Below, in pieces: positions 1 through 64,000 of a DNA stretch of 64,000 nt. Location of the stretch: contig NC_134843.1 in the NCBI RefSeq assembly GCF_965363235.1, positions 50,463,535 through 50,527,534 on the forward strand, in the 5' to 3' direction. Made by a program: the position numbers and the translations under genes. Origin of the DNA: Mytilus galloprovincialis. Lineage: Eukaryota; Mollusca; Bivalvia; Mytilida; Mytilidae. The notes beneath the pieces were generated by a model, which had not been told where the DNA came from, ran no database searches, and saw nothing but the letters and a program-made list of their open reading frames with translations. The stretch's first letter is position 1; each line of letters starts with the position of its first letter.

Positions 1-452
1 GTTTTTGTTGTACTTTCGTGTATGTTGTTCCGTTGTTTTCCTCTTACACATGTAAAAGTGTTTTGGTTTCTCCCGGTTTTAGTTTGTAATACGGATTTGT
101 TCTCTCTTAATCGGTTTATGACTATTTTAAAAGCAGTGGAATACTAACTGTTTTTATAAAAGCAAATTTCGTATTTTACATTTGGTCTGGAACTATATAT
201 ATTTTTTTCTTTTTATACTTGTTTTTGTATTTGAAAAGTTAATCAGAAATATCAGATATGTTTAACCTTGAACAATTGCTTTCCATGAATTACGCCATTA
301 CATGAGAACTTATTTCCAAAGAACCATATGTTAAACATTTGATAATCATAATAATTAAGATGACATAATTCTATGACTAGTGTCTTCAACAGAGAATCGG
401 AAAAAAAACAGATGTGTCAATTGTCTATAATACTAAAATAACGAGGTCCAAT
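1..452. other. AT-rich intergenic sequence
   Basis: No coding signal or recognisable repeat could be assigned here. The sequence is AT-rich, with short reading frames closed by frequent stops on both strands. Confidence 0.5.
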
Positions 453-1173
453 TTGTCAGCCGTCCTGGGGTAAAAACGACAAATCAAATAATTCAACTTT
501 ATATATAGCTAATATAGGACAATGGTGTAGATTAAAAATTACACCACTCCAGGCCCTTTTGTTTTCCACACAATTAATATTGCCAATAATTAACAAGTTA
601 CGGGTCGAATCCGATTCCGATACCAATAGTATATTCACCTGTCACCTAATACCTTATCTATACGTTCCGCATCTGACAGGCGCACCACCAAATGGTGTAT
701 TTAGGATTTTGCTATATACACGGGTATTACTAAATTCAACCATTGTCAAATTGTTCCCTATTGTAGTATTTTAATCAGTAGGACTTTCTAAGATAACAAT
801 ACGAATACTATAAAAGTCTGGACTTAAAATAAGGCGTATAGGTACAGTTTTCAATTTGTTAGCGGGCATGATGTAAAACAGCGAATCAAATAATTCAACT
901 TTATTTATAACGAATATAGGACAATGCTGTTGATTAAAAATTACTCCATTCCAGGTCCTTTTGTTTTCCAAATAATTAATATTACCAATAATTGATATGT
1001 TCCAGACAAGAAACAAACAGATCAAACAGAAAGATTTGAAAGCAGAGAAAACTGTGTATCTTATAATTGGCATGACTTTATCAGACGACAATACCAATAC
1101 TAAAATAAGGCTTACGCATAGTTAAATACTTTAATACAGTCACGGACCCGCGATATCTCGGGTGTGTTCTAGT
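453..1173 (+). mobile_element. Helitron-like non-autonomous element, 3' end
   Basis: A segment of about 150 bp at 453-600 recurs in direct orientation at about 850-1000 with moderate divergence. The block ends with an inverted pair ACCCG/CGGGT at 1146-1163 and the tetranucleotide CTAG at 1169-1172 followed by T. A 3' hairpin followed by CTRR is the classical Helitron terminus. A diverged relative lies at about 37990-38535. No Rep/helicase gene is present, so this would be a non-autonomous copy. The 5' boundary (usually TC) could not be fixed. The short frames inside are fortuitous. Confidence 0.4.
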
Positions 1174-1371
1174 ATATATATAAAATTACGAATACTGTGT
1201 TTCGAAATTTCTTTTCGCATACATCTCACACATAAACACATAAGACTGTTCAAAAATGTATTAAGGATACGGTGTTGATAAATTGTATTAAGCATAACTA
1301 ATTAAAACATGAAAAATCTCACACACTATCGTTAAACTAAACTATGTTTGTTTAACGAATAATCCAAAAGT

Positions 1372-1411
<40 letters not shown>

Positions 1412-1733
1412 TCACTAATTAGATTGCATATTTCAACAAGCAGTATCATACTATTTGTTAACGTTATTAATTGTAAACTGGTAAATAGAGACTATAGAAA
1501 ATTTCTTTACCACAAAAATCACTACAAGCAAGAAACAAAAGGCACGGGCACAGCGCTTTATGACTATTCTTTGTTTCAAAGTAAATTGAGGTTTGAGTAA
1601 ATGCTAACACATATCTCAAATTTATGTAGACCACTTAAATTGCTGATTTTCTCATGTACACAGCAAGTCACAAAATGCTTTTATTTAAGTTTATGTACAA
1701 ACATGTTTAAAGTTCAGTAACGTTTCAATTATT
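1174..1733. other. Intergenic sequence with long poly-T tract
   Basis: This stretch holds a T homopolymer of about 40 bases at 1371-1410 and otherwise AT-rich sequence. The reading frame starting at the poly-T is simply a run of phenylalanine codons. One copy of a direct repeat of about 60 bp lies at 1634-1694. Confidence 0.6.
1634..1694 (+). repeat. Direct repeat flanking RT remnant, copy 1
   Basis: About 60 bp here (TTAAATTGCTGATTTTCTC and what follows) recurs in the same orientation at 2558-2619. The two copies bracket the retroelement remnant at 1735-2490. They could be element termini or the result of a duplication. Confidence 0.55.
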
Positions 1734-1734
1734 T

Positions 1735-2490
1735 CTAGGGACAGTCAAACTCATAGATCGAAAACAAACTGACAACTCCATGGCTAAAAATGAATAAATA
1801 AAGACAAATAATAGTATGCAAGACACAACATAGAAAAATAAAGGCTTATCAACACGAATCCAACCAAAACAACTTGGGGTTTACCAGGTGCTCCGGAAGT
1901 GTAAGTAGATCCTGATCCATATGTAGCACCCTTCGTGTTGCTCATGTTATTACAAATCCGGTAAAAAGTCTAATTCGGTAGGCCACATTCATGAAAAGTG
2001 AAGGGGATTGTAGTTACGACATCAGGAACATCTGTGAAACGGTAATTCTATAACGGTCAACCAACTTCTTTTGGCGTCCATAAAATTAACGAAGAGATGA
2101 TTTCAACTTCACCATTTGGAATTCTCGGTTTAATAGCTTCTTTGTAAGCAGCAATCGTCTATCAAGGACATCATGATAGGAAATATAAGCCGGGAAATAT
2201 CGTATCATTTGGTAGATATATACTCCGTATGCAGGCGCTGCTGAAATGTTGCTACAGAGTTCACAATTTTTGTTTTCAACAGACCCTCATTGTCTATTTC
2301 TAGATGTAATTCAAGATATGAGGCAGACTTAACTGTATCAATAGTATCCTTTATCTCTAGTTCGATTGGATAGTCTCATTCAGCATAGTCACCAAATTTT
2401 GCATTATTTAATGCGAGAACATCATCTACATAGCGGAACGTAATTCGAACTCGGTTCTTCAATTGCAAAACATCTTTGTAAACATTTAAA
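1735..2490 (-). pseudogene. Decayed reverse-transcriptase-like retroelement, 3' part
   Basis: On the minus strand, 2490-2030 translates in broken frames to a reverse-transcriptase-like protein. It includes an FRYVDD box at 2413-2441, the catalytic YxDD motif, followed by a stretch around SASYLELHLEID. The reading is interrupted by at least two in-frame stops and a frameshift. The portion at 1735-2030 is the 3' end shared by copies at about 11270, 27570, 29290, 44285 and 50850, so the family has spread mostly as 5'-truncated copies. I believe such RT-like genes are very numerous in mussel genomes; assignment to Penelope-like or another retroelement class is uncertain. This copy is not functional. 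Confidence 0.6.
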
Positions 2491-2557
2491 AAAAATGTGT
2501 CCTTAATGATAAAGCACGTAAGCATAAATACGCATAATGAAGATTACTTAAACACAC

Positions 2558-2619
2558 GTTAAATTGCTGATTTTCTCACGTACACAACAAGTTATAAATA
2601 TTCTGTTATTTAAGTTTAT
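2558..2619 (+). repeat. Direct repeat flanking RT remnant, copy 2
   Basis: Second copy of the segment at 1634-1694, about 80% alike by eye. It lies just 5' of the RT remnant when read on the minus strand. Confidence 0.55.
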
Positions 2620-2752
2620 TATTTCGTTGTTAGTTTAATCCAAAAAAAAGGTTTTAAACTTTTGTAATTTCATTGGCCTTTATAAGAAGTTGAGGCGATG
2701 TATATTTAGTATGATCACGTGATCTAAACTTTAACAACCTTTTAGAATAATT

Positions 2753-4241
2753 TACAGCAGGGCCGTAACTAGCCCCTTTTAATACTTAGGCAAAATATAT
2801 TCGCCGAGCGTAGCGAGGCGACAAATTTTTTGGCGAGGGGTCTGGGGCCGCCTAAGGCCCCCAGAAGCTCTGAGAAAAATAACGCAAAATCGTGCATTCT
2901 GAGCGTTTCCCGGACTCTTTCTAACATAGAAACGCAAATCATTTTTAGCTATTTTTTCGACAATATTCTGGTCTCGAAGCAAAAACATCGATTCATTGTT
3001 AATTAAGACTTCAATTTTTTAGGGAAATTCAAAACATTAAAAGACCGATATGTAGGATAAAGCAAAAATCGTAATTCTCACAATCATTAATACCGGATCT
3101 GTCTGTCTGTTCTTGTCTTGTATTGTGCTGACTTGAGATTTTTTATGATTAGATTTAAATATAGTGACAGTCATTAGTGCAGTAATATACGTAAAATACT
3201 AGTACTGCTCAAGTCGACACTAGAGACTATATCATGACCTTGTTTTACGGTATTTATGATTCTTTCTTTATTGAAGACCCTCCAGCAACTATCAAGATGA
3301 AGAACAAGAATAAAAACTTTGACCATTACTCATTGTATTTTTTTCTATACATTGACATTGTGTGCGACTAGCTCCCGTGCACGTGTACTTCATATTCTTT
3401 TATTTTCTGTTGAAGGGTCTGAACACGACTTAATGCAAATTTAACCCTTGAATATAAAAGGTCATATGACAATACATTGAGGTTTTTTTTCAACAAATGA
3501 TTTGATACCAGGAAATTTGTGGTCTTACTTAAATTTAAACCATGTCAGCTATCTAGTTTTATCCTCAGGCGCTTGGGTATATGATACGGTTATCTTTTTA
3601 TTTATTTTTATTTATTTTTTTTTTTTTTGTTGATTAAGATATTCAATTTTCTATATTCATAATACATATCTCTATCACTTCTGTGCTTATCTCACCTACA
3701 GAAAATACCTAATTTTACAATCCATACTAAGAAAAATTGGGTATGGTTTTATATACAAGAAAGGCAGTTTCGTATTCTTTGATATCAAGTTCAATTCTCC
3801 ATGCAGAAACGACCACTTTTTCTGTGTCCAGTGGCATCGTATATTCTTAAAATTTCTCGCATAATGCCTGGACATCGATGGACATGCAACATTACACAGT
3901 GTGACACGTTTACAAATGAAAATCAACACTCAGGCTAGTCCTTAAGTAGGACAATAAATGAACAAAAGACAAACCAGGGACACAGAAGTACAAACAATAG
4001 ACCATCAACTCTGGAAACCAAAAGTAAAATAGAAACATGGATTACGAAAAATATGCAGGGGAGACATCAGAGAGTGAACAGAACTTGCTTCCTTGCAAGA
4101 CACTTCCAGTGAAAACAATTTGATATGAGGACAATCATATGAAGACAATCTTTTGTTCTAGTTTTTTTTTTTTTTTTTTTTGAAATTTAAAACATGAGGC
4201 ATTTGCCTCATTTGCCTCAATGTAGTTACGGCCCTGTACAG
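2753..4241. mobile_element. hAT-like non-autonomous DNA transposon with 5-bp TSD
   Basis: The element spans 2758-4236. Its left end reads CAGGGCCGTAACTA and the right end is the inverted copy, TAGTTACGGCCCTG. Both ends are flanked directly by TACAG (2753-2757 and 4237-4241), a 5-bp target-site duplication. A CAGGG start is typical of hAT elements, whose duplication is usually 8 bp, so the superfamily is inferred. The 1.48-kb interior encodes no transposase. The short frame at 2779-2988 lies in a GC-richer patch next to the left end and has no recognisable domain. Confidence 0.75.
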
Positions 4242-5941
4242 AACTAACATTCAATAATAATAATAATAATAATAAGCATTTTGCCAAAGACCGATACACT
4301 TTCGACGTACACTGTTTCTCAGTTTTGTTTGTGACCTTTATTTATTTTATTTTGATTGATGAAATTTTGACATTGAAATACTGTTGATTGAACTGGTGAA
4401 ATCGAGCTTATCGTTTGTTTTCTGATGCTTTTAAAAGGGTGTCGTCGATATGAAGTCCTATTCTTAAATCATTCTCCACATTTTGTTTTAAACTTACAAA
4501 AAATTCATTCGATTAGTACAATGACACTTTGCACCATTTGTGTAAAATTCAAATTCAAATGAAGAAATAAAGTAAACAATTTTATCGTTAAAGGTTTGAG
4601 TAGAATGCTGATAACGAAATTAAATCTTTTTTGTTGCACTTATATTGATCAGTATTTAAAATAGAATAATAATATCGCAATTTTTATGAATTGTGGATTC
4701 GACTCAAAATAAGAAATGTTCGCACGAACCCAATTTGACATTTTACAAGAAACATTGAATTTTAAAACTAAGATGTTTGTGCTATAACCCTACGAAGGGA
4801 AATAAATCAAACCTTATCACAACAATTAATATATCATATATGATTGTATGTTGATTTTTATTACAGTTTGTCACAAACATGTTTTAAATTGTTAATATGA
4901 CAATAAATATTATATTATACAATACAAACCCGGGTTTCATCCATCATTTTTTACATGATAAAATGTCTGTACAAAGTCAGAATATAACAATTGTTCTTAA
5001 TTCGTTTGATGAATTTGAGCAAATGAATTTTGACATTTAATAACTGACTTTTCGTTTTCAATTATCCTTGGAGTTTGGTATGGTTCTTAATTTACTTTTT
5101 ATTATCCTTTGCATTTTCAAGGCGTTGTACCAAAGTCAACATGTAGTCGCAAGTGTTCCAATTTATAAGCTTATGTTTATCAAATATATATGATTGTTTC
5201 TGAAAAATGCATCGTGGATGTTGTCTGCTTATAAAAAGTTTCAAATCTTATAACACATCTCTATCATATATTCCAATTGGACAAACCAAACTCGAAGATA
5301 TATGATGGAAGGTTTCTGAATATACCAATTTATCAGGTACATATATATTTTTTCATTTTGGATGATAACATTTAAAGAAAAGAATGATATCATATCTAAT
5401 CTTATATTCAAAACCTCGGCAAAATGTCCAACAATGCATGATTAACTTTGTTACTCTGTTTCTAAATGATAATACAATATATTTTCAAATGTGATCAACC
5501 AAAATCTCATTTGGATGCCTCCACATTCTTCCATGATTTCTACATCAAATAATTATAAAATTGATGCGATAACACTTCATTTGTACATGTATGTATCAAA
5601 TGGAAGTAATAAAAAATCAATAAGATTGCATGTAACGAATATAATGTCCATATATAATGGTAAACATCTACGATAGCGGTAGAGGCCTAGACCAAACACA
5701 ATTTTATTTGTATATAGCATCAGCGGGTATATCATATGAATAAATAAAGGCAACAGTAGTATACCGCTGTTCGAAACTAAATAAATTGATATTAAGTTCG
5801 CCGTGTATACGAATTCCTTTCACTATTGTCTTTTTTGTATCGGATAGAGCATATTTTTTACTTTGAACTCTTGCTTTCGATTAGTATTTGTTTTTTGTTT
5901 GTTTCAATTATATTAAATATTTCAACAAGTATTGACATACT
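4242..5941. other. AT-rich intergenic sequence with repeat fragments
   Basis: A short AAT microsatellite lies at about 4254-4275. A dispersed repeat copy lies at 4925-5095, related to 40890-41055 and to a fragment at 13635-13685. The rest shows no coding signal. Confidence 0.55.
4925..5095 (+). repeat. Dispersed repeat, family R4
   Basis: This segment aligns by eye with 40890-41055: a shared GTTTGATG...TTTGAGC core, then ...TTTTGACATTT..., then a ...CCTTGGAGTTTGG-like block. A short relative is at 13635-13685. It is non-coding and of unknown class. Confidence 0.5.
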
Positions 5942-5977
5942 ATTTATGTTTTAATGCACGTAGTTTGACCAAACATA
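5942..5977 (-). repeat. Split direct repeat B2 (element 3' terminus)
   Basis: About 36 bp beginning ATTTATGTTTTAATGCACG match 6277-6312 with a few mismatches. This is the outer end of the element; about 100 bp separate it from A2. Confidence 0.7.
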
Positions 5978-6076
5978 AATCTTCTGCAACAAAATAATCT
6001 ACAAAATAAATACAACACATTTAAATACTGTTCTATATAAAACTTGAATACAAATATTTTGTATACAAAAAAAAAT

Positions 6077-6278
6077 AAAATAAATTTCTACCTATATAAA
6101 TATGATGTGTGCGTATGCGGTCACTACCCAGTCCTCGATAACTAAAAACCAGTGCAATTTACTTTTATACTGACCGCCAAACCGGTTAACGGCAATAGTA
6201 TACAACTTATACAAAATCTCCTCTATAATATTAATGCGCAATCTTCAAATACCTACCGCATACCGCACATAAATTCAT
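6077..6278 (-). repeat. Split direct repeat A2
   Basis: About 200 bp that match A1 at 10722-10926 at roughly 85-90% by eye, including a CACTACCCAGTCCTCGATAA block and a CCGCATACCGCACATAAATT block. It lies between B2 and B1, as expected for a split direct repeat. Confidence 0.85.
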
Positions 6279-6312
6279 TTATGTTTTAATGCACGTTGTT
6301 TAACCAAGCATA
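6277..6312 (-). repeat. Split direct repeat B1
   Basis: Copy of B2, directly abutting A2. The two share the dinucleotide AT at the junction. Read on the minus strand, B1 joined to A2 equals the expected junction of a circularised element. Confidence 0.7.
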
Positions 6313-6490
6313 CAGTATTTATGTGCTAAAATGCTCTATCTTTTTTGAACATATGTATAAATAACTGAGCACATCCAGTTATTTACACTTCAACATTAGC
6401 CTTTACTTTCTCAAATCAATAAAACAAACACAAATGTGGCGCAGTGACCACCTCGACGCACAAAAAAAGTAGACAGAAATATACAAGTAA

Positions 6491-7487
6491 CTAAATTCCA
6501 AGATTTTTAGAAACTGATAAACGCTTTTGTAAATTTTTAAACACATATCCGTCTTTGGCTCTATCTGATTTCCAGCGACCGTGCATTTTAAATAATCTAT
6601 CAGATATACCATTCGGAGCGGCGGCTGTTGCCCTTCCAGCTCTGAAGCTATGTAAACCAAAATCAGTTATACTACAGCCAAAATCAGTTAATGCCATAGA
6701 TACGATTTCTCTAGTTCTAGTGTACGACAGACATACATTTTTCTTTCTTAATGAAAATACATTACGACTCTTAAAAACGAGATCGATCTAAAAATATACA
6801 TATCCGACTTCATACTTATATTGGCTACATCTAAATAGTTTGAAAGTAAAGCATCAGGACATTGTGGACTTTCTAGCTTAAATATGAAAACATGGTTGTC
6901 TTTTCTATAACAATCTGTTTTGCTCCTTTCGACAAAAATATCTATATAACCATCACAAAAACTTATATGTATGGCTTTAATGTTACATAATTCATTAAAA
7001 CGTAAAAAACACAGTATAAGCTAAAGAACAGATAGTAAGTAAACGTAAATCTTTGGGTGTGCTATTGGAAATGTTATATCTAGCAAACAATTTAATCATA
7101 ATATCAGGTGTCACAGGTTCCTTTTTCTAAATAGGTCTAGAAAGTGTTCTTCTTGCTGACTCAACTATTGAAGAAATTAATCTGAGTCGCAAGGATTTTT
7201 TACACCAGCTAAATTATGTGCCTATCTGATACTATAAAATGCAGACTCAATTAATTTATAAAACTAAAATGATTTGCAGATTCTATTAAATTTTGCAGAT
7301 AAAGACCAACATAAATTTCTTTGGATGGTAAAATACAAGTTATTTCACGATACTTTTCTGTCCATTTGGCAAATCTTTTAAGACCACCACTATATGTGTC
7401 CACTGCAGATTTAGCTCTAGCATCAGTTACATTTGTTGGCAAATTATGTAAAAGCAGACGAAGCTCAGGATGTGCCACTTTTTTCAT
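6491..7487 (-). pseudogene. Tyrosine recombinase of the PAT/Ngaro-type element
   Basis: The enzyme would integrate the circular cDNA intermediate. The N-terminal part (7487-7251) encodes a helical core-binding-like domain. A weakly readable middle portion follows, broken by frameshifts. The catalytic end (6697-6491) carries LHSFRAG, the H-x-x-R box, then HGRWKSD and DGYV with the likely nucleophilic tyrosine. An upstream catalytic arginine could not be placed because of decay at 6800-7250. The gene follows RNase H, the usual order in these elements. Multiple stops and shifts make it a pseudogene. Confidence 0.8.
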
Positions 7488-7551
7488 TTTCAGACCAGAA
7501 TACAGTAGAAAATATTTTCTTTAATCAAATAAACACTCCAACAAAAATGTA

Positions 7552-7763
7552 TACTGTGGATTCATTTATTTTCGTGGGTACCAATTTTCGTGGATTAAGG
7601 AAATCTTACATTTTCGTGGATATTTAATTTCGTGGTTTTGCTGAAATCTGCATACCAGCCTATAGAAAATTTTCTATTCGTTGAACATTTAATTTCGTGG
7701 TTTACCTGTTCCCACGAAATCCACGAAAATTGATGTCCAACGAATAATAATGAATTCACAGTA
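7552..7763. mobile_element. 212-bp MITE with TA-flanked inverted ends
   Basis: The ends CTGTGGATTCATT and the inverted AATGAATTCACAG are each bordered by TA (7552-7553 and 7762-7763), consistent with a Tc1/mariner-type TA duplication. The interior repeats the motif TTTCGTGG several times in both orientations and has no coding capacity. It is nested inside the degenerate tyrosine-recombinase element between the RNase H and recombinase genes, so it arrived later. Confidence 0.65.
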
Positions 7764-8243
7764 ATATAATCAATACATGCCGTTATGATTTCTATATGGT
7801 CCTGTGATCAACACTACACAATGCAAATAGGTAACACATCTTAGAAGACGTACGTCCAGTGACACTTAAACATATGCATGATATGGTCCAGTGACCTCTA
7901 AACACATACATGGTCCAGCAACCTTTAAGGCAGTCCAATGTAATCAGTACATAAAAAACTCCTAGTGGTGTAACATCTTTATCCACAATCTGAAAATAAT
8001 AAACAGCATATTAATTCATCTGAGAAGCATCCAAACGAACAGCTAATAATAACCCATTAAGATGTCTCATTAGCGAACATAGAATTCTTATTATTGCCTG
8101 CAACTAATATTCTGTCAATCTCATGAAATTCTAAAACATCTCTGACAAACCAAGCATATTCTAAATTTTCTTAAATAAAAGAGGCCAAAACGCTGACGAT
8201 GGCCATTTCGGAACGATTAATGTTCCTACTGCCGTGCAATTAA
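7764..8243 (-). pseudogene. RNase H-to-recombinase linker region, decayed
   Basis: The part at about 8050-8240 still translates on the minus strand, across a frameshift, into the conserved segment that follows RNase H in this element class (GTLIVPKWPSSAFWPLL, then a shifted VLEFHEIDRI...). At 7790-7940 four copies of a GGTCCAG/TGACC-type motif about 45 bp apart form a small imperfect tandem stretch of unknown origin. Confidence 0.55.
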
Positions 8244-8947
8244 TTAAATGATTGATGCATTTTCTAACCAATTATTATCCCCCTTCCAATTACAAGTAAA
8301 AGCATCAATTGCACTCGTACCCGGATTCCAAAATAAAGAATTAAATCTACCGAGTTTCGAATTGTTCATATTAGCGAATCTATCAACTGTATGTAATCCC
8401 CATAATCTATCTATGAAGTTGAAAAATTCAAACGAAATACCCCAATCGTCAATATCGACGATCCTACTCAAAGCGTCTACTTTTTCGTTATCTTCCTTCG
8501 GGATCCATTCTGGATGTAACGAAATATTAAAGGAAACACAAATTCTAAATATTGACAAAGCAAACGTTTGCAATTCTGGTACTTTGCTACCTTTCTGAAT
8601 AATACCAACAGCATTTTGGTTATCTATGAAAAACGAAATTAAACTATTCGATAGTAAATGCTTAAAGCTGTATATAAATAGACAGTTCAATAGCTTTCAA
8701 TTCTCTCCAAGTGGAAGTTTTAATAGCTTCATGCTTCAACCAGAATTAGCTACAACACCTGCACTGCACCATCACTGGCGTCAGTGAACACTTTAAAATT
8801 TGAAATTTCTCGCAAGATTGCCAAAGGCTTTGAACTTACGATATTTTGTCTCCAAAGTGAAATTTCTCGTATAGAATCTAAATAAATATTCAAATCTATA
8901 AATTGATCCCACTCATCTCTACTGTTTTCATTGAAAAAATACACCAA
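8244..8947 (-). pseudogene. RNase H domain of the PAT/Ngaro-type element
   Basis: The frame ending at 8750 contains FKVFTDASDGA, the first catalytic aspartate motif of RNase H. After a frameshift the frame at 8690-8244 continues with FFIDNQNAVG (second Asp region) and, further on, VDALSR and VDRFANMNN, the post-RNase H block typical of these retroelements. RNase H degrades the RNA strand of the replication intermediate. The domain lies directly after RT. The shift between 8750 and 8690 disables it. Confidence 0.75.
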
Positions 8948-9900
8948 GTCATTATCTGTGTGACATTTCCTATTATTGGGGTCAAAGAAATTATTTTACC
9001 ACAAAATTTCGCAAGCAACCTTATTTTCACTTTGTGAGGCTGTTCTAAAATGTCTCCTACAACATGTACAAGATTTGCCACTTTATCTGGAAGCAATTGA
9101 AATAGACATAGCTTCAGATTCCATGTAAATCCAAGACAGACTAAATTCTGAACCGGCCTTCAAATACACTTATCTTAATCGGGTACAAATCCTGACAAAA
9201 TCAAGTCATGTTTCACCCGTATAGCTTGTTGGGCACATAAACTGTTCTTATTCTGCTAACGCCAAACCATCGTCCAAATAAACAGTTATCTTAATCCCAT
9301 CCTTACACCAATGTTTTACCAAAGGACGAACTACCTTTGTAAAAATGTACCCTGCTGATGAAAGCCCAAATGGCAAAACAGTAAAAACGTAATATTTTAC
9401 GGAATTACCAAACTTCCATGAAAATCCCAAATATTGTTGATGATTAGGAAAGATATTTATGTGATGATTACCAGATTTTAGATCAAAGACGAACCCAAAA
9501 CAATTCGAAATTAAAAACTGACTAGCTGTTTTACAGTCCTCGAACTTACAATAACGTACCTGTTTGTTTACATGTCGTAAATCTAAAATCAAACAACCTT
9601 TACCTGATTGACTTACAGATACCGTTAACGGATTTACAACAAAAAGTTAGACTCCTCTCTGATCAAATTAGAATCTAACAAATTCTGTATAGCCTTCCCT
9701 ACAAAATCTGAATTATCAAATGCAGATTTATTGTTTTTCAAAAATACACTTTCAGGTTCCTTGATAAAAGGAGTTTTATAACCAGAATTAATTATATCTA
9801 GAATAAAATCTGAAGTATTGATGCTTTTCCAAAAACAAATAGAATGCTTCAGTCTATTATGTACATTAATTAAAAATGAACCAGATTCATATTCAAAATA
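8896..9900 (-). pseudogene. Reverse transcriptase of the PAT/Ngaro-type element
   Basis: The catalytic palm is an open frame at 9592-9248 (114 residues). It carries FDLKSG (residues 36-41), LPFGLSSA (73-80) and YLDD (105-108), the metal-binding core. The N-terminal part of the domain is in a different frame at about 9900-9634, so a frameshift lies near 9640. The thumb continues, shifted again, at 9096-8896. RT would copy the element RNA into cDNA. The YLDDG form and the FDLKSG motif fit tyrosine-recombinase retroelements better than LTR elements. Confidence 0.85.
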
Positions 9901-9949
9901 AGTTTGAAAATTGTCTAAGCTTTGTACCTGTAAAATGTCCGAATTTCTT

Positions 9950-10717
9950 TTATGCAGAAGATCCTCTGGGAACTGTGAAGTTACTGTTCCCTCCGTTCTT
10001 GCATTCCTTGGCACAATGCCCATACAACCAACACTTGTAGCAGATGTCTCTGGCTTTTGATCTGACGAATCTTGAATAAGGGCCCGATGCCAAGCCAACA
10101 CGAAAGGGCGGCTGTGAAACAGTTGCAACACCATCAGCTTCACGAGCGACTGACCAAGGACCACCTGCAGCTTCAGCGGGACTTTTCTTTACACTTCTGT
10201 TACCGTTACTACCCTTTGTTACTTTCATCTTCTTCACGGCTCTTGTCTCTGCAGCTCGTATCTTCTTCTCATCTTCTGAAATGCTAGCTACCTCGTCAGA
10301 AGGATATTCGTCAACGGTTTTCCATCCTGGCCCTGACTTGTCCGCTATACGGATCAGTTTGTTTCTCTTCTTTAGCACCTTTTCAGACTCCTCCAACAAC
10401 AAAACGGCCTTGGAATATCTCTTATGATGCAAGTTGTCTAAAGCACCACTAATATTTGCTAAAATGTCTGAATTTAGATCAAACTGCACCTGATTTCCTT
10501 TGTATCGTAAATTATTCTCGGTCTTCTTGACTTTACGGGCTAAATCCTGAGTAGTGTCAGCGAAATTTCTTTCAATCCCCGGCAATTTCTTACCAAAGTA
10601 GTTTTGCATAAGAGAAAGCAAATCAGCATTGGAAATCTCCTCATCAGGAACCACAGCATGTGAAGCAACTTCAGGTTGAATATCATTCAATAGGTTGTCT
10701 GGCTCAATATCGGACAT
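9950..10717 (-). CDS. Gag-like protein with zinc knuckle
   Basis: A 255-residue open frame starts at the ATG immediately inside terminal repeat A1. The middle region is rich in lysine and charged residues (about 60-170). The C-terminal part carries one CCHC zinc knuckle, CYKCWLYGHCAKEC, spacing C-x2-C-x4-H-x4-C, at about residues 226-239. Such proteins bind element RNA and form the nucleoprotein particle. An overlapping frame at 10164-9634 leads into the RT region, so gag and pol probably overlap. The frame has no internal stop and is the best preserved gene of the element. Confidence 0.75.
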   Translation of the reverse strand: MSDIEPDNLLNDIQPEVASHAVVPDEEISNADLLSLMQNYFGKKLPGIERNFADTTQDLARKVKKTENNLRYKGNQVQFDLNSDILANISGALDNLHHKRYSKAVLLLEESEKVLKKRNKLIRIADKSGPGWKTVDEYPSDEVASISEDEKKIRAAETRAVKKMKVTKGSNGNRSVKKSPAEAAGGPWSVAREADGVATVSQPPFRVGLASGPYSRFVRSKARDICYKCWLYGHCAKECKNGGNSNFTVPRGSSA

Positions 10718-10721
10718 GATG

Positions 10722-10926
10722 AAAATAAACTTCTACCTATTATATATATATGACGTGCGCGTATGTGGTCACTACCCAGTCCTCGATAACTAAAAATCCG
10801 TGCAATTTCCTTTCATACTGACCGCCAAACCGGTTAACGGCAATAGTATACAATTTATACAAAATCTCTTTATGAAATCAATGCGCAATCTTTCAAATAC
10901 CTTCCGCATACCGCACATAAATTCAT
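10722..10926 (-). repeat. Split direct repeat A1 (element 5' terminus)
   Basis: The partner of A2. It starts just upstream of the gag ATG on the minus strand and probably contains the element promoter. Its outer end, CCGCACATAAATTCAT, equals the A2 sequence that abuts B1. Confidence 0.85.
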
Positions 10927-11265
10927 ATATCTGTTTTAGAATTGATAATTAGTTAAGATAGAATATGGTATAATTTTATTTTTTATAATAGTATTTCAAT
11001 AGTACTAAGTGTAGAAGATTCATTAATGAATTATTTTTATCAAATCATATAATTATATGTATTAACTATTAGTTTGTTATTTAAAAATTATACATGTTTC
11101 CTCTTAACATTTATATTATGCTATATGATATCTGTTTTAGTCACAAATCTTATAAGTTGATTTATATGACATTAAACTTTGAAAATGAAATTTACTAATG
11201 TATTACTCGCAAAACAATTAAAACAAAATTAAGCCTTACTATTATTTTAAGTCATGGTTAGGTAT
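10927..11265. other. AT-rich intergenic sequence
   Basis: AT-rich; no gene or recognisable repeat seen. Confidence 0.5.
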
Positions 11266-11480
11266 TACGCATTGAGAAGAGAGGCTAAATATACCATAAG
11301 ATCGAAAACAACTTGACAATGCCATGGATAACAAACAAAAACTACAAAAATGTAAACAACATTCCACCAAACTCAACTTAAAAGTCTGAGCAACACAAAC
11401 CACGGTGAAAAACCAATGGTGACCTGCATTGGCAAGCACGAGGCACCCAAATTGCCTACACATTTTCGCAGTTACTACAA
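11266..11480 (-). repeat. Dispersed R1 retroelement 3' end (diverged copy)
   Basis: Diverged copy of the 3'-end sequence that also occurs at 1735-2030, 27570, 29290, 44285 and 50850. Shared landmarks are AGATCGAAAACAA, a CCATGG block and the AACACAAACC...GGTGAAAAACC block. Non-coding. Confidence 0.45.
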
Positions 11481-11484
11481 TATT

Positions 11485-12275
11485 CAACACTTATTAACAT
11501 TTCACCTCAGAAACTTACAAAACCTTTGAATAGACTTATTAAGAAGGGATATAATTACGATACTGTTGTCAAGTCATTAAAGATTGCATATTTTGGCGTT
11601 AATATTGAGTCACTGATAAGGTCTTTGCATCGGAACTAAACACATTTATTCTAAAAACAGTTGTTGGCATGACACGGGTTATGTTCTTCTCATATATGTT
11701 ATGATGGTATGATACTAAACCCCTAACGGGAAGGATTGTGCCTGATGTTCATATGATGAAATCATAATCTTTCAGTCAGTTTAGTTGAAGTCTGGAGCTA
11801 GCATGTCAGTTAACTGCTAGTAGTCTGTTGTTATTTATGTATTATTGTCATTTTGTTTATTTTCTTTGGTTACATCTTCTGACATCAGACTCGGATTTCT
11901 CTTGAACTGAATTTTAATGTGCGTATTGTTATGCGAATACTTTACTACAATGGTTAGATGTATAGGGTGAGGGTTGAGATCTCACAAACATGTTTAACCC
12001 CGCCGCATTTTTGCGCCTGTCCCAAGTCAGGAGCCTCTGGCCTTTGTTAGTCTTGTATTATTTTAATTTTAGTTTCTTGTGTACAATTTGGAAATTAATA
12101 TGGCGTTCATTATCACTGAACTAGTATATATTTGTTTAGGGGCCAGTTGAAGGACGCCTCCGGGTGCGGGAATTTCTCGCTACATTGAAGACCTGTTGGT
12201 GACCCTCTGCTGTTGTTTTTTATTTGGGCGGGTTGTTGTCTCTTTGACACATTCCCCATTTCCATTCTCAATTTT
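11485..12275 (+). pseudogene. Retroelement remnant: C-terminal coding tail plus 3' UTR (R2)
   Basis: A plus-strand frame at about 11497-11640 reads SPQKLTKPLNRLIKKGYNYD and continues to ...SLIRSLHRN before a stop. It looks like the C-terminal tail of an RT-type retroelement polyprotein. The rest, to 12275, is a non-coding 3' region that recurs in part at 30715-31015 (the GCGCCTGTCCCAAGTC block and the GTCGGGTTGTTGTCTCTTTG-like block). The copy is 5'-truncated. I recognise the 3' block as a high-copy mussel repeat; the retroelement class is not certain. Confidence 0.5.
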
Positions 12276-12456
12276 ATTTCCAAGCAGACACAACAACGTT
12301 GAATCAACATTGAATAAACGTCAGATTTCAACGTTGAATTCATGTTGAAAAGTAGTGTTGGATTGAAAATTGATATGACGTTGAAAACATAACGTTGTTT
12401 CAACGTCAGATTTCAACGTTGAAAATAGGTTGAATTTTGGTCTAAATTTGGTCGAG

Positions 12457-12690
12457 GTTTGTTGAAAACAAGTCGATTGTTTGTTGAATTGTGATTATTG
12501 TATGTTGAAATCAGGTCGAATGTTTGTTGTTCTGTGGTTAGTGTATGTTGAAATCAGGTCAAATGTTGGTTGTTCTGTGGTCAGTGTATGTTGAAATCAG
12601 GTCGAATGTTTGTTGAAGTGTGGTTAGTGTATGTTGAAATCCGGTCGAATGTTGGTTGTTCTGTGGTCAGTGTATGTTGAAAATGAGTGG
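12457..12690 (+). repeat. 43-bp tandem repeat, about five units
   Basis: The unit begins GTATGTTGAAATCAGGTCGA and ends TGTGGTTAGT. Near-identical starts fall at 12500, 12543, 12586, 12629 and 12672. The array adjoins the left CAACGTTG-rich terminus and appears derived from it, since GTTGAAA is shared. Confidence 0.85.
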
Positions 12691-13930
12691 GATGTGTGTC
12701 CAGGTAAACTTTTAATGTGGTAAATATGGAGAATAGGATGTTGACCAATGGTTGAATTGAGCTTTTTTATTACCCTTTATTATATCCATCAAAACCATTT
12801 TATGCGTAATAAAACTGTCGCACAACTATATGTTGGTGGTTGGTGTACATGTAGTTTGTAGTTCTGTTGGTATACATTTTTGTGCCTTCACTTTTCTTAA
12901 TAGACATGATCTTGCTTTACCTATAACTATTATGTTCACACTCAAAATATGTTTGTGACATAACACAGTAGTTATATAACAAGTTACACACATATGCCCC
13001 TTACAATGTCAAACAAACACAATTAATCTGATTACTTAATTTTATTTTTAAAAAATAGTCCATCTGCTAGATATCTTGTTCTGTTGTTCCATATTGTGGT
13101 CTCTAATTTTTACATTCGAAACTTGTTACTACAGCATCTGCAACAGAAAAAAAACCATATTGTACTATCTTTTACATAACTGGGTTAATTTCATTATGCA
13201 GCCCAAATAAAGAACACTAGTTTCATTCGAATGATATAGTTATTTCTTTAAATAATTATCAATAGCTATCATGACATTTTTTTTAAAACTTGAGTTCAGA
13301 TAGTAAATAATAAATCATTTTAATAAAAACAAACCTAATGATTTTAGTAGACAAAGATGCAGGGCCAATTTAAAAGAAATTGTGACCAAAATCTCACACA
13401 CTTTTATGTGAAAAAAAGCAATGGTGTATATTTCAATAATCACCTCTTATTATTTCAATCGGTCAAGCTTGGACACCATAGGCATATTTATTCTTTTTAC
13501 CCGAGATGTACTTTACAGACATGGATTTTTTGGTAAGACATCATCTACAAAAAAATACGTTTATTTAATTACAGCATTTTCAAATTCTTAATTCCCTCCT
13601 GAACTAGTAAATAAACACGCTTACAAAATTTGGACATCCAAAACCTTTCATTGGGGACTTTCTGATTTGAATTTTCCTCGGAGATCACTATAATATATTG
13701 TTGTGATCTTACATTTTTTCAATAATTGGTTGAAAAACTTTAAGCCCAATAATTATTATTGTAGCATTACGGGAAGTTTGTCCAGTCGAGAATCAAACAT
13801 GATTCTGGAACCAGTGACAGATCCTGAAATTTTCATAAGGGGTCCCCTGACTTAATAACAGAGGGAGGGGGGCTCAAGTCATGCTTTGGTGATTCAGTAT
13901 ATAATCAACCAATTTTTCCCTCTCAAGGGG
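12691..13930. other. Interior of the 3.4-kb element, no gene seen
   Basis: AT-rich sequence with only short frames. A fragment of repeat R4 (TTTGAATTTTCCTCGGAG) lies at about 13660-13685. A purine-rich GAGGGAGGGGGG patch lies at about 13862. Confidence 0.5.
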
Positions 13931-14182
13931 GACCACAAGCATTGAGATTTTGACAGTCACTCATCTTGATATACAATACTGCACCACAATCACCGAGATC
14001 TTGACAGTCACTCATCTTGAGAAACAATATTGCACCACAAAAACCGAGATCTTGACAGTCACTCATCTTGAGATACAATACTGCACCACAAGCACCGAGA
14101 TCTTTACAGTCACTCATCTTGAGAAACAATAATGCACCACAAGCATCAAGATCTTGACAGTCCCTCATCTCGAGAAACAATA
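13931..14182 (+). repeat. 51-bp minisatellite, about five units
   Basis: The unit begins GAGATCTTGACAGTCACTCA and repeats every 51 bp. Because 51 is divisible by three, the array leaves open frames on both strands; the minus frame gives a 17-residue repeat resembling MSDCQDLGACGAVLYLK. I see no start context, flanking exon or domain that argues for translation. Confidence 0.85.
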
Positions 14183-15430
14183 TAGGTCATACTTTACATC
14201 TAATTTTTTCATGATCTTTCTTCAATAGATACTTTCGACATAGTTGCTAAACTTTGAACCTGTGTTTACATTTTTCTTTAAACTGCAATACATGTATATT
14301 CCAGTCTTTCGTGATACGTCTTATTTAATTTTCATTTGCATGCATATGGATTAAGTTTAGACATTAAAAATAAAAGAATATTTGTTTTAATTCCTTGACT
14401 TTTTTTGTGCTGTAATAATTCAATTGATAAATCATCTATTTAGACGTTATCATATGGACCACTTTGAAAATGGACAGATCATTGTGTATTAATTTGTTAT
14501 GGTCACACATGTTTCTTATCTGCCGTATTGCTTCATTGATAAATCCTCGGAATACATGCTGTGAGTGACATCTATTCTGACCCAGAGAAAAGAATTTGTT
14601 TGTTTTGAATGTGTTGCAAGGTCAAGAATGGCGTGTGTTGTAAATCTTTGACTTGTAATTATATCAGCATATAAATCATGTAAAAGAACTAGTATGAGAT
14701 CGCATATGTGAACTTCAATAATTATATATTATTATTTGCCAGACGAATATATTTTTTTTTTCAATTTCAACCGATGTTCCATGATATATTATGACTCCGC
14801 CCTCCCAGTATCTGCAATGATAGAATTCTTTGCCATACGCTTTTGATTTAAATTACCAAATCAATGTTCATAAAAACACTCTCCCTTTTCAAGTCTTAAC
14901 ATAATAAGTTGCCGCACCCAATCAATGTACAAATATATCTTAAGGTCAACCTTGCTGCTCCCCGAGACTACAAAGACATGTGTGTTTAATTATAAATTAT
15001 ATCTGATCTGCTTAAATCACTATACTCATATCATGCATAGAATTACGGTAAACGCTACACTATTGTATATCTTAAATTATCATATAACTAGCATTAAACT
15101 AAACAAGAAATGAAAATTATACTTACTTTACACTGCTGAGAGCAACTCTTAACTTGATGTGGTAATCAAATTGGCGCAAATAAATTCAAAATGTCGGTCT
15201 TCTACGCATGTGCCAATTAGAAAAAGATATCCGTTTCAAGTATTTATAATAATTATAATAATTTTATCGCAATTTAAAGATTAATTTATATATGAAACAG
15301 TAATCATTGAATTTATTCAAAAAAATCATTAAACCAATAAAAAAGTCATCATTTAAGCAAAAAGGGAAATACACAAAATTTGGTTCAATCTCATCTTGAT
15401 TGAAATTTTTGTCGACACTTAAAGTCATCA
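14183..15430. other. Interior of the 3.4-kb element, no gene seen
   Basis: AT-rich, non-coding by inspection. Nothing recognisable apart from homopolymer tracts. Confidence 0.5.
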
Positions 15431-15689
15431 ACCTTAACTAAACCGTTAATCAACGTTATATTTTCAACCAATTAAAGCATTGAAAGCATCAACTCAAATT
15501 CAATGTTGGTTCAACGTTGGCAGTTCAACATTGAAAATTTTAACCACAAATCAACGTTGATTCAACAACGTGATTTAAACGTTAATAGAATTGACGTTGA
15601 TACAACGTTGATTTTACGTTGATCAACGCTACAACCAAATTTCAACATATTTTCAACGTTGGTTCAACGTTGTGTGCCTGCTGGGTTGT

Positions 15690-18410
15690 TATTCAATCTG
15701 TCCTGCACGTGAGTATTTTTGCGTCATGTTGACATCCGCATATTCTTTTTTTTTTGCGCGATTGTACACAACAAGCATAAATATGTTGTTTTTAAAGTCT
15801 AAATGTAAAGATACATCACAATGATTTTATAATTTACCATCAGATAAAACAGAGAACTCAAGGCGATTTATATTAAAGTTGATTGCACGATCCACGCTTT
15901 TACAATCTTAATACAGTATAAAATTACAAAAATAGCATTCAAACATGTCATAATCTCGATGAGGTATTCTTCATTCATAAAATTGTTTTTACTTTTCTGC
16001 TAATTCAAAACATGTTTTCGATTATTAACACGTTTTGCCATTCTATATGTTCAGTACGTAGGTATTTAGTCGCGTGCTGTTGACATCTGGTTTTTCTTTT
16101 GTTGTTGTTTTTTTTCGTACGTACACAACAAGTCGAATGTAATAAATATGGTGTTATTGAAGTATAAATGTAATCGTAATATCACGTCTGAACTTTTTTT
16201 AGGCAATTTTATTTTATTATTTTAACTATCATGTTAACAGTGGAGGCGTTTCAAGAAAAGTTCATTCTACGATCGACGCTTAAACAATGTAAGATAAGTA
16301 TAAAATTGCAAAAATAAGATTCCCGATGAGGTATTCATCATTAAGAAATTGTTATTACTTTCTTTTCTGCTAATTCAAAACATGTTTTCAATGATTAACA
16401 CGTTTTGTTATCCTATATGTGCAGCACGTAAGTTATTAAGTCACGTGATGTTGACACTGGTATATTTCTTTTTTTTAGTATGTACACAACAATTAAGTAT
16501 AAATGTAGTTAATACGTCGTTATCTAAGTCAAAATGTAAACGTAATATTATAAGACGATTATGTTTAGGTAATTTTCTTTAATTCTGTCCATCAGATATA
16601 CGTAACACAACTGAAAGAAGGCGATTCATATCAAACCCCAAATTAAAAAAAAATATGCATATGATTTTTATAATAAAATGGATACTTTTCATTATAAAAC
16701 TTATATACATATACTTCTTTCTGGAGAAAATTCTTTAATTTGTCCACATTTAGAAAAAGTTTACTTTATTTTAATTGCTTGCTTCCAAGAAGCAATTCGC
16801 CGACATATTTCCGTATATTCATGTGACCTTAGCGTGACCCGTCTCGTAAACATCCGGTGGTCACAATACGCGTGGATCTGTCATTAAGATAAACTAGTAT
16901 CTGCACGTATATCTAGATCTTATACACGTGTTTAGTATCCATGCGTTTTTGTTGAGTATTTACTATGAGGGTCAATCGATAAACTTCGGCTTCAAAGCAC
17001 GGCATTTCATGAGCTGCCATATTTGTTAAATTATAACAGACAGAGAGAAAAAAATGACGATTATACGATATCTTTGCGTGAAAAATGCTAAAATCGTGCA
17101 CAGAAGACTTAGTTTGTGATATATACATGCATTGGTTCAAGAATTGGATAAACCTTATTTTGCACCAGTCACTCGTTTCCTATAATTATAAAGTTAATTG
17201 CACAATCAAAGCTCTTAAAACTTACAGTAGAAATTTAAAAAAAAGTAGAATTCATAATTCAGTGAGATATGGGACATTTAGAAATTGCAAACACTTTTCT
17301 GTAATTTCAAAACATGTTTTCAATGAATTTGAATATTTGTTAATCATCTGTGAAGCATGTACGCATAAAGTCGCGTGTTGTAGACGTCTGTATATTGTTG
17401 GTGATTTTTTTTTCGTATGTACACATCTTGCAAAGATGTTGTTATTGCGAGCTTAAACATAGACGTTATATCAAAACACAATATGTTTAGGTGAGCTTAT
17501 TTTATTATAAACTATATTGTTAAACAGCGGAGGCGACTCAAATCATTGAACGATCGACGTTGCAAAAAACCTTGATACAGTTTAAAATTGCAAAAAAGTA
17601 TTTAAAGTCCCGCTGAGGTGTTCAACTAAACAATTGCTTTTACACTGATAAGTTACAATTTTATTATACTATTTACTATCTCGTTTGACAGCGGAGGCGA
17701 TTTAAATAAAAAACAAATAAGTCTACGATCGACGCTGAAACAACCTTAATGCAGTATTAAATTGCAGTATAAAATTGCATTCAAAGTCCTGCTGAGCTAT
17801 TCAACATAACAAATTGCTAATACGTATCTGCGATTTCAAAACGTGCATACAATAAGTTACATTTATTTTACAATCTGTGAAGCACAATTGTATAAGGTCA
17901 ATATATGCTGACAATCGTATGTTTCTATATTTTGCACGCACACAACAACTAACAGATGCAGCAAATCTGTTGTTATTAGAGTCTAAATGTAAATGCAATA
18001 TCACGTTATAATCCTTTTGAGGTAATTTTCTTTAATTATTAACTATCATACAAAACAACCTTCTTAAATTTTCAATTCTTTTTCAGTGTTTTGAAAGGTC
18101 ATTGCCAGATCATTATAATTGTGCTAAGTGCATGTTTATTTATTTCTTTTTTATTTTCCTCATGAGGTTGATAACAATTTAAAAATAAAAAAGTTTACCT
18201 TTGATAAATTCGACAACAATCAATGAGGAAAACATATTCCCAATAAGCAGTATCGTAGTTTTATCATGGTATATTTTATTTTACTATCTCGTTTTTAAAC
18301 AGAGGAGGCGATTCAAATAAAAAAAAAGTAAGTCTACGATCGACGCTGAAACAACCTTAATGCAGTATAAAATTGCATTCAAAGTCCTGCTGAGCTATTC
18401 AACATAACCT
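15690..18410 (+). repeat. Degenerate tandem array of about 350-bp units
   Basis: At least five diverged units follow one another in the same orientation. Each has a TGACATC...GTACACAACAA block, then a GTCTAAATGTAA block, then GGAGGCGA, then TCTACGATCGACGC followed by TAAAATTGCA, and a GATGAGGTATTC-like end. The CGATCGACGC block or a variant occurs near 15890, 16272, 17552, 17728 and 18340. A partial unit lies at 16420-16640, an unrelated stretch at 16640-17150, and the last unit (18255-18410) is truncated. No common reading frame survives across units. Confidence 0.75.
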
Positions 18411-18592
18411 TAGCCGTATTTGGCACAATTTTTTGGAATTTTGGATCCTCAATGCTCTTCAACTTTGTACTTGTTTGGCTTTATAAATATTTTGATATGA
18501 GCGTCACTGATGAGTCTTATGTAGACGAAACGCGCGTCTGGCGTACTAAATTATAATCCTGGTACCTTTGATAACTATTATTTGTTTTGAAT
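18408..18592 (+). repeat. Dispersed repeat, family R5
   Basis: This copy contains GAAACGCGCGTCTGGCGTAC followed by TAATCCTGGTACCTTTGATA. Related copies lie at 18895-19090 (inverted, diverged), 28070-28225, 35200-35262 and 35625-35870 (inverted). I recognise it as a high-copy bivalve repeat. Non-coding. Confidence 0.7.
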
Positions 18593-18599
18593 GAAATTA

Positions 18600-18894
18600 T
18601 TTTAGTTAATAGTATCATAAAACAAAAACTAAAGTTGAAATAACATGAAATACTGAAAGAATTCTAGATTATAGAATATTGTTGTGTATAGGTCTACTAC
18701 ACGTGTGCTGAAAAGCTCTAGTACCTTTTCAGTACTGGTCATTGTGATACCTTTAACAATCCCATGTACACATAGTAAACGAATGACTATCTGGTACTGA
18801 GAAAACACCAACGTATGCGTCAGCCGGTATGTCATGGTTTTAGATTTGTTAATTTATTTTCTAAATCATATAAATAGCCTTATCAAAGATAGAT
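18600..18894. other. AT-rich spacer between R5 copies
   Basis: No gene or structure recognised. Confidence 0.5.
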
Positions 18895-19090
18895 TATAGT
18901 TTGGTATTTGCGCCAGACGCGGGTTTCGTCTACAAGAGACTCATCATTGACCCTCAAAACCTTTTTTTAAGGCAAAGTAGAGTGTGAATTTAAAAAGCAT
19001 TGAGGACCAAAAATGCATAAAAGATTGGCCAATTACAGCTACGGCAATCTATTCCTGAGTTAGTGTTTTGTAAACAGTTAATTTATCATT
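18895..19090 (-). repeat. Dispersed repeat, family R5 (inverted copy)
   Basis: Contains GCGCCAGACGCGGGTTTCGT and an ACGGCAATCTATTCCTGAGT-like tail, matching the reverse complement of 18408-18592 and the copy at 35625-35870. Confidence 0.65.
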
Positions 19091-20534
19091 ATGACCATTT
19101 CAATGATAATTCATGTCAACACAGTAGTGCTGACTACTGGGCTGATGATAAATACATGCATAGATACATTCATTGGAGTAACTTTTATTGAGGATTGTTA
19201 TAGTAAAATAACCCTAGATACATACTATATTCAATTAAGGAGAGTAGATGATGTGATGTACACAATACACAATTGTATAAGTAACTTACAGAAAATACTT
19301 GATATTTCAGATCCTTATTGTCCTAAGTTATAATATATATGAATTTAAGAAATTCTAAGTAATTTTTTAAAGTAAGAAGAAAGAAAACTCTTTTTGCGAA
19401 TCATCTAGAACCGTTTTTTGGTTTTTCAAAACACATGGCCGGTATATGTGTTTATTGATTCTTACATGTTACGGTATGCACATTATCATGACGTTTGTGT
19501 AATTTGTATTTAAAACTTGGTACCATACATAGATATTACTTTTAGTTGCAAACTAACACAACATTAAGCCTAATTACTGTCGAAGGTTTCCCACAATAGC
19601 CTGTGGTAATCGTACACTTGTCAACTTCCCAAACCAACAAATCCACCGTTCCATTCTACCTTAATTAGAACGGACAAAATCTTGAAATTCAAATATGAAT
19701 CGATTCAAAACTCGATATTAATATTGAATGCGTACAACTACAACCAATGAGCCTTTTTATAGACTTTTAACAAACAAGAAATCTGTAAAGTCTATATTTA
19801 TTGCGACGGTGTCTGCAACAGTTGTACGAATTCCAACTTCAAAAACATACATCAATACTAGAAATAACGGAGTATTAGACTTTCCGATTTATATTGTTCT
19901 CGGAGATCAGTATTTTAGTGATTTTACTTTTCAGTACATTTTTTATATAGGTTCGTCACAAGAGCTACATGTTTAATTTCGAAATACAACCATGAGTGTA
20001 CATTCTTATTTTTAACGACTTACGTGAGATGTATGACCGGGCAACAGCGAAACAATGACTATTTCCTATCTAAAGTGTACATTTAGTCATAGGAAATTTA
20101 CTGCTACTAAAGGTCAGTATTCTCCGAATTTATTTGCAAGTTATAATAAAGAATGAACACAATTTTGAGTAGATGCACATACAAAAATACAAAATATGAA
20201 TAATAAATGAAAATGCGATGGAATTAATTCTTTAATTACAAGAGTAACGCGTATGTAGAAATAATCGAAAAGTCCAATACGTATCATATAAAGAATGTAA
20301 TTGAGGAAGTTGGTGTTTAATTGTTTCCTCCTTCACTGGCACACATGTACAGTTGACCTTCAAAGGCTAAATATTCCTGTGACAATTTAAAGTCGTCGTT
20401 CAACTGCTTATATATGCAAACATCATACATTAGGACGACAAAGACAGATACGACATACTATACTACAACCTCCTAACATTTTGTGGAGAGTTTGGAATGT
20501 TAACCTTCAGTGAAAATACAGAATGCTATTCCAA
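19091..20534. other. AT-rich intergenic sequence
   Basis: No gene seen. The frames at 19091-19333 and 19728-19976 lack domain features, splice context or compositional support. Confidence 0.5.
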
Positions 20535-20725
20535 ATTATATAGTTTGGTTCACAAATTTGAATTTTGTGAACGGAGTTACACTTACCTGATAGGTTTACA
20601 TAATTGGATATTCTCTCCGGTATTTGGTCTTATCTCGCTCAAGCGCTTAGCTGATCTTTTAAAAATCATCTACATCTATATCAGTTAAGCGCTTAGAACC
20701 TCAGTTTTCTCCGGCGAAAATCCAG
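20535..20725 (+). repeat. DIRS left inverted terminal repeat
   Basis: About 150 bp (20576-20725, including ATCTACATCTATATCAGTTA and AAGCGCTTAG blocks) are the inverted copy of 25693-25845. The outer 40 bp contain a separate palindrome, GGTTCACAAATTTG and its inverse. Confidence 0.9.
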
Positions 20726-20776
20726 CTGAATTCACCAAAAGAAATTACTGAGGGGAGGAGGTGGGTAGTATATCAA

Positions 20777-20875
20777 GTAAGTGTAACTCCGTTCACAAAA
20801 TTCAAATTTGTGAACCAAATTATATAATTTTATATTCACTCCGTTACACTTACCTGATAGGTTTACATAATTGGA
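20777..20875 (+). repeat. DIRS internal complementary region (ICR)
   Basis: The left half (20777-20827) is the reverse complement of the left outer end (about 20535-20587). The right half (20828-20875) is the reverse complement of the right outer end (about 25814-25861). In DIRS-1 this region templates completion of the element ends during circle formation. Agreement is nearly perfect. Confidence 0.9.
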
Positions 20876-21200
20876 TACATCCAGAATTCAAAGCAGTACT
20901 TTGTTCTGTGGTTGGTAGTAATTTCTTGTTCAATTTATATATATACACTGTACATTTTTAAAACAATAAAATCACTCCTCCTCTTCTCCATGTAAAATAT
21001 CATCCATTATTTACACTAATATTAAAATGAATATTCTGTTTTTCTATCATTCAAACACTTTGTAGTCTATATTCATCATCTAAAATTCCATCGCATCTCG
21101 TCGGAAATGAGGATTTCAATATCTTTATATTATATACATGAATGTACAATATTTTTTAAATGTTTATTTTATATATTTTTTTTCTTTCTTTTTTCTTATT
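20876..21200. other. DIRS element 3' untranslated region
   Basis: AT-rich sequence between the ICR and the end of the recombinase gene; no further structure recognised. Confidence 0.5.
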
Positions 21201-21203
21201 CAA

Positions 21204-22484
21204 CAATTAAGATAAAACGCTTGGTTCTAGATTTCTCAAATAGAATTTCGTGAAAGTAGACTCTCTACTCCAGTCTGCTGCTTCCATGATGGATTTCATA
21301 GATGAACCATTAAATAGGGCCCATGAAGGACCAATAGCTCTTGTACTATGCGCCTATACATACTTATTTTTGTCATTATATGCCATTTGGATAGTTTGGA
21401 CAATCCAATTCGAAATTGCCTGACTAGAGACCGGGTTGTGCGGACTATTTACACTTAAAAACACTTTACTGTTACTTCTGTCACAATTACGGAAGTTATC
21501 TGTCATTTTCAAATAATAAAACAATGACCTTTTCGGATTCAATAATTTGTTGTCCTTAAAACTTGGAACAAATATTTTTGAACCATTATGTCCAGGACGA
21601 TCCTGCTTTGAAAGGCCTTCTCTAATGAAAAACACACCAGTACTATGCACACTAATATTACCATCTCCTATTCTCAATGCTTGAAGATCACTACAGCGTC
21701 TGAAAGTAGTAATAGCAATTAAGAAAATAGTTTTCCAAGTAACATATTTTTTTAAAACACTGTTTTTCATTGGTTCAAATGGACTTTTTTGTAACATGTC
21801 TAAAACTTTCAGAAGATCCCATTCTGGTAAAAGTATAATTTTAGGTGGTCTTGAATTGAATACACCTTTTAAAAGTCTTATTATGTATGGATGTTGGCCT
21901 ACAGGAATTTTTTCTATAGGTGGTAAGACTGTAGATAACATGGACCTATATCCAGCTATTGTTCTATATTGAAGTCCCTTAGTAAACAGACCTGTCAAAA
22001 AATCTGCTACCTCTGTCAAAGAGGCAGTATAGGGATGAATTTCCCTTTCATTACACCAGCTACAGAATTTTTTGAATTTGCCAGAATAATCTTTTTGAGT
22101 TCCTGCCCTCCATGAGGCAGACAATAATTGTCTAGTGTCCTTAGAAAAGCCTCTCTTTTTAAAGAGTCTGTTGATAGAGGCCATACAGTTAGATTGAATA
22201 TTTCTGGATTTGGATGATAAATCCGTGAATCCGGCTGGTGTAAAAGATTGCTTTGAATTGGAATTTTTAAATGGTAATCTACCAGTAATTTCAACAGGTC
22301 TGGGCACCAAGGTCTTCTTGGCCAATGTGGTGCTATTAGAAGAATTTGACACCTGTACTGGGACATGTGTTGTAGAATTTTTGGTATTAGGCATATTGGA
22401 GGATATGCATACCCGAACAGATTCTGCCATGGAATTGACAGTGCGTCTAGAGCATAAGCTTGATTGTGAGGAAACCACGTGCAA
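21204..22484 (-). pseudogene. DIRS tyrosine recombinase
   Basis: A 376-residue open frame (22484-21354). Residues about 110-200 form the core-binding domain. Then comes FRRCSDLQALRIGD with the first catalytic arginine. The frame meets a TAG at 21354-21356. Beyond it the same frame resumes with AHSTRAIGPSWA (H-x-x-R box), AADWSRESTF and a terminal FTKFY with the likely nucleophilic tyrosine, ending near 21204. The stop therefore removes three of the catalytic residues. The start overlaps the RT-RNase H frame by about 470 bp in another frame, as in other DIRS elements. Confidence 0.9.
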
Positions 22485-23126
22485 AAAATTTGAGTTTGCT
22501 TGTTAAGGATTGATGCAAACAGATCTATTGTTGGTGACCCTAGCTTTAGGAATATTTTTTGTACTATAGATCTTTCTAGTGTCCATTCTGTGTGTCTTAT
22601 TTTGTTTCTCGACAATAAATCTGCTAGAATGTTTGCTTTGCCCGCAATGTGGGCTGCTTTCAATTGAATCTGATGATAGATTGCCAAATTTCATAATTCC
22701 CAAGTTTTTAGACAAAGAATCATTGATTTGGTACCCCCTTGACGATTGATGTATTGTACCACCGTTGAGTTGTCGCAACGTATTAATACATTTTTCCCCC
22801 TCAATTGGGATACGAAGTGTTTTATCGTTCTTATCACTGCTTCCATTTCTAAGCAGTTGATATGGAGTTTTTTCTCCGATAGGTTCCAGGTTCCTTGTGC
22901 TATCTGAGTCCCCATGTGACCTCCCCAACCCACTGATGTTGAGGCATCTGTTGTCATAGTGGCATGGGTTTCCCAATGTTTCAATGATCTCCCCTTTTTT
23001 TATGTTAGTTTGATCTAACCACCATTTTAGATGGCTTCTTAGATGTGCATTAATTGGGACTTTGAACTCCAGATTCTGTGAAACTGGTTTCCAAAATTTC
23101 AACAGATGTATTTGAACAGGTCTCAT
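22016..23126 (-). pseudogene. DIRS RNase H and connection domain
   Basis: The RNase H core lies at 22984-22691 with TTDASTSVGWGGH (first Asp), CLEMEAV (Glu) and IRCDNSTVV (second Asp). Its frame ends in a TGA at 22688-22690 where the flanking reading continues directly into 22687-22016. That part includes HIAGKANILADLLSR (last Asp region) and the IDLFASILNKQ post-RNase H block. A frameshift near 22985 joins it to the preceding RT segment, and another near 23125 separates the RT frame. The domain would degrade template RNA during cDNA synthesis. Confidence 0.85.
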
Positions 23127-24129
23127 GTGTAATCTTGCATTGGGGAATTATTTCTAAGCAGGATGACATTATCCCTAGAAGTTGAAGAAAATCTCTGGCT
23201 ATTACTTGATTTTGAAGGATCATTGCCTGGGATGAAGTTATTAATTTGGACGTTCTTTCCACTGTTGGCAAAACGATCCCCAGATCCAAGAGAAACATTG
23301 CCCCTAAGTATGTTATCTGTTGTGATGGATCCAAAGTGGACTTTTTTAAGTTTATTATGAATCCTAGTTCGACAAGGAGATTGAGTACTAATTCTCGATC
23401 TAATATTAATTGACTTTTTTCCTGATTCAGAAGGAACCAGTCGTCTAGATAGACAACCAGTCGTATGCCCCTTGACCTTAAATGGCCAGCTACTACTGCC
23501 ACAATTTTTGTAAAAACTCTTGGGGCTGAGGTTGGACCGAAAGGTAGAGCCTTGAACTGAAGAGCTCTCCCGTTTTTTAGACAAAACCTCAGATATTTCT
23601 TGTGCGTTTTGTAAATTGGGACGTGTAAATATGCGTCCTTTAAGTCCAGACTGATTCCCCAATCTCCTTGTTTCACGAGATTGAGAACCGTAGAAAGGGA
23701 ATCCATTTTGAAATGTTGTTTTCGGAGATACTTGTTGAGGGGTTTTAAATTTATTACTGGTCTCATGTCCCCTGTTTTCTTGGGGACAAGAAAAAATGTG
23801 CTGTAAAAACCGTTTTCTATTTCGTTCAGAGGTACATATTCTACAGCTTCTTTTTGTACTAGCTCTCTTACTTCTGTATCTAAAATATCTAGATCTTTTG
23901 CAGATACACAGGTGTATTTTATTCCTGTGTTCTTTGGAATCTCTAAGAATTCCAGTTTGTAACCCTCTTTTCTAACAGAAAGCACCCATTGATCGTCTGT
24001 TATTTGTTCCCATTTTTTCAGAAAATAAATTAGACGTCCCCCAACAGGTATCTCCGGATGACAAGCCATGATATTGCTTACCTTTAAATAGTCATTTTCT
24101 TTGTTGGTTTTTTTTCCTGGTTGCCCCAT
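23050..24129 (-). CDS. DIRS reverse transcriptase
   Basis: A 359-residue frame containing the RT fingers and palm: LDLKDAY at residues 161-167, LPFGPTSAP at 195-203 and YLDDW at 227-231, giving the catalytic aspartates. A thumb follows to about residue 320, and after that the frame drifts into unrelated sequence because of an indel near 23125. YLDDW and LPFGPTSAP are typical of DIRS1-group RT. The N-terminal linker (24266-24084) is in another frame, separated by a run of A (T on the plus strand) near 24110. Confidence 0.9.
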   Translation of the reverse strand: MGQPGKKTNKENDYLKVSNIMACHPEIPVGGRLIYFLKKWEQITDDQWVLSVRKEGYKLEFLEIPKNTGIKYTCVSAKDLDILDTEVRELVQKEAVEYVPLNEIENGFYSTFFLVPKKTGDMRPVINLKPLNKYLRKQHFKMDSLSTVLNLVKQGDWGISLDLKDAYLHVPIYKTHKKYLRFCLKNGRALQFKALPFGPTSAPRVFTKIVAVVAGHLRSRGIRLVVYLDDWFLLNQEKSQLILDRELVLNLLVELGFIINLKKSTLDPSQQITYLGAMFLLDLGIVLPTVERTSKLITSSQAMILQNQVIARDFLQLLGIMSSCLEIIPQCKITHETCSNTSVEILETSFTESGVQSPN

Positions 24130-24262
24130 GAGGGACGAAAATTAGTTCCTGTTTTCTCGAACTTATTGTCACTCTTGTCAGGTCTTGAAACAGTGCTTGT
24201 TCTCTGAAAAGAACGCTGAGTACTTGGAGTTGATTTAAAACTGTTCTGATTAACATTTTGTT

Positions 24263-25615
24263 TCACACGTTTTGCTTGCCAATCATTAGAAGCAGTGTTT
24301 TTTTTCTTTTACCCAGAAAAGACCCAGGTTTATTTCCAATAAGTAACTCAGGAAGCAATTCTTTAAGTTGTTTGTCTTTTTCTATCCTATTTTTCAAGGT
24401 TTGTTCAAACTTGTCACCAAACACTCCACTGCTTGAAAGTGGTAAGGAAATTAAAGAATTTTTAAGTTCTTTTATATCATTTAACCCAGTATCTTCCATT
24501 ACTAGTTTTCTTCTAATAAGGTGATGAATAGCACCTGCTCTTGCAACCTGATCAACACTTTTTGTTGACATAGCAAAGATATCACGAACTTGTTGTACTG
24601 TCCTATCCATAATCAACTCTTTGTCTAATAATGCTTCTAATAATGTACCTAATGCCTGTTGCATGTAAGACGATGAAACAATACCCATTTTAGCAGTAGC
24701 TTGTCCTTGATAAGCCAATTTTTCTACTGATTTTAGATAAGGTGTATATAAAGTCTTTTTCTTATTAGAAATTGTAAAAGCTTTTGGACCATGTTTTTTA
24801 ACTAGTAGGTCTGATGTAAAGCTATCTAGACAAGGTATATCCAAATGTTTTTCAAAACTTTCATGTACTGGGAAACACAACTTATATTGCTCATTGTATG
24901 CAGTTATCTTTTCTGGTTTTTCACAATGCCATGATCCAGAAAGAATATCAATCTGACTTTTGTCTAAAACAAGGCCAACTGACTTAGAAACTGATTTAGT
25001 TTTGGCGTCGTCACCAAATAACTGATTAAGATTGTCAATACCAGAGTCTGTTTCCTCAGTTTCTTGACACTTTAAATATTTACTGAACCTAGCTACAGTA
25101 TTATGGTTTTCATTGTCACTTCTCATTGAAGTCCCATCTTCTTCATCTGAGAATAACCCAATGTTAAGTCTCTCTGAACGGCCTGGTGCCAGAGACATAA
25201 CATCTCCATGTAAATTTTCCTCTGCCTCATTATCTGTAGGCAAATTTACATCAGGAGTTTGTGTTTCTTGTAAAGGTCTGCGCGCTCCCGAAGAGCCGCT
25301 ATCCTGTTGATTACAAGTAGAAACATTTTGTACCTGCTCACCCGAAGTGCCAGGGTTTTGACTAGTTTCCATAAAATTACATATTTTATCTAACCTTGAA
25401 TCAAATTGGGCAAACCTGCTTTCCCATTTCTGTGCTAAGGCGTCTAGCTGGTCGTCCTTTTTCTTGGTAGACCTGCTTTTGCTCTTCTTAGACGAAGAAG
25501 AAGAACGAGTACGAGCCGCCATCTTTGTCGTTTCGTTCGCGTCAGTTGACAAACTGGGACGTTCCTGCAAAACGTCGTCTTCGCTATTTGAACCGTTCAT
25601 AGCGACTTCTGCCAT
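24263..25615 (-). CDS. DIRS gag-like ORF1
   Basis: A 450-residue frame starting about 80 bp inside the right terminal repeat. The N-terminus has a Ser/Lys/Arg-rich segment (about residues 35-55) and then an acidic, glutamine-containing stretch. The central part (about 215-400) is a more ordered, conserved-looking region with SGSWHCEKPEKI and KKHGPKAF. No zinc knuckle is visible. By position this is ORF1, presumably the nucleoprotein. The frame breaks in a homopolymer near 24300; the continuation toward RT lies in the frame at 24266-24084. Confidence 0.75.
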   Translation of the reverse strand: MAEVAMNGSNSEDDVLQERPSLSTDANETTKMAARTRSSSSSKKSKSRSTKKKDDQLDALAQKWESRFAQFDSRLDKICNFMETSQNPGTSGEQVQNVSTCNQQDSGSSGARRPLQETQTPDVNLPTDNEAEENLHGDVMSLAPGRSERLNIGLFSDEEDGTSMRSDNENHNTVARFSKYLKCQETEETDSGIDNLNQLFGDDAKTKSVSKSVGLVLDKSQIDILSGSWHCEKPEKITAYNEQYKLCFPVHESFEKHLDIPCLDSFTSDLLVKKHGPKAFTISNKKKTLYTPYLKSVEKLAYQGQATAKMGIVSSSYMQQALGTLLEALLDKELIMDRTVQQVRDIFAMSTKSVDQVARAGAIHHLIRRKLVMEDTGLNDIKELKNSLISLPLSSSGVFGDKFEQTLKNRIEKDKQLKELLPELLIGNKPGSFLGKRKKTLLLMIGKQNV

Positions 25616-25692
25616 AATGTTAATTATTTTAATACTTCTTAACTCATAAACTAATTATTTCAATGTATTTTCTCAGAGCGAAAACACGACCG

Positions 25693-25861
25693 GCTGGATT
25701 TTCGCCGGAAAGAAGACTGAGGTTCTAAGCGCTTAACTGATATAGATGTAGATGATTTTTAAAAGATCAGCTAAGCGCTTGAGCGAGATAATACCAAATA
25801 CCGGAGAGAATATCCAATTATGTAAACCTATCAGGTAAGTGTAACGGAGTGAATATAAAAT
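25693..25861 (-). repeat. DIRS right inverted terminal repeat
   Basis: Inverted partner of 20535-20725, with its outer end GGAGTGAATATAAAA repeated in the ICR. It lies upstream of ORF1 and probably contains the element promoter. Confidence 0.9.
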
Positions 25862-27560
25862 GCTCATACCTTTACTACAAAAGTGTGATGATTAATTAGC
25901 AAGATTTTTATAAGCTCCGACAAATGCCTACGACAACTGATCACTAAAAAATTGAATACATGTCATGTTGCAGGATGTCCCGATTTGACAAGTGTTTACT
26001 GGTTTGAGCTAGTTAGAAATGTATTTATATAAATGTCATTATTATTATTTTTAAAACTCACTCATAAATCTATTTTAAAATTGACCGATTAAGTTAATAG
26101 CTAAACATGTCCACACATGCAGGTGAACGTATCGTTCATGCACAAAGGTCCGTAAAAAAGACTCGTTGTTAACAGAGCCAGAGAACGACATCAAAAGAAT
26201 ATAATAGTAATAAATGAAGCGATATTGGTTGCACCAAACAGACAAGAGCAAAAGGATCACCGCTTTGGAAACTCAGACGGACTCTGAGGTTGTCCCGAAT
26301 TGACTATTGTTTTGTGTTTTCAGATTCTTAATCAGCTGGCGTGTATTTATAAAACGAGTTTGTAATGGCAACCTTGAATCAGTTGGCTCTTTTTGACAAA
26401 GTGGTTTAACTTTAAAATAGTATTCATTCCCAAATATAAATTAATGATAAAGACAAATGGAGTCCTTTGTTTCTTATTATTGTTTTATCCGATGAAAGAA
26501 CGATATACTTTTAAATGAGCACAATACAAGTGACAACTACGTAATCATACTACAATACTACCTGTTTATGTAAAATCAATTGAAGGTCACATGTTAATGT
26601 TATGGAATACATTTTTTTTCTCATTTTTTTTTTAATTAAAAATGTAATCATTTCTGAAATAAACATTAAAAAATATGTATCGTTAACACTTAAACAGATA
26701 TAAATTGTGTATTAGATTTTTGGAGAAAATTATTGCAGTGGTTTTTAACTTGCAATTAACGACTCTGAAATATGACAGTTTTTGGTAACTGTGTCATTCA
26801 ATTTTTCATATTGTATAAACAGATGTGTTACAACACATATATAGAGCATTTAGTGTATGTCATAACAGGAAATAATCGTTTACATTGTTTTAGAGCAACA
26901 TAGTTTACATATTATTTATTAACTGATTTATACGCAGAAAGATGCATTTAAAATTAGCTTTGTTATAGACGAAATTGTGTATTTTTATTTAAGAACTAGC
27001 AGCTTAGTGTCTTAGTCGAAATTTAGTAAGGTATCTGCAACTTTTTTATCGTCTTGATAGAAACATCAAATTGTAAGCTTTACAAAGATCTTGCTACAGT
27101 CGTATACACTAATCATTTGACATGATAGTTGAATATGAAGGACAAAACAAATCTTCTGGGTTTTTTTTAAGATGAAATGTTATCCTCCAGTACAGATAGT
27201 TTTTTATTTTGAAAATTTTGTTTGATTACGCATTGTTTTAGTACACATCTAACATTACATGAAGATCATTTTCGACAAAAAAAATGATTGATTTGCATCA
27301 CATAACAGAAATTTATCATAAGAATAGGAACATTCACATGCATTTGGCCAGTCTAAAATGTATCATATGCTTCACTTACATCTTATAAAATAATTATACA
27401 AAACAATTTGATGTCGTGTCTTCTTAGTGCGTACTACTAAAAATAATAGAATGAAATCCCAACTGAGAAATGAATTGATTATAATAAGGAACATATCAAC
27501 CGAAGGTCAATGTGAATGGAAAAATGATACAAGCTAACATAGAGTTGGAAGACGCTTTAT
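25862..27560. other. AT-rich intergenic sequence
   Basis: No gene recognised. Two short related segments, CAGGATGTCCCGATTTGAC near 25973 and GAGGTTGTCCCGAATTGAC near 26286, suggest an old duplication. Confidence 0.5.
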
Positions 27561-27569
27561 GGATATTCA

Positions 27570-27870
27570 AGCTCTCATAGGTCGAAAATAACCTGCCAAT
27601 GCTATATCCAAAGCAGTAAAAAGACAAAAAGACAAACGACAATACACAAAACACAACATAGAAAGAAACTTAAAACCACAAACTAAGCAACACGAACCCC
27701 AAAAGAAACCATGCTAATCTCATGTGTTCCGAAAGTTCAGATCCTGCTCCACATGTGAGACCCATTGAATTGCTCATGTAAAAGGACAACCTGTCTTTAG
27801 TCAAATTCGGTAGGTCGCCATTGGGGAAACTAGCTCTACTGATATGGTTCTACTACTGTTCTTGAATATC
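27570..27870 (-). repeat. Dispersed R1 retroelement 3' end
   Basis: Copy of the R1 3' region in inverted orientation relative to 29290-29575. The block AGATCCTGCTCCACATGTG and the AATTCGGTAGGTCGCCATT-like block are shared with 1900-2000 and 44460-44570. Non-coding. Confidence 0.65.
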
Positions 27871-28069
27871 CGTCATCGGGAGTACCATCCGTTTAGTGGT
27901 CACTTCTTTAATTTTTGAAATCTAAGGAGGGTATGAAGCATTTAAACTTCCTCTGTATACATTGCAGTATTCTCGCGAATGACGAATGACGGGTTACTTA
28001 TGGACAACAAGAGATGTTTACATTTGATTTGATATCCTCAATTGTTTTATTGCCTTCGCAAATTTAGAC

Positions 28070-28225
28070 CATGTCTCAGGCAAAACCTGTCGGAATTTTA
28101 GTTTCTCGTTGCTCTTCAACCTCGTACTTTTATTTGTACTTTTTAACTTTTGCAATTCAAGTGTCACTGGTGAGCCTTTTTAAACGAAATGCGCGTCTAA
28201 CGTAAACAATTTTGATCCACGAATC
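28070..28225 (+). repeat. Dispersed repeat, family R5 (diverged)
   Basis: Aligns with 18430-18560: GCTCTTCAAC, then a GTCACTGGTGAGCC block and GAAATGCGCGTCTAACG. Non-coding. Confidence 0.55.
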
Positions 28226-28738
28226 CATGATGAGTTCATTATGAACCACTGGGGATAACTATCATCTACACGTTTGATTGAAGATATGAACTAATCTACC
28301 TTTGTAGCGCACAAAATGGTTTATAGAATATTTCATTCGTTTTTCTTATTTTTCTCAATTTGTATTTTTAAGTATGATAGAGACCCACACACATATACAT
28401 GTATATTTATATATATTATACCTCAGGTAGACTCAAATCATGATCGACAACCTTATTGGTAAACTTGTGTAATGGGATAGTTATAGTCGAGTAAATCTTT
28501 ATGGATTCGGATTAACGATGGACATGTACACATTTAGACCCATTCACTCTAACCTTGTACCACTGCAACCTCATTCACTGTTTTTCTTTTTAATATGGTC
28601 CGAAAACAATGTTAGTACAAATTATAAATCAGAATGCTTTAATAATTAAACTGTCATTATTCAGAATTTAACTGAAACATTGGTGATGATAGTTTAGATT
28701 TTCTCCTCAGTGATTTATTTAGTAGTCTTTTCAGTCCT
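28226..28738. other. Intergenic sequence 3' of the GTPase-like gene
   Basis: No repeat or gene recognised. Probably includes the 3' UTR of the minus-strand gene ending at 28739; a polyadenylation site could not be fixed. Confidence 0.4.
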
Positions 28739-28923
28739 TTAAAGGATAAATGTTTTATCAAATGGTTGTTCTGGGAAGTTCACCACTGTCTCGGTTATTT
28801 CTAAGTAAAGCTTTAATTTAAGTTGAAAATGTAATCCAACTAAAAGATCATCAATTTTGTAGTTTATTATCTCAGATGTCTCGACGTATTTGCAACGAAA
28901 CACCTTAGTAATTCTCCATGCCT
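28739..28923 (-). CDS. RGK-like small GTPase, last exon
   Basis: An acceptor (pyrimidine tract and CAG) precedes 28923. The exon encodes EAWRITKVFRCKYVETSEII and continues to a TAA at 28739-28741. CKYVETSEIINYKID matches the G5 region (ETSA in RAS-like GTPases), followed by a helix like DDLLVGLHFQLKLKL. In REM, GEM and RRAD the same position reads as an ETS motif followed by a helix ending in QIRL. No C-terminal CaaX prenylation box is present, which fits the RGK group. RGK proteins regulate calcium channels and the cytoskeleton. It joins in phase to the exon at 29813-30002. Confidence 0.6.
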
Positions 28924-29812
28924 CTGAAAAACTAAGAATTAAAGAAAAGAAAACAAATTTATTTAACACCAATTCGTGTATCAATAATTGACAAAACAAA
29001 AACAATTGGAACATGATGAAACATATGAAAGACTTTCACTCCAAAATGATTTATGTTCATGCAAAAAAAAATGAGGTCGTGTTTCTGTATTAAGCGGATT
29101 TGATAATTCGACATATGCATAATAATTTCAGACAATATAGTTTTGAGAATATAAATGAGAATTCCTTGAAATGTAAATGTGTCATTTCAGCAGAGAACCG
29201 CCACCATTTCGTTTAATGATTCGTCCCACAACAATTATCGATTTTTAACAAGCAACACTGATTTTTAACAAATTAGATAACTAATGGAATGATATCAAAC
29301 GTTTTACCTACCGAATTAGACTATTTACCGGATTTGTAATCACATAAGCAACACGACGGGTGCCACATGTGGAGCAGGATCTGCTTATCCTTCCGGAGCA
29401 CCTGAGATCACCCCTAGTTTTTGGTGGGGTTCGTGTTGTTTCTTCTTTAGTTTTCTATGTTGTGTCATGTGTACTATTGTTTTTTCTGTTTGTCTTTTTC
29501 ATTTTTAGCCATGGCGATGTCAGTTTGTTTTAGATTTATGAGTTTGACTGTCCCTTTGGTATCTTTCGTCCCTCTTTTATATGTATATGTTTATATTGCA
29601 TCAAATATCGTCGGCGTTCTTAGGATGACATCTCAATGATTAAATAGATTGTGTCTTATTTGAATACACACTATGTGCTGATGCATTATAATGAGAGTAT
29701 GATTTTCAAATTGTTTCTGTAGGCCTTTGTGTAAATGGAATACATGTTTCAGTGTGTTCTCAAATACGAATATTAATCTGTGTACGGTATATGTCTGGAT
29801 AGCACCACATAC
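28924..29812 (-). other. Intron of the GTPase-like gene
   Basis: An 889-bp interval between a donor (GTATGT after 29813) and an acceptor (CAG before 28923). It contains a full R1 repeat copy at 29290-29575. Confidence 0.5.
29290..29575 (+). repeat. Dispersed R1 retroelement 3' end (plus copy)
   Basis: Well-conserved copy: ACCGAATTAGACTATTTACC, then TGCCACATGTGGAGCAGG, and ending TTTGGTATCTTTCGTCCCTC. It is the inverted equivalent of 44285-44600. The frame at 29457-29639 belongs to this repeat and is not a gene. Confidence 0.75.
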
Positions 29813-30002
29813 CTTTATACTGTACGTGTCTTCTTTGGACTAAATCTATTTTATTGGCAACTAATATTATTGGTCGGTCACTATCGATTTCATTGCGTAG
29901 ATGATAAAGAAGTTCCTCTGCTATTATAAATTATTCACGATTGTGGACGGAGAATACAACAACACATGCATCAGCCTGTCGATCTATTTTGAGTTCATTG
30001 TT
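29813..30002 (-). pseudogene. RGK-like small GTPase, penultimate exon with in-frame stop
   Basis: Bounded by an acceptor (ATTCCAG before 30002) and a donor (G|GTATGT at 29812). It encodes a GTPase middle segment: QADACVVVFS (a beta strand and the region before it), EELLYHLRNE, then RPIILVANKIDL with the G4 motif NKxD that recognises guanine, then RRHV. A TAA interrupts the frame at about 29932-29934, between VHNRE and FIIAEELL. Either the gene is dead or this is a polymorphic or erroneous base. Exons carrying the P-loop were not found upstream within the window. Confidence 0.6.
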
Positions 30003-30714
30003 CTGGAATTTTATAGATATGTTCCATGACTTTAAATAAACGTACGTAAGGATGTACTTAGGTGAGGTTTGGGAATATGTGAGTTCGGAATCCTTGCTGT
30101 TTTTCCATACTATGCAAGGTAAAATATTTTGCCCTATAACACCTATTTATTTTTTTACATCAGACTTAATAGCTCATAAAAGGTCATTTGACAAAATTTA
30201 AGCAGATTCTTAATTTTCTTTCTTTTGATTTGAGACCCAAATAATACCAATACAAATATAAGGTGTAAAAGTCAGAGTCAGCCATTTCCCGCCATAATCT
30301 ATAAATCAAATATCTCGAAAAGGAACTCCATAACCTATCATCATTTTTAGCTTTTTGTTATCCTTAACTAATACTCTTCAAGCTTAAAGAGTCAATTTTG
30401 ATTTCTTAATTTATTACATTTTACCTCAGATCACCTAAGTACATCCTTAAGAAGGGTAGAAAACACCTTAGGGAGTTAACTGTTAAAAATTCAGCTGATT
30501 GCTTTAATAACATATTAATAATGAAGTAATATCAAACTGTTATATATAAAATTAAATTATTCCTGTATATTGTGTGCGCCAATTTTCTTGTAATTTTTAG
30601 ATTTCATCAATAGGTCAATGCAAATATTTTGTCAATCTTCTATGAAAATAAAACAAACAAAATATGTAAACTTTTACTGTGCGTATTACTCTGTGTTTTT
30701 TTTCTACATTGGCT
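30003..30714. other. AT-rich sequence upstream of the GTPase-like exons
   Basis: No further exon of the GTPase-like gene was found here; it probably belongs to an intron. Confidence 0.4.
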
Positions 30715-31015
30715 AGAGATATAGGAGCAGGGTTGAAATCTCAAAAAATACATATTTATCCCGCCACAATTTTGCGCCTGTCCCAAGTCTGAACTTTATT
30801 AGTCTTATGGTTGTTACTTTTAGTTCATTTATATGTATTTCGGAGCTAAGAATGACGCCATTATCATTAAAGTACTACACATTTATGTTTAAGGGCCATT
30901 TAAAGCATGCCTCTGGGCGCGTAATTTACTCACTGTATTGAATACTCATTGATAGCTTTCGGCTATGTTCTGCTCTTAGGTCGGGTTGTTGTCTCTTTGA
31001 TACATTCCCAATTTT
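30715..31015 (+). repeat. Dispersed R2 retroelement 3' end
   Basis: Copy of the 3' region at 11955-12255: TTTGCGCCTGTCCCAAGTC, a GACGCCATTATCATTAAAGT-like block, and GGTTGTTGTCTCTTTGATAC. Non-coding. Confidence 0.7.
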
Positions 31016-33015
31016 GATAAATTTACTTATACATGGTGAATCCATTAATATATTTTGAATACATTAATATCCGTACTACATGCTTTCGGACTCGGAAAAT
31101 ATCGATTTGCATTCTTTTATTTAAACAGAGTGTCCAAATGCTACATCTATAACGAAATGCATTTACTAGTATAAATAATATTTTTTATACACAACAGTCT
31201 GAAGAAACTTATCTGTTATGGTTTCCTTGCTATCTATATGTCATATGAACAGCTATTTCTCGTGTCACATTTAATATAAGTGTAAAATGGTATTTCGTTT
31301 CATACTTGTGACATTTTACTTTTATATTCTATAATTACTTTTGAAGTTGTAGAGACAACCGGAAATGGCCCCCTCAAAGATGTTTACATTTGTTGATGTT
31401 CTGCCACATTTGTAACGCATTCTTGGTTACATATGAGACTACGCAAGCCTGTTTTACTAAATGTCACTAGGTAAAACAATATTTCTGTAATAACCAAGAA
31501 TAGTGGAAGATAAGACCTCCACAAAGTATAAAATGCGTTAGGTATTATGGTGACATAGTGATCTTCAAAATATTAATTTATAACTATATCATCTAAATTT
31601 CATTTTTAAAATTATCCAAAAATACTTTTGAATGTTTTTTATATTTTCTAAACAGACTATTGTAAAATATTTGTTTCAACTAGCGACAGCAATACCTAGA
31701 CAAATTTCAGATAACTAACGTTAAAACATATCCCAATTTTGACCTTACATATCGGTGATTTGTTCAGTCTGCGTGAATTATGTTATAGAGTAAACCAAAA
31801 ACATCAATAATTTGGTTCATAATTTGATGGAATCATCCTCAATGTTTTGATGTTTAAATCAGCGTGTATGGTTCTTCAAAAGTTAAAATATGCGATAACA
31901 TTACTGACCTCTTATATCGGTGCTTTTGTTTAATGTATTTTGCAATCATAATGCATCCCATTAAATATTTAAATTGTAGAAAAACGCATTGTAATTATTT
32001 CAAAACTGAATTTTTAAATGTAAAATTAATTGTCTGTAAAATGAAAGCAGCTTGCGCAATGTATATGTGTGCTTTGGAATAAGTAGTGTGATATCATCTT
32101 TCTGTATCCGCCTTTATGAAATGGCACAAAATATAGGTCACCGATGAGATAAAAAGATATTTCAATCTTAATGCCAAAAAATGGCATTTTTCCACCAAAG
32201 GGGGATACTTTGGAGCTTTATCAATGATATATACATTTTAAAAGTCATTAGGGGCCCAAACGAATTGATTTGTTTGGATAATTTTTGTAACATATGATTA
32301 AGTAACAACTAATAAAGTATGTAAAGTAATAAACAAAATTTGTAACGAAAAAAAGATGTTTAATTTTTTTCTGAAATTTTTGTACCCTCGAGCCTTCTCA
32401 TATATATAATTAAGTTAAACAATCGACGAGACATTTTTTACTGAACCATTCGGAACATTTTATTTCATAGTTTCCGAGTAAGCAACAACACTCAATCAAA
32501 GTCATCATGGACGAAAACCTTAGGAAGAAGAGTTATATGAACCTCGAGATATAAACAGAAAGACGGGAAATACTAAGGGATATTCTAATATGACGTGTCT
32601 TTCGCTTTGTGAATAAACCCATGCTCTAAATATAATAAAACTAGTTTGCACATGCGTATATTGACTATTGCAGAGTAATGAATTTTATCACATTGGCATG
32701 CATATGCATTTATATATTTCATTTATTTAAAACAATTCCAAACTCTTAAATGCTGCACATGTTGTTACTAATTCATTTATTATGACTGTAATGTGTTGCA
32801 ACTCGAAATTGACAAAAATGACCTAGATCCGACAACCGTTAATGCTAACTCTTCAAAACTCACCCCTCTAACAAATCACATTGCCAGTTGTTTGCTTGTT
32901 TACAAACAAAAAAGGAAGGTACACGGAAGAGCCTACATAAACGCTCTACACTTAGTACACATCGGACATAAAAATTACCTTGATTGTCACAATCAGAATC
33001 TAAATAATTGATGCA
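31016..33015. other. AT-rich intergenic sequence
   Basis: About 2 kb with no gene or repeat recognised. Frames such as 31864-32082 and 32793-33011 show no domain or splice support. Confidence 0.5.
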
Positions 33016-33144
33016 AGCTATACTTTATTTTCGTTTTAACAGGGGTAGGCATTATATTCGTGTATACTAGCGGTCGGACAAAAATAATCACGAACATAAC
33101 ATGCATAATGCCTATCCATGTTAAAACTACAATAAAGTATAGCT
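33016..33144. mobile_element. Hairpin MITE-like sequence
   Basis: Arms of 40 bp (33016-33055 and 33105-33144) are inverted copies: AGCTATACTTTATTTTCGTT at the left and AACTACAATAAAGTATAGCT at the right. It is a foldback sequence without coding capacity. Confidence 0.7.
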
Positions 33145-33570
33145 TTGGAAAGGTTGGAAACGTTCTAATGCCTAGCATCCATTAGATATATAAAAGTTAA
33201 ACGCATTTTGTGTTTCAGAAAGATAAAATCTCTATGGGATTTTGAAGGGCATTTGTTTTCCTTCATGCATAAGGTGTAAAAATTAACTAAGTTGTGGTAT
33301 AACTTTGAGATGCTCCATCAGGTAAAAAACCGGTTTGTATTGTTTTCATTGCCCTTCATGGACAAGAGGCATCTTCACAACTACAGGTGAGTTAAAGAGT
33401 TTATCTGAGTTAGTGGGTGGACAGTATCGGGTTTGGTTTTTTTTTCACCTTCTGCAGAAAGGAAAAAAAAATGCCCATCAAAAACCAAGAAAGATTTTAT
33501 CTTTCTTAAACACAAAATGCATTTAACTATTATATATCTAGTGGATGCTTTGCCTTAAAACTTTCCAAAC
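33143..33570. mobile_element. Second foldback sequence adjoining the first
   Basis: 33143-33290 pairs with 33437-33570 as inverted copies: GCATTTTGTGTTTCAGAAAG at the left against CTTTCTTAAACACAAAATGC at the right, with other blocks in order. The loop of about 145 bp is unique. It starts where the smaller hairpin ends, so the two may form one compound element. Confidence 0.65.
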
Positions 33571-34424
33571 AGCACAGGTAAGTCTGTACACAGAGTAGTT
33601 TTTGAGGTGAAAATATGGCCATATTTGTCCATTTATTATGATGAACCTTAACTGAATCTGGTATACATGTATCTATTAATGATTAGTTTAACGATGAATG
33701 CTCAGTAAAAGTAAATAGTTTAACGTACAGCCGGTTTGTGTTATCCTCGCCGTTTTCGTGTTTACAAAAAGAAGTTCCGTCAACGTCGTCTATCGGGAAA
33801 ATAATTACTTCAAGAGCCGCTAGCGAAGCCCTTTCACTTTCGCCGTACCGGCCGATGGAGGGAGAAATCAATATCCTTGAGATAACAAACGTTCATCTTT
33901 AAATATATTCAAATCAAATAAGAACTATTTATTGTAATATTCAGTTTTTGTGATTCTTCGCGACGTAATATTTAGCATGATCAAACACACGGTAATGCTA
34001 AATTGCAAATTATCATTTCAAAAATGAATCTTCATTTGAAATTATAAGCCTGTAAATGCAAGGCGATATATGCTAACCTTTCTTGTGTTTCTTTTATCTG
34101 ATATCTTTTGATAGAATAGATGTAAAAAAAAAATACAAAATAACTATCAACTATTGGTATCGCAAAACATCTTAAAGTGGATCATTTTTGTTTAATATAT
34201 ATCAATGATATATCTTCAAAAAAAAATGAATTGTATGTATAGTATAATAAATAGAATATACTCTATAAATAATACAAAAATCAGTAATAAAAACTATATT
34301 TGTTTCAATATTAGTGCAAATTAATCTATTTAATTCAAAATAGATTGTCTAGATTTATAAGTATAACAATTCTGGCAAACGTAGACCGACATTTATTATT
34401 TTTGTGTGTATTTTTTATAAGTCA
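33571..34424. other. Intergenic sequence with one GC-richer patch
   Basis: A patch at 33725-33870 is richer in CpG and open on the minus strand (a frame containing FPIDDVDGTSF). It might be an exon of the upstream minus-strand gene, but no convincing splice sites or domain were found. Confidence 0.35.
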
Positions 34425-34999
34425 CCTCAATATGAAGCAGATATGATATGTCGTCGTAGTGACGTAATAGTTTAAATTCGTTAACAAATCATCGAAAGAA
34501 ATTATCACTAAATCTCCCCAAAGATTATGTGTGAATTATATTAACCATTTAACGTATTTTCCTTCACAGTTAACAGATTGTTTATTGGATAATGTGGGTG
34601 CGAAATGTCAATTTTTTCTAAGAGTTTTAAATATCTTTCATGTCGTATCTCATTAGCAACTAAACAATAGTTATGTAAACGAAAAAAATATTAGAAGCTC
34701 TCAATAAATATGGACCAAATTAGAAAAAAAATGATAGAAGTTGATTTTAAATGGTAGATTGTTTGATTTTAAACTAACTTTCATTATCAATTTTGTAATA
34801 TATGTTGTTATTTTTCGGAATATCCAGTGAAACTATCTGGCTCTTCATCGAAAATGAATGAATGATTAAAAATTTGAATTTCTTTTTTTATGTTCACAAT
34901 ATGATTGTATAAAATCAAAGAGCTCTACAATTTGTTCTTACTCTCTTACAGAATCGTTTGAATATAAAAATAACAACATATATTACAAAATTGTAATTA
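34425..34999 (+). repeat. Duplicated segment of about 580 bp, copy 1
   Basis: Aligns in order with 35013-35583. The conserved blocks are TTCGTTAACAAAT, GTGCGAAATGTCA and a 175-bp block starting GAATATCCAGTGAAACTATC that is about 95% identical. Non-coding. Confidence 0.8.
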
Positions 35000-35012
35000 C
35001 CATGATTGTAAG

Positions 35013-35583
35013 TTACCTCGATCTAAAGGAGATTTAATATCTCGTATTGGTGACGTTATAGTTTAATTTCGTTAACAAATTATTGAAAGAAATAATCCCT
35101 CAATCACTAGAAATAACAAAGGGTTCCCTCAAAGATAATGTGTGAAATTCAGGATTATTTTATAATAGAAAAATGACACTATTTAATACATTTTACCCAA
35201 CATTTAACGCGCGTCTGGTGTACTAAATTATAATCCTGGTACCTTTGATAAACTAATTAAAAGGTTGTTAGTTGGATAAGTGTAGGTGCGAAATGTCACA
35301 TTGATTAAGCTTGTTCCAATATTTTACTTTGTAATCCTAATTGTTATGTAGCATCAGTAGAGGGAACGGTAGCCATGTAATAGCATGGAATGGTACAAAC
35401 TATCAGATCAGAATATCCAGTGAAACTATCTGGCTCTTCATCGAAAATGAATGAATGAATAGAAATTTTAATTTCTTTTTTTATGTTCACAATATGATTG
35501 TATAAAATCAAAGAGCTCTGCAATTTGTTCTTACTCTCTAACAGAATCGTTTGAATATAAAAATAACACCATATATTACAAAA
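35013..35583 (+). repeat. Duplicated segment, copy 2, interrupted by R5
   Basis: Tandem partner of 34425-34999. An R5 fragment (35207-35255, CGCGCGTCTGGTGTAC and what follows) is present here and absent from copy 1. Confidence 0.75.
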
Positions 35584-35624
35584 AGAAATAAATTCGACTC
35601 GACGATGTTATTTATACAGTAAAT

Positions 35625-35870
35625 AGTTATCAAAGGTACCAGGATTATAATTTAATACGCCAGACGCGCGTTTCGTCTTCATAAGACTCATCAGTGACGC
35701 TGAGATCAAAATATTTATAATGCAAGTACAAAGTTGAAGAGCATTCATGATTGATGGCATAACATTCAAAAATGTTGTGCCAAATACGGCTAAGGTAATC
35801 TATTCCTGGTGTAAGAAAATCCTTAGTTTTTCGAAAATTCAAAGTTTTGTAACAGGAAATTCATAATAAT
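35625..35870 (-). repeat. Dispersed repeat, family R5 (inverted copy)
   Basis: Well-conserved inverted copy: TATCAAAGGTACCAGGATTA at one end, CGCCAGACGCGCGTTTCGTC, then an ACGGCTAAGGTAATCTATTC tail. Matches the reverse complement of 18408-18592. The frame at 35645-35842 is repeat sequence. Confidence 0.75.
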
Positions 35871-37179
35871 GAGTAATTGGTTTACTGTCTACCTGATTAC
35901 ATTTAATTTTCACGATCGTTCCAAACTATACAAAAAGGAATAACCGTTGTATAAAAATAACCAATGGATGTAAAACAATTCAAAAGAAAACTAAAGGCCA
36001 GACTTACGTTAAAAAAAAAGAAGAAAAACAAAGTCGACAAACACCGACTTAATACAGGCAAATATAGAAAGTGGCGGGGTTAAATATGTCAGAGAACATT
36101 TTCTATTGCGCTGTTAATAAATACATTGTCATTGTTCAGGAAAAAACAGTCAGATATCTCTACCGTTATCCGTGTAACCTTGGTATTAATATGATAGATA
36201 CCATACAAAATAGTATTTCTGTTGAATGGAAAATATGTGGCCGAAAATATTTTCTTGCAGATAAGTTTTGTTAGCCAATGTCTATGAACATGCAATATCT
36301 CTGGAGAGGAGTAGCTTAACCAGTTTCGCTTATAATGACTTATTTGTAGATCTTAAATGTATATGTTGCTGATAATTTTTTGTCACTTTCAAAATTTCAG
36401 GTAATGCATGTATAGCTTTAAAGATATTAAGTATATTCGCTAAAGTTGGTAAAAAATTAATAGTTCCCAACATGATGTGGATTGACGATTTCGGTCATTT
36501 ATTGTTTTCATCTTAATTTTTCTACTATTATTGTAACACGTGTTGATGTTATTTATTAACAAAGCATGAGGAAAGTAAAAGGTTTATTAGTTTACAGATA
36601 ATACCATGCCTTTTCTGTAATGTCTGAATCCTCTGTACAATTGTGTACACACACTGATAGTTTTTCAGCTTGAAATTGTAGGGGACATGAAAACAGTGAA
36701 GGGCAGGGCATTTGTTGAATTTGAGGTATTGTGTATTTCATTTTTTGTGTATTTTTTGTGTCTTTCATTTTTTGCCTTTTTTTGTGGACATTTATCACGG
36801 ACTAATACATTTATTTGCTTGTATCTGATACTATTGAAATAATATAATGACATTTAAAAAAACCTTTGGAGTAAAACTTTAAAAAAAACTTTAGAATGAC
36901 TTCTTTTACATTTTTCTTTGAAGTGCATGTAAACTAATATATATCACAAACCCCTACCTAAAAATCTCAAAAATATAATATGACGAAAGTAAAAGATTAT
37001 CCAGGCCCCTTACAACACACAAAAATTCTATGCAAATAATAGTTTAAATTTACATACTACAGACTGTATCAGTTTTACAGGATAGAGAATAATGGACCAA
37101 AAAAAAAATAATACAGTAAGTTAAGCTCACATTTAATGAAAAATTGTGAAAATAAAAGGACTATGGGGAGGGATTACCA
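35871..37179. other. AT-rich intergenic sequence
   Basis: Contains a short fragment related to an inverted R2 element (GGCGGGGTTAAATATGT near 36074). No gene supported. The overlapping frames at 36592-36853 lack domain features. Confidence 0.45.
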
Positions 37180-37475
37180 CCAGGACACTGTTTTAACTCT
37201 ATATGTGCCTGTCCAAAGTCAGGAGTTGGTAGTTCAGTGGTTGTCTTTGGTCCATATTGGTCATTTTTTTCCTAAATTGTTTTAGGCCGCTTGTTTTCTC
37301 AATGGAATTGTTTTGTTATTTTTATTTCAAAGCTTATTATAGCCTACAGCATTTGTACAATACGGTATATTTATATCATTGTTGAAGGCTGTACAGCTGC
37401 CTATAATTGCTCATATCAGATAGATTTGTAACTTGGAGGATAGTTGTCCTATTGGCAATTATACCACATCTCTTT
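37180..37475 (+). repeat. Dispersed repeat, family R3
   Basis: Shares with 41870-42140 the blocks TGTGCCTGTCCAAAGTCAGG, a GAAGGCTGTACAG block and GTTGTCCTATTGGCAATTAT. Non-coding. I recognise it as a high-copy mussel repeat. Confidence 0.65.
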
Positions 37476-37989
37476 ATAAATTTATGTGATAAAATACCAA
37501 CAACAGAAATGAATGATGTACAGAATAAAGAAATCATTCAATTACAGAAAAGATTTAGAGCAATTTTCATGTAGCTTACAAGAGGATAATTGTGTTTTAA
37601 GTATAAAAAAGTGTCCTCAAATATTAAAGACATATTTAATGGCACTCATACTATAATTTTAAGAAAAACATTAGTTTAAAAAATTACAACAAACCATTAT
37701 AACTATAATTTGTCCAAAGCACTTTCCTTGATTTACCTTCACCAGAAATGCTCAAAGACGTATATTTGTAAGACAAAATTCTTAAAACTGTTTTAAACAG
37801 TTGAAGAGCTATCTATACGAAGTCTAATTTCAAAGCCAGTATAATGTATAAACAACTTTTAAAGAATTCAACTTTGTGTTATTACTAATATAGTTTAATG
37901 GTGTTTTTCATGCACAGTTGTTTTTCAAATAGTTAGTATCAGCAAAAATAAACAAGTTCTGGGTTGAATATGAAATAATACCAATAGTA
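37476..37989. other. AT-rich intergenic sequence
   Basis: Nothing recognised. Confidence 0.5.
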
Positions 37990-38535
37990 GATGTCACCTG
38001 TTAACTACTCTTTAAGGTGCACCACTAAACGGTGTATTTTGGATTTGCTTGTCTATTCATGGGTCATAATCACACCTGAACTTTATCATTATAAGGGATT
38101 GGCCCTAATAAATTCCAGTTGTTGAAAGAAAATAAGGACAGTTTGAAATCAGTAAACTGTGCACCTCATGATCATCATTGCTTTTCAGATGACAATACGA
38201 AAACTAAAAATCGAGGCTTAATATAAGGCTTAGGTTTTTCAATTTTTTTAATTTGTTATCCTGTATGAAGTAAAAACAAGGCATCAAATAATTTAATTTT
38301 GTAAATAACTAATATATAAGAAATTACAACATTCCAACACTTTTGTTTTCCACATGATAAATATTGGTAAGTATTAGCAAAAATTGGGTAGATGGGTTCA
38401 AACAGAATTGTTTTGGTTGAAATACAGAAAAAAACTTTGAACCTTATAATCAGTATCATATTATCAGATGACCAAACAAAAAAAAACAGGTTTAAAATAA
38501 GGTGTAGGAACTTAATTTCAGTCACGGACCTGCGA
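37990..38535 (+). repeat. Diverged relative of the 453-1173 Helitron-like repeat
   Basis: Shares GTGCACCACTAAACGGTGTA with 680-700, the block around ATCAAATAATTTAATTTTGT with 480-500 and 890-905, and CAGTCACGGACCTGCGATTG with the 1138-1155 terminus, but the terminal hairpin is degraded. Confidence 0.5.
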
Positions 38536-39347
38536 TTGTGTTGTAGTTTATTAACCTAAAAGGACCAAATACAAATTGCCAATTCCATTGAAGGTCAAAT
38601 GAGTTACCTTAGATCTTATTTTCTTTATAATATTGACATTTATAAACGAAAAAGAAAATAGCACAAAATATCTGATGCTTTATTTGACTTCAAAATCACA
38701 TCATAATGAAAGCATAAAGAAAACTGTAGAATGTATTTCCATCTATATCTCCTTTCTAGAAACATACAAACAAACGATGGACGCTGGATAATAACCTATG
38801 CCATGTTGGCATTGGCCCACATTGCCCTTTTAAGAAGGAAAGGCAAAAACAATTCATGTGATGACTTATCAATCTGATTCATTCTTTTAACCATCATAAT
38901 AGTCCTTTGAAAGCAATTCCTTCTCCTTCACTGTTATGCAAGAGCATCAGCTACATGCAACCAGACCGAGTTTTGTGGTTTACTAAATCTTCCCTTGTTG
39001 CATAGACCCTTCTACATACACAGCTAAACATCGGTAACTGAGCACTGAAAAATATAAATCTTTTATAAGAACAGATATATTTCTAATCAGTAATATATTT
39101 GATAAACTTGTTTGCATAATTAATGATAAAGCAGTTAAGGAAGTTTTATCAAGATATAAGCAGACATTTATAAATTTTGAAAAAGATAACAAAGCTGAAA
39201 TCACAATAATTATCTTAGAAAAAAAACTCTTGCAATTTTTGATTTTGCACATGTCAACTTAAATCAGACATTAAAATTGAATTCTTAAATTAAAAGCTCA
39301 AATAACAGTTTAAAGTTAGGCCAAATAAAGCCCCTCTTTAATACAGA
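38536..39347. other. AT-rich intergenic sequence
   Basis: No gene recognised. The frame at 38983-39252 has low-complexity hydrophobic content and no domain. Confidence 0.45.
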
Positions 39348-40319
39348 TTACAAACCAGGGTTTCCGCTGGCGGTCGCCATTTTCTCAATTTGCGAAAAAA
39401 TAATAATTGTAGCGATAAAAATTCGTCATTTGCGAAAGAATTTGGCGAAAGAAATATATATAACATTTGTTTTCCTCCATCTTGTTTATTTACTTTTTTT
39501 TGAGTTTCTCGGACTTTACCGTATCAGACTATACTCGGAATTTACCTTGACCTCATTAAGATTTGGACAGAAAATCAATAATCAGCTGATTGCATTTTAT
39601 AGCTATCGACAACAAAGGACTAATTAATAAAGGTGTTGATTGAATTGTTTGACAACATGATATGGTTAAATGGCTTCCACTAAATGTCACATACATAATT
39701 TATTTACCACTTTGTGACGCACGTGTTTGAAGCAAATTTTTGACGTCTCCTCTCCTTTTGAAAATAGTTTAGAAAAGAAAGCTGTTGTGACGAAAAATGT
39801 TCAAAACCAAGAAAATTCTTTGATTTAAAACTTTAATTATCCATTTACTTAATATAGGTAATTGATTAGGGAGACTACTTTAAAGTCGTTTGAGTGACAC
39901 ACGTCACGGTTTCAAGCATAGTTTTATGTCTCAACTTTTTCATTTATGATGGTCAAGAAAAGACAACTGTCGTTTAATATGAAGAAATATATCCAAAAGG
40001 TTGGGAACAACCCCTCGAATGAGAGTAACCCTTCAATGTAATGACTACACATAAAATGAGGGATCAATTTCATGTGATAAAAACTTTTGTTTTGTTGTAA
40101 AAACCACTTCTTAGTACATAAGGGCGAAATCATCTTATTTAAGAGAAGGAAAGGGGGAGGGGGGGGGGGGGGTGGGGGTAGAAAAAAAAGATAAATTTTA
40201 AACTAAAAATATATTTATGTTACTTGGCGAAAAAAATAATAAAGTGGCGAAAAATATATTGTTTTGGCGAAAGAGGTGGCGAAAAAAATAATTGACCCAG
40301 GGGAAACCCTGTTACAAAC
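39348..40319. mobile_element. hAT-type non-autonomous element with exact 8-bp TSD
   Basis: The element spans 39356-40311 (956 bp). Ends: CAGGGTTTCCGCTGG and, inverted, CAGGGTTTCCCCTGG, with one mismatch in 15. It is flanked by TTACAAAC at 39348-39355 and 40312-40319, a perfect 8-bp target duplication, the hAT signature. Subterminal regions on both sides repeat TGGCGAAAAA / TTTGCGAAA-type motifs, which may be transposase-binding sites. No transposase is encoded. A G/GGGGGG tract at 40150-40178 lies inside. Confidence 0.88.
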
Positions 40320-41665
40320 AAGTATGTAAAAGTTTCACAGTCAATAAATAATGACTGAGGGGTAGGGCCATATATTTTCCAATGAAATAAGTCTGAGATA
40401 TAATCATATAACTTTATACCAAATACCATTGACTACCTTTTGTGGTTCTACTTAAACTAACCTTGTAACATGTAAACTATGCATATTTTCGATTTTAAAC
40501 GACCATCACTGAGTGGATGGTGTCAATTATTTCATTGATATGGGATTAACAAATGCTTATACAAATACATAGTGGTACACATATCTATGACTTGCCATAG
40601 TGGTTCCCCTCAAACTGGCCTGAGAACACATTTATTTCGTTAGCCATTTCTTGAAGACAAAAAATGAAAAATTTTCAAATCCCAACTCAATAGTATGATA
40701 GTATTTACTTAAAACTCATAACCCAAGTTTCATCCCCCTACTTGCTATTTTAGGCAAAAAACATGATGAAATAAATTTGAAAGAGGTATGAAAATGACTG
40801 CAATGAAATTCACTGTCCCAATAAGAACTATTATTTTATATTGAATTTTAAGTGACTGTCATACAAGTGAGAAGTTAAGCTAGCTGTAAACCAGGTTTAA
40901 TCCCCAATTTCTTTATAAAAAATGCCTGTACCAAGTCTGGAATAAATATAACAGTTGTTATCCATTCGTTTGATGTGTTTGAGCTTTTTTGATTTTGCCA
41001 TTTGATAATGGACTTTCTGTTTTGAATTTTCCTCGGAGTTCAGTATTTTTGTGCTTTTTCTTTGTAGACAATGAAAATCAAAGGACGATAAGGACATAAG
41101 TGTAAACAAAGAGATATTTTTAAGTCTTTAGACAATGACTGATTGGGTGGTGTCAAAGAATCACCATGGACAACTGCATACCAACCACATTGACCTACCA
41201 CTAGTGGTTCCTCTTAAACTGATATAATCATAAAGTAATCCATTGACGAAGCTGATGTTGCAAAATTAGAACAGAACAACATAGTTTCTCTCCTTCAACT
41301 TCTTTGAGCATGGTTGAGTTGAGCCACAAATGATGATTACTTATGTTTATATTCTACTCAAACCTTTTGAAAACAAAATGAAAAGAAACTATCATCAAGT
41401 TTCATTTTATTTATTTTTTAACTCCTTCTCAAGCATTTAAATAATTTGTAAACTGAAATCATCAAAATCAAAAAGCATTAACAAAAAGGTTTTTTATTGT
41501 AGTATGCATTAAATTTAATATGAAGTAAATACACCCCAGTGATGTTCCTCTGTTTCGAATTCTGTACTTCTACAAATGTTAAAATATTGCATTTTAAGGG
41601 TGTAACACAAATGAGATGTTCTTGATTATACAATGTACTTCCTTTTAAAATAAAATTTAACATAC
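40320..41665. other. Sequence 3' of the last TRIM-like exon found
   Basis: Contains R4 repeat sequence at 40890-41055. No further exon of the TRIM-like gene could be identified, so its 3' end is unassigned; it may lie here or beyond. Confidence 0.4.
40890..41055 (+). repeat. Dispersed repeat, family R4
   Basis: Relative of 4925-5095, with GTTTGATGTGTTTGAGC, then TTTTGAATTTTCCTCGGAGT. Non-coding. Confidence 0.6.
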
Positions 41666-41752
41666 TTTGTTGACACACTTTGACCTCCTTCCCTTGCAGA
41701 ATGGATTGCTCTGGATAATTTTTTAATCTCATCATTTTTCTTTTCCAGGTCT
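41666..41752 (-). CDS. TRIM-like gene, coiled-coil exon (fifth found)
   Basis: An 87-bp exon between acceptor TAG (before 41752) and donor GTATGT (after 41666). It encodes about 29 residues starting DLEKKNDEIKKLSRAIHS. The DLEKK.DE..KLS core repeats that of the exon at 46169-46255, indicating exon duplication. Phase is identical at both ends (two bases of a codon upstream), so the exon can be inserted or skipped without a frameshift. It would lengthen the coiled coil that mediates oligomerisation in TRIM-like proteins. Confidence 0.65.
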
Positions 41753-41869
41753 CTATAAAAAATGCAAAATAAAAAATAGTTGATATTTTTACATACATCA
41801 ATTAATGCTTTCTCTGCAGACCTGGGGTAATCAAAAATGTAATTGTAATTAGCTGTAATCAATCACATT

Positions 41870-42140
41870 CTGTATGTGTCTGTCTCAAGACAGAAGCCTG
41901 TAATTCAATGGGTGGAGCGTGTTGCTTTATATAAGTTTTTCTTGATTTTTTTTTACATAAATCAGCCCAATTTTATTATTTGAATTGTTTTACATTTGTC
42001 ATTTGGGGGCCTATTAAAGCTGATTATTTAACTCATTATAGAAGGCCGTACAGTGACCTACAATTGTTAATTTCCGTGTCATTTGGTCTCTTTTGGAAAG
42101 TTGTCTCATTGGCAATCATACCACAACTTCATATTTTTAT
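41870..42140 (+). repeat. Dispersed repeat, family R3
   Basis: Relative of 37180-37475: TGTCTGTCTCAAGACAGAAG, GAAGGCCGTACAGTGACCTA, TTGTCTCATTGGCAATCATA. Short pieces of the same family occur within both arms of the foldback element at 51397-55092. Confidence 0.65.
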
Positions 42141-42267
42141 ATCTTAAATCACTTATTACATTGGTGATCATCAGGGTCTATTCATCATGTTTATTTTTTG
42201 TCTTTAGAGAATTTAGTGCTCCTTTTTATCCCTAAATATTTTTTTTAATTGGTGTCAAATCGACTTT

Positions 42268-42313
<46 letters not shown>

Positions 42314-42465
42314 GTCTGAGTCAGTGACAACCCTAAAACAGATATATCCATCGGATCGCCATCAATGATGGTGATACATGGCTGTGTACATAATGTATAT
42401 ACAACTCGTCTAAACATCAACCCAACAATGTTAGATCTGTAAATTTGCTTTCGCAAATTTTTGGT

Positions 42466-42562
42466 TCTTCCCTCGCCGGGATTCGAACCCATGCTACTGT
42501 GATATCGTGACACCAAATCGCCTGCACTGCAGCCGTCCCGCTAGACCACACGACCACCTGGG
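42466..42562 (-). ncRNA. tRNA-like SINE head (minus copy)
   Basis: Inverted copy of 42903-42998, with an A box TGGTCTAGCGGG and a B box GGTTCGAATCC at the standard tRNA spacing. No proper acceptor stem, so not a functional tRNA. Confidence 0.65.
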
Positions 42563-42902
42563 CTCTCAAAAAAAGAGCTTTCGCTGGCCATGTGTTACCT
42601 TTCCACGTCAGTTTTAATCTAGCGGCGTACTACAGTACATGATATATAAGGCATGAAGATGTTATTGTTACAGATCAGCTAAATTATCTAGGGTTGTCAC
42701 TGACTCAGACGTACTTATGAATATAATTATTTTCTGTGACTGTATCTTACATTAATTTGTAGGATCCTTTACTATAGATAATTTAGCTGATCTGTAACAA
42801 TAACATCTTCATGCCTTATATATCATGTACTGTAGTACGCCGCTAGATTAAAACTGACGTGGAAAGGTAACACATGGCCAGCGAAAGCTCTTTTTTTGAG
42901 AG

Positions 42903-42998
42903 CCCAGGTGGTCGTGTGGTCTAGCGGGACGGCTGCAGTGCAGGCGATTTGGTGTCACGATATCACAGTAGCATGGGTTCGAATCCCGGCGAGGGAAG
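42903..42998 (+). ncRNA. tRNA-like SINE head (plus copy)
   Basis: A box TGGTCTAGCGGG at 42919-42930 and B box GGTTCGAATCC at 42976-42986 form an internal RNA polymerase III promoter. The long interval with a pairing GTCACGATATCAC-type arm resembles a class II (Leu/Ser-type) tRNA, but the acceptor-stem halves do not pair. Confidence 0.65.
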
Positions 42999-43061
42999 AA
43001 CCAAAAATTTGCGAAAGCAAATTTACAGATCTAACATTGTTGGGTTGATGTTTAGACGAGT

Positions 43062-43106
<45 letters not shown>

Positions 43107-43243
43107 GCCTGATTGACTCAAGGCAGATGTACTTGAAAGCCCTTTAGTCATGTTAGATTACAAATGACATACATGTGTATGCATGTTTACATAATTCTTT
43201 ATATTTCAGCCAAGAATACATTTCTATTATAGCATATACATAC

Positions 43244-43324
43244 TTGTTCAACGTTTTAATTTTGTCTGCAAGTTTTTTATTCTCTGCATCTTTCTGGTAT
43301 GTTGAATTTTTCAAGTTTGTGTAT
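43244..43324 (-). CDS. TRIM-like gene, coiled-coil exon (fourth found)
   Basis: An 81-bp exon between acceptor TAG (before 43324) and donor GTATGT (after 43244). It encodes about 27 residues, YTNLKNSTYQKDAENKKLAD and onward, a charged helical segment with heptad-like leucines. It keeps the same phase as the other short exons and would join 46169-46255 to 41666-41752. The call rests on splice sites and phase; no transcript was available. Confidence 0.6.
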
Positions 43325-44118
43325 CTACAAGTTCAATTAAAATAATAAATAATGTGACAATATTGTAATTTATGTGTCATTTAAACATAAGCATCATATT
43401 CTTTATTCCAGAAATATTTATACAGCTGCATGTATAAGCAAGTTTCAGATAATTGTGATTTTAGGTAGATGTCAGTATTATTTTGGTAAAGATAAACAAA
43501 TTTATGTTAGGCACTTACAGATACAAAAACCAGATTTGTTTGGTTGAAGGAATGCCTATACAAACATTGACACTGTGATAAAAAAAATAATCATGATAAT
43601 AGGTACATGTGAAATGAAATTGCAGGTGTTATGTTATAAAAAGCTTGGCCTCACATGTTGATATGTGACCTTGAACTTTGACATACAAACCCCAAAATCA
43701 ATAGGCTACTTTTTCTTCTCATACATGTACCTTTTATCTGTATAAGTTTTCTTCTAATCAAGCAAGAGAAACAAACATTGCGATCCAGAAATATATATAT
43801 TTTTTTATTTTCTAAGTATTGGTGATTTAATTTTGACCCTAAAACCCTCAGCTGAATGTACGAAAAGCATGTGAATGTATGACTAATGTTTTCAACGATG
43901 AAATATATAAATGAGACTATGAATGTGAAGTAGAACATGTTGAAGTCATATTCAAAACATAAATTATTAAGAAAACAATATCTAAAGGGTCCATGAAAAA
44001 CCTGTCACAATACTTGGACACAATATTCTAACTAAGAGCTGAGCAAAGTGAGTCTTTGCTTTTTCTCCTAAATGTGTACATTGTATGTAGCAAATACCAA
44101 TTGTTTAGTCTTTGATTT
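43325..44118 (-). other. Intron sequence of the TRIM-like gene
   Basis: AT-rich; no repeat or exon recognised. The frame at 43651-43938 has no domain or splice support. Confidence 0.45.
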
Positions 44119-44195
44119 GACCTGGTCAGGGTTTGAACTCTCAACTGCATACACTTATAGGTCAGCATGCTACCACTTGACCACCAATGTTGGGT
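44119..44195 (-). ncRNA. tRNA-like SINE head
   Basis: Minus strand: A-box-like TGGTCAAGTGGTAGC (44169-44183) and B-box-like GAGTTCAAACCC (44129-44140), spaced as in a tRNA. It is unrelated in sequence to the units at 42466 and 42903. The acceptor stem is not evident, so a SINE remnant is more likely than a tRNA gene. Confidence 0.5.
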
Positions 44196-44284
44196 TCCAT
44201 AACATTACAAAATTATGAGAAATTAAGTTCTAAAATATTAATGACCCTTTCCATGTCTCATCAACAATAAATAAAAATCCTTAC

Positions 44285-44600
44285 CAATTTGCATAAAAGA
44301 GGGACGAAAGATACCAAAGGGACAGTTAAACTCATAAATCTAAAATAAACTGACAAAGCCATGGCTAAAAATGAAAAAGACAAACAGACAAACAATAGCA
44401 CACATGACACAACATAGAAAACTAAAGAATAAACAACCTGAACCCCACCAAAAACTAGGGGTGATCTCAGGTGCTCTGGAAGGGTAAGCAGATCCTGCTC
44501 CACATGTGGCACCCGTCATGTTGCTTGTGTGATAACAAATCCGGTAAATAGTCTTATTCTGTAGGTCACATTCATGAAAGGGAAGGGGATTGTAGTTACG
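44285..44600 (-). repeat. Dispersed R1 retroelement 3' end
   Basis: Inverted equivalent of 29290-29575: GAGGGACGAAAGATACCAAA at one end, AGATCCTGCTCCACATGTGG in the middle and GTAGGTCACATTCATGAAAG at the other. The minus frame at 44261-44512 is retroelement sequence. Confidence 0.75.
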
Positions 44601-44908
44601 ACGTAAGGATCATAAGATATATACTTTCATTGGTTTCTATTATGCTATTATGTATTTTTTGTATTAGTAAACATATGCTTCAAGCAAGTTTTAGGTTATT
44701 GCTTGTGAAGAAAGTATACATTCATGCATTATTATTGCACTCAGATCTAACAAATGACAATATTTTTTTATATCTAAAAAGTAACAATATTTTCATGAAT
44801 TTTTATGACTTTGATAGATACTGAAACTTTCTAGTTCTAATTCAAATTTGTTTTCATTTGATTCTTGTGGGTCAAATAATGTGTTATAAAGGCTTCTTCA
44901 GCATATTC

Positions 44909-46156
44909 AGAATCAGGTGTTCAAATTAGCGGTGGTCCGAGGTCCGCGACCTTCCACTTTTGCAAGCGGACCTTCGTTTTGGTTACTAGCTACGCCCGAC
45001 GGACCTTCGATTTGAAAGAAAATAAAAAATAACTTCGCAGACCTTTTTATCAAAATTTCCAAATAAACGATCTCAAAATAAATTCTCATCTTTATTATTC
45101 ATGACAGCAATATTCATTTTATCCAACCGCTAATTTTATACCGAAAATCGTTAAAAAGTAATTTGTAAATCCGAGTGAAATCGTATCTGACTGACAACAT
45201 CAACATAGAAAAACAATGGATGCCATATATAAACCGGAAATGAAGATAATTACAATACCGGATCAGTTTCCGGGACGGATAAGGGTAATTCCGGGTTTGC
45301 CGATCAAATACAATAAAAAAAAATAATGTCAGGCTTGAAGTTGTGACAAAATACATCTAAGATTATGAAATATAATCACTAGAATTGAAAACCAAAAGAT
45401 ATATGGAAAAGAAAGAAAGACCAGAAAATATTTTAGGTTGAAACTCAAAATTACTTAATAAGTTTTTTAGTTGACAAATTTCCATGTCAACATCCAATAC
45501 AATGTGACAGCATTTTTCTTTTATCATTAATACATGTGGATATGACATGCAGATGTTTTTAAAGTGTAAACAAATTACTGCAATTCCAAGGGGTAATTTC
45601 TCCTCAATTTTAGGGGCCTGTAAATAGCTGGAAGTTTCGTACTTTATTATCAAAAATAGTGCAACTAGATATGATACAATGTAACAAAGTAACAAGCTCT
45701 AGTGGACTTTTAAAATCGAGTTGAAGTAGTGTGAGCCCTGAGGTAATGATATGATACAATGTAACAAAGTAACAAGCTCTAGTGGACTTTTAAAATCGAA
45801 TTGAAGTAGTGTGAGCCCTGAGGTAATGATATAATTAGTAATTAATTACTAATCTTGGTTACAACACACCTACCAACAGTGACACCCTACCAAATAAAAA
45901 AAAATAAAGATAATATGAATTCATAATATACAAGACAATTATATTTATTAGTTTATTGAACATATTATACAACAGTGACACTGACAATGTAACAAGATAA
46001 CCTAACACCAAAGGCACAATAATTTTGTATCTTACTGTGTTATAAAATATTTCAAGTAAAAGTAGGACCTGCAATTTAGGTTGTGGACCTTTCAGTTTTG
46101 AGTGTCAAAGGTCCTGGACCTTCCAGTACCAAATGTTAATTTGAACCCCTGAGAAT
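44909..46156. mobile_element. hAT-like non-autonomous element in TRIM-like intron
   Basis: The element spans 44914-46151 (1238 bp). Ends: CAGGTGTTCAAATTAG and, inverted, CAGGGGTTCAAATTAA, flanked by AGAAT (44909-44913 and 46152-46156). Subterminal regions on both sides contain GGACCTT-type repeats. An internal 80-bp tandem duplication lies at 45670-45829. No transposase. The right end is 17 bp from the splice donor of the exon at 46169-46255. Confidence 0.75.
45670..45829 (+). repeat. 80-bp tandem duplication
   Basis: Two copies (45670-45749 and 45750-45829) differ at one or two positions. The near-identity indicates a recent event within the hAT-like element. Confidence 0.9.
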
Positions 46157-46168
46157 CTCTTTACATAC

Positions 46169-46255
46169 TTTGACAGCATATTTAGGCTATCTCGTTCCAA
46201 TGACAACATATCATTTGATAACTTTCCAAGTTCATCATCTTTTTTCTCTAGGTCT
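46169..46255 (-). CDS. TRIM-like gene, coiled-coil exon (third found)
   Basis: An 87-bp exon between acceptor CAG (before 46255) and donor GTATGT (after 46169). It encodes about 29 residues beginning DLEKKDDELGKLSNDM, helical and heptad-like. The same length, phase and opening motif as 41666-41752 point to exon duplication. It follows the 78-bp exon at 48174-48251 in phase. Confidence 0.65.
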
Positions 46256-46959
46256 CTGTCAAAATCAAACAAAACTTATATTAATGATAATCCAGGAACA
46301 CCATTGAACATTCACAAAAGTTTTTAATGATACCAAATTCTTGTATGCAAATTTTTCTGTATAAACCATGTAAACCATAAACATTTAACATTGCTCATAT
46401 AACTAAATACAAAACACACATACAACAACATACAACAAGTGACCGTGTGAGCTACAGCTCACTGATGATACCCCCACAAAATATTTTGGTGAACAGGATG
46501 CTGTAACGTTGAGTGACGAATCTGAAAACGCATCACTGATTTATATAAACCCTGAAACCAAATTTTAGAAATCCTTGTATTGTAGTTCTTTATAAAGAAG
46601 CTACAAAAACTTTTCAACTTGGCTATCATTTATACAAGTGTTCGGTAAACAGGAAGGATGTTGAGTGATGAATCTAAAAACACATCACACTGTATAACTG
46701 ACTTATATAAACCCTGAACCTAAATTTCCAAATTTCCCTTATGATTCAGTTCCTGATCATGCTGATAAGATGCAATGAAAAATATTCATTTGACAGATGG
46801 ACAGACTGATTGATATACAGACATCTAGGTTAAACAGTATACCCCCCCCCCCCCCTTTTTTAAAGAGGGGTTAAATTTTTAAGTGGGGTTATAAAAACAA
46901 ATAGATACTAGATTTGTAATTGCCAGCAATAACGGATGGCACCCTCGTCCCCCCATTGC
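46256..46959 (-). other. Intron sequence of the TRIM-like gene
   Basis: Contains a C-run followed by T-run at about 46842-46860 and two related segments about 170 bp apart (near 46500 and 46660: ...GATG(C/T)TG...GTGA(C/T)GAATCTGAAAA-like). No exon found. Confidence 0.45.
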
Positions 46960-47695
46960 CAGGGGAGCGGCAGCCATTTTGGAAATTCCAAAGTGAAAGA
47001 GTGCATCTACACCTGCAAGTTATCATTTTTGCAAAATTTCATTAAGTTTGGAGCATTTTGAAATTTTGGACAATTTTGCTGTTTCCATGGTTACGGCGGC
47101 CATTTTTGAAATTCCAACTTCAAAATGCAACTCCGCACATGTCAGTCACTATTCCTGTAAAGTTTCATCCAGTTTGCAGCACTTATTTTTTTTTGGAAAT
47201 TTTGAACTGTTGTGCTGCAACCATGGTTACAGTAGATAATTCCAAAATTCTAAAAGCAGACATCTCATTGCTACATGTCATGTTATATATCAGTACAGTT
47301 TTATTGACTTTGGTGCACTACTCTCTGAGAAAATGCTGATTTTATGTATTTTTCCATAGGGTCAATGCAAAACTTGGCCCTAGTTTCCATGACAACGGCG
47401 GCCATTTTGAACTATCCAAATATTGTCTTGACATCTTGGCATACTGGAGAACATTTTCATAAAGTTTCATCCAGTTGGATCTTATAACGAAAGAGTTAGA
47501 ATTTTTGATATTTTAGCTGCTTCCATGGTAAAGGCAGCCATTTTGAAAATTCCAAAGTCAAACTGGAAATCAGCACATGCCAGTTAACATTCCTGTGGAG
47601 TTTGTTCCAGTTTGGAACACTTTGTGATTTTTTTCGCATTTGTGCTGTTTCCATGGAAACGGCGGCCATCTTTTACCATTCCATAGCAAGGTGCA
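46960..47695 (+). repeat. Degenerate tandem repeat with GGCGGCCATTTT core
   Basis: Six units of roughly 125-150 bp share TTTCCATGGTTACGGCGGCC followed by ATTTTGAAATTCCA and AGTTTCATCCAGTTTG. Cores lie near 46970, 47095, 47235 (degraded), 47397, 47533 and 47661. Frames at 47048-47339 are repeat-derived. Confidence 0.7.
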
Positions 47696-47773
47696 CAACT
47701 TCAAGTGGGGTTCCTCATTATAGTTGAGTTCCATAAACATTGGTCTGGTCAATTCTGAGAACTCGCGCGGACA

Positions 47774-47943
47774 AAATGCAGGGGCGGATGCAGGAATTTT
47801 CGAAAGGGGGGTGCTAACCCAGGGCACCCAGGGCAAAGGGGGGGTGCAAAACATATGTCCCGATACAAATGCATTGATCGGCAAAAATAAAGGGGGGGTG
47901 CGCACCCCCGGAACCCCCCCCCCCTGGATCCGCCACTGAAATG
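47774..47943. mobile_element. 160-bp MITE with 5-bp TSD
   Basis: The element spans 47779-47938. Ends: CAGGGGCGGATGCAGG and, inverted, CAGTGGCGGATCCAGG. It is flanked by AAATG (47774-47778 and 47939-47943). The interior is G/C-run rich, which is why several short frames overlap it. Elements with a CAGTGGCGGATCCAG-like end are familiar from many animal genomes; the superfamily is not settled here. Confidence 0.75.
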
Positions 47944-48173
47944 TGTGGAAGAAAAATAAAAATAAGAAAAAAAAGAAACGTAGAATAACAATATGTCACC
48001 CCAACTCCGTTGAGGGTGCCATAATTAATATATACATTCACATCTTATCTCTCATAAAACTGTCAACAAGTCAAAGTTAGGAATGGTCTTATCATGCTTG
48101 CGTATCTTTAAATTATTACTTTTTAGTGATAAATTGGTCTTTTCTTTTTTGTAACATAATTTCTAGTTTGTAC

Positions 48174-48251
48174 CTTTGAAGTTCCCACTTAGTGATTTCT
48201 GACTGTAAATCTTCAATTTTCATCTTCTGAACAGAGCAGTTTTGACATAAT
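48174..48251 (-). CDS. TRIM-like gene, coiled-coil exon (second exon)
   Basis: A 78-bp exon between acceptor CAG (before 48251) and donor GTACAA (after 48174). It encodes about 26 residues, LCQNCSVQKMKIEDLQSEIT and onward, joining in phase to the first exon (AG|A) and to 46169-46255. It continues the coiled coil. Confidence 0.65.
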
Positions 48252-48574
48252 CTGTAAAAGAAAGACTAAATTGAACAAACACAATGGTCTAGAAAAACTA
48301 CAATATTAATATCATACTACTCTTGAATAAACATGATGATTGATTGATTGGTGTTTAACATCACTTTCAACACTATTGTGCTATTTATTGATAGTTGGTA
48401 CCTAATAACAACCTAAAAAACCTTGAATCTGATTTTCACAGTCCAACTTTATCATGTTTATACATGTACATGTTATATGACATGCACTTAGAGCTAGTGA
48501 CCCCTAACCAACTTTTTTTCAATTTCAAAACTTTCATCCATCACTTCAATGGCTTAAAAAAGCATCATATTTAC
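48252..48574 (-). other. Intron 1 of the TRIM-like gene
   Basis: A 323-bp intron with GT and AG ends and no recognisable repeat. Confidence 0.55.
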
Positions 48575-49368
48575 CTGTTATCAATCTTCGATTCCATATA
48601 GTCCTGAACTTCTTGATATAAGAATTTATCTTTAAAAATTGGAACTTGTGCTTCTTCGGGTTCTTCTGGTATATTAACCAATGTTTGAATATCACTGTCA
48701 ATTGATCTATAACTTGAATAAAATGTCACATCATGTTTCTCCAACAAAACATTCTCCAGTTCTGATAATATTTGTGTGTATTGCTTATGAACTGAGTCTG
48801 TGTTGTCAACAAATGCTTTTAAATTTTCTTGCTCATTTTTTTCATTGTCCTCTACTTCAGTTGCTTTGATACTTCTCTTCGATTCTATACAGGACTGAAG
48901 ATCTTTGCTGACAAATTCAATATGTTCAATACATTGTTTGCTCTTAGAATGGAGTTGTTCAAAGTGAGTTGTCTTGACTTTTTCTTGCAGGGTAGATATT
49001 GCATCAATTTTCAATTTTAATTCTTCAATATTTTCTTTTGCTTTTTCTCTTTCCTTTACTACAATTTCAGTTATTTCTGAGAAAGGATGTGTATAATGTG
49101 TAGATGTTACGCACTTACTGCAAATAAAAGTATCGCATTTAACACAGTAAAACAGGAATTCTTTCTCGTGTTCTAAACAGTGAGACTTTTTGTTGACAGT
49201 TGAAAGATCTACTGTATTAATATCTGCGACTGTGTGTCCACTTAGAGCTGGAATCTTACCGTGATTATTGCGACAAACTGTGCATAAAGCTTGTTGGCAT
49301 TCATAACAATAATATGCTCCATTCTGTTCATCACACAGTGAACATTTCTGTGCCGAAACCTGTGCCAT
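48575..49368 (-). CDS. TRIM-like B-box protein, first coding exon
   Basis: Encodes 264 residues. A first zinc-binding module, B-box 1-like, has C9, C12, C21, C24, C29, C32 and H36/H45. A B-box 2 spans residues 64-94 (C64, H67, C75, C78, C83, C86, H91, H94). From about residue 100 a long charged coiled coil follows (EREKAKENIEELKLKIDA). There is no RING finger at the N-terminus, so ubiquitin ligase activity is not indicated; many bivalve TRIM-like proteins have this RING-less form. Exon 1 ends at a GTAA donor. The ATG at 49366-49368 is the first in the frame. The C-terminal domain lies outside the exons found. Confidence 0.85.
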
Positions 49369-49865
49369 TTCAGAGGAACAAATAATTACTGGGGAAAGAA
49401 ACTATAGATACTACGTTAAGAAGTACGTCAACTTTATCTATGTATTATCCTCCTGCAAATAAGAGCACCTTCATATGGATGTTATACCCTTAACTTGACT
49501 GAGTCTCTGACTCTTACCACAGGATAAAAATTCAAACTGGAGTCAAAAGTTGGTTATGTGAAAAATAATAATGCACAATACATGTATATATTTTCTGAGA
49601 TATGTTCCTGATATAGGCTACCCTACTGGTCCGGGCCAGGTTAAACAAATATTTCATTATATGTATTGTAATTTGCGTTATTTTTACATTAATTTTACAA
49701 GTGTACGATATGGAACTAGTAATATGTAATAAAACTTTTTTTTTATATTTACAATATTGCATAATTTCAAATTCTTATAGTCTATTTCAAGGTTACCCAT
49801 AATACACCGCGCGCTGGCGGAGTTCCGGTTAAATGTAAAGAAATTGAAAAATTATACAGTGTAAA
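49369..49865. promoter_or_regulatory. Probable bidirectional promoter region
   Basis: The 497 bp between two divergent first exons. No clear TATA box or CpG island stands out. A short G/C-rich patch (CACCGCGCGCTGGCGGAG) lies at about 49805, some 60 bp before the plus-strand ATG, where a start site could lie. The promoter role is inferred only from the arrangement. Confidence 0.45.
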
Positions 49866-50500
49866 ATGTCTTCCGTTAGCAAAAAAAGCGTGTCAACATT
49901 AATCCAACCTCTTCCATTAACACCACAAACTTTTAAAGACGTAAAGAATTTAAACTTGAGGGACTTAAAACGCCTCTGTATTGATGCAAACATAAAAACT
50001 GATGGTGTTGGTCGCAACTCATTAGAAATCTTATTATGTTTTGAGCTTAATATTTTGACATGTGGTAACAGCGAAAAAAACGACTTTTGTATTAAGGAGC
50101 CAAAGATTGAAAATCATTTGTTAGATAAAAAGCAGCTACTAGAATTTCAGCAATTATCCCCAAATTATCTTTTAAAATTGCCAGGATGGACAAAGCAGGT
50201 GCCAGATATAGACCTTGACCTGTCAATGGTAAAGAAGTACCTATTAAACTGTCAAGTGTCTGATTATGATAAAACCTCATTACGACAGTATAAACCAACT
50301 AGAGCATATCAGCACCTGGATGCTAAACACCTTAATAATGTCTCCTTCAACCAAATTGTTGACAGTGACACATTTTGTGCTGTAAAAGCCAGCTGTTTGC
50401 CATCACAGAGTGGTGAAGAAGCAAAGACAAAGTATCTTCACATAATTATGGATCAGCACACATCAGAACCATACGGTGCATTTTGCACTTGCACAGTTGG
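49866..50500 (+). CDS. SWIM zinc-finger protein, first exon
   Basis: Encodes 211 residues from the ATG at 49866. Residues about 28-60 (LNLRDLKRLCIDANI and onward) resemble a SAP-like helix-turn-helix. The exon ends in YGAFCTCTVG, the CxC half of a SWIM zinc finger (CxCx(n)CxH), directly before a GTAAGC donor at 50501. Genes with this arrangement are common in bivalves and cnidarians, where the SWIM finger is often followed by a YqaJ-type nuclease domain. The rest of the gene was not found downstream. It is divergent from the TRIM-like gene. Confidence 0.65.
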
Positions 50501-50849
50501 GTAAGCTAAACTCTACAATGACAGTTTCTACAAATCCAGTATGTTGTTTTGGAGCAAGTTTTTTTCTGGCGCATTTTTGATGGAATCTCTCTAAGCAGCC
50601 ATCACAACTTTACCAGTGATGTGGCAAAGTACAACGGCTCTGTATATTGCTTACCGTACAGTTCCATTCTGCACTATCCTACTGTATTTTTACTCTTGAG
50701 ATGTTTATATTGTCGTCCAATATTTTTGTTTGAAGTAAGTGCGGTTGTTTAAATACGTCAAGTCAATTGCTTTCGCAATTGATGTTGACATTTGCCGACA
50801 GGTTAATAATAAAACTGGTGGACACGTTGCTTCGTATGTTTGACGTCAT

Positions 50850-51005
50850 TAACTGTACAAAAGACACAATATAGAAAACCAAAGACTAAGTACATGTAAC
50901 ACGAACCCCACAGACAACTGGGGCGATCTCAGGTGCTCCGGAAGGGTGAGCAGATCCTGCTCCACATGTGGCACCTGTCGTGTTGCTCAAGTTATTACAA
51001 CCCCG
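50850..51005 (-). repeat. Dispersed R1 retroelement 3' end (truncated)
   Basis: Shares AGGTGCTCCGGAAGGGTGAG and AGATCCTGCTCCACATGTGG with 44460-44520 and 29380-29400. Confidence 0.7.
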
Positions 51006-51065
51006 GTATTGCTAAATAATGACCCCAGTCAGTAATCTCTATATGGATTTAAAGTCTTCAAAGAA

Positions 51066-51240
51066 CAGTCATTATTTATCAGCTGAGGGGGTCGGTGCAT
51101 TTTAGGGGGGGGGGGTCATTGCCAAAAATGTCTTACCACTGGGGGGGGGGGGGGGTTACCATAAAAAAAAATATTTTAACTAGGGGGAGGGGGGTCATAC
51201 AATAAAGGTTTTTATGTCTGTATATAAATTGTTGACAAAA
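51066..51240 (+). repeat. Outer inverted repeat, left copy
   Basis: Begins GTCATTATTTATCAGCTGAG and GGGGTCGG, followed by G-runs. An inverted relative lies at 56228-56402. The two bracket the foldback element, so they may be ends of an older host element. Confidence 0.55.
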
Positions 51241-51433
51241 TTGAAATTAGTGTACGATCTGTGAAATAATGTCTGTTTATTAAATCTTTGATAGTGTAAA
51301 CTATAAAGCACCAGCAGGATATGTCTAATTTCTCAAGGGCAGTGCATCTGATCACTCCTTATCACAGTTGTGTAAATTTACAATCAATAGATTAACTACG
51401 GAAGCCGATAAGGGCCATTCAAAAAAAAAAATT

Positions 51434-51652
51434 TATGTCGTAATTACGACATAGCATGTCGTAATTTCGACATAACATGTCGTTATAACGACATCACTGT
51501 GTCGTAATTTCGACATAACATGTCGTTATTACGACATCGCTATGTCGTAATTTCGACATAATATGTCGTTACAACGACATCGCTATGTCGTAATTTCGAC
51601 ATAACATGTCGTAATAACGACATAGCTATGTCGTAATAACGACATCACTATA
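51434..51652 (+). repeat. Array of 18-bp palindromes, left arm
   Basis: About ten consecutive copies of ATGTCGTAATTACGACAT and close variants (TTATAA, TTACAA, TTTCGAC centres), separated by a few bases such as AGC or CGC. Each copy can fold on itself. Confidence 0.9.
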
Positions 51653-54600
51653 TATATTAAAGAATATGTATTATGATTGCCAAGACACTAAATGACACAG
51701 AAATTAACAACTATAGGTCATATCATAATGCCCCCAATAACTAGAAAAGCCCCCGCATAATCAGCTATAGAAGAGGGACGAAAGATACCAGAGGGAGAGC
51801 CCCCGAAATTGCTGTGTGGCAGACAGTGTTATTAATTAATTATTAGCTCCCTTGGTAAAACTCCAAATTCCATATTTAATGTATTTCATTGTTAAATAAT
51901 TTACATGAATCTGAATAAGTATATATCTGTTAATTGCATAGCTTTTGCTATTTGAATTCATTGATTAAAAATATTTATTTATATTGTAAAGTTTAATATT
52001 TGTATCGTCGCAAAATCTTTGGTCACCTTCTTTGGTTACCTTCTGTGAGAAACTTATATATTTTATAGATCCTGATTGGACGTAATAAGTAACCAACCTG
52101 GGACTATGAGGACTGACCTCAAGTCCTATCAAGGCGAACAAAGCTTTCCACCTCTCATTAAAGAAGTGCAGAACTCCATGGTTTGTTGTCATGAGGGTGA
52201 ATGGACGTATCGATTGCTTTGTATTTACTGTCAAACGATGGGCACGATGTTCCTAAAACACGACATTACACATAAAAAGCGGCGTCGAAGAGGGTTTTTG
52301 ATTAATTTTTGCAAGTTTTATTTGTTTTTTTTTATATGTTGGTTGATTTATTTATTATATTACAAAATTCTGGTTCTGTTCGTTTTGTGATGTCATTTTA
52401 TCATAAATTACCTCAAGTTGTGGAAATCTATTTAATAATGTTTACCCTTTAAGTTATTTCAACTAAAAATGCATTACTGTCGCAAGTAATGTGGGAAAGA
52501 AAGATGGGACGGAAGTAGATATAGAAAGATGTGGTACAGTTTTCCATAAGAAAGATATTTTTTTTTAGATGTACGAAACTTTTATCATATGATGTTTAAC
52601 TTTCAAGGTGCATATCATCTAGCTATCTGTCATTGTAAAATTTAACTCAACCCCAATACAAATATATCTGACACTCTGCAAGTAAATCGAACATTTTTAC
52701 CCTTGGTTAAATTTGAATAGAATTGTATTTTCCCTGGTACATAAGTTGTCGAAATACACCCCTTCAATTACTTGAACCTTGGCTTGAGAATTATTTCCGC
52801 GCAAGTCATCTATAGTGTTTAATTTCTGATATACATTTTAAAATATAGTAATCTACTCCTGGATCGTCCGCGAAAACGGCTTAAATAATCCCGGGTTTTT
52901 AAAATTCGATGAAACGGTTTTCGTCGCTGTTTGGGATTTGTCTTTCAATTACTAGTACCTCCATTTCATGCACAAGTTTATATTGACGAAAAGTTCCGGT
53001 TTCGCTAGTACAGGAATTAATTTCATCACGACAGTTATAACATGAATAGCAGGACAAATCGCGAAGTAAAACACTCCGTGAACTAGTATAAGTCTTTTAA
53101 TATTGGTGATTGCACCTTACTGAAGTGACGACTTTAAATGATCTATGGAGTACTTCCACAATATAAATTTCAATTCGAATTTTACATTTAGAGGACTGTC
53201 TTGGTGTCTAAAATTTGTCTTTGCAAAAGTTGGACGAAGTGTTTTTCCCCATTTCACCATTCTTTTAAATAAATCGTTAAAAGCTATAAACGATTAATAA
53301 AAATTACAAAATTTAACCTGTGTCGAACCTATGTCCCCGGGTGGAGTCTATAGCAACATGCGCTATTCTTTTTTTTCGGCAGCAATCATCAACCTGTTTT
53401 TCCAAATTTCATAACACGATTTGTTTTAATTATCATAAACATTTAATTGAAACTTTAGCACATGTAACGACGGAAATAAGCGTCTTTCGAACTTTCGACG
53501 TTTGGACAAATTGGCTACTGTTTTGTAATGTGTGGAAGCATTTTATTCCTTTAAGACCCAAACATGTAGTTAATAAGAAAAGAATCTTGGCATTTTTTAC
53601 TCTTCGTGTATCTAACTTTTGTTTTGATTAATTATAAAAAATACGCGTTAACTGCTTTGAAAAATGAAATATCAACTTGGACGAAATGGCTACCGTTTGA
53701 AAAACGACTGTGTAGAGAAGATTTTATTGAATCAGCAATATTTGAACTCACGAACAATAAGGCAAATATTTGTACTTTTGTTAGATATTATTATTGTCTT
53801 ACTCTTTTTATTCATTTTCTGCTACTTACAAAATTCACTTTCAGTCGTTGAGATAACGAAAAACGTCGTTGGACATTTTTCTTATTCCCGCTTAATATGA
53901 AGCCACCGAGTCAAATAAAATTTGGCAAAAATAACGGCTTTAACGCCACAAAGAACCGACACCTGTCGTTGTTCCTGCCAAGTATCAAGAAGATCAGAGA
54001 ATAAGAAATAGGATCACTATACATAAGATTTAAAACAGTTTTTCATAAATGTAACGTTGGACATCCGGTTTTTTTCACATAGCTTTGCTAATCTAATCAT
54101 CAAATATACTAGATATTACTTAGTATATGATCAAGAGCTGTAAAAACATAATTTGAAACATATATTGAATTTGTTTTAATATTGGTTCGTGTTTTCTAAC
54201 ATTTTTATTTTGTTTTGCGGATGAAATTTCGAAGATTCTGTTTTAAATCCTAAAGGTTGTAGGAACATCGTGTCCAACGTTTGAAAGTCGAAAGAGAGCA
54301 ATCAATACATCAATTCACCCTTATTACACGAAGGCATGTAGTTAGAGCTTGTTTATAGGTAGGACTATATGTCAGTCCTCATATAATTCCACACATATTT
54401 GTTCGAACAAGTAGAAGGTTTATAAGACCTTGACTGACTCTGCATCACTTCCACCTTGAAGGACTTAAATAGGATCTATAAATTATATAAGTTTCTCACA
54501 GAAGGTAACCAAAGAAGTTGACCAACGATACAAATATTAAACTTTACAATATGAATAAATATCTTTAACCAATGAACTCAAATAGCAAAAGATATGCAAT

Positions 54601-54887
54601 TAACAAATATATACTTATTAAGCATCATGTAAATTAATCAACAATGAAATACTTTAAATATGAAATTTGGAGTTTTACCAAGGGAGCTAATAATTAATTA
54701 ATGTTAACACTGTATGCCACACAGCATTCCGGGGCCTCTCCCTCTGGTATCTTTCGTCCCTCTTTTATAGCTGACTATGCGGGGGCTTTTCTAACTATTG
54801 GGGGCATTATGATAACATATAGTTGTTAATTTCTGTGTCATTTAGTGTCTTGGCAATCATAATACACATTCTTTTATATACATAGCG

Positions 54888-55052
54888 ATGTCGTTATTAC
54901 GACATAGCTATGTCGTTAAAACGACATGTTATGTCGAAATAACGACATAGCGATGTCGTTATAACGACATGTTATGTCGAAATTACGACATAGCGATGTC
55001 GTAATAACGACATGTTATGTCGAAATTACGACATGCTATGTCGTAATTACGA
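54888..55052 (-). repeat. Array of 18-bp palindromes, right arm
   Basis: About eight copies of the same palindrome family, the inverted counterpart of 51434-51652 but two units shorter. The unit-count difference suggests gain or loss of units after the arms were formed. Confidence 0.9.
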
Positions 55053-55098
55053 CATAATTTTTTTTTTTGAATGGCCCTTATCGGCTTCCGTAATTAAC

Positions 55099-56227
55099 AA
55101 CTGTATGAAACATTTCTCCCTAGTTTTGACCACAGGAAAAAGTGACTTATAAACTTCAAGAATTCTGGACATGCATAATTAACTTTCTATAGTCATGATA
55201 GTGTTTAAATCATTTTGATGTGATTCTTGAGATGAAATGGGTGTGTATATTTAATTATTTTGATGAAAGCAAGGATGCATGTTATTTATATGTTTGTCAC
55301 GTGGTTACAAAAATAGGTATACTTATTTTATGAAATTATTACAAAGATATAATTGAATAACAATAAAAGATGATCTCGATATTAGGTATTTCCCTTCTGT
55401 ATTCTTTAATTTTTAAGGTAGTATTTCTCTATTCTTTAGTATTTTTTGCTCTTTTCTCCTTTACTTTACATTTGAACACCAGTGTCCTTTAGCTGTTCTT
55501 TTTTTAATCTTTTTTTTGGGTCCATTTTTCTGTAAATTTTACCCATTCTCCGATATTCTTTCCTATCAAAATTTCAGACCTTACTAAAACAAAATACTTG
55601 ATGGGCACCATGGCATTCACACATGATACTAAAACACTATATGATTTGGAAAAAGAACAAATATATTCATCTTGGGCCCCTAAACAAAAATGTGTACTTG
55701 TTCAGAGAAAATTGATAACACACTTAACTATTAAAACATACATCTGTACAAAACAAAGAAAGGCCAGAGGTTCCTGGCTTGTTTCATATTTCTTTATCTC
55801 AAATAAATCATGTACATATTTAATCAAGAAAGGACAAGAACCATATAATCAGTGTTATTTTATTTGCACTTCCTAAATCATTTGTACATTGGAATCCTGA
55901 CCCCGCCTCCCCCCTCATTCATAACTAGATATTTTAAGGCACAAAGGTTAAAAAAAAATAAGATACAAGGGCCTGTGCTTGGAATTAAAATAACAGACAG
56001 TATTGAAAGTTTATCTACCGGTATACTGACAAAATTTGTAGAATTATAAGTTGCAGCAAAATAAATTAATAAATTGGAACATACAATTTTTTGTATATTT
56101 TTTCTATTTTTCTACATGCACGTGTCAAATATTCCTTTTTGAGAAACAAAAAACATGAAGAAAAGCTGTTTGTTATACTCAGAGTTTCTCAAAGCCTGTT
56201 ACTATGTAGCTGGTAATCATAACCTTA
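55099..56227. other. Sequence between foldback element and outer repeat
   Basis: AT-rich; no exon of the SWIM gene was found. The frame at 55598-55876 shows no domain. Confidence 0.45.
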
Positions 56228-56402
56228 ACACAACTGGGGATTTTTTTTATTTTTTTTTTTTGGAGGGGGGGGTTTAAACTTTTGAAATTATGTTCTTAGG
56301 GGGGGTCATAATGTGGTTTTATAAAATAATGGGGGGTCCCAACATAAAATTGTATACTAAAAATTTAAACCGACCCCCTCAGCTGATAAATAATGACCAT
56401 TC
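56228..56402 (-). repeat. Outer inverted repeat, right copy
   Basis: Ends CCGACCCCCTCAGCTGATAA followed by ATAATGAC, the inverse of 51066-51100, with matching G-runs. Similarity inside is only partial. Confidence 0.55.
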
Positions 56403-56930
56403 CCTAAGTACGGAACATTTTATGTTTTGGGGTCTGAGCGGAAAATTTTGAGAAAAAAGTCTGGTCCTTATTTTTGCCTACAAAATAATTCAAGCAGTAC
56501 CTTGGCTGAAAACAATAATTTTTGCCCTCTTTTTTCGCTATTAGAAAAAATTAAATTTCCAACAGAATTAACTTAAGTATTAAATGTACAAAAACGGGCG
56601 TAATCTTGTTCGGTCAATGCCTAAACTTTTTTTGCTATTTTAAAAATAACTAGTACTATTCTTATGTTTCTTAATGTTTTTAGAAGGAGTTTAGACTAAT
56701 GAGAGGGATGTAGCCGGAATTTTTGTTTCGCCAATTTGAAAGTAGTATACATAGTATTTTGTGCAATGGCCGACTGCAACCTGTCTTCTGGGTGAGGCGT
56801 TTAGATCTCCATTTCTCGACCGTCATTCACAACTTATGAATTTGTCATTTCAGGCCGTTAATCGCAGCCTTTGGTTGAGCTTCACTTGGTGGGTAAAACA
56901 TTTCAACCATACATTTGTCTTTATTTAAGA
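56403..56930. other. Intergenic or intronic sequence
   Basis: No gene or repeat recognised. Confidence 0.5.
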
Positions 56931-57080
56931 ATTGAATGCTTCTTTTTGTAAATTTATTGGGGTGTGAAAGCGTTGACCGAAGTACATTTTGTATGAAGCG
57001 CGGAAGCGCTTCATTCTAAAAATGTACGCACGGTCAACGCTTTAACAACCCTATAAAGTTACAAAAAGAAGCATTCAATA
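56931..57080. mobile_element. 150-bp palindromic MITE
   Basis: An almost complete inverted repeat from ATTGAATGCTTCTTTTTGTA to its inverse, centred on GAAGCGCGGAAGCGCTTC at about 56995-57012. It has no coding capacity and would extrude as a cruciform or fold as a long hairpin. Confidence 0.8.
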
Positions 57081-57985
57081 CTTATAATTACTTTTTAGCT
57101 ATGATCATGAAAACACGATTTATAGGTTTATTATTTAATTCACCTGAGCACTTTATTGTTGGAGCACGTGTTATCATGAGTGAAAAGTTATATTGAGCAA
57201 TGCAGCTGCTTACGGAATAACACGTGATGTGCAGTTAGCCAATCAGAATAAAATATTATAATGAAACATACATCTAATGTAATTATTCGGTCGTATTGTA
57301 AATTTCATTGAATAGCCATATATATCTTGTTTACAACAACGTCAAGAAACTTGTTGCGAGGTCATGCTAACTAACCATACAATTAACGTCAGTCATCGCC
57401 GGTTAACTGTTTGTCTCTACTGCGACTTCTGTTGCAAAAAAACGAGACTAAGGGATAGTGATCCGACGGCTCTTGACTTAAAAGCTTAGTATATAATGGT
57501 AGAAGACCTCGATGCTTCATACTTTGTATATAGATGCCTTATGTTACAAACTTACAGTCTGTCAGATGACCATGACATCATTAATGGTTCAGTGACTACA
57601 TTGAAATTTAAAAAGAAATAAGATTTTTTATTTTTGTTATGTTACTTTATCTCATATTATACGTAAATACTAAATAGGTAACTATATTTGGTATGTGAGT
57701 ACCTTGCAAGGTCCTCGTACCTTTCGGATAGTTTTCGCTTGATTAAGACCTCATTTCATTGATCAGTGAACAAGGTTAAGTGTGCATATATAGTCATGTC
57801 CGTATCTCAGATACTAAAAGCAATAGCTGTTAAGGTCTATAGAATTTTTGTAAGGTGTACAAGTACATGTCCAACTGGAATAATTTAGGTAATTTTCGAA
57901 GCAAAATTTGCCTTTTAAAAGTCAATTGTGCAAAAAAGGCATCATATATACGTCAAAAACTTCTCAAAATGAATTGTTATAATGC
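57081..57985. other. AT-rich intergenic sequence
   Basis: No gene recognised. It may contain the 5' end of the hAT-type transposon whose transposase follows, but no terminal repeat was identified. Confidence 0.45.
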
Positions 57986-57989
57986 ATCA

Positions 57990-59433
57990 AGAGGTTAATC
58001 CAACAGCCAATCGTCAATGAAGTAAAGGCTCAACCGCTTGGTCCACATTTAGGATATCAATGCGATAAGGTGTCGGATGCTAGTAATTGGAAACTACTCG
58101 GGATTGTTATACGATATCTTATGGACGGCATAGTCCAGTAGAAAAGTTGCTTGAGATTGTCCAAGCAGAGGAGACAACAGGCTCGGCACTTTGCGGTTTG
58201 ATAGTCAAAGCTTTGGCGGATGCTGGATTGGAAAGCAAGTTTTGTTGCGCGCAGACCTTGTATGACGCCGGCGATATGTCTGGTAAGAATCTTAGTTGTG
58301 CAGCGCAGTTCATCCGACTGTCACCAAGGACAGTTTATCATTACTGTGCTAGCCATGATAACCTGAATCTAGTACTATGCAAATGTTGCAATTTTCCAGA
58401 AATACAATTGATGTTAGATAGCTTAAAACAGCTCGGGATATTTTTCAAGTATTCTCCGAAATGGAGTCGATGTTTCGAACAGGCCGTAGATGAGATAAAT
58501 TATAACAGGGATGCGCTAAGCAAAATAACATATAACAGAAATTTAAGGACTTCTGTTGAGCAAGATGGAGTGAAAAAAATGAGACCCTCGACAGCTTTTT
58601 ACCATGTACGAGCCATTTATATCTTGTTTATAGGAAATCAGCTCTAACGTTGGACGCACCTGGGACAAGAAAGCTGTTATTGACGCTAAAGGGCTACTCA
58701 CAAAAATAACTGATTCTACTTTTATAGTTAGTTTTCAAACCGTCCACAACTTTTTTGGATATGTTAGTGGATTGAGTAGAAAATTTCAAGAGTCTACACT
58801 CGATATTGTAGAAGGGTATAAAATGATTGATACCATCAAATCTTTGGTCAAATAAAAAAAGGGAAAACGAAAAGGAATTTGACAACGATGGCTGAAGTTG
58901 TCGACATTGGTGGTATCAAGGCACCGAGACGATGCGGGCGCCAGACCCAGCGTAGTATTGTCCCTGCCTACGATGAAAAAAGTGTTTTTCGACGTGCGGT
59001 TTTCTACCATTTTTAGACTCCATGATTCAACAGTTCAATATTCTGTTTGGTGAACATGCTAGTTGTTTCCGTTGTAAGGGAATTGGCTTTGATTCCAAGC
59101 ATTATTCACCAAACATCGGATGATGCTATCAACGACATTGTTTGTTATTATGAAGCTGACATGCCATATCCTGATTCTTTTAGACAGGAGTTTCGACTCT
59201 GGAACGAGTTATGGCGTGACCAGACCAACAAACCGTCTACATTAACGTCTACCGTAACATACCCTAGAGTGTGTAGAAGGATCTTCCAAACAGAGTCTAC
59301 TTTCATTGACCTGCGTAACATCAAGTTCCACACGGAAAGAGTAAACTCGTCATTAAAATATATTAAAACCTTCTGCCCCGCATACAATGGAAAAAGAACG
59401 TTTAAATGCCCTGTTGCTTTTGTATGTTCATAA
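57990..59433 (+). pseudogene. hAT-type transposase / P52rIPK (THAP12)-like, decayed
   Basis: Fragments in shifting frames follow the order of a hAT transposase with a DUF4371-type core. LGPHLGYQCDKVSDASNW lies at about 58036-58092. The frame at 58087-58647 has TLYDAGDMSGK, matching the D-G-A-x-N-M-S-G box (here DAGDMSG, altered), and YHYCASHDNLNLVL, matching the HC-x-HxLNL box. LLTKITDSTFIV lies at about 58695-58730, KAPRRCGRQTQRS at about 58918-58956, and RVNSSLKYIKTFC at 59338-59376. At least four frameshifts and two stops occur. Such proteins move DNA by cut and paste. This copy cannot. Confidence 0.75.
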
Positions 59434-60914
59434 AAACATTAAACTGGACTACAAAAACAATCATTGACGATTTGTCTTGTCGAAATCCGAGGAAGATGTT
59501 GTTGGTTAACCCTATGGCTTAGACATTATCACTAGATACTTTGTGCATAAATAAAGTAAAACATCAACTACATTAGTATGTATGGTCGTATGCATATGGG
59601 GTGCGAGTCACAAATTCGCAATGCATTCTTCATATGACAGTTCTGACCTCTATTTCATTTGCAGAATGGCTTGGGAGATTTCACCAAGTCCACTTTTGAA
59701 CAACAAATTCCACATCAAATATATGTACATAGCTTTAGATCAAACCAGTAATTTTACAATTTTACGGCAAAAATGAATGTCCAACCCTTTCGCATTTACT
59801 ACAAAATGTACAGGTCCACGTCAGAAACCGTTAAATTAGTACAATTTACATATATTTTATGTTTTTTTAGCCAAAAAAAGGTTAAAAAATAATCCCCTTA
59901 ATTTGTACAGATGCAGTATTTAATAGTATTACTAACATGTTTATGTTAAGTTTAATTTGATTTAAACATAATTATTAAGATACAAGTAAGGATTATTAAT
60001 TTAACCGTCTTAGCCTTTTTTAAACTTTTATGTTTCTGCAATGCCGGTATTTAAGGAATATTCATTTATTCAACTTTTCCTTGATACACCTTCTCGGTTT
60101 AAGTTATCCTGATGAATTATCGGAAACAGAATTTGAATTGACATTCATTGTAACGTCCGTGCGACGGCTGTATAACCAGTCAAGATAGTTAAAAACTTTG
60201 ATCATCCATCATCAATTGATATTCGCTCAGACTAAGCCTTGACAGGCAATCATTTTACTTGAGGACAGAATTGGCCACCACGTATGACGCAGTTTGTAAA
60301 AGTTATATAGTCATCCCTTTTTGGTGCAAGTTTAACTACATTAAACACAATGCGAAGCAAAACTACTTTAGTATTTCAAAATGCAACACGCTACAATCAT
60401 AATAAATGAATAAGTAACAACATGTGCATCATTTAAGAGGTCGTAAGTGTTTTAAGTTAGTCAAATATATTAAAATTCATTATTCTGTGAGAAGTCAATA
60501 TACGCATGTGCAAACAAATTTTATTGCATTTAGAGCATGGTTTTATTCACAAAGCGATTAATGCAGCACGTTATATTAGAATCTTCAATCAAACCTTCCC
60601 GACACATAACCCTTAAAAAACTCATTCCCATGGTCTTCATTGTTTCTATCTATGATTTTGGAGAGGAAGAATTGACTTTCCATATTTTATTTACCGTTTC
60701 GGTTGCATAGTGATTTCGTGCCTATCACTGAGGATGTTTTGCTGTTGCGTTTAAAATTTAAAAAGAATTCTGCAAGTTGATCTAAAATTGGGATGGGGAA
60801 TTTCCGCGATATTCTATTTGGTCTGTCATTTCAAAAGGTTGTATGTCGAAAGTGTCAATGCAAAACAAAATCAAGACATTTTATAAACATAATATTTATT
60901 TTGAAATTATATAG
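59434..60914. other. AT-rich intergenic sequence
   Basis: No gene or repeat recognised; frames here are short and random. Confidence 0.5.
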
Positions 60915-61012
60915 AAACTAAGGTTTCAATTAACTCCCTCCGGCAAAGTTGGCTTTAGATGGATTTGGCTATTTATTTTAGGTATTTTTGACATATAGCT
61001 CTTCAACGGTTT
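60915..61012 (+). repeat. Direct repeat flanking TTAA MITE region, copy 1
   Basis: About 95 bp (GAAACTAAGGTTTCAA, then AAAGTTGGCTTTAGATGGAT, ending TAGCTCTTCAAC) recur in direct orientation at 61855-61959 with about 85-90% identity by eye. Confidence 0.75.
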
Positions 61013-61019
61013 CGGTACT

Positions 61020-61205
61020 TATATATCTTCGGATTTCAAATATTTGGCTTTGAGCGTTCCTGATGAAGGTAACTCCAGAAAAGCGCTTCGGACGCAAGAA
61101 ATTATTAAACGTGTTGTTCTCAATTTTTTACACCATTGGGTCGATACCTCTGCTGGTGAACTATCAGTTCCAGAGGGTATCATCGGCCCGGCACTGAGTA
61201 GTTTA
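61020..61205 (+). repeat. Dispersed repeat fragment with a short open frame
   Basis: Contains GCGTTCCTGATGAAGGTAAC and AAAGCGCTTCGGACGCAAGA, followed by GGGTCGATACCTCTGCTGGT. It resembles family R5 in layout (a TGATGA block followed by a CGC block). I recognise it as a mussel repeat. The 74-residue frame at 61044-61268 runs through this repeat into the MITE and is not considered a gene. Confidence 0.5.
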
Positions 61206-61803
61206 AGGGCATACGATACAGTTTTGATCCTGTATTTACAGTTTGATGAAAATTTCCATATAGGCTAGTTTTTCCTGCTCAAATCAAATATGTATTAAAA
61301 AATATACCTTCATGTGCTACTTTTTGAGTTAAATGAGGTCGAAATTTTGTATATTTGCTCAAAATTCGGATTTGTGGCCGTATTTTCTCTTTCGAAAGAA
61401 AGCCATAACTTTTTTGTTTTACTTAATTTTTGTATTTTATTTATAAGTATCCTAAAAAATATGCATTTTTTATTCAGAAATAACTAATATTTATCAAATG
61501 GTCATCAATTAAGAAAAAATCGTATTTTTTTGCTGTATATTTATCAAAGTTAAAAAAAATCCACTATTTACAGTTTTATAAAATTTGGTCCACATAATCT
61601 CCCTGCAAAATGAAACAAAATGTCGTTTTAAAAAATAGGGGTCCATGTAGTGACTACTCTTTTTCAAATTAAATCAGTTTGGATGATAAAAAATAGTCGA
61701 AAAATGCATCTTTTCTCGATATGTCATAGTTTGACGTCGCAAAAATAACATTTTACGTTAGCAACGTCATTACCTCCCCTGTAACTGTATCGTATGCCCT
61801 TAA
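61203..61803. mobile_element. 593-bp MITE with TTAA target duplication
   Basis: The element spans 61207-61799. Ends: GGGCATACGATACAGTT and the inverse AACTGTATCGTATGCCC, 17 bp perfect, each bordered by TTAA (61203-61206 and 61800-61803). TTAA targets are characteristic of piggyBac and Kolobok elements. No transposase. Confidence 0.85.
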
Positions 61804-61854
61804 CAAACTTTACTAAAAGTTGTCCGCCTATAACATGTATAAATTTATTAATTA

Positions 61855-61959
61855 TTTAGAAACTAAGGTTTCAACTCCCTTAGAGAAAGTTGGCTTTAGA
61901 TGGATTTAGCTATTTATTTCAATAGGTATTTTTGACATTATACATGTAGCTCTTCAACG
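61855..61959 (+). repeat. Direct repeat flanking TTAA MITE region, copy 2
   Basis: Partner of 60915-61012. It ends only a few bases before the frame that contains the gypsy integrase. Confidence 0.75.
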
Positions 61960-61970
61960 AATGGTATGTA

Positions 61971-63575
61971 ATGGTGGTCGCTTTCGCTAGATGTCTTCTT
62001 TATTTATATAATATCATTATATATGAGCTAAATAATGAATTATTGGGACCCAGCGAATCAAATTGGTTAGAACAATGGACACCGCCGATATTACAAAAAT
62101 TGCAGATGGAAGACGAAACTATCAGTACAGTTATTTCCTACTTAGAACAAAATAACACAAAACCGTGTATACGGAGCCAAAACCAAGATTTAGTTACCTT
62201 GCTGAGACAGTGGGACCAACTAAGTATCGAAAACGGCTTACTTTACCGTAGATATACAAGAATAGATGACAAAGTTTTTCTTCAACTTGTAGCGCCAAAA
62301 GCTATACGACTACAAATTATGCAGCAATTGCATAACAATCGAACGGCTGGCCATCTTGGGAGAGAGAAAACACTGGGGAAATTGCGTTCTCGTTTTTATT
62401 GGCCTGGAATGACAAACGATGTCATTCGTTGGTGTCAGACGTGTGGTCCTTGCGCCAGATCAAAACCTGGTCCTGGCATTGGAAAGTCTCCAATGCAACA
62501 TTGCACGGTATACGGTCCGTTGGAATGTATAGCAATAGACATAATGGGTCCACTCCCAGAAACGGATAGCGGTAATAACTACATAATGGTTATTGGCGAC
62601 TATTTCTCAAGATGGAAAGAAGCATTCGCGCTTCCAAATCATACGGCACTAACGGTAGCTGATAAACTAACCACTGAATTTATTTGTCGTTTCGGTACTC
62701 CAACAAGAATTCATACAGACCAAGGGAGAGAGTTCGAATCGGTGCTTTTCGCCGAAATTTGTAAGTTGTTAGGAGTTGAAAAATCGCGCACTACGCCATA
62801 TCATCCCCAATCCGATGGAATGGTCGAACGTTATAATCAAACCGCACAGATTATGCTTGCCATGTATGTCGACGAGAACCGTTCTAATTGGGATGATCAT
62901 TTGCCTTACGTAATGATGGCATACCGGGCTGCAATACATGAGAGCACAAAATGCACCCCTAATAAACTCATGCTCGGGCGAGAAATTTCTCTGCCAATAG
63001 ACGTAATTGCCGGCGCTCCGCCCAAAAGTACAGGAACTGAGTGTCCTGTACAGTATGTAGAATGGGTAAAAGATGCGCTACAAAGGGCATACGAATTTGC
63101 GCATGAAAACATGCAATCAAGTTTTCAAACAAATAAAAGATACTATGACGTGAAACTTAAAACCCGGACGTTTGAAATTAACCAACTCGTTTGGTGTTGG
63201 TATCCACCTCAGGCAAATATTAAACTAGGGTTAGGATGGACAGGTCCGTACAATGTCACCAGGAGACTGTCTGATATAACGTATCAGATAACGTCGTGCG
63301 CTACAGGGAAATCAAAAATTGTTCATGTTAATCACTTAAAATCGGTAGTCGGCGACGGATACATAAATCAATTGACAACTGTCGATATAACTGGACAAGA
63401 CTACACCGAAACTGAATCTGGAGATGTTACCGTTCATTTTGACAATGAAGTCGAAACATTATTAAATAAAACTGAAACCAACGAATCTATTGAAGCAACA
63501 TCTGTTGTCAGTCCAAAACCTCAATACACAACAAGAGGGCGTTTAATAAAACCAAGAATTCCATATACACCATAA
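61971..63575 (+). CDS. Ty3/gypsy pol, integrase part
   Basis: A 534-residue uninterrupted frame. Residues 1 to about 20 are probably not element-derived, so the ATG is not meaningful. The integrase has an HHCC zinc domain (H121, H128, C155, C158), then the catalytic core with D190 (AIDIMGPL), D250 (HTDQGREFES) and E286 (SDGMVERYNQ), a D-D-35-E arrangement. A GPY/F module follows (GWTGPYNV at about 440). The protein would insert the LTR-retrotransposon cDNA into the genome. Upstream RT and RNase H are absent, because the 61855-61959 repeat lies immediately before. The acidic C-terminal tail ends at a TAA. Confidence 0.93.
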   Translation: MVVAFARCLLYLYNIIIYELNNELLGPSESNWLEQWTPPILQKLQMEDETISTVISYLEQNNTKPCIRSQNQDLVTLLRQWDQLSIENGLLYRRYTRIDDKVFLQLVAPKAIRLQIMQQLHNNRTAGHLGREKTLGKLRSRFYWPGMTNDVIRWCQTCGPCARSKPGPGIGKSPMQHCTVYGPLECIAIDIMGPLPETDSGNNYIMVIGDYFSRWKEAFALPNHTALTVADKLTTEFICRFGTPTRIHTDQGREFESVLFAEICKLLGVEKSRTTPYHPQSDGMVERYNQTAQIMLAMYVDENRSNWDDHLPYVMMAYRAAIHESTKCTPNKLMLGREISLPIDVIAGAPPKSTGTECPVQYVEWVKDALQRAYEFAHENMQSSFQTNKRYYDVKLKTRTFEINQLVWCWYPPQANIKLGLGWTGPYNVTRRLSDITYQITSCATGKSKIVHVNHLKSVVGDGYINQLTTVDITGQDYTETESGDVTVHFDNEVETLLNKTETNESIEATSVVSPKPQYTTRGRLIKPRIPYTP

Positions 63576-64000
63576 TGCATATGTACACCACATACAATTT
63601 AATGCACACAATAACATTTTTTATATTCCAACATTTTTGTTGGCATTGTTATATGTAACATTTGGCTAGAGTAACTCATATCTCTGAGGTGTCTTTTAAT
63701 AAGTGTTTATGTACACAAGCACATTAACATAATACCATGGGCCAAAAGCTTTCGGTGATGTGCAGGTTGAACATGAAAACTTACTACCATTGGATGGTAG
63801 GGGAAAATTTTGACTAAATGATTAGTCATGTGTAGAATTTTGGAATTCTACAGGAAGCAATGGGCTTCCAGTCGGACATAGTCTATATGAGTTAACCTAC
63901 AATTAAACATATATAACAATATCAAATAAAAATATATAAACCAATATCTTGAATGTTCTTACATTCTTCTCTTGCAGAACATCCCTTATGAAAAGAGAAA
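63576..64000 (+). other. 3' end of the gypsy element, possible LTR start
   Basis: Non-coding sequence after integrase. A purine tract GGTAGGGGAAAA at about 63798 could be the polypurine tract priming plus-strand synthesis, with an LTR beginning soon after. The second LTR boundary is not in the window, so this is not confirmed. Confidence 0.3.

Follow-up and report, generated by a model that had tools for sequence, protein, structure and literature searches.

A foldback structure of 3.7 kb lies within the 64,000-nucleotide stretch of Mytilus galloprovincialis DNA that we analyzed (hereafter, the window), and it raises three questions: whether its boundaries are those of an intact transposon, whether it belongs to a dispersed family, and which type of transposase could have moved it. 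The copy in the window is an element of 3,696 bp (51397-55092) that is bounded by perfect 6-bp duplications, ATTAAC. Its left end reads TACGGAAGCCGATAAGGGCCATTC, the right end is the inverted copy of this sequence, and the two ends align without a difference over their outermost 35 bp, after which a 1-bp indel occurs. The terminal 20-mers are found twice in the window, compared with a mean of 0.00 across 100 whole-window shuffles, and 525 16-mers from the segment are found again in its reverse complement, compared with 0-3 in 20 Markov-1 sequences. A preliminary description, made from the sequence alone, regarded the insertion boundaries as certain, and the duplication present on both sides of ends that are identical for 35 bp supports that view. 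The coordinates are collected in Table 1.

Table 1. Features of the foldback element and its flanks; positions are those of the window.
Feature	Position	Strand	Remarks
Target-site duplication ATTAAC, left copy	51391..51396		Flank reading
Whole element, 3,696 bp, TAC..GTA ends	51397..55092		TAC-end flanks unrelated at six other loci
Left terminal segment TACGGAAGCCGATAAGGGCCATTC, then A-run	51397..51431	+	35 bp identical to right end
Left array, 10 units of the 18-bp dyad ATGTCG-N6-CGACAT	51435..51645		21/22-bp spacing (43-bp pairs)
Left arm, inner part	51646..52073	+	Holds 34-bp and 39-bp dispersed-repeat pieces
Decayed inner extension of inverted arm	52172..52259	+	78% to 54256-54343
Center	52074..54470		No frame beyond chance length, no Pfam family above cut-off
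Partner of decayed inner arm segment	54256..54343	-	
Right arm, inner part	54471..54887	-	
Right array, 8 units of the 18-bp dyad ATGTCG-N6-CGACAT	54888..55055		
Right terminal segment, inverted copy of left end	55058..55092	-	
Target-site duplication ATTAAC, right copy	55093..55098		Flank reading

The left arm is approximately 677 bp long and the right arm approximately 622 bp, and with the flanking duplication counted in (51392-52073 and 54471-55097) the arms are 86% identical over 685 aligned columns. From the outside inward, an arm consists of a 24-bp terminus, an A-run, the array of 18-bp dyads, and approximately 420-430 bp of additional sequence. An element counts as a foldback when tandem repeats lie within long inverted arms at its ends, and the foldback shape with tandem arm modules that had been recognized earlier is therefore upheld, with 10 and 8 dyad units in the two arms. 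A second inverted pair further inward, which is weaker and more decayed (88 nt), suggests that the arms were once longer. The arms had also been described as mosaics of a palindrome array and fragments of two other repeat families. The array is real, and the two-family mosaic was overstated, the pieces in question being only 33-39 bp long: a 34-bp piece of the left arm (51766-51799) is common to the dispersed repeats at 29548-29581 and 44293-44325 (33-34 bp, 91-94% identity), and a 39-bp piece (51682-51720) is common to 42054-42092 (37-39 bp, 84-87%).

To look for a family, we took the first 110 bp of the element as the query against the host assembly (1.385 Gb, 331 contigs); this query includes part of the array, so that a partner sharing the terminus alone would be missed. 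The search gave 275 matches, many of which are repeats within arrays and hence provide no copy number, and 40 of 690 first-look candidates were scored. Among the matches listed, 44 extend outward at least to query base 7, which we count as reaching the terminus, and they are spread over 13 contigs; the window is one of them, and a pair of loci that look alike, on contigs C295 and C5, is also included. We examined eight loci, of which L001 is the window, L006 equals L008 in its arms, and the six others are distinct. The same TAC end is present at seven termini in these six other loci, and BLAST finds no similarity among the 300-bp sequences outside TAC, nor between these and the flanks of the window copy, the sole flank-to-flank match being that between two overlapping flanks of L008. 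The supposition that the element might represent a family is thus borne out by further loci with the same ends and unrelated flanks. Judged from these sequences, the element is a member of a real, clean, dispersed family of nonautonomous foldback transposons.

The left-end copies at L002, L003, L004, and L005 are 90.3%, 96.2%, 93.8%, and 91.1% identical to the window element, respectively, over 1.5-1.7 kb of columns each. The copy at L007 is 89.8% identical over 1,241 columns and then 97.9% identical over 420, the alignment jumping element bases 1225-2121. The right-end copy at L008 is 94.4% identical over 1,469 columns (element bases 3696-2266), and the left-end copy at the same locus, a diverged subtype, reaches just 84.5% over its own inner 0.96 kb. 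Among the matches listed, opposite ends are found, by arithmetic on their positions, 3,786 bp apart on contig C4 (9659325-9663110) and 3,758 bp apart on contig C2 (45653155-45656912), which is near the full length. Because the copies share much of the noncoding center, the 3.7-kb unit probably moves whole, and the alignments indicate that it most likely multiplies in this form, center included; none of the other loci examined extends over element bases from approximately 1662 to 2121, so the movement of the complete unit is something that we infer.

Some copies lie, or may lie, close to other copies. At L008 (1446-1526), and likewise at L006 (770-850), the ends of two elements lie back to back, 33 bp apart, and because one belongs to a right arm and the other to a diverged left arm, two different copies stand nearly end to end. 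In the flank of L002, where the terminus is at 1602, an 11-bp piece of the terminus, CGGCTTCCGTA, is repeated three bases outside the end, as if the copy had inserted into or next to the end of another copy. At G000:C2:45653086-45653256, a 73-bp terminus match is followed directly by a longer match to the terminus in the same orientation, which is a possible self-insertion. In six of nine flanks, AC stands directly outside the terminus. A target preference for AC is possible and serves as a lead only because the search favors query-like flanks: the query itself reads AAC there, and 24 of the 44 listed terminal matches extend at least to those two flank bases.

The arms also appear to be inherited. 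In the 440-bp stretch on the inner side of the array, divergence is 1.1-5.9% among six left arms, 3.8% between two right arms, and 9.2-11.7% between left and right arms; the diverged left arm of L008 lies outside both groups, 9.8-12.1% from all other arms. In this sample, which holds two right arms only and in which both of a copy's own arms are visible in the window copy only, the arms group by side and not by copy. The arms therefore do not seem to be equalized at each jump, which counts against models in which insertion involves the copying of one arm from the other. Since the six left arms cluster and the two right arms cluster, we consider regeneration of the arms at each insertion to be unlikely. 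The pattern of divergence suggests that left and right arms probably separated before the copies spread.

We next consider what the element encodes. The longest open frame in the center is 104 aa, a length that was reached by 57 of 300 Markov sequences and is thus at chance level. A Pfam scan of the eight center frames that run from stop to stop over 55 aa or more found no family above the cut-off (best E 0.023), in agreement with the earlier statement that the center contains no known transposase. A coding center is rejected for the window copy on both grounds, and the element must therefore be moved in trans. An RNA gene is likewise rejected. Rfam returned 40 sub-threshold matches in and around the palindrome arrays, 35 of which name microRNA precursors, and each of these falls below the gathering score and is a hairpin look-alike; at the gathering threshold there was no match in the window or in L008. 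No phage or plasmid relatives were found by blastn. A search of viral contigs for the exact terminal 20-mer and for the 18-bp palindrome, and of prokaryote genomes for the 20-mer, gave no occurrence.

The dyad array is the most regular part of the arms. In the window copy, 17 of the 18 dyads are exact ATGTCG-N6-CGACAT, and their spacing, with a mean of 21.5 bp (approximately two helical turns), is 21 and 22 bp in turn, so that the true period is the 43-bp pair. Nine distinct arms hold 6, 8, 8, 8, 8, 9, 10, 10, and 12 units, 79 in total. The number is even in eight of the nine, as expected if array length changes by whole 43-bp pairs, which could take place through unequal exchange or slippage. 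A dyad scan that admitted up to three half-site substitutions returned 84 rows, of which 69 are exact and 79 keep both half-site CpGs; the five rows that fail the CpG test are chance matches downstream of the array, given that the nine arms hold 79 units. The spacer is more variable: positions 2, 5, and 6 differ in 37-50% of the rows. When the first three units of six left arms were compared index by index, half-sites differed in 0 of 540 and spacers in 8 of 270 comparisons, pairwise counts that are not independent, and the conservation of the half-sites may come partly from recent copying of array units rather than from constraint. From the symmetry, the phasing, and the low half-site variation of the sequence and by analogy with Galileo, which provides a precedent, the dyad is most likely bound by a dimeric protein, for which the transposase is the simplest candidate.

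The window contains other repeats and frames that we mention in their own right. Short tandem arrays with periods of 43 bp and 51 bp are present at 12418-12718 and 13932-14186, and the sequence of the 43-bp unit in this pair is unlike the palindromes of the element. Perfect inverted arms of 298 bp (100%), with 84 bp between them, occupy 42393-43072 and have an (AT)n run (42270-42312) and a (TA)n run (43064-43104) as neighbors; this may be a young hairpin element that lies within a TA microsatellite, or else an artifact of assembly. At 20533-25861, inverted end pieces (135 bp at 99% and 51 bp at 100%) surround long minus-strand frames, one of which has the reverse transcriptase domain RVT_1 (E 3.5e-22), in a layout that we take to be reminiscent of DIRS-like retrotransposons. 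A second, shorter set of minus-strand frames at 8247-10732 includes one partial RVT_1 match (E 7.5e-9). A 541-aa frame at 61950-63572 has the zinc-binding, core, and C-terminal domains of an integrase and by domain content is the integrase region of a retroelement. Near the insertion, at 48574-49401, a 276-aa minus-strand frame with B-box zinc fingers is possibly the exon of a host gene.

The superfamily was judged from the termini and the duplication. According to the published passages on IS3EU (with GingerRoot), complete families always have TA..TA termini and usually have 6-bp target-site duplications (PMC10045372), and an account of TET-bearing IS3EU elements in rust fungi gives, in the part that concerns us, terminal inverted repeats longer than 30 bp and the ends TAYGG..CCRTA (PMC12730594). 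The window copy has TAC..GTA at its two ends, or TACGG..CCGTA when five bases are read, 35 bp identical at both ends, and the duplication ATTAAC, a length of 6 bp that comes from this single insertion. These ends and the 6-bp duplication are closer to the published IS3EU signature than to that of Mutator-like foldbacks or TTAA targets. The element differs from IS3EU in that it has no transposase and in its very long arms with palindrome arrays, which the IS3EU passages do not describe. We think it probable that the element is a nonautonomous cut-and-paste transposon of the IS3EU type that has foldback arms and is moved in trans, and the family is best filed, provisionally, with IS3EU, a class assignment that rests on the ends and one duplication. 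TA..TA with 6 bp is a short signature, and another group could share it.

Under the IS3EU assignment, a DDD/E transposase of the IS3EU type, supplied by another element in the genome, would recognize the TACGG..CCGTA termini, cut out the 3.7-kb unit, and insert it at cuts staggered by 6 bp, which would produce the 6-bp duplication. The 18-bp dyads would most likely serve this protein, in its dimeric form, as operator-like sites and would aid in finding and pairing the ends.

An alternative source of the transposase is a MULE, in which case the element would be a Mutator-like foldback of the FB, Phantom, and Tetris kind. Long arms with internal repeats and a noncoding middle agree with this reading. 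Tetris, a foldback transposon of Drosophila virilis, is likewise nonautonomous, has tandem repeats inside long arms, and has boundaries marked by duplications, and the published text suggests, in the part that treats its affiliation, that it belongs to Mutator (PMC4079207). However, the duplications of Tetris are 8-10 bp and its repeat unit is approximately 220 bp, compared with 6 bp (one insertion) and 43 bp here. Since 4-10 bp is given for IS256/MuDR overall in the corresponding passage of PMC10045372, the sole measured duplication of 6 bp weakens the reading rather than excludes it; the TACGG..CCGTA ends, by contrast, match published IS3EU, and we regard mobilization by a MULE transposase as unlikely. 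The preliminary description had also seen a resemblance to Drosophila FB elements. The resemblance is supported for the foldback shape and not for membership; the single measured duplication of 6 bp and the TAC..GTA ends fit IS3EU better than Tetris.

It is no more probable that the element belongs to an undescribed or unrecognized DDE superfamily that shares the ends of IS3EU by chance, the array then being an operator for a host protein or a passenger satellite. The assignment of the superfamily from the ends and one duplication only leaves room for this reading. However, the agreement amounts to five terminal bases per end in addition to the 6-bp duplication, and the dyad half-sites look held in place.

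Two further readings are far weaker. Polintons, or Mavericks, have AG-type ends, exceed 15 kb in size, and carry genes for a capsid, a polymerase, and an integrase. A deleted Polinton/Maverick would account for long inverted ends and for 6-bp duplications, which the relevant passage gives for Polinton (PMC10045372), but no Pfam family was above the cut-off in the eight center frames of at least 55 aa, and this origin is very improbable. Least credible is a TTAA-targeting element such as piggyBac or Kolobok, which is largely refuted: the true duplication would be the TTAA contained in ATTAAC, but the ends would then no longer match to the last base, TTAA is absent from the last six bases before the terminus in all seven flanks of other copies (0/7), and the only two of the nine flanks in which it occurs belong to the window copy.

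The published literature was also searched for the family. Five strings of 16-17 bases from the terminus and the palindromes had no match in a literature text search. In the literature that names both IS3EU and Mytilus, IS3EU occurs only in a superfamily list and in connection with oyster satellites, and the family was not found; the same was true of the examined part of the literature on foldback elements and Mytilus. The 17 superfamily profiles applied in a survey of bivalves do not include IS3EU, and the text of that survey never mentions it, so the survey is uninformative either way (PMC10294476). Two satellites of Crassostrea gigas, CgiSat47 and CgiSat35, are labeled DNA/IS3EU in the passage that lists them. 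The unit of CgiSat47 is 129 bp, or 3 x 43, a numerical likeness only and thus a lead.

Foldback-like transposons of other groups indicate why this family matters. Galileo, a member of the P superfamily, likewise has long, internally repeated arms, and transposase-binding sites lie within them: footprinting located one THAP-domain site at approximately 70 bp from the end, and the repeats were found to contain additional sites (PMC3688188). Galileo differs in having a P-type THAP transposase, and the sites in the mussel element are regular palindromes in an array. The same source ties Galileo to chromosomal inversions (PMC3688188), and Tetris has been linked, in the passages concerned, to the birth of satellite DNA. 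We put forward, as a tentative and rather doubtful extension of the IS3EU assignment, that the foldback shape arose in the IS3EU lineage independently of Mutator and P, and that the ATGTCG dyads, phased at two helical turns, load dimers of the IS3EU transposase onto both ends and could seed scattered satellite-like repeats of 43 bp. Most foldback transposons are thought to be members of Mutator, and the idea that the foldback shape evolved independently in different lineages is cited in the same part of that work (PMC4079207); a foldback family with an IS3EU signature would support this idea. Moreover, because the dyads are so regular, the claim that arm repeats bind the transposase is directly testable in this family on short synthetic DNA.
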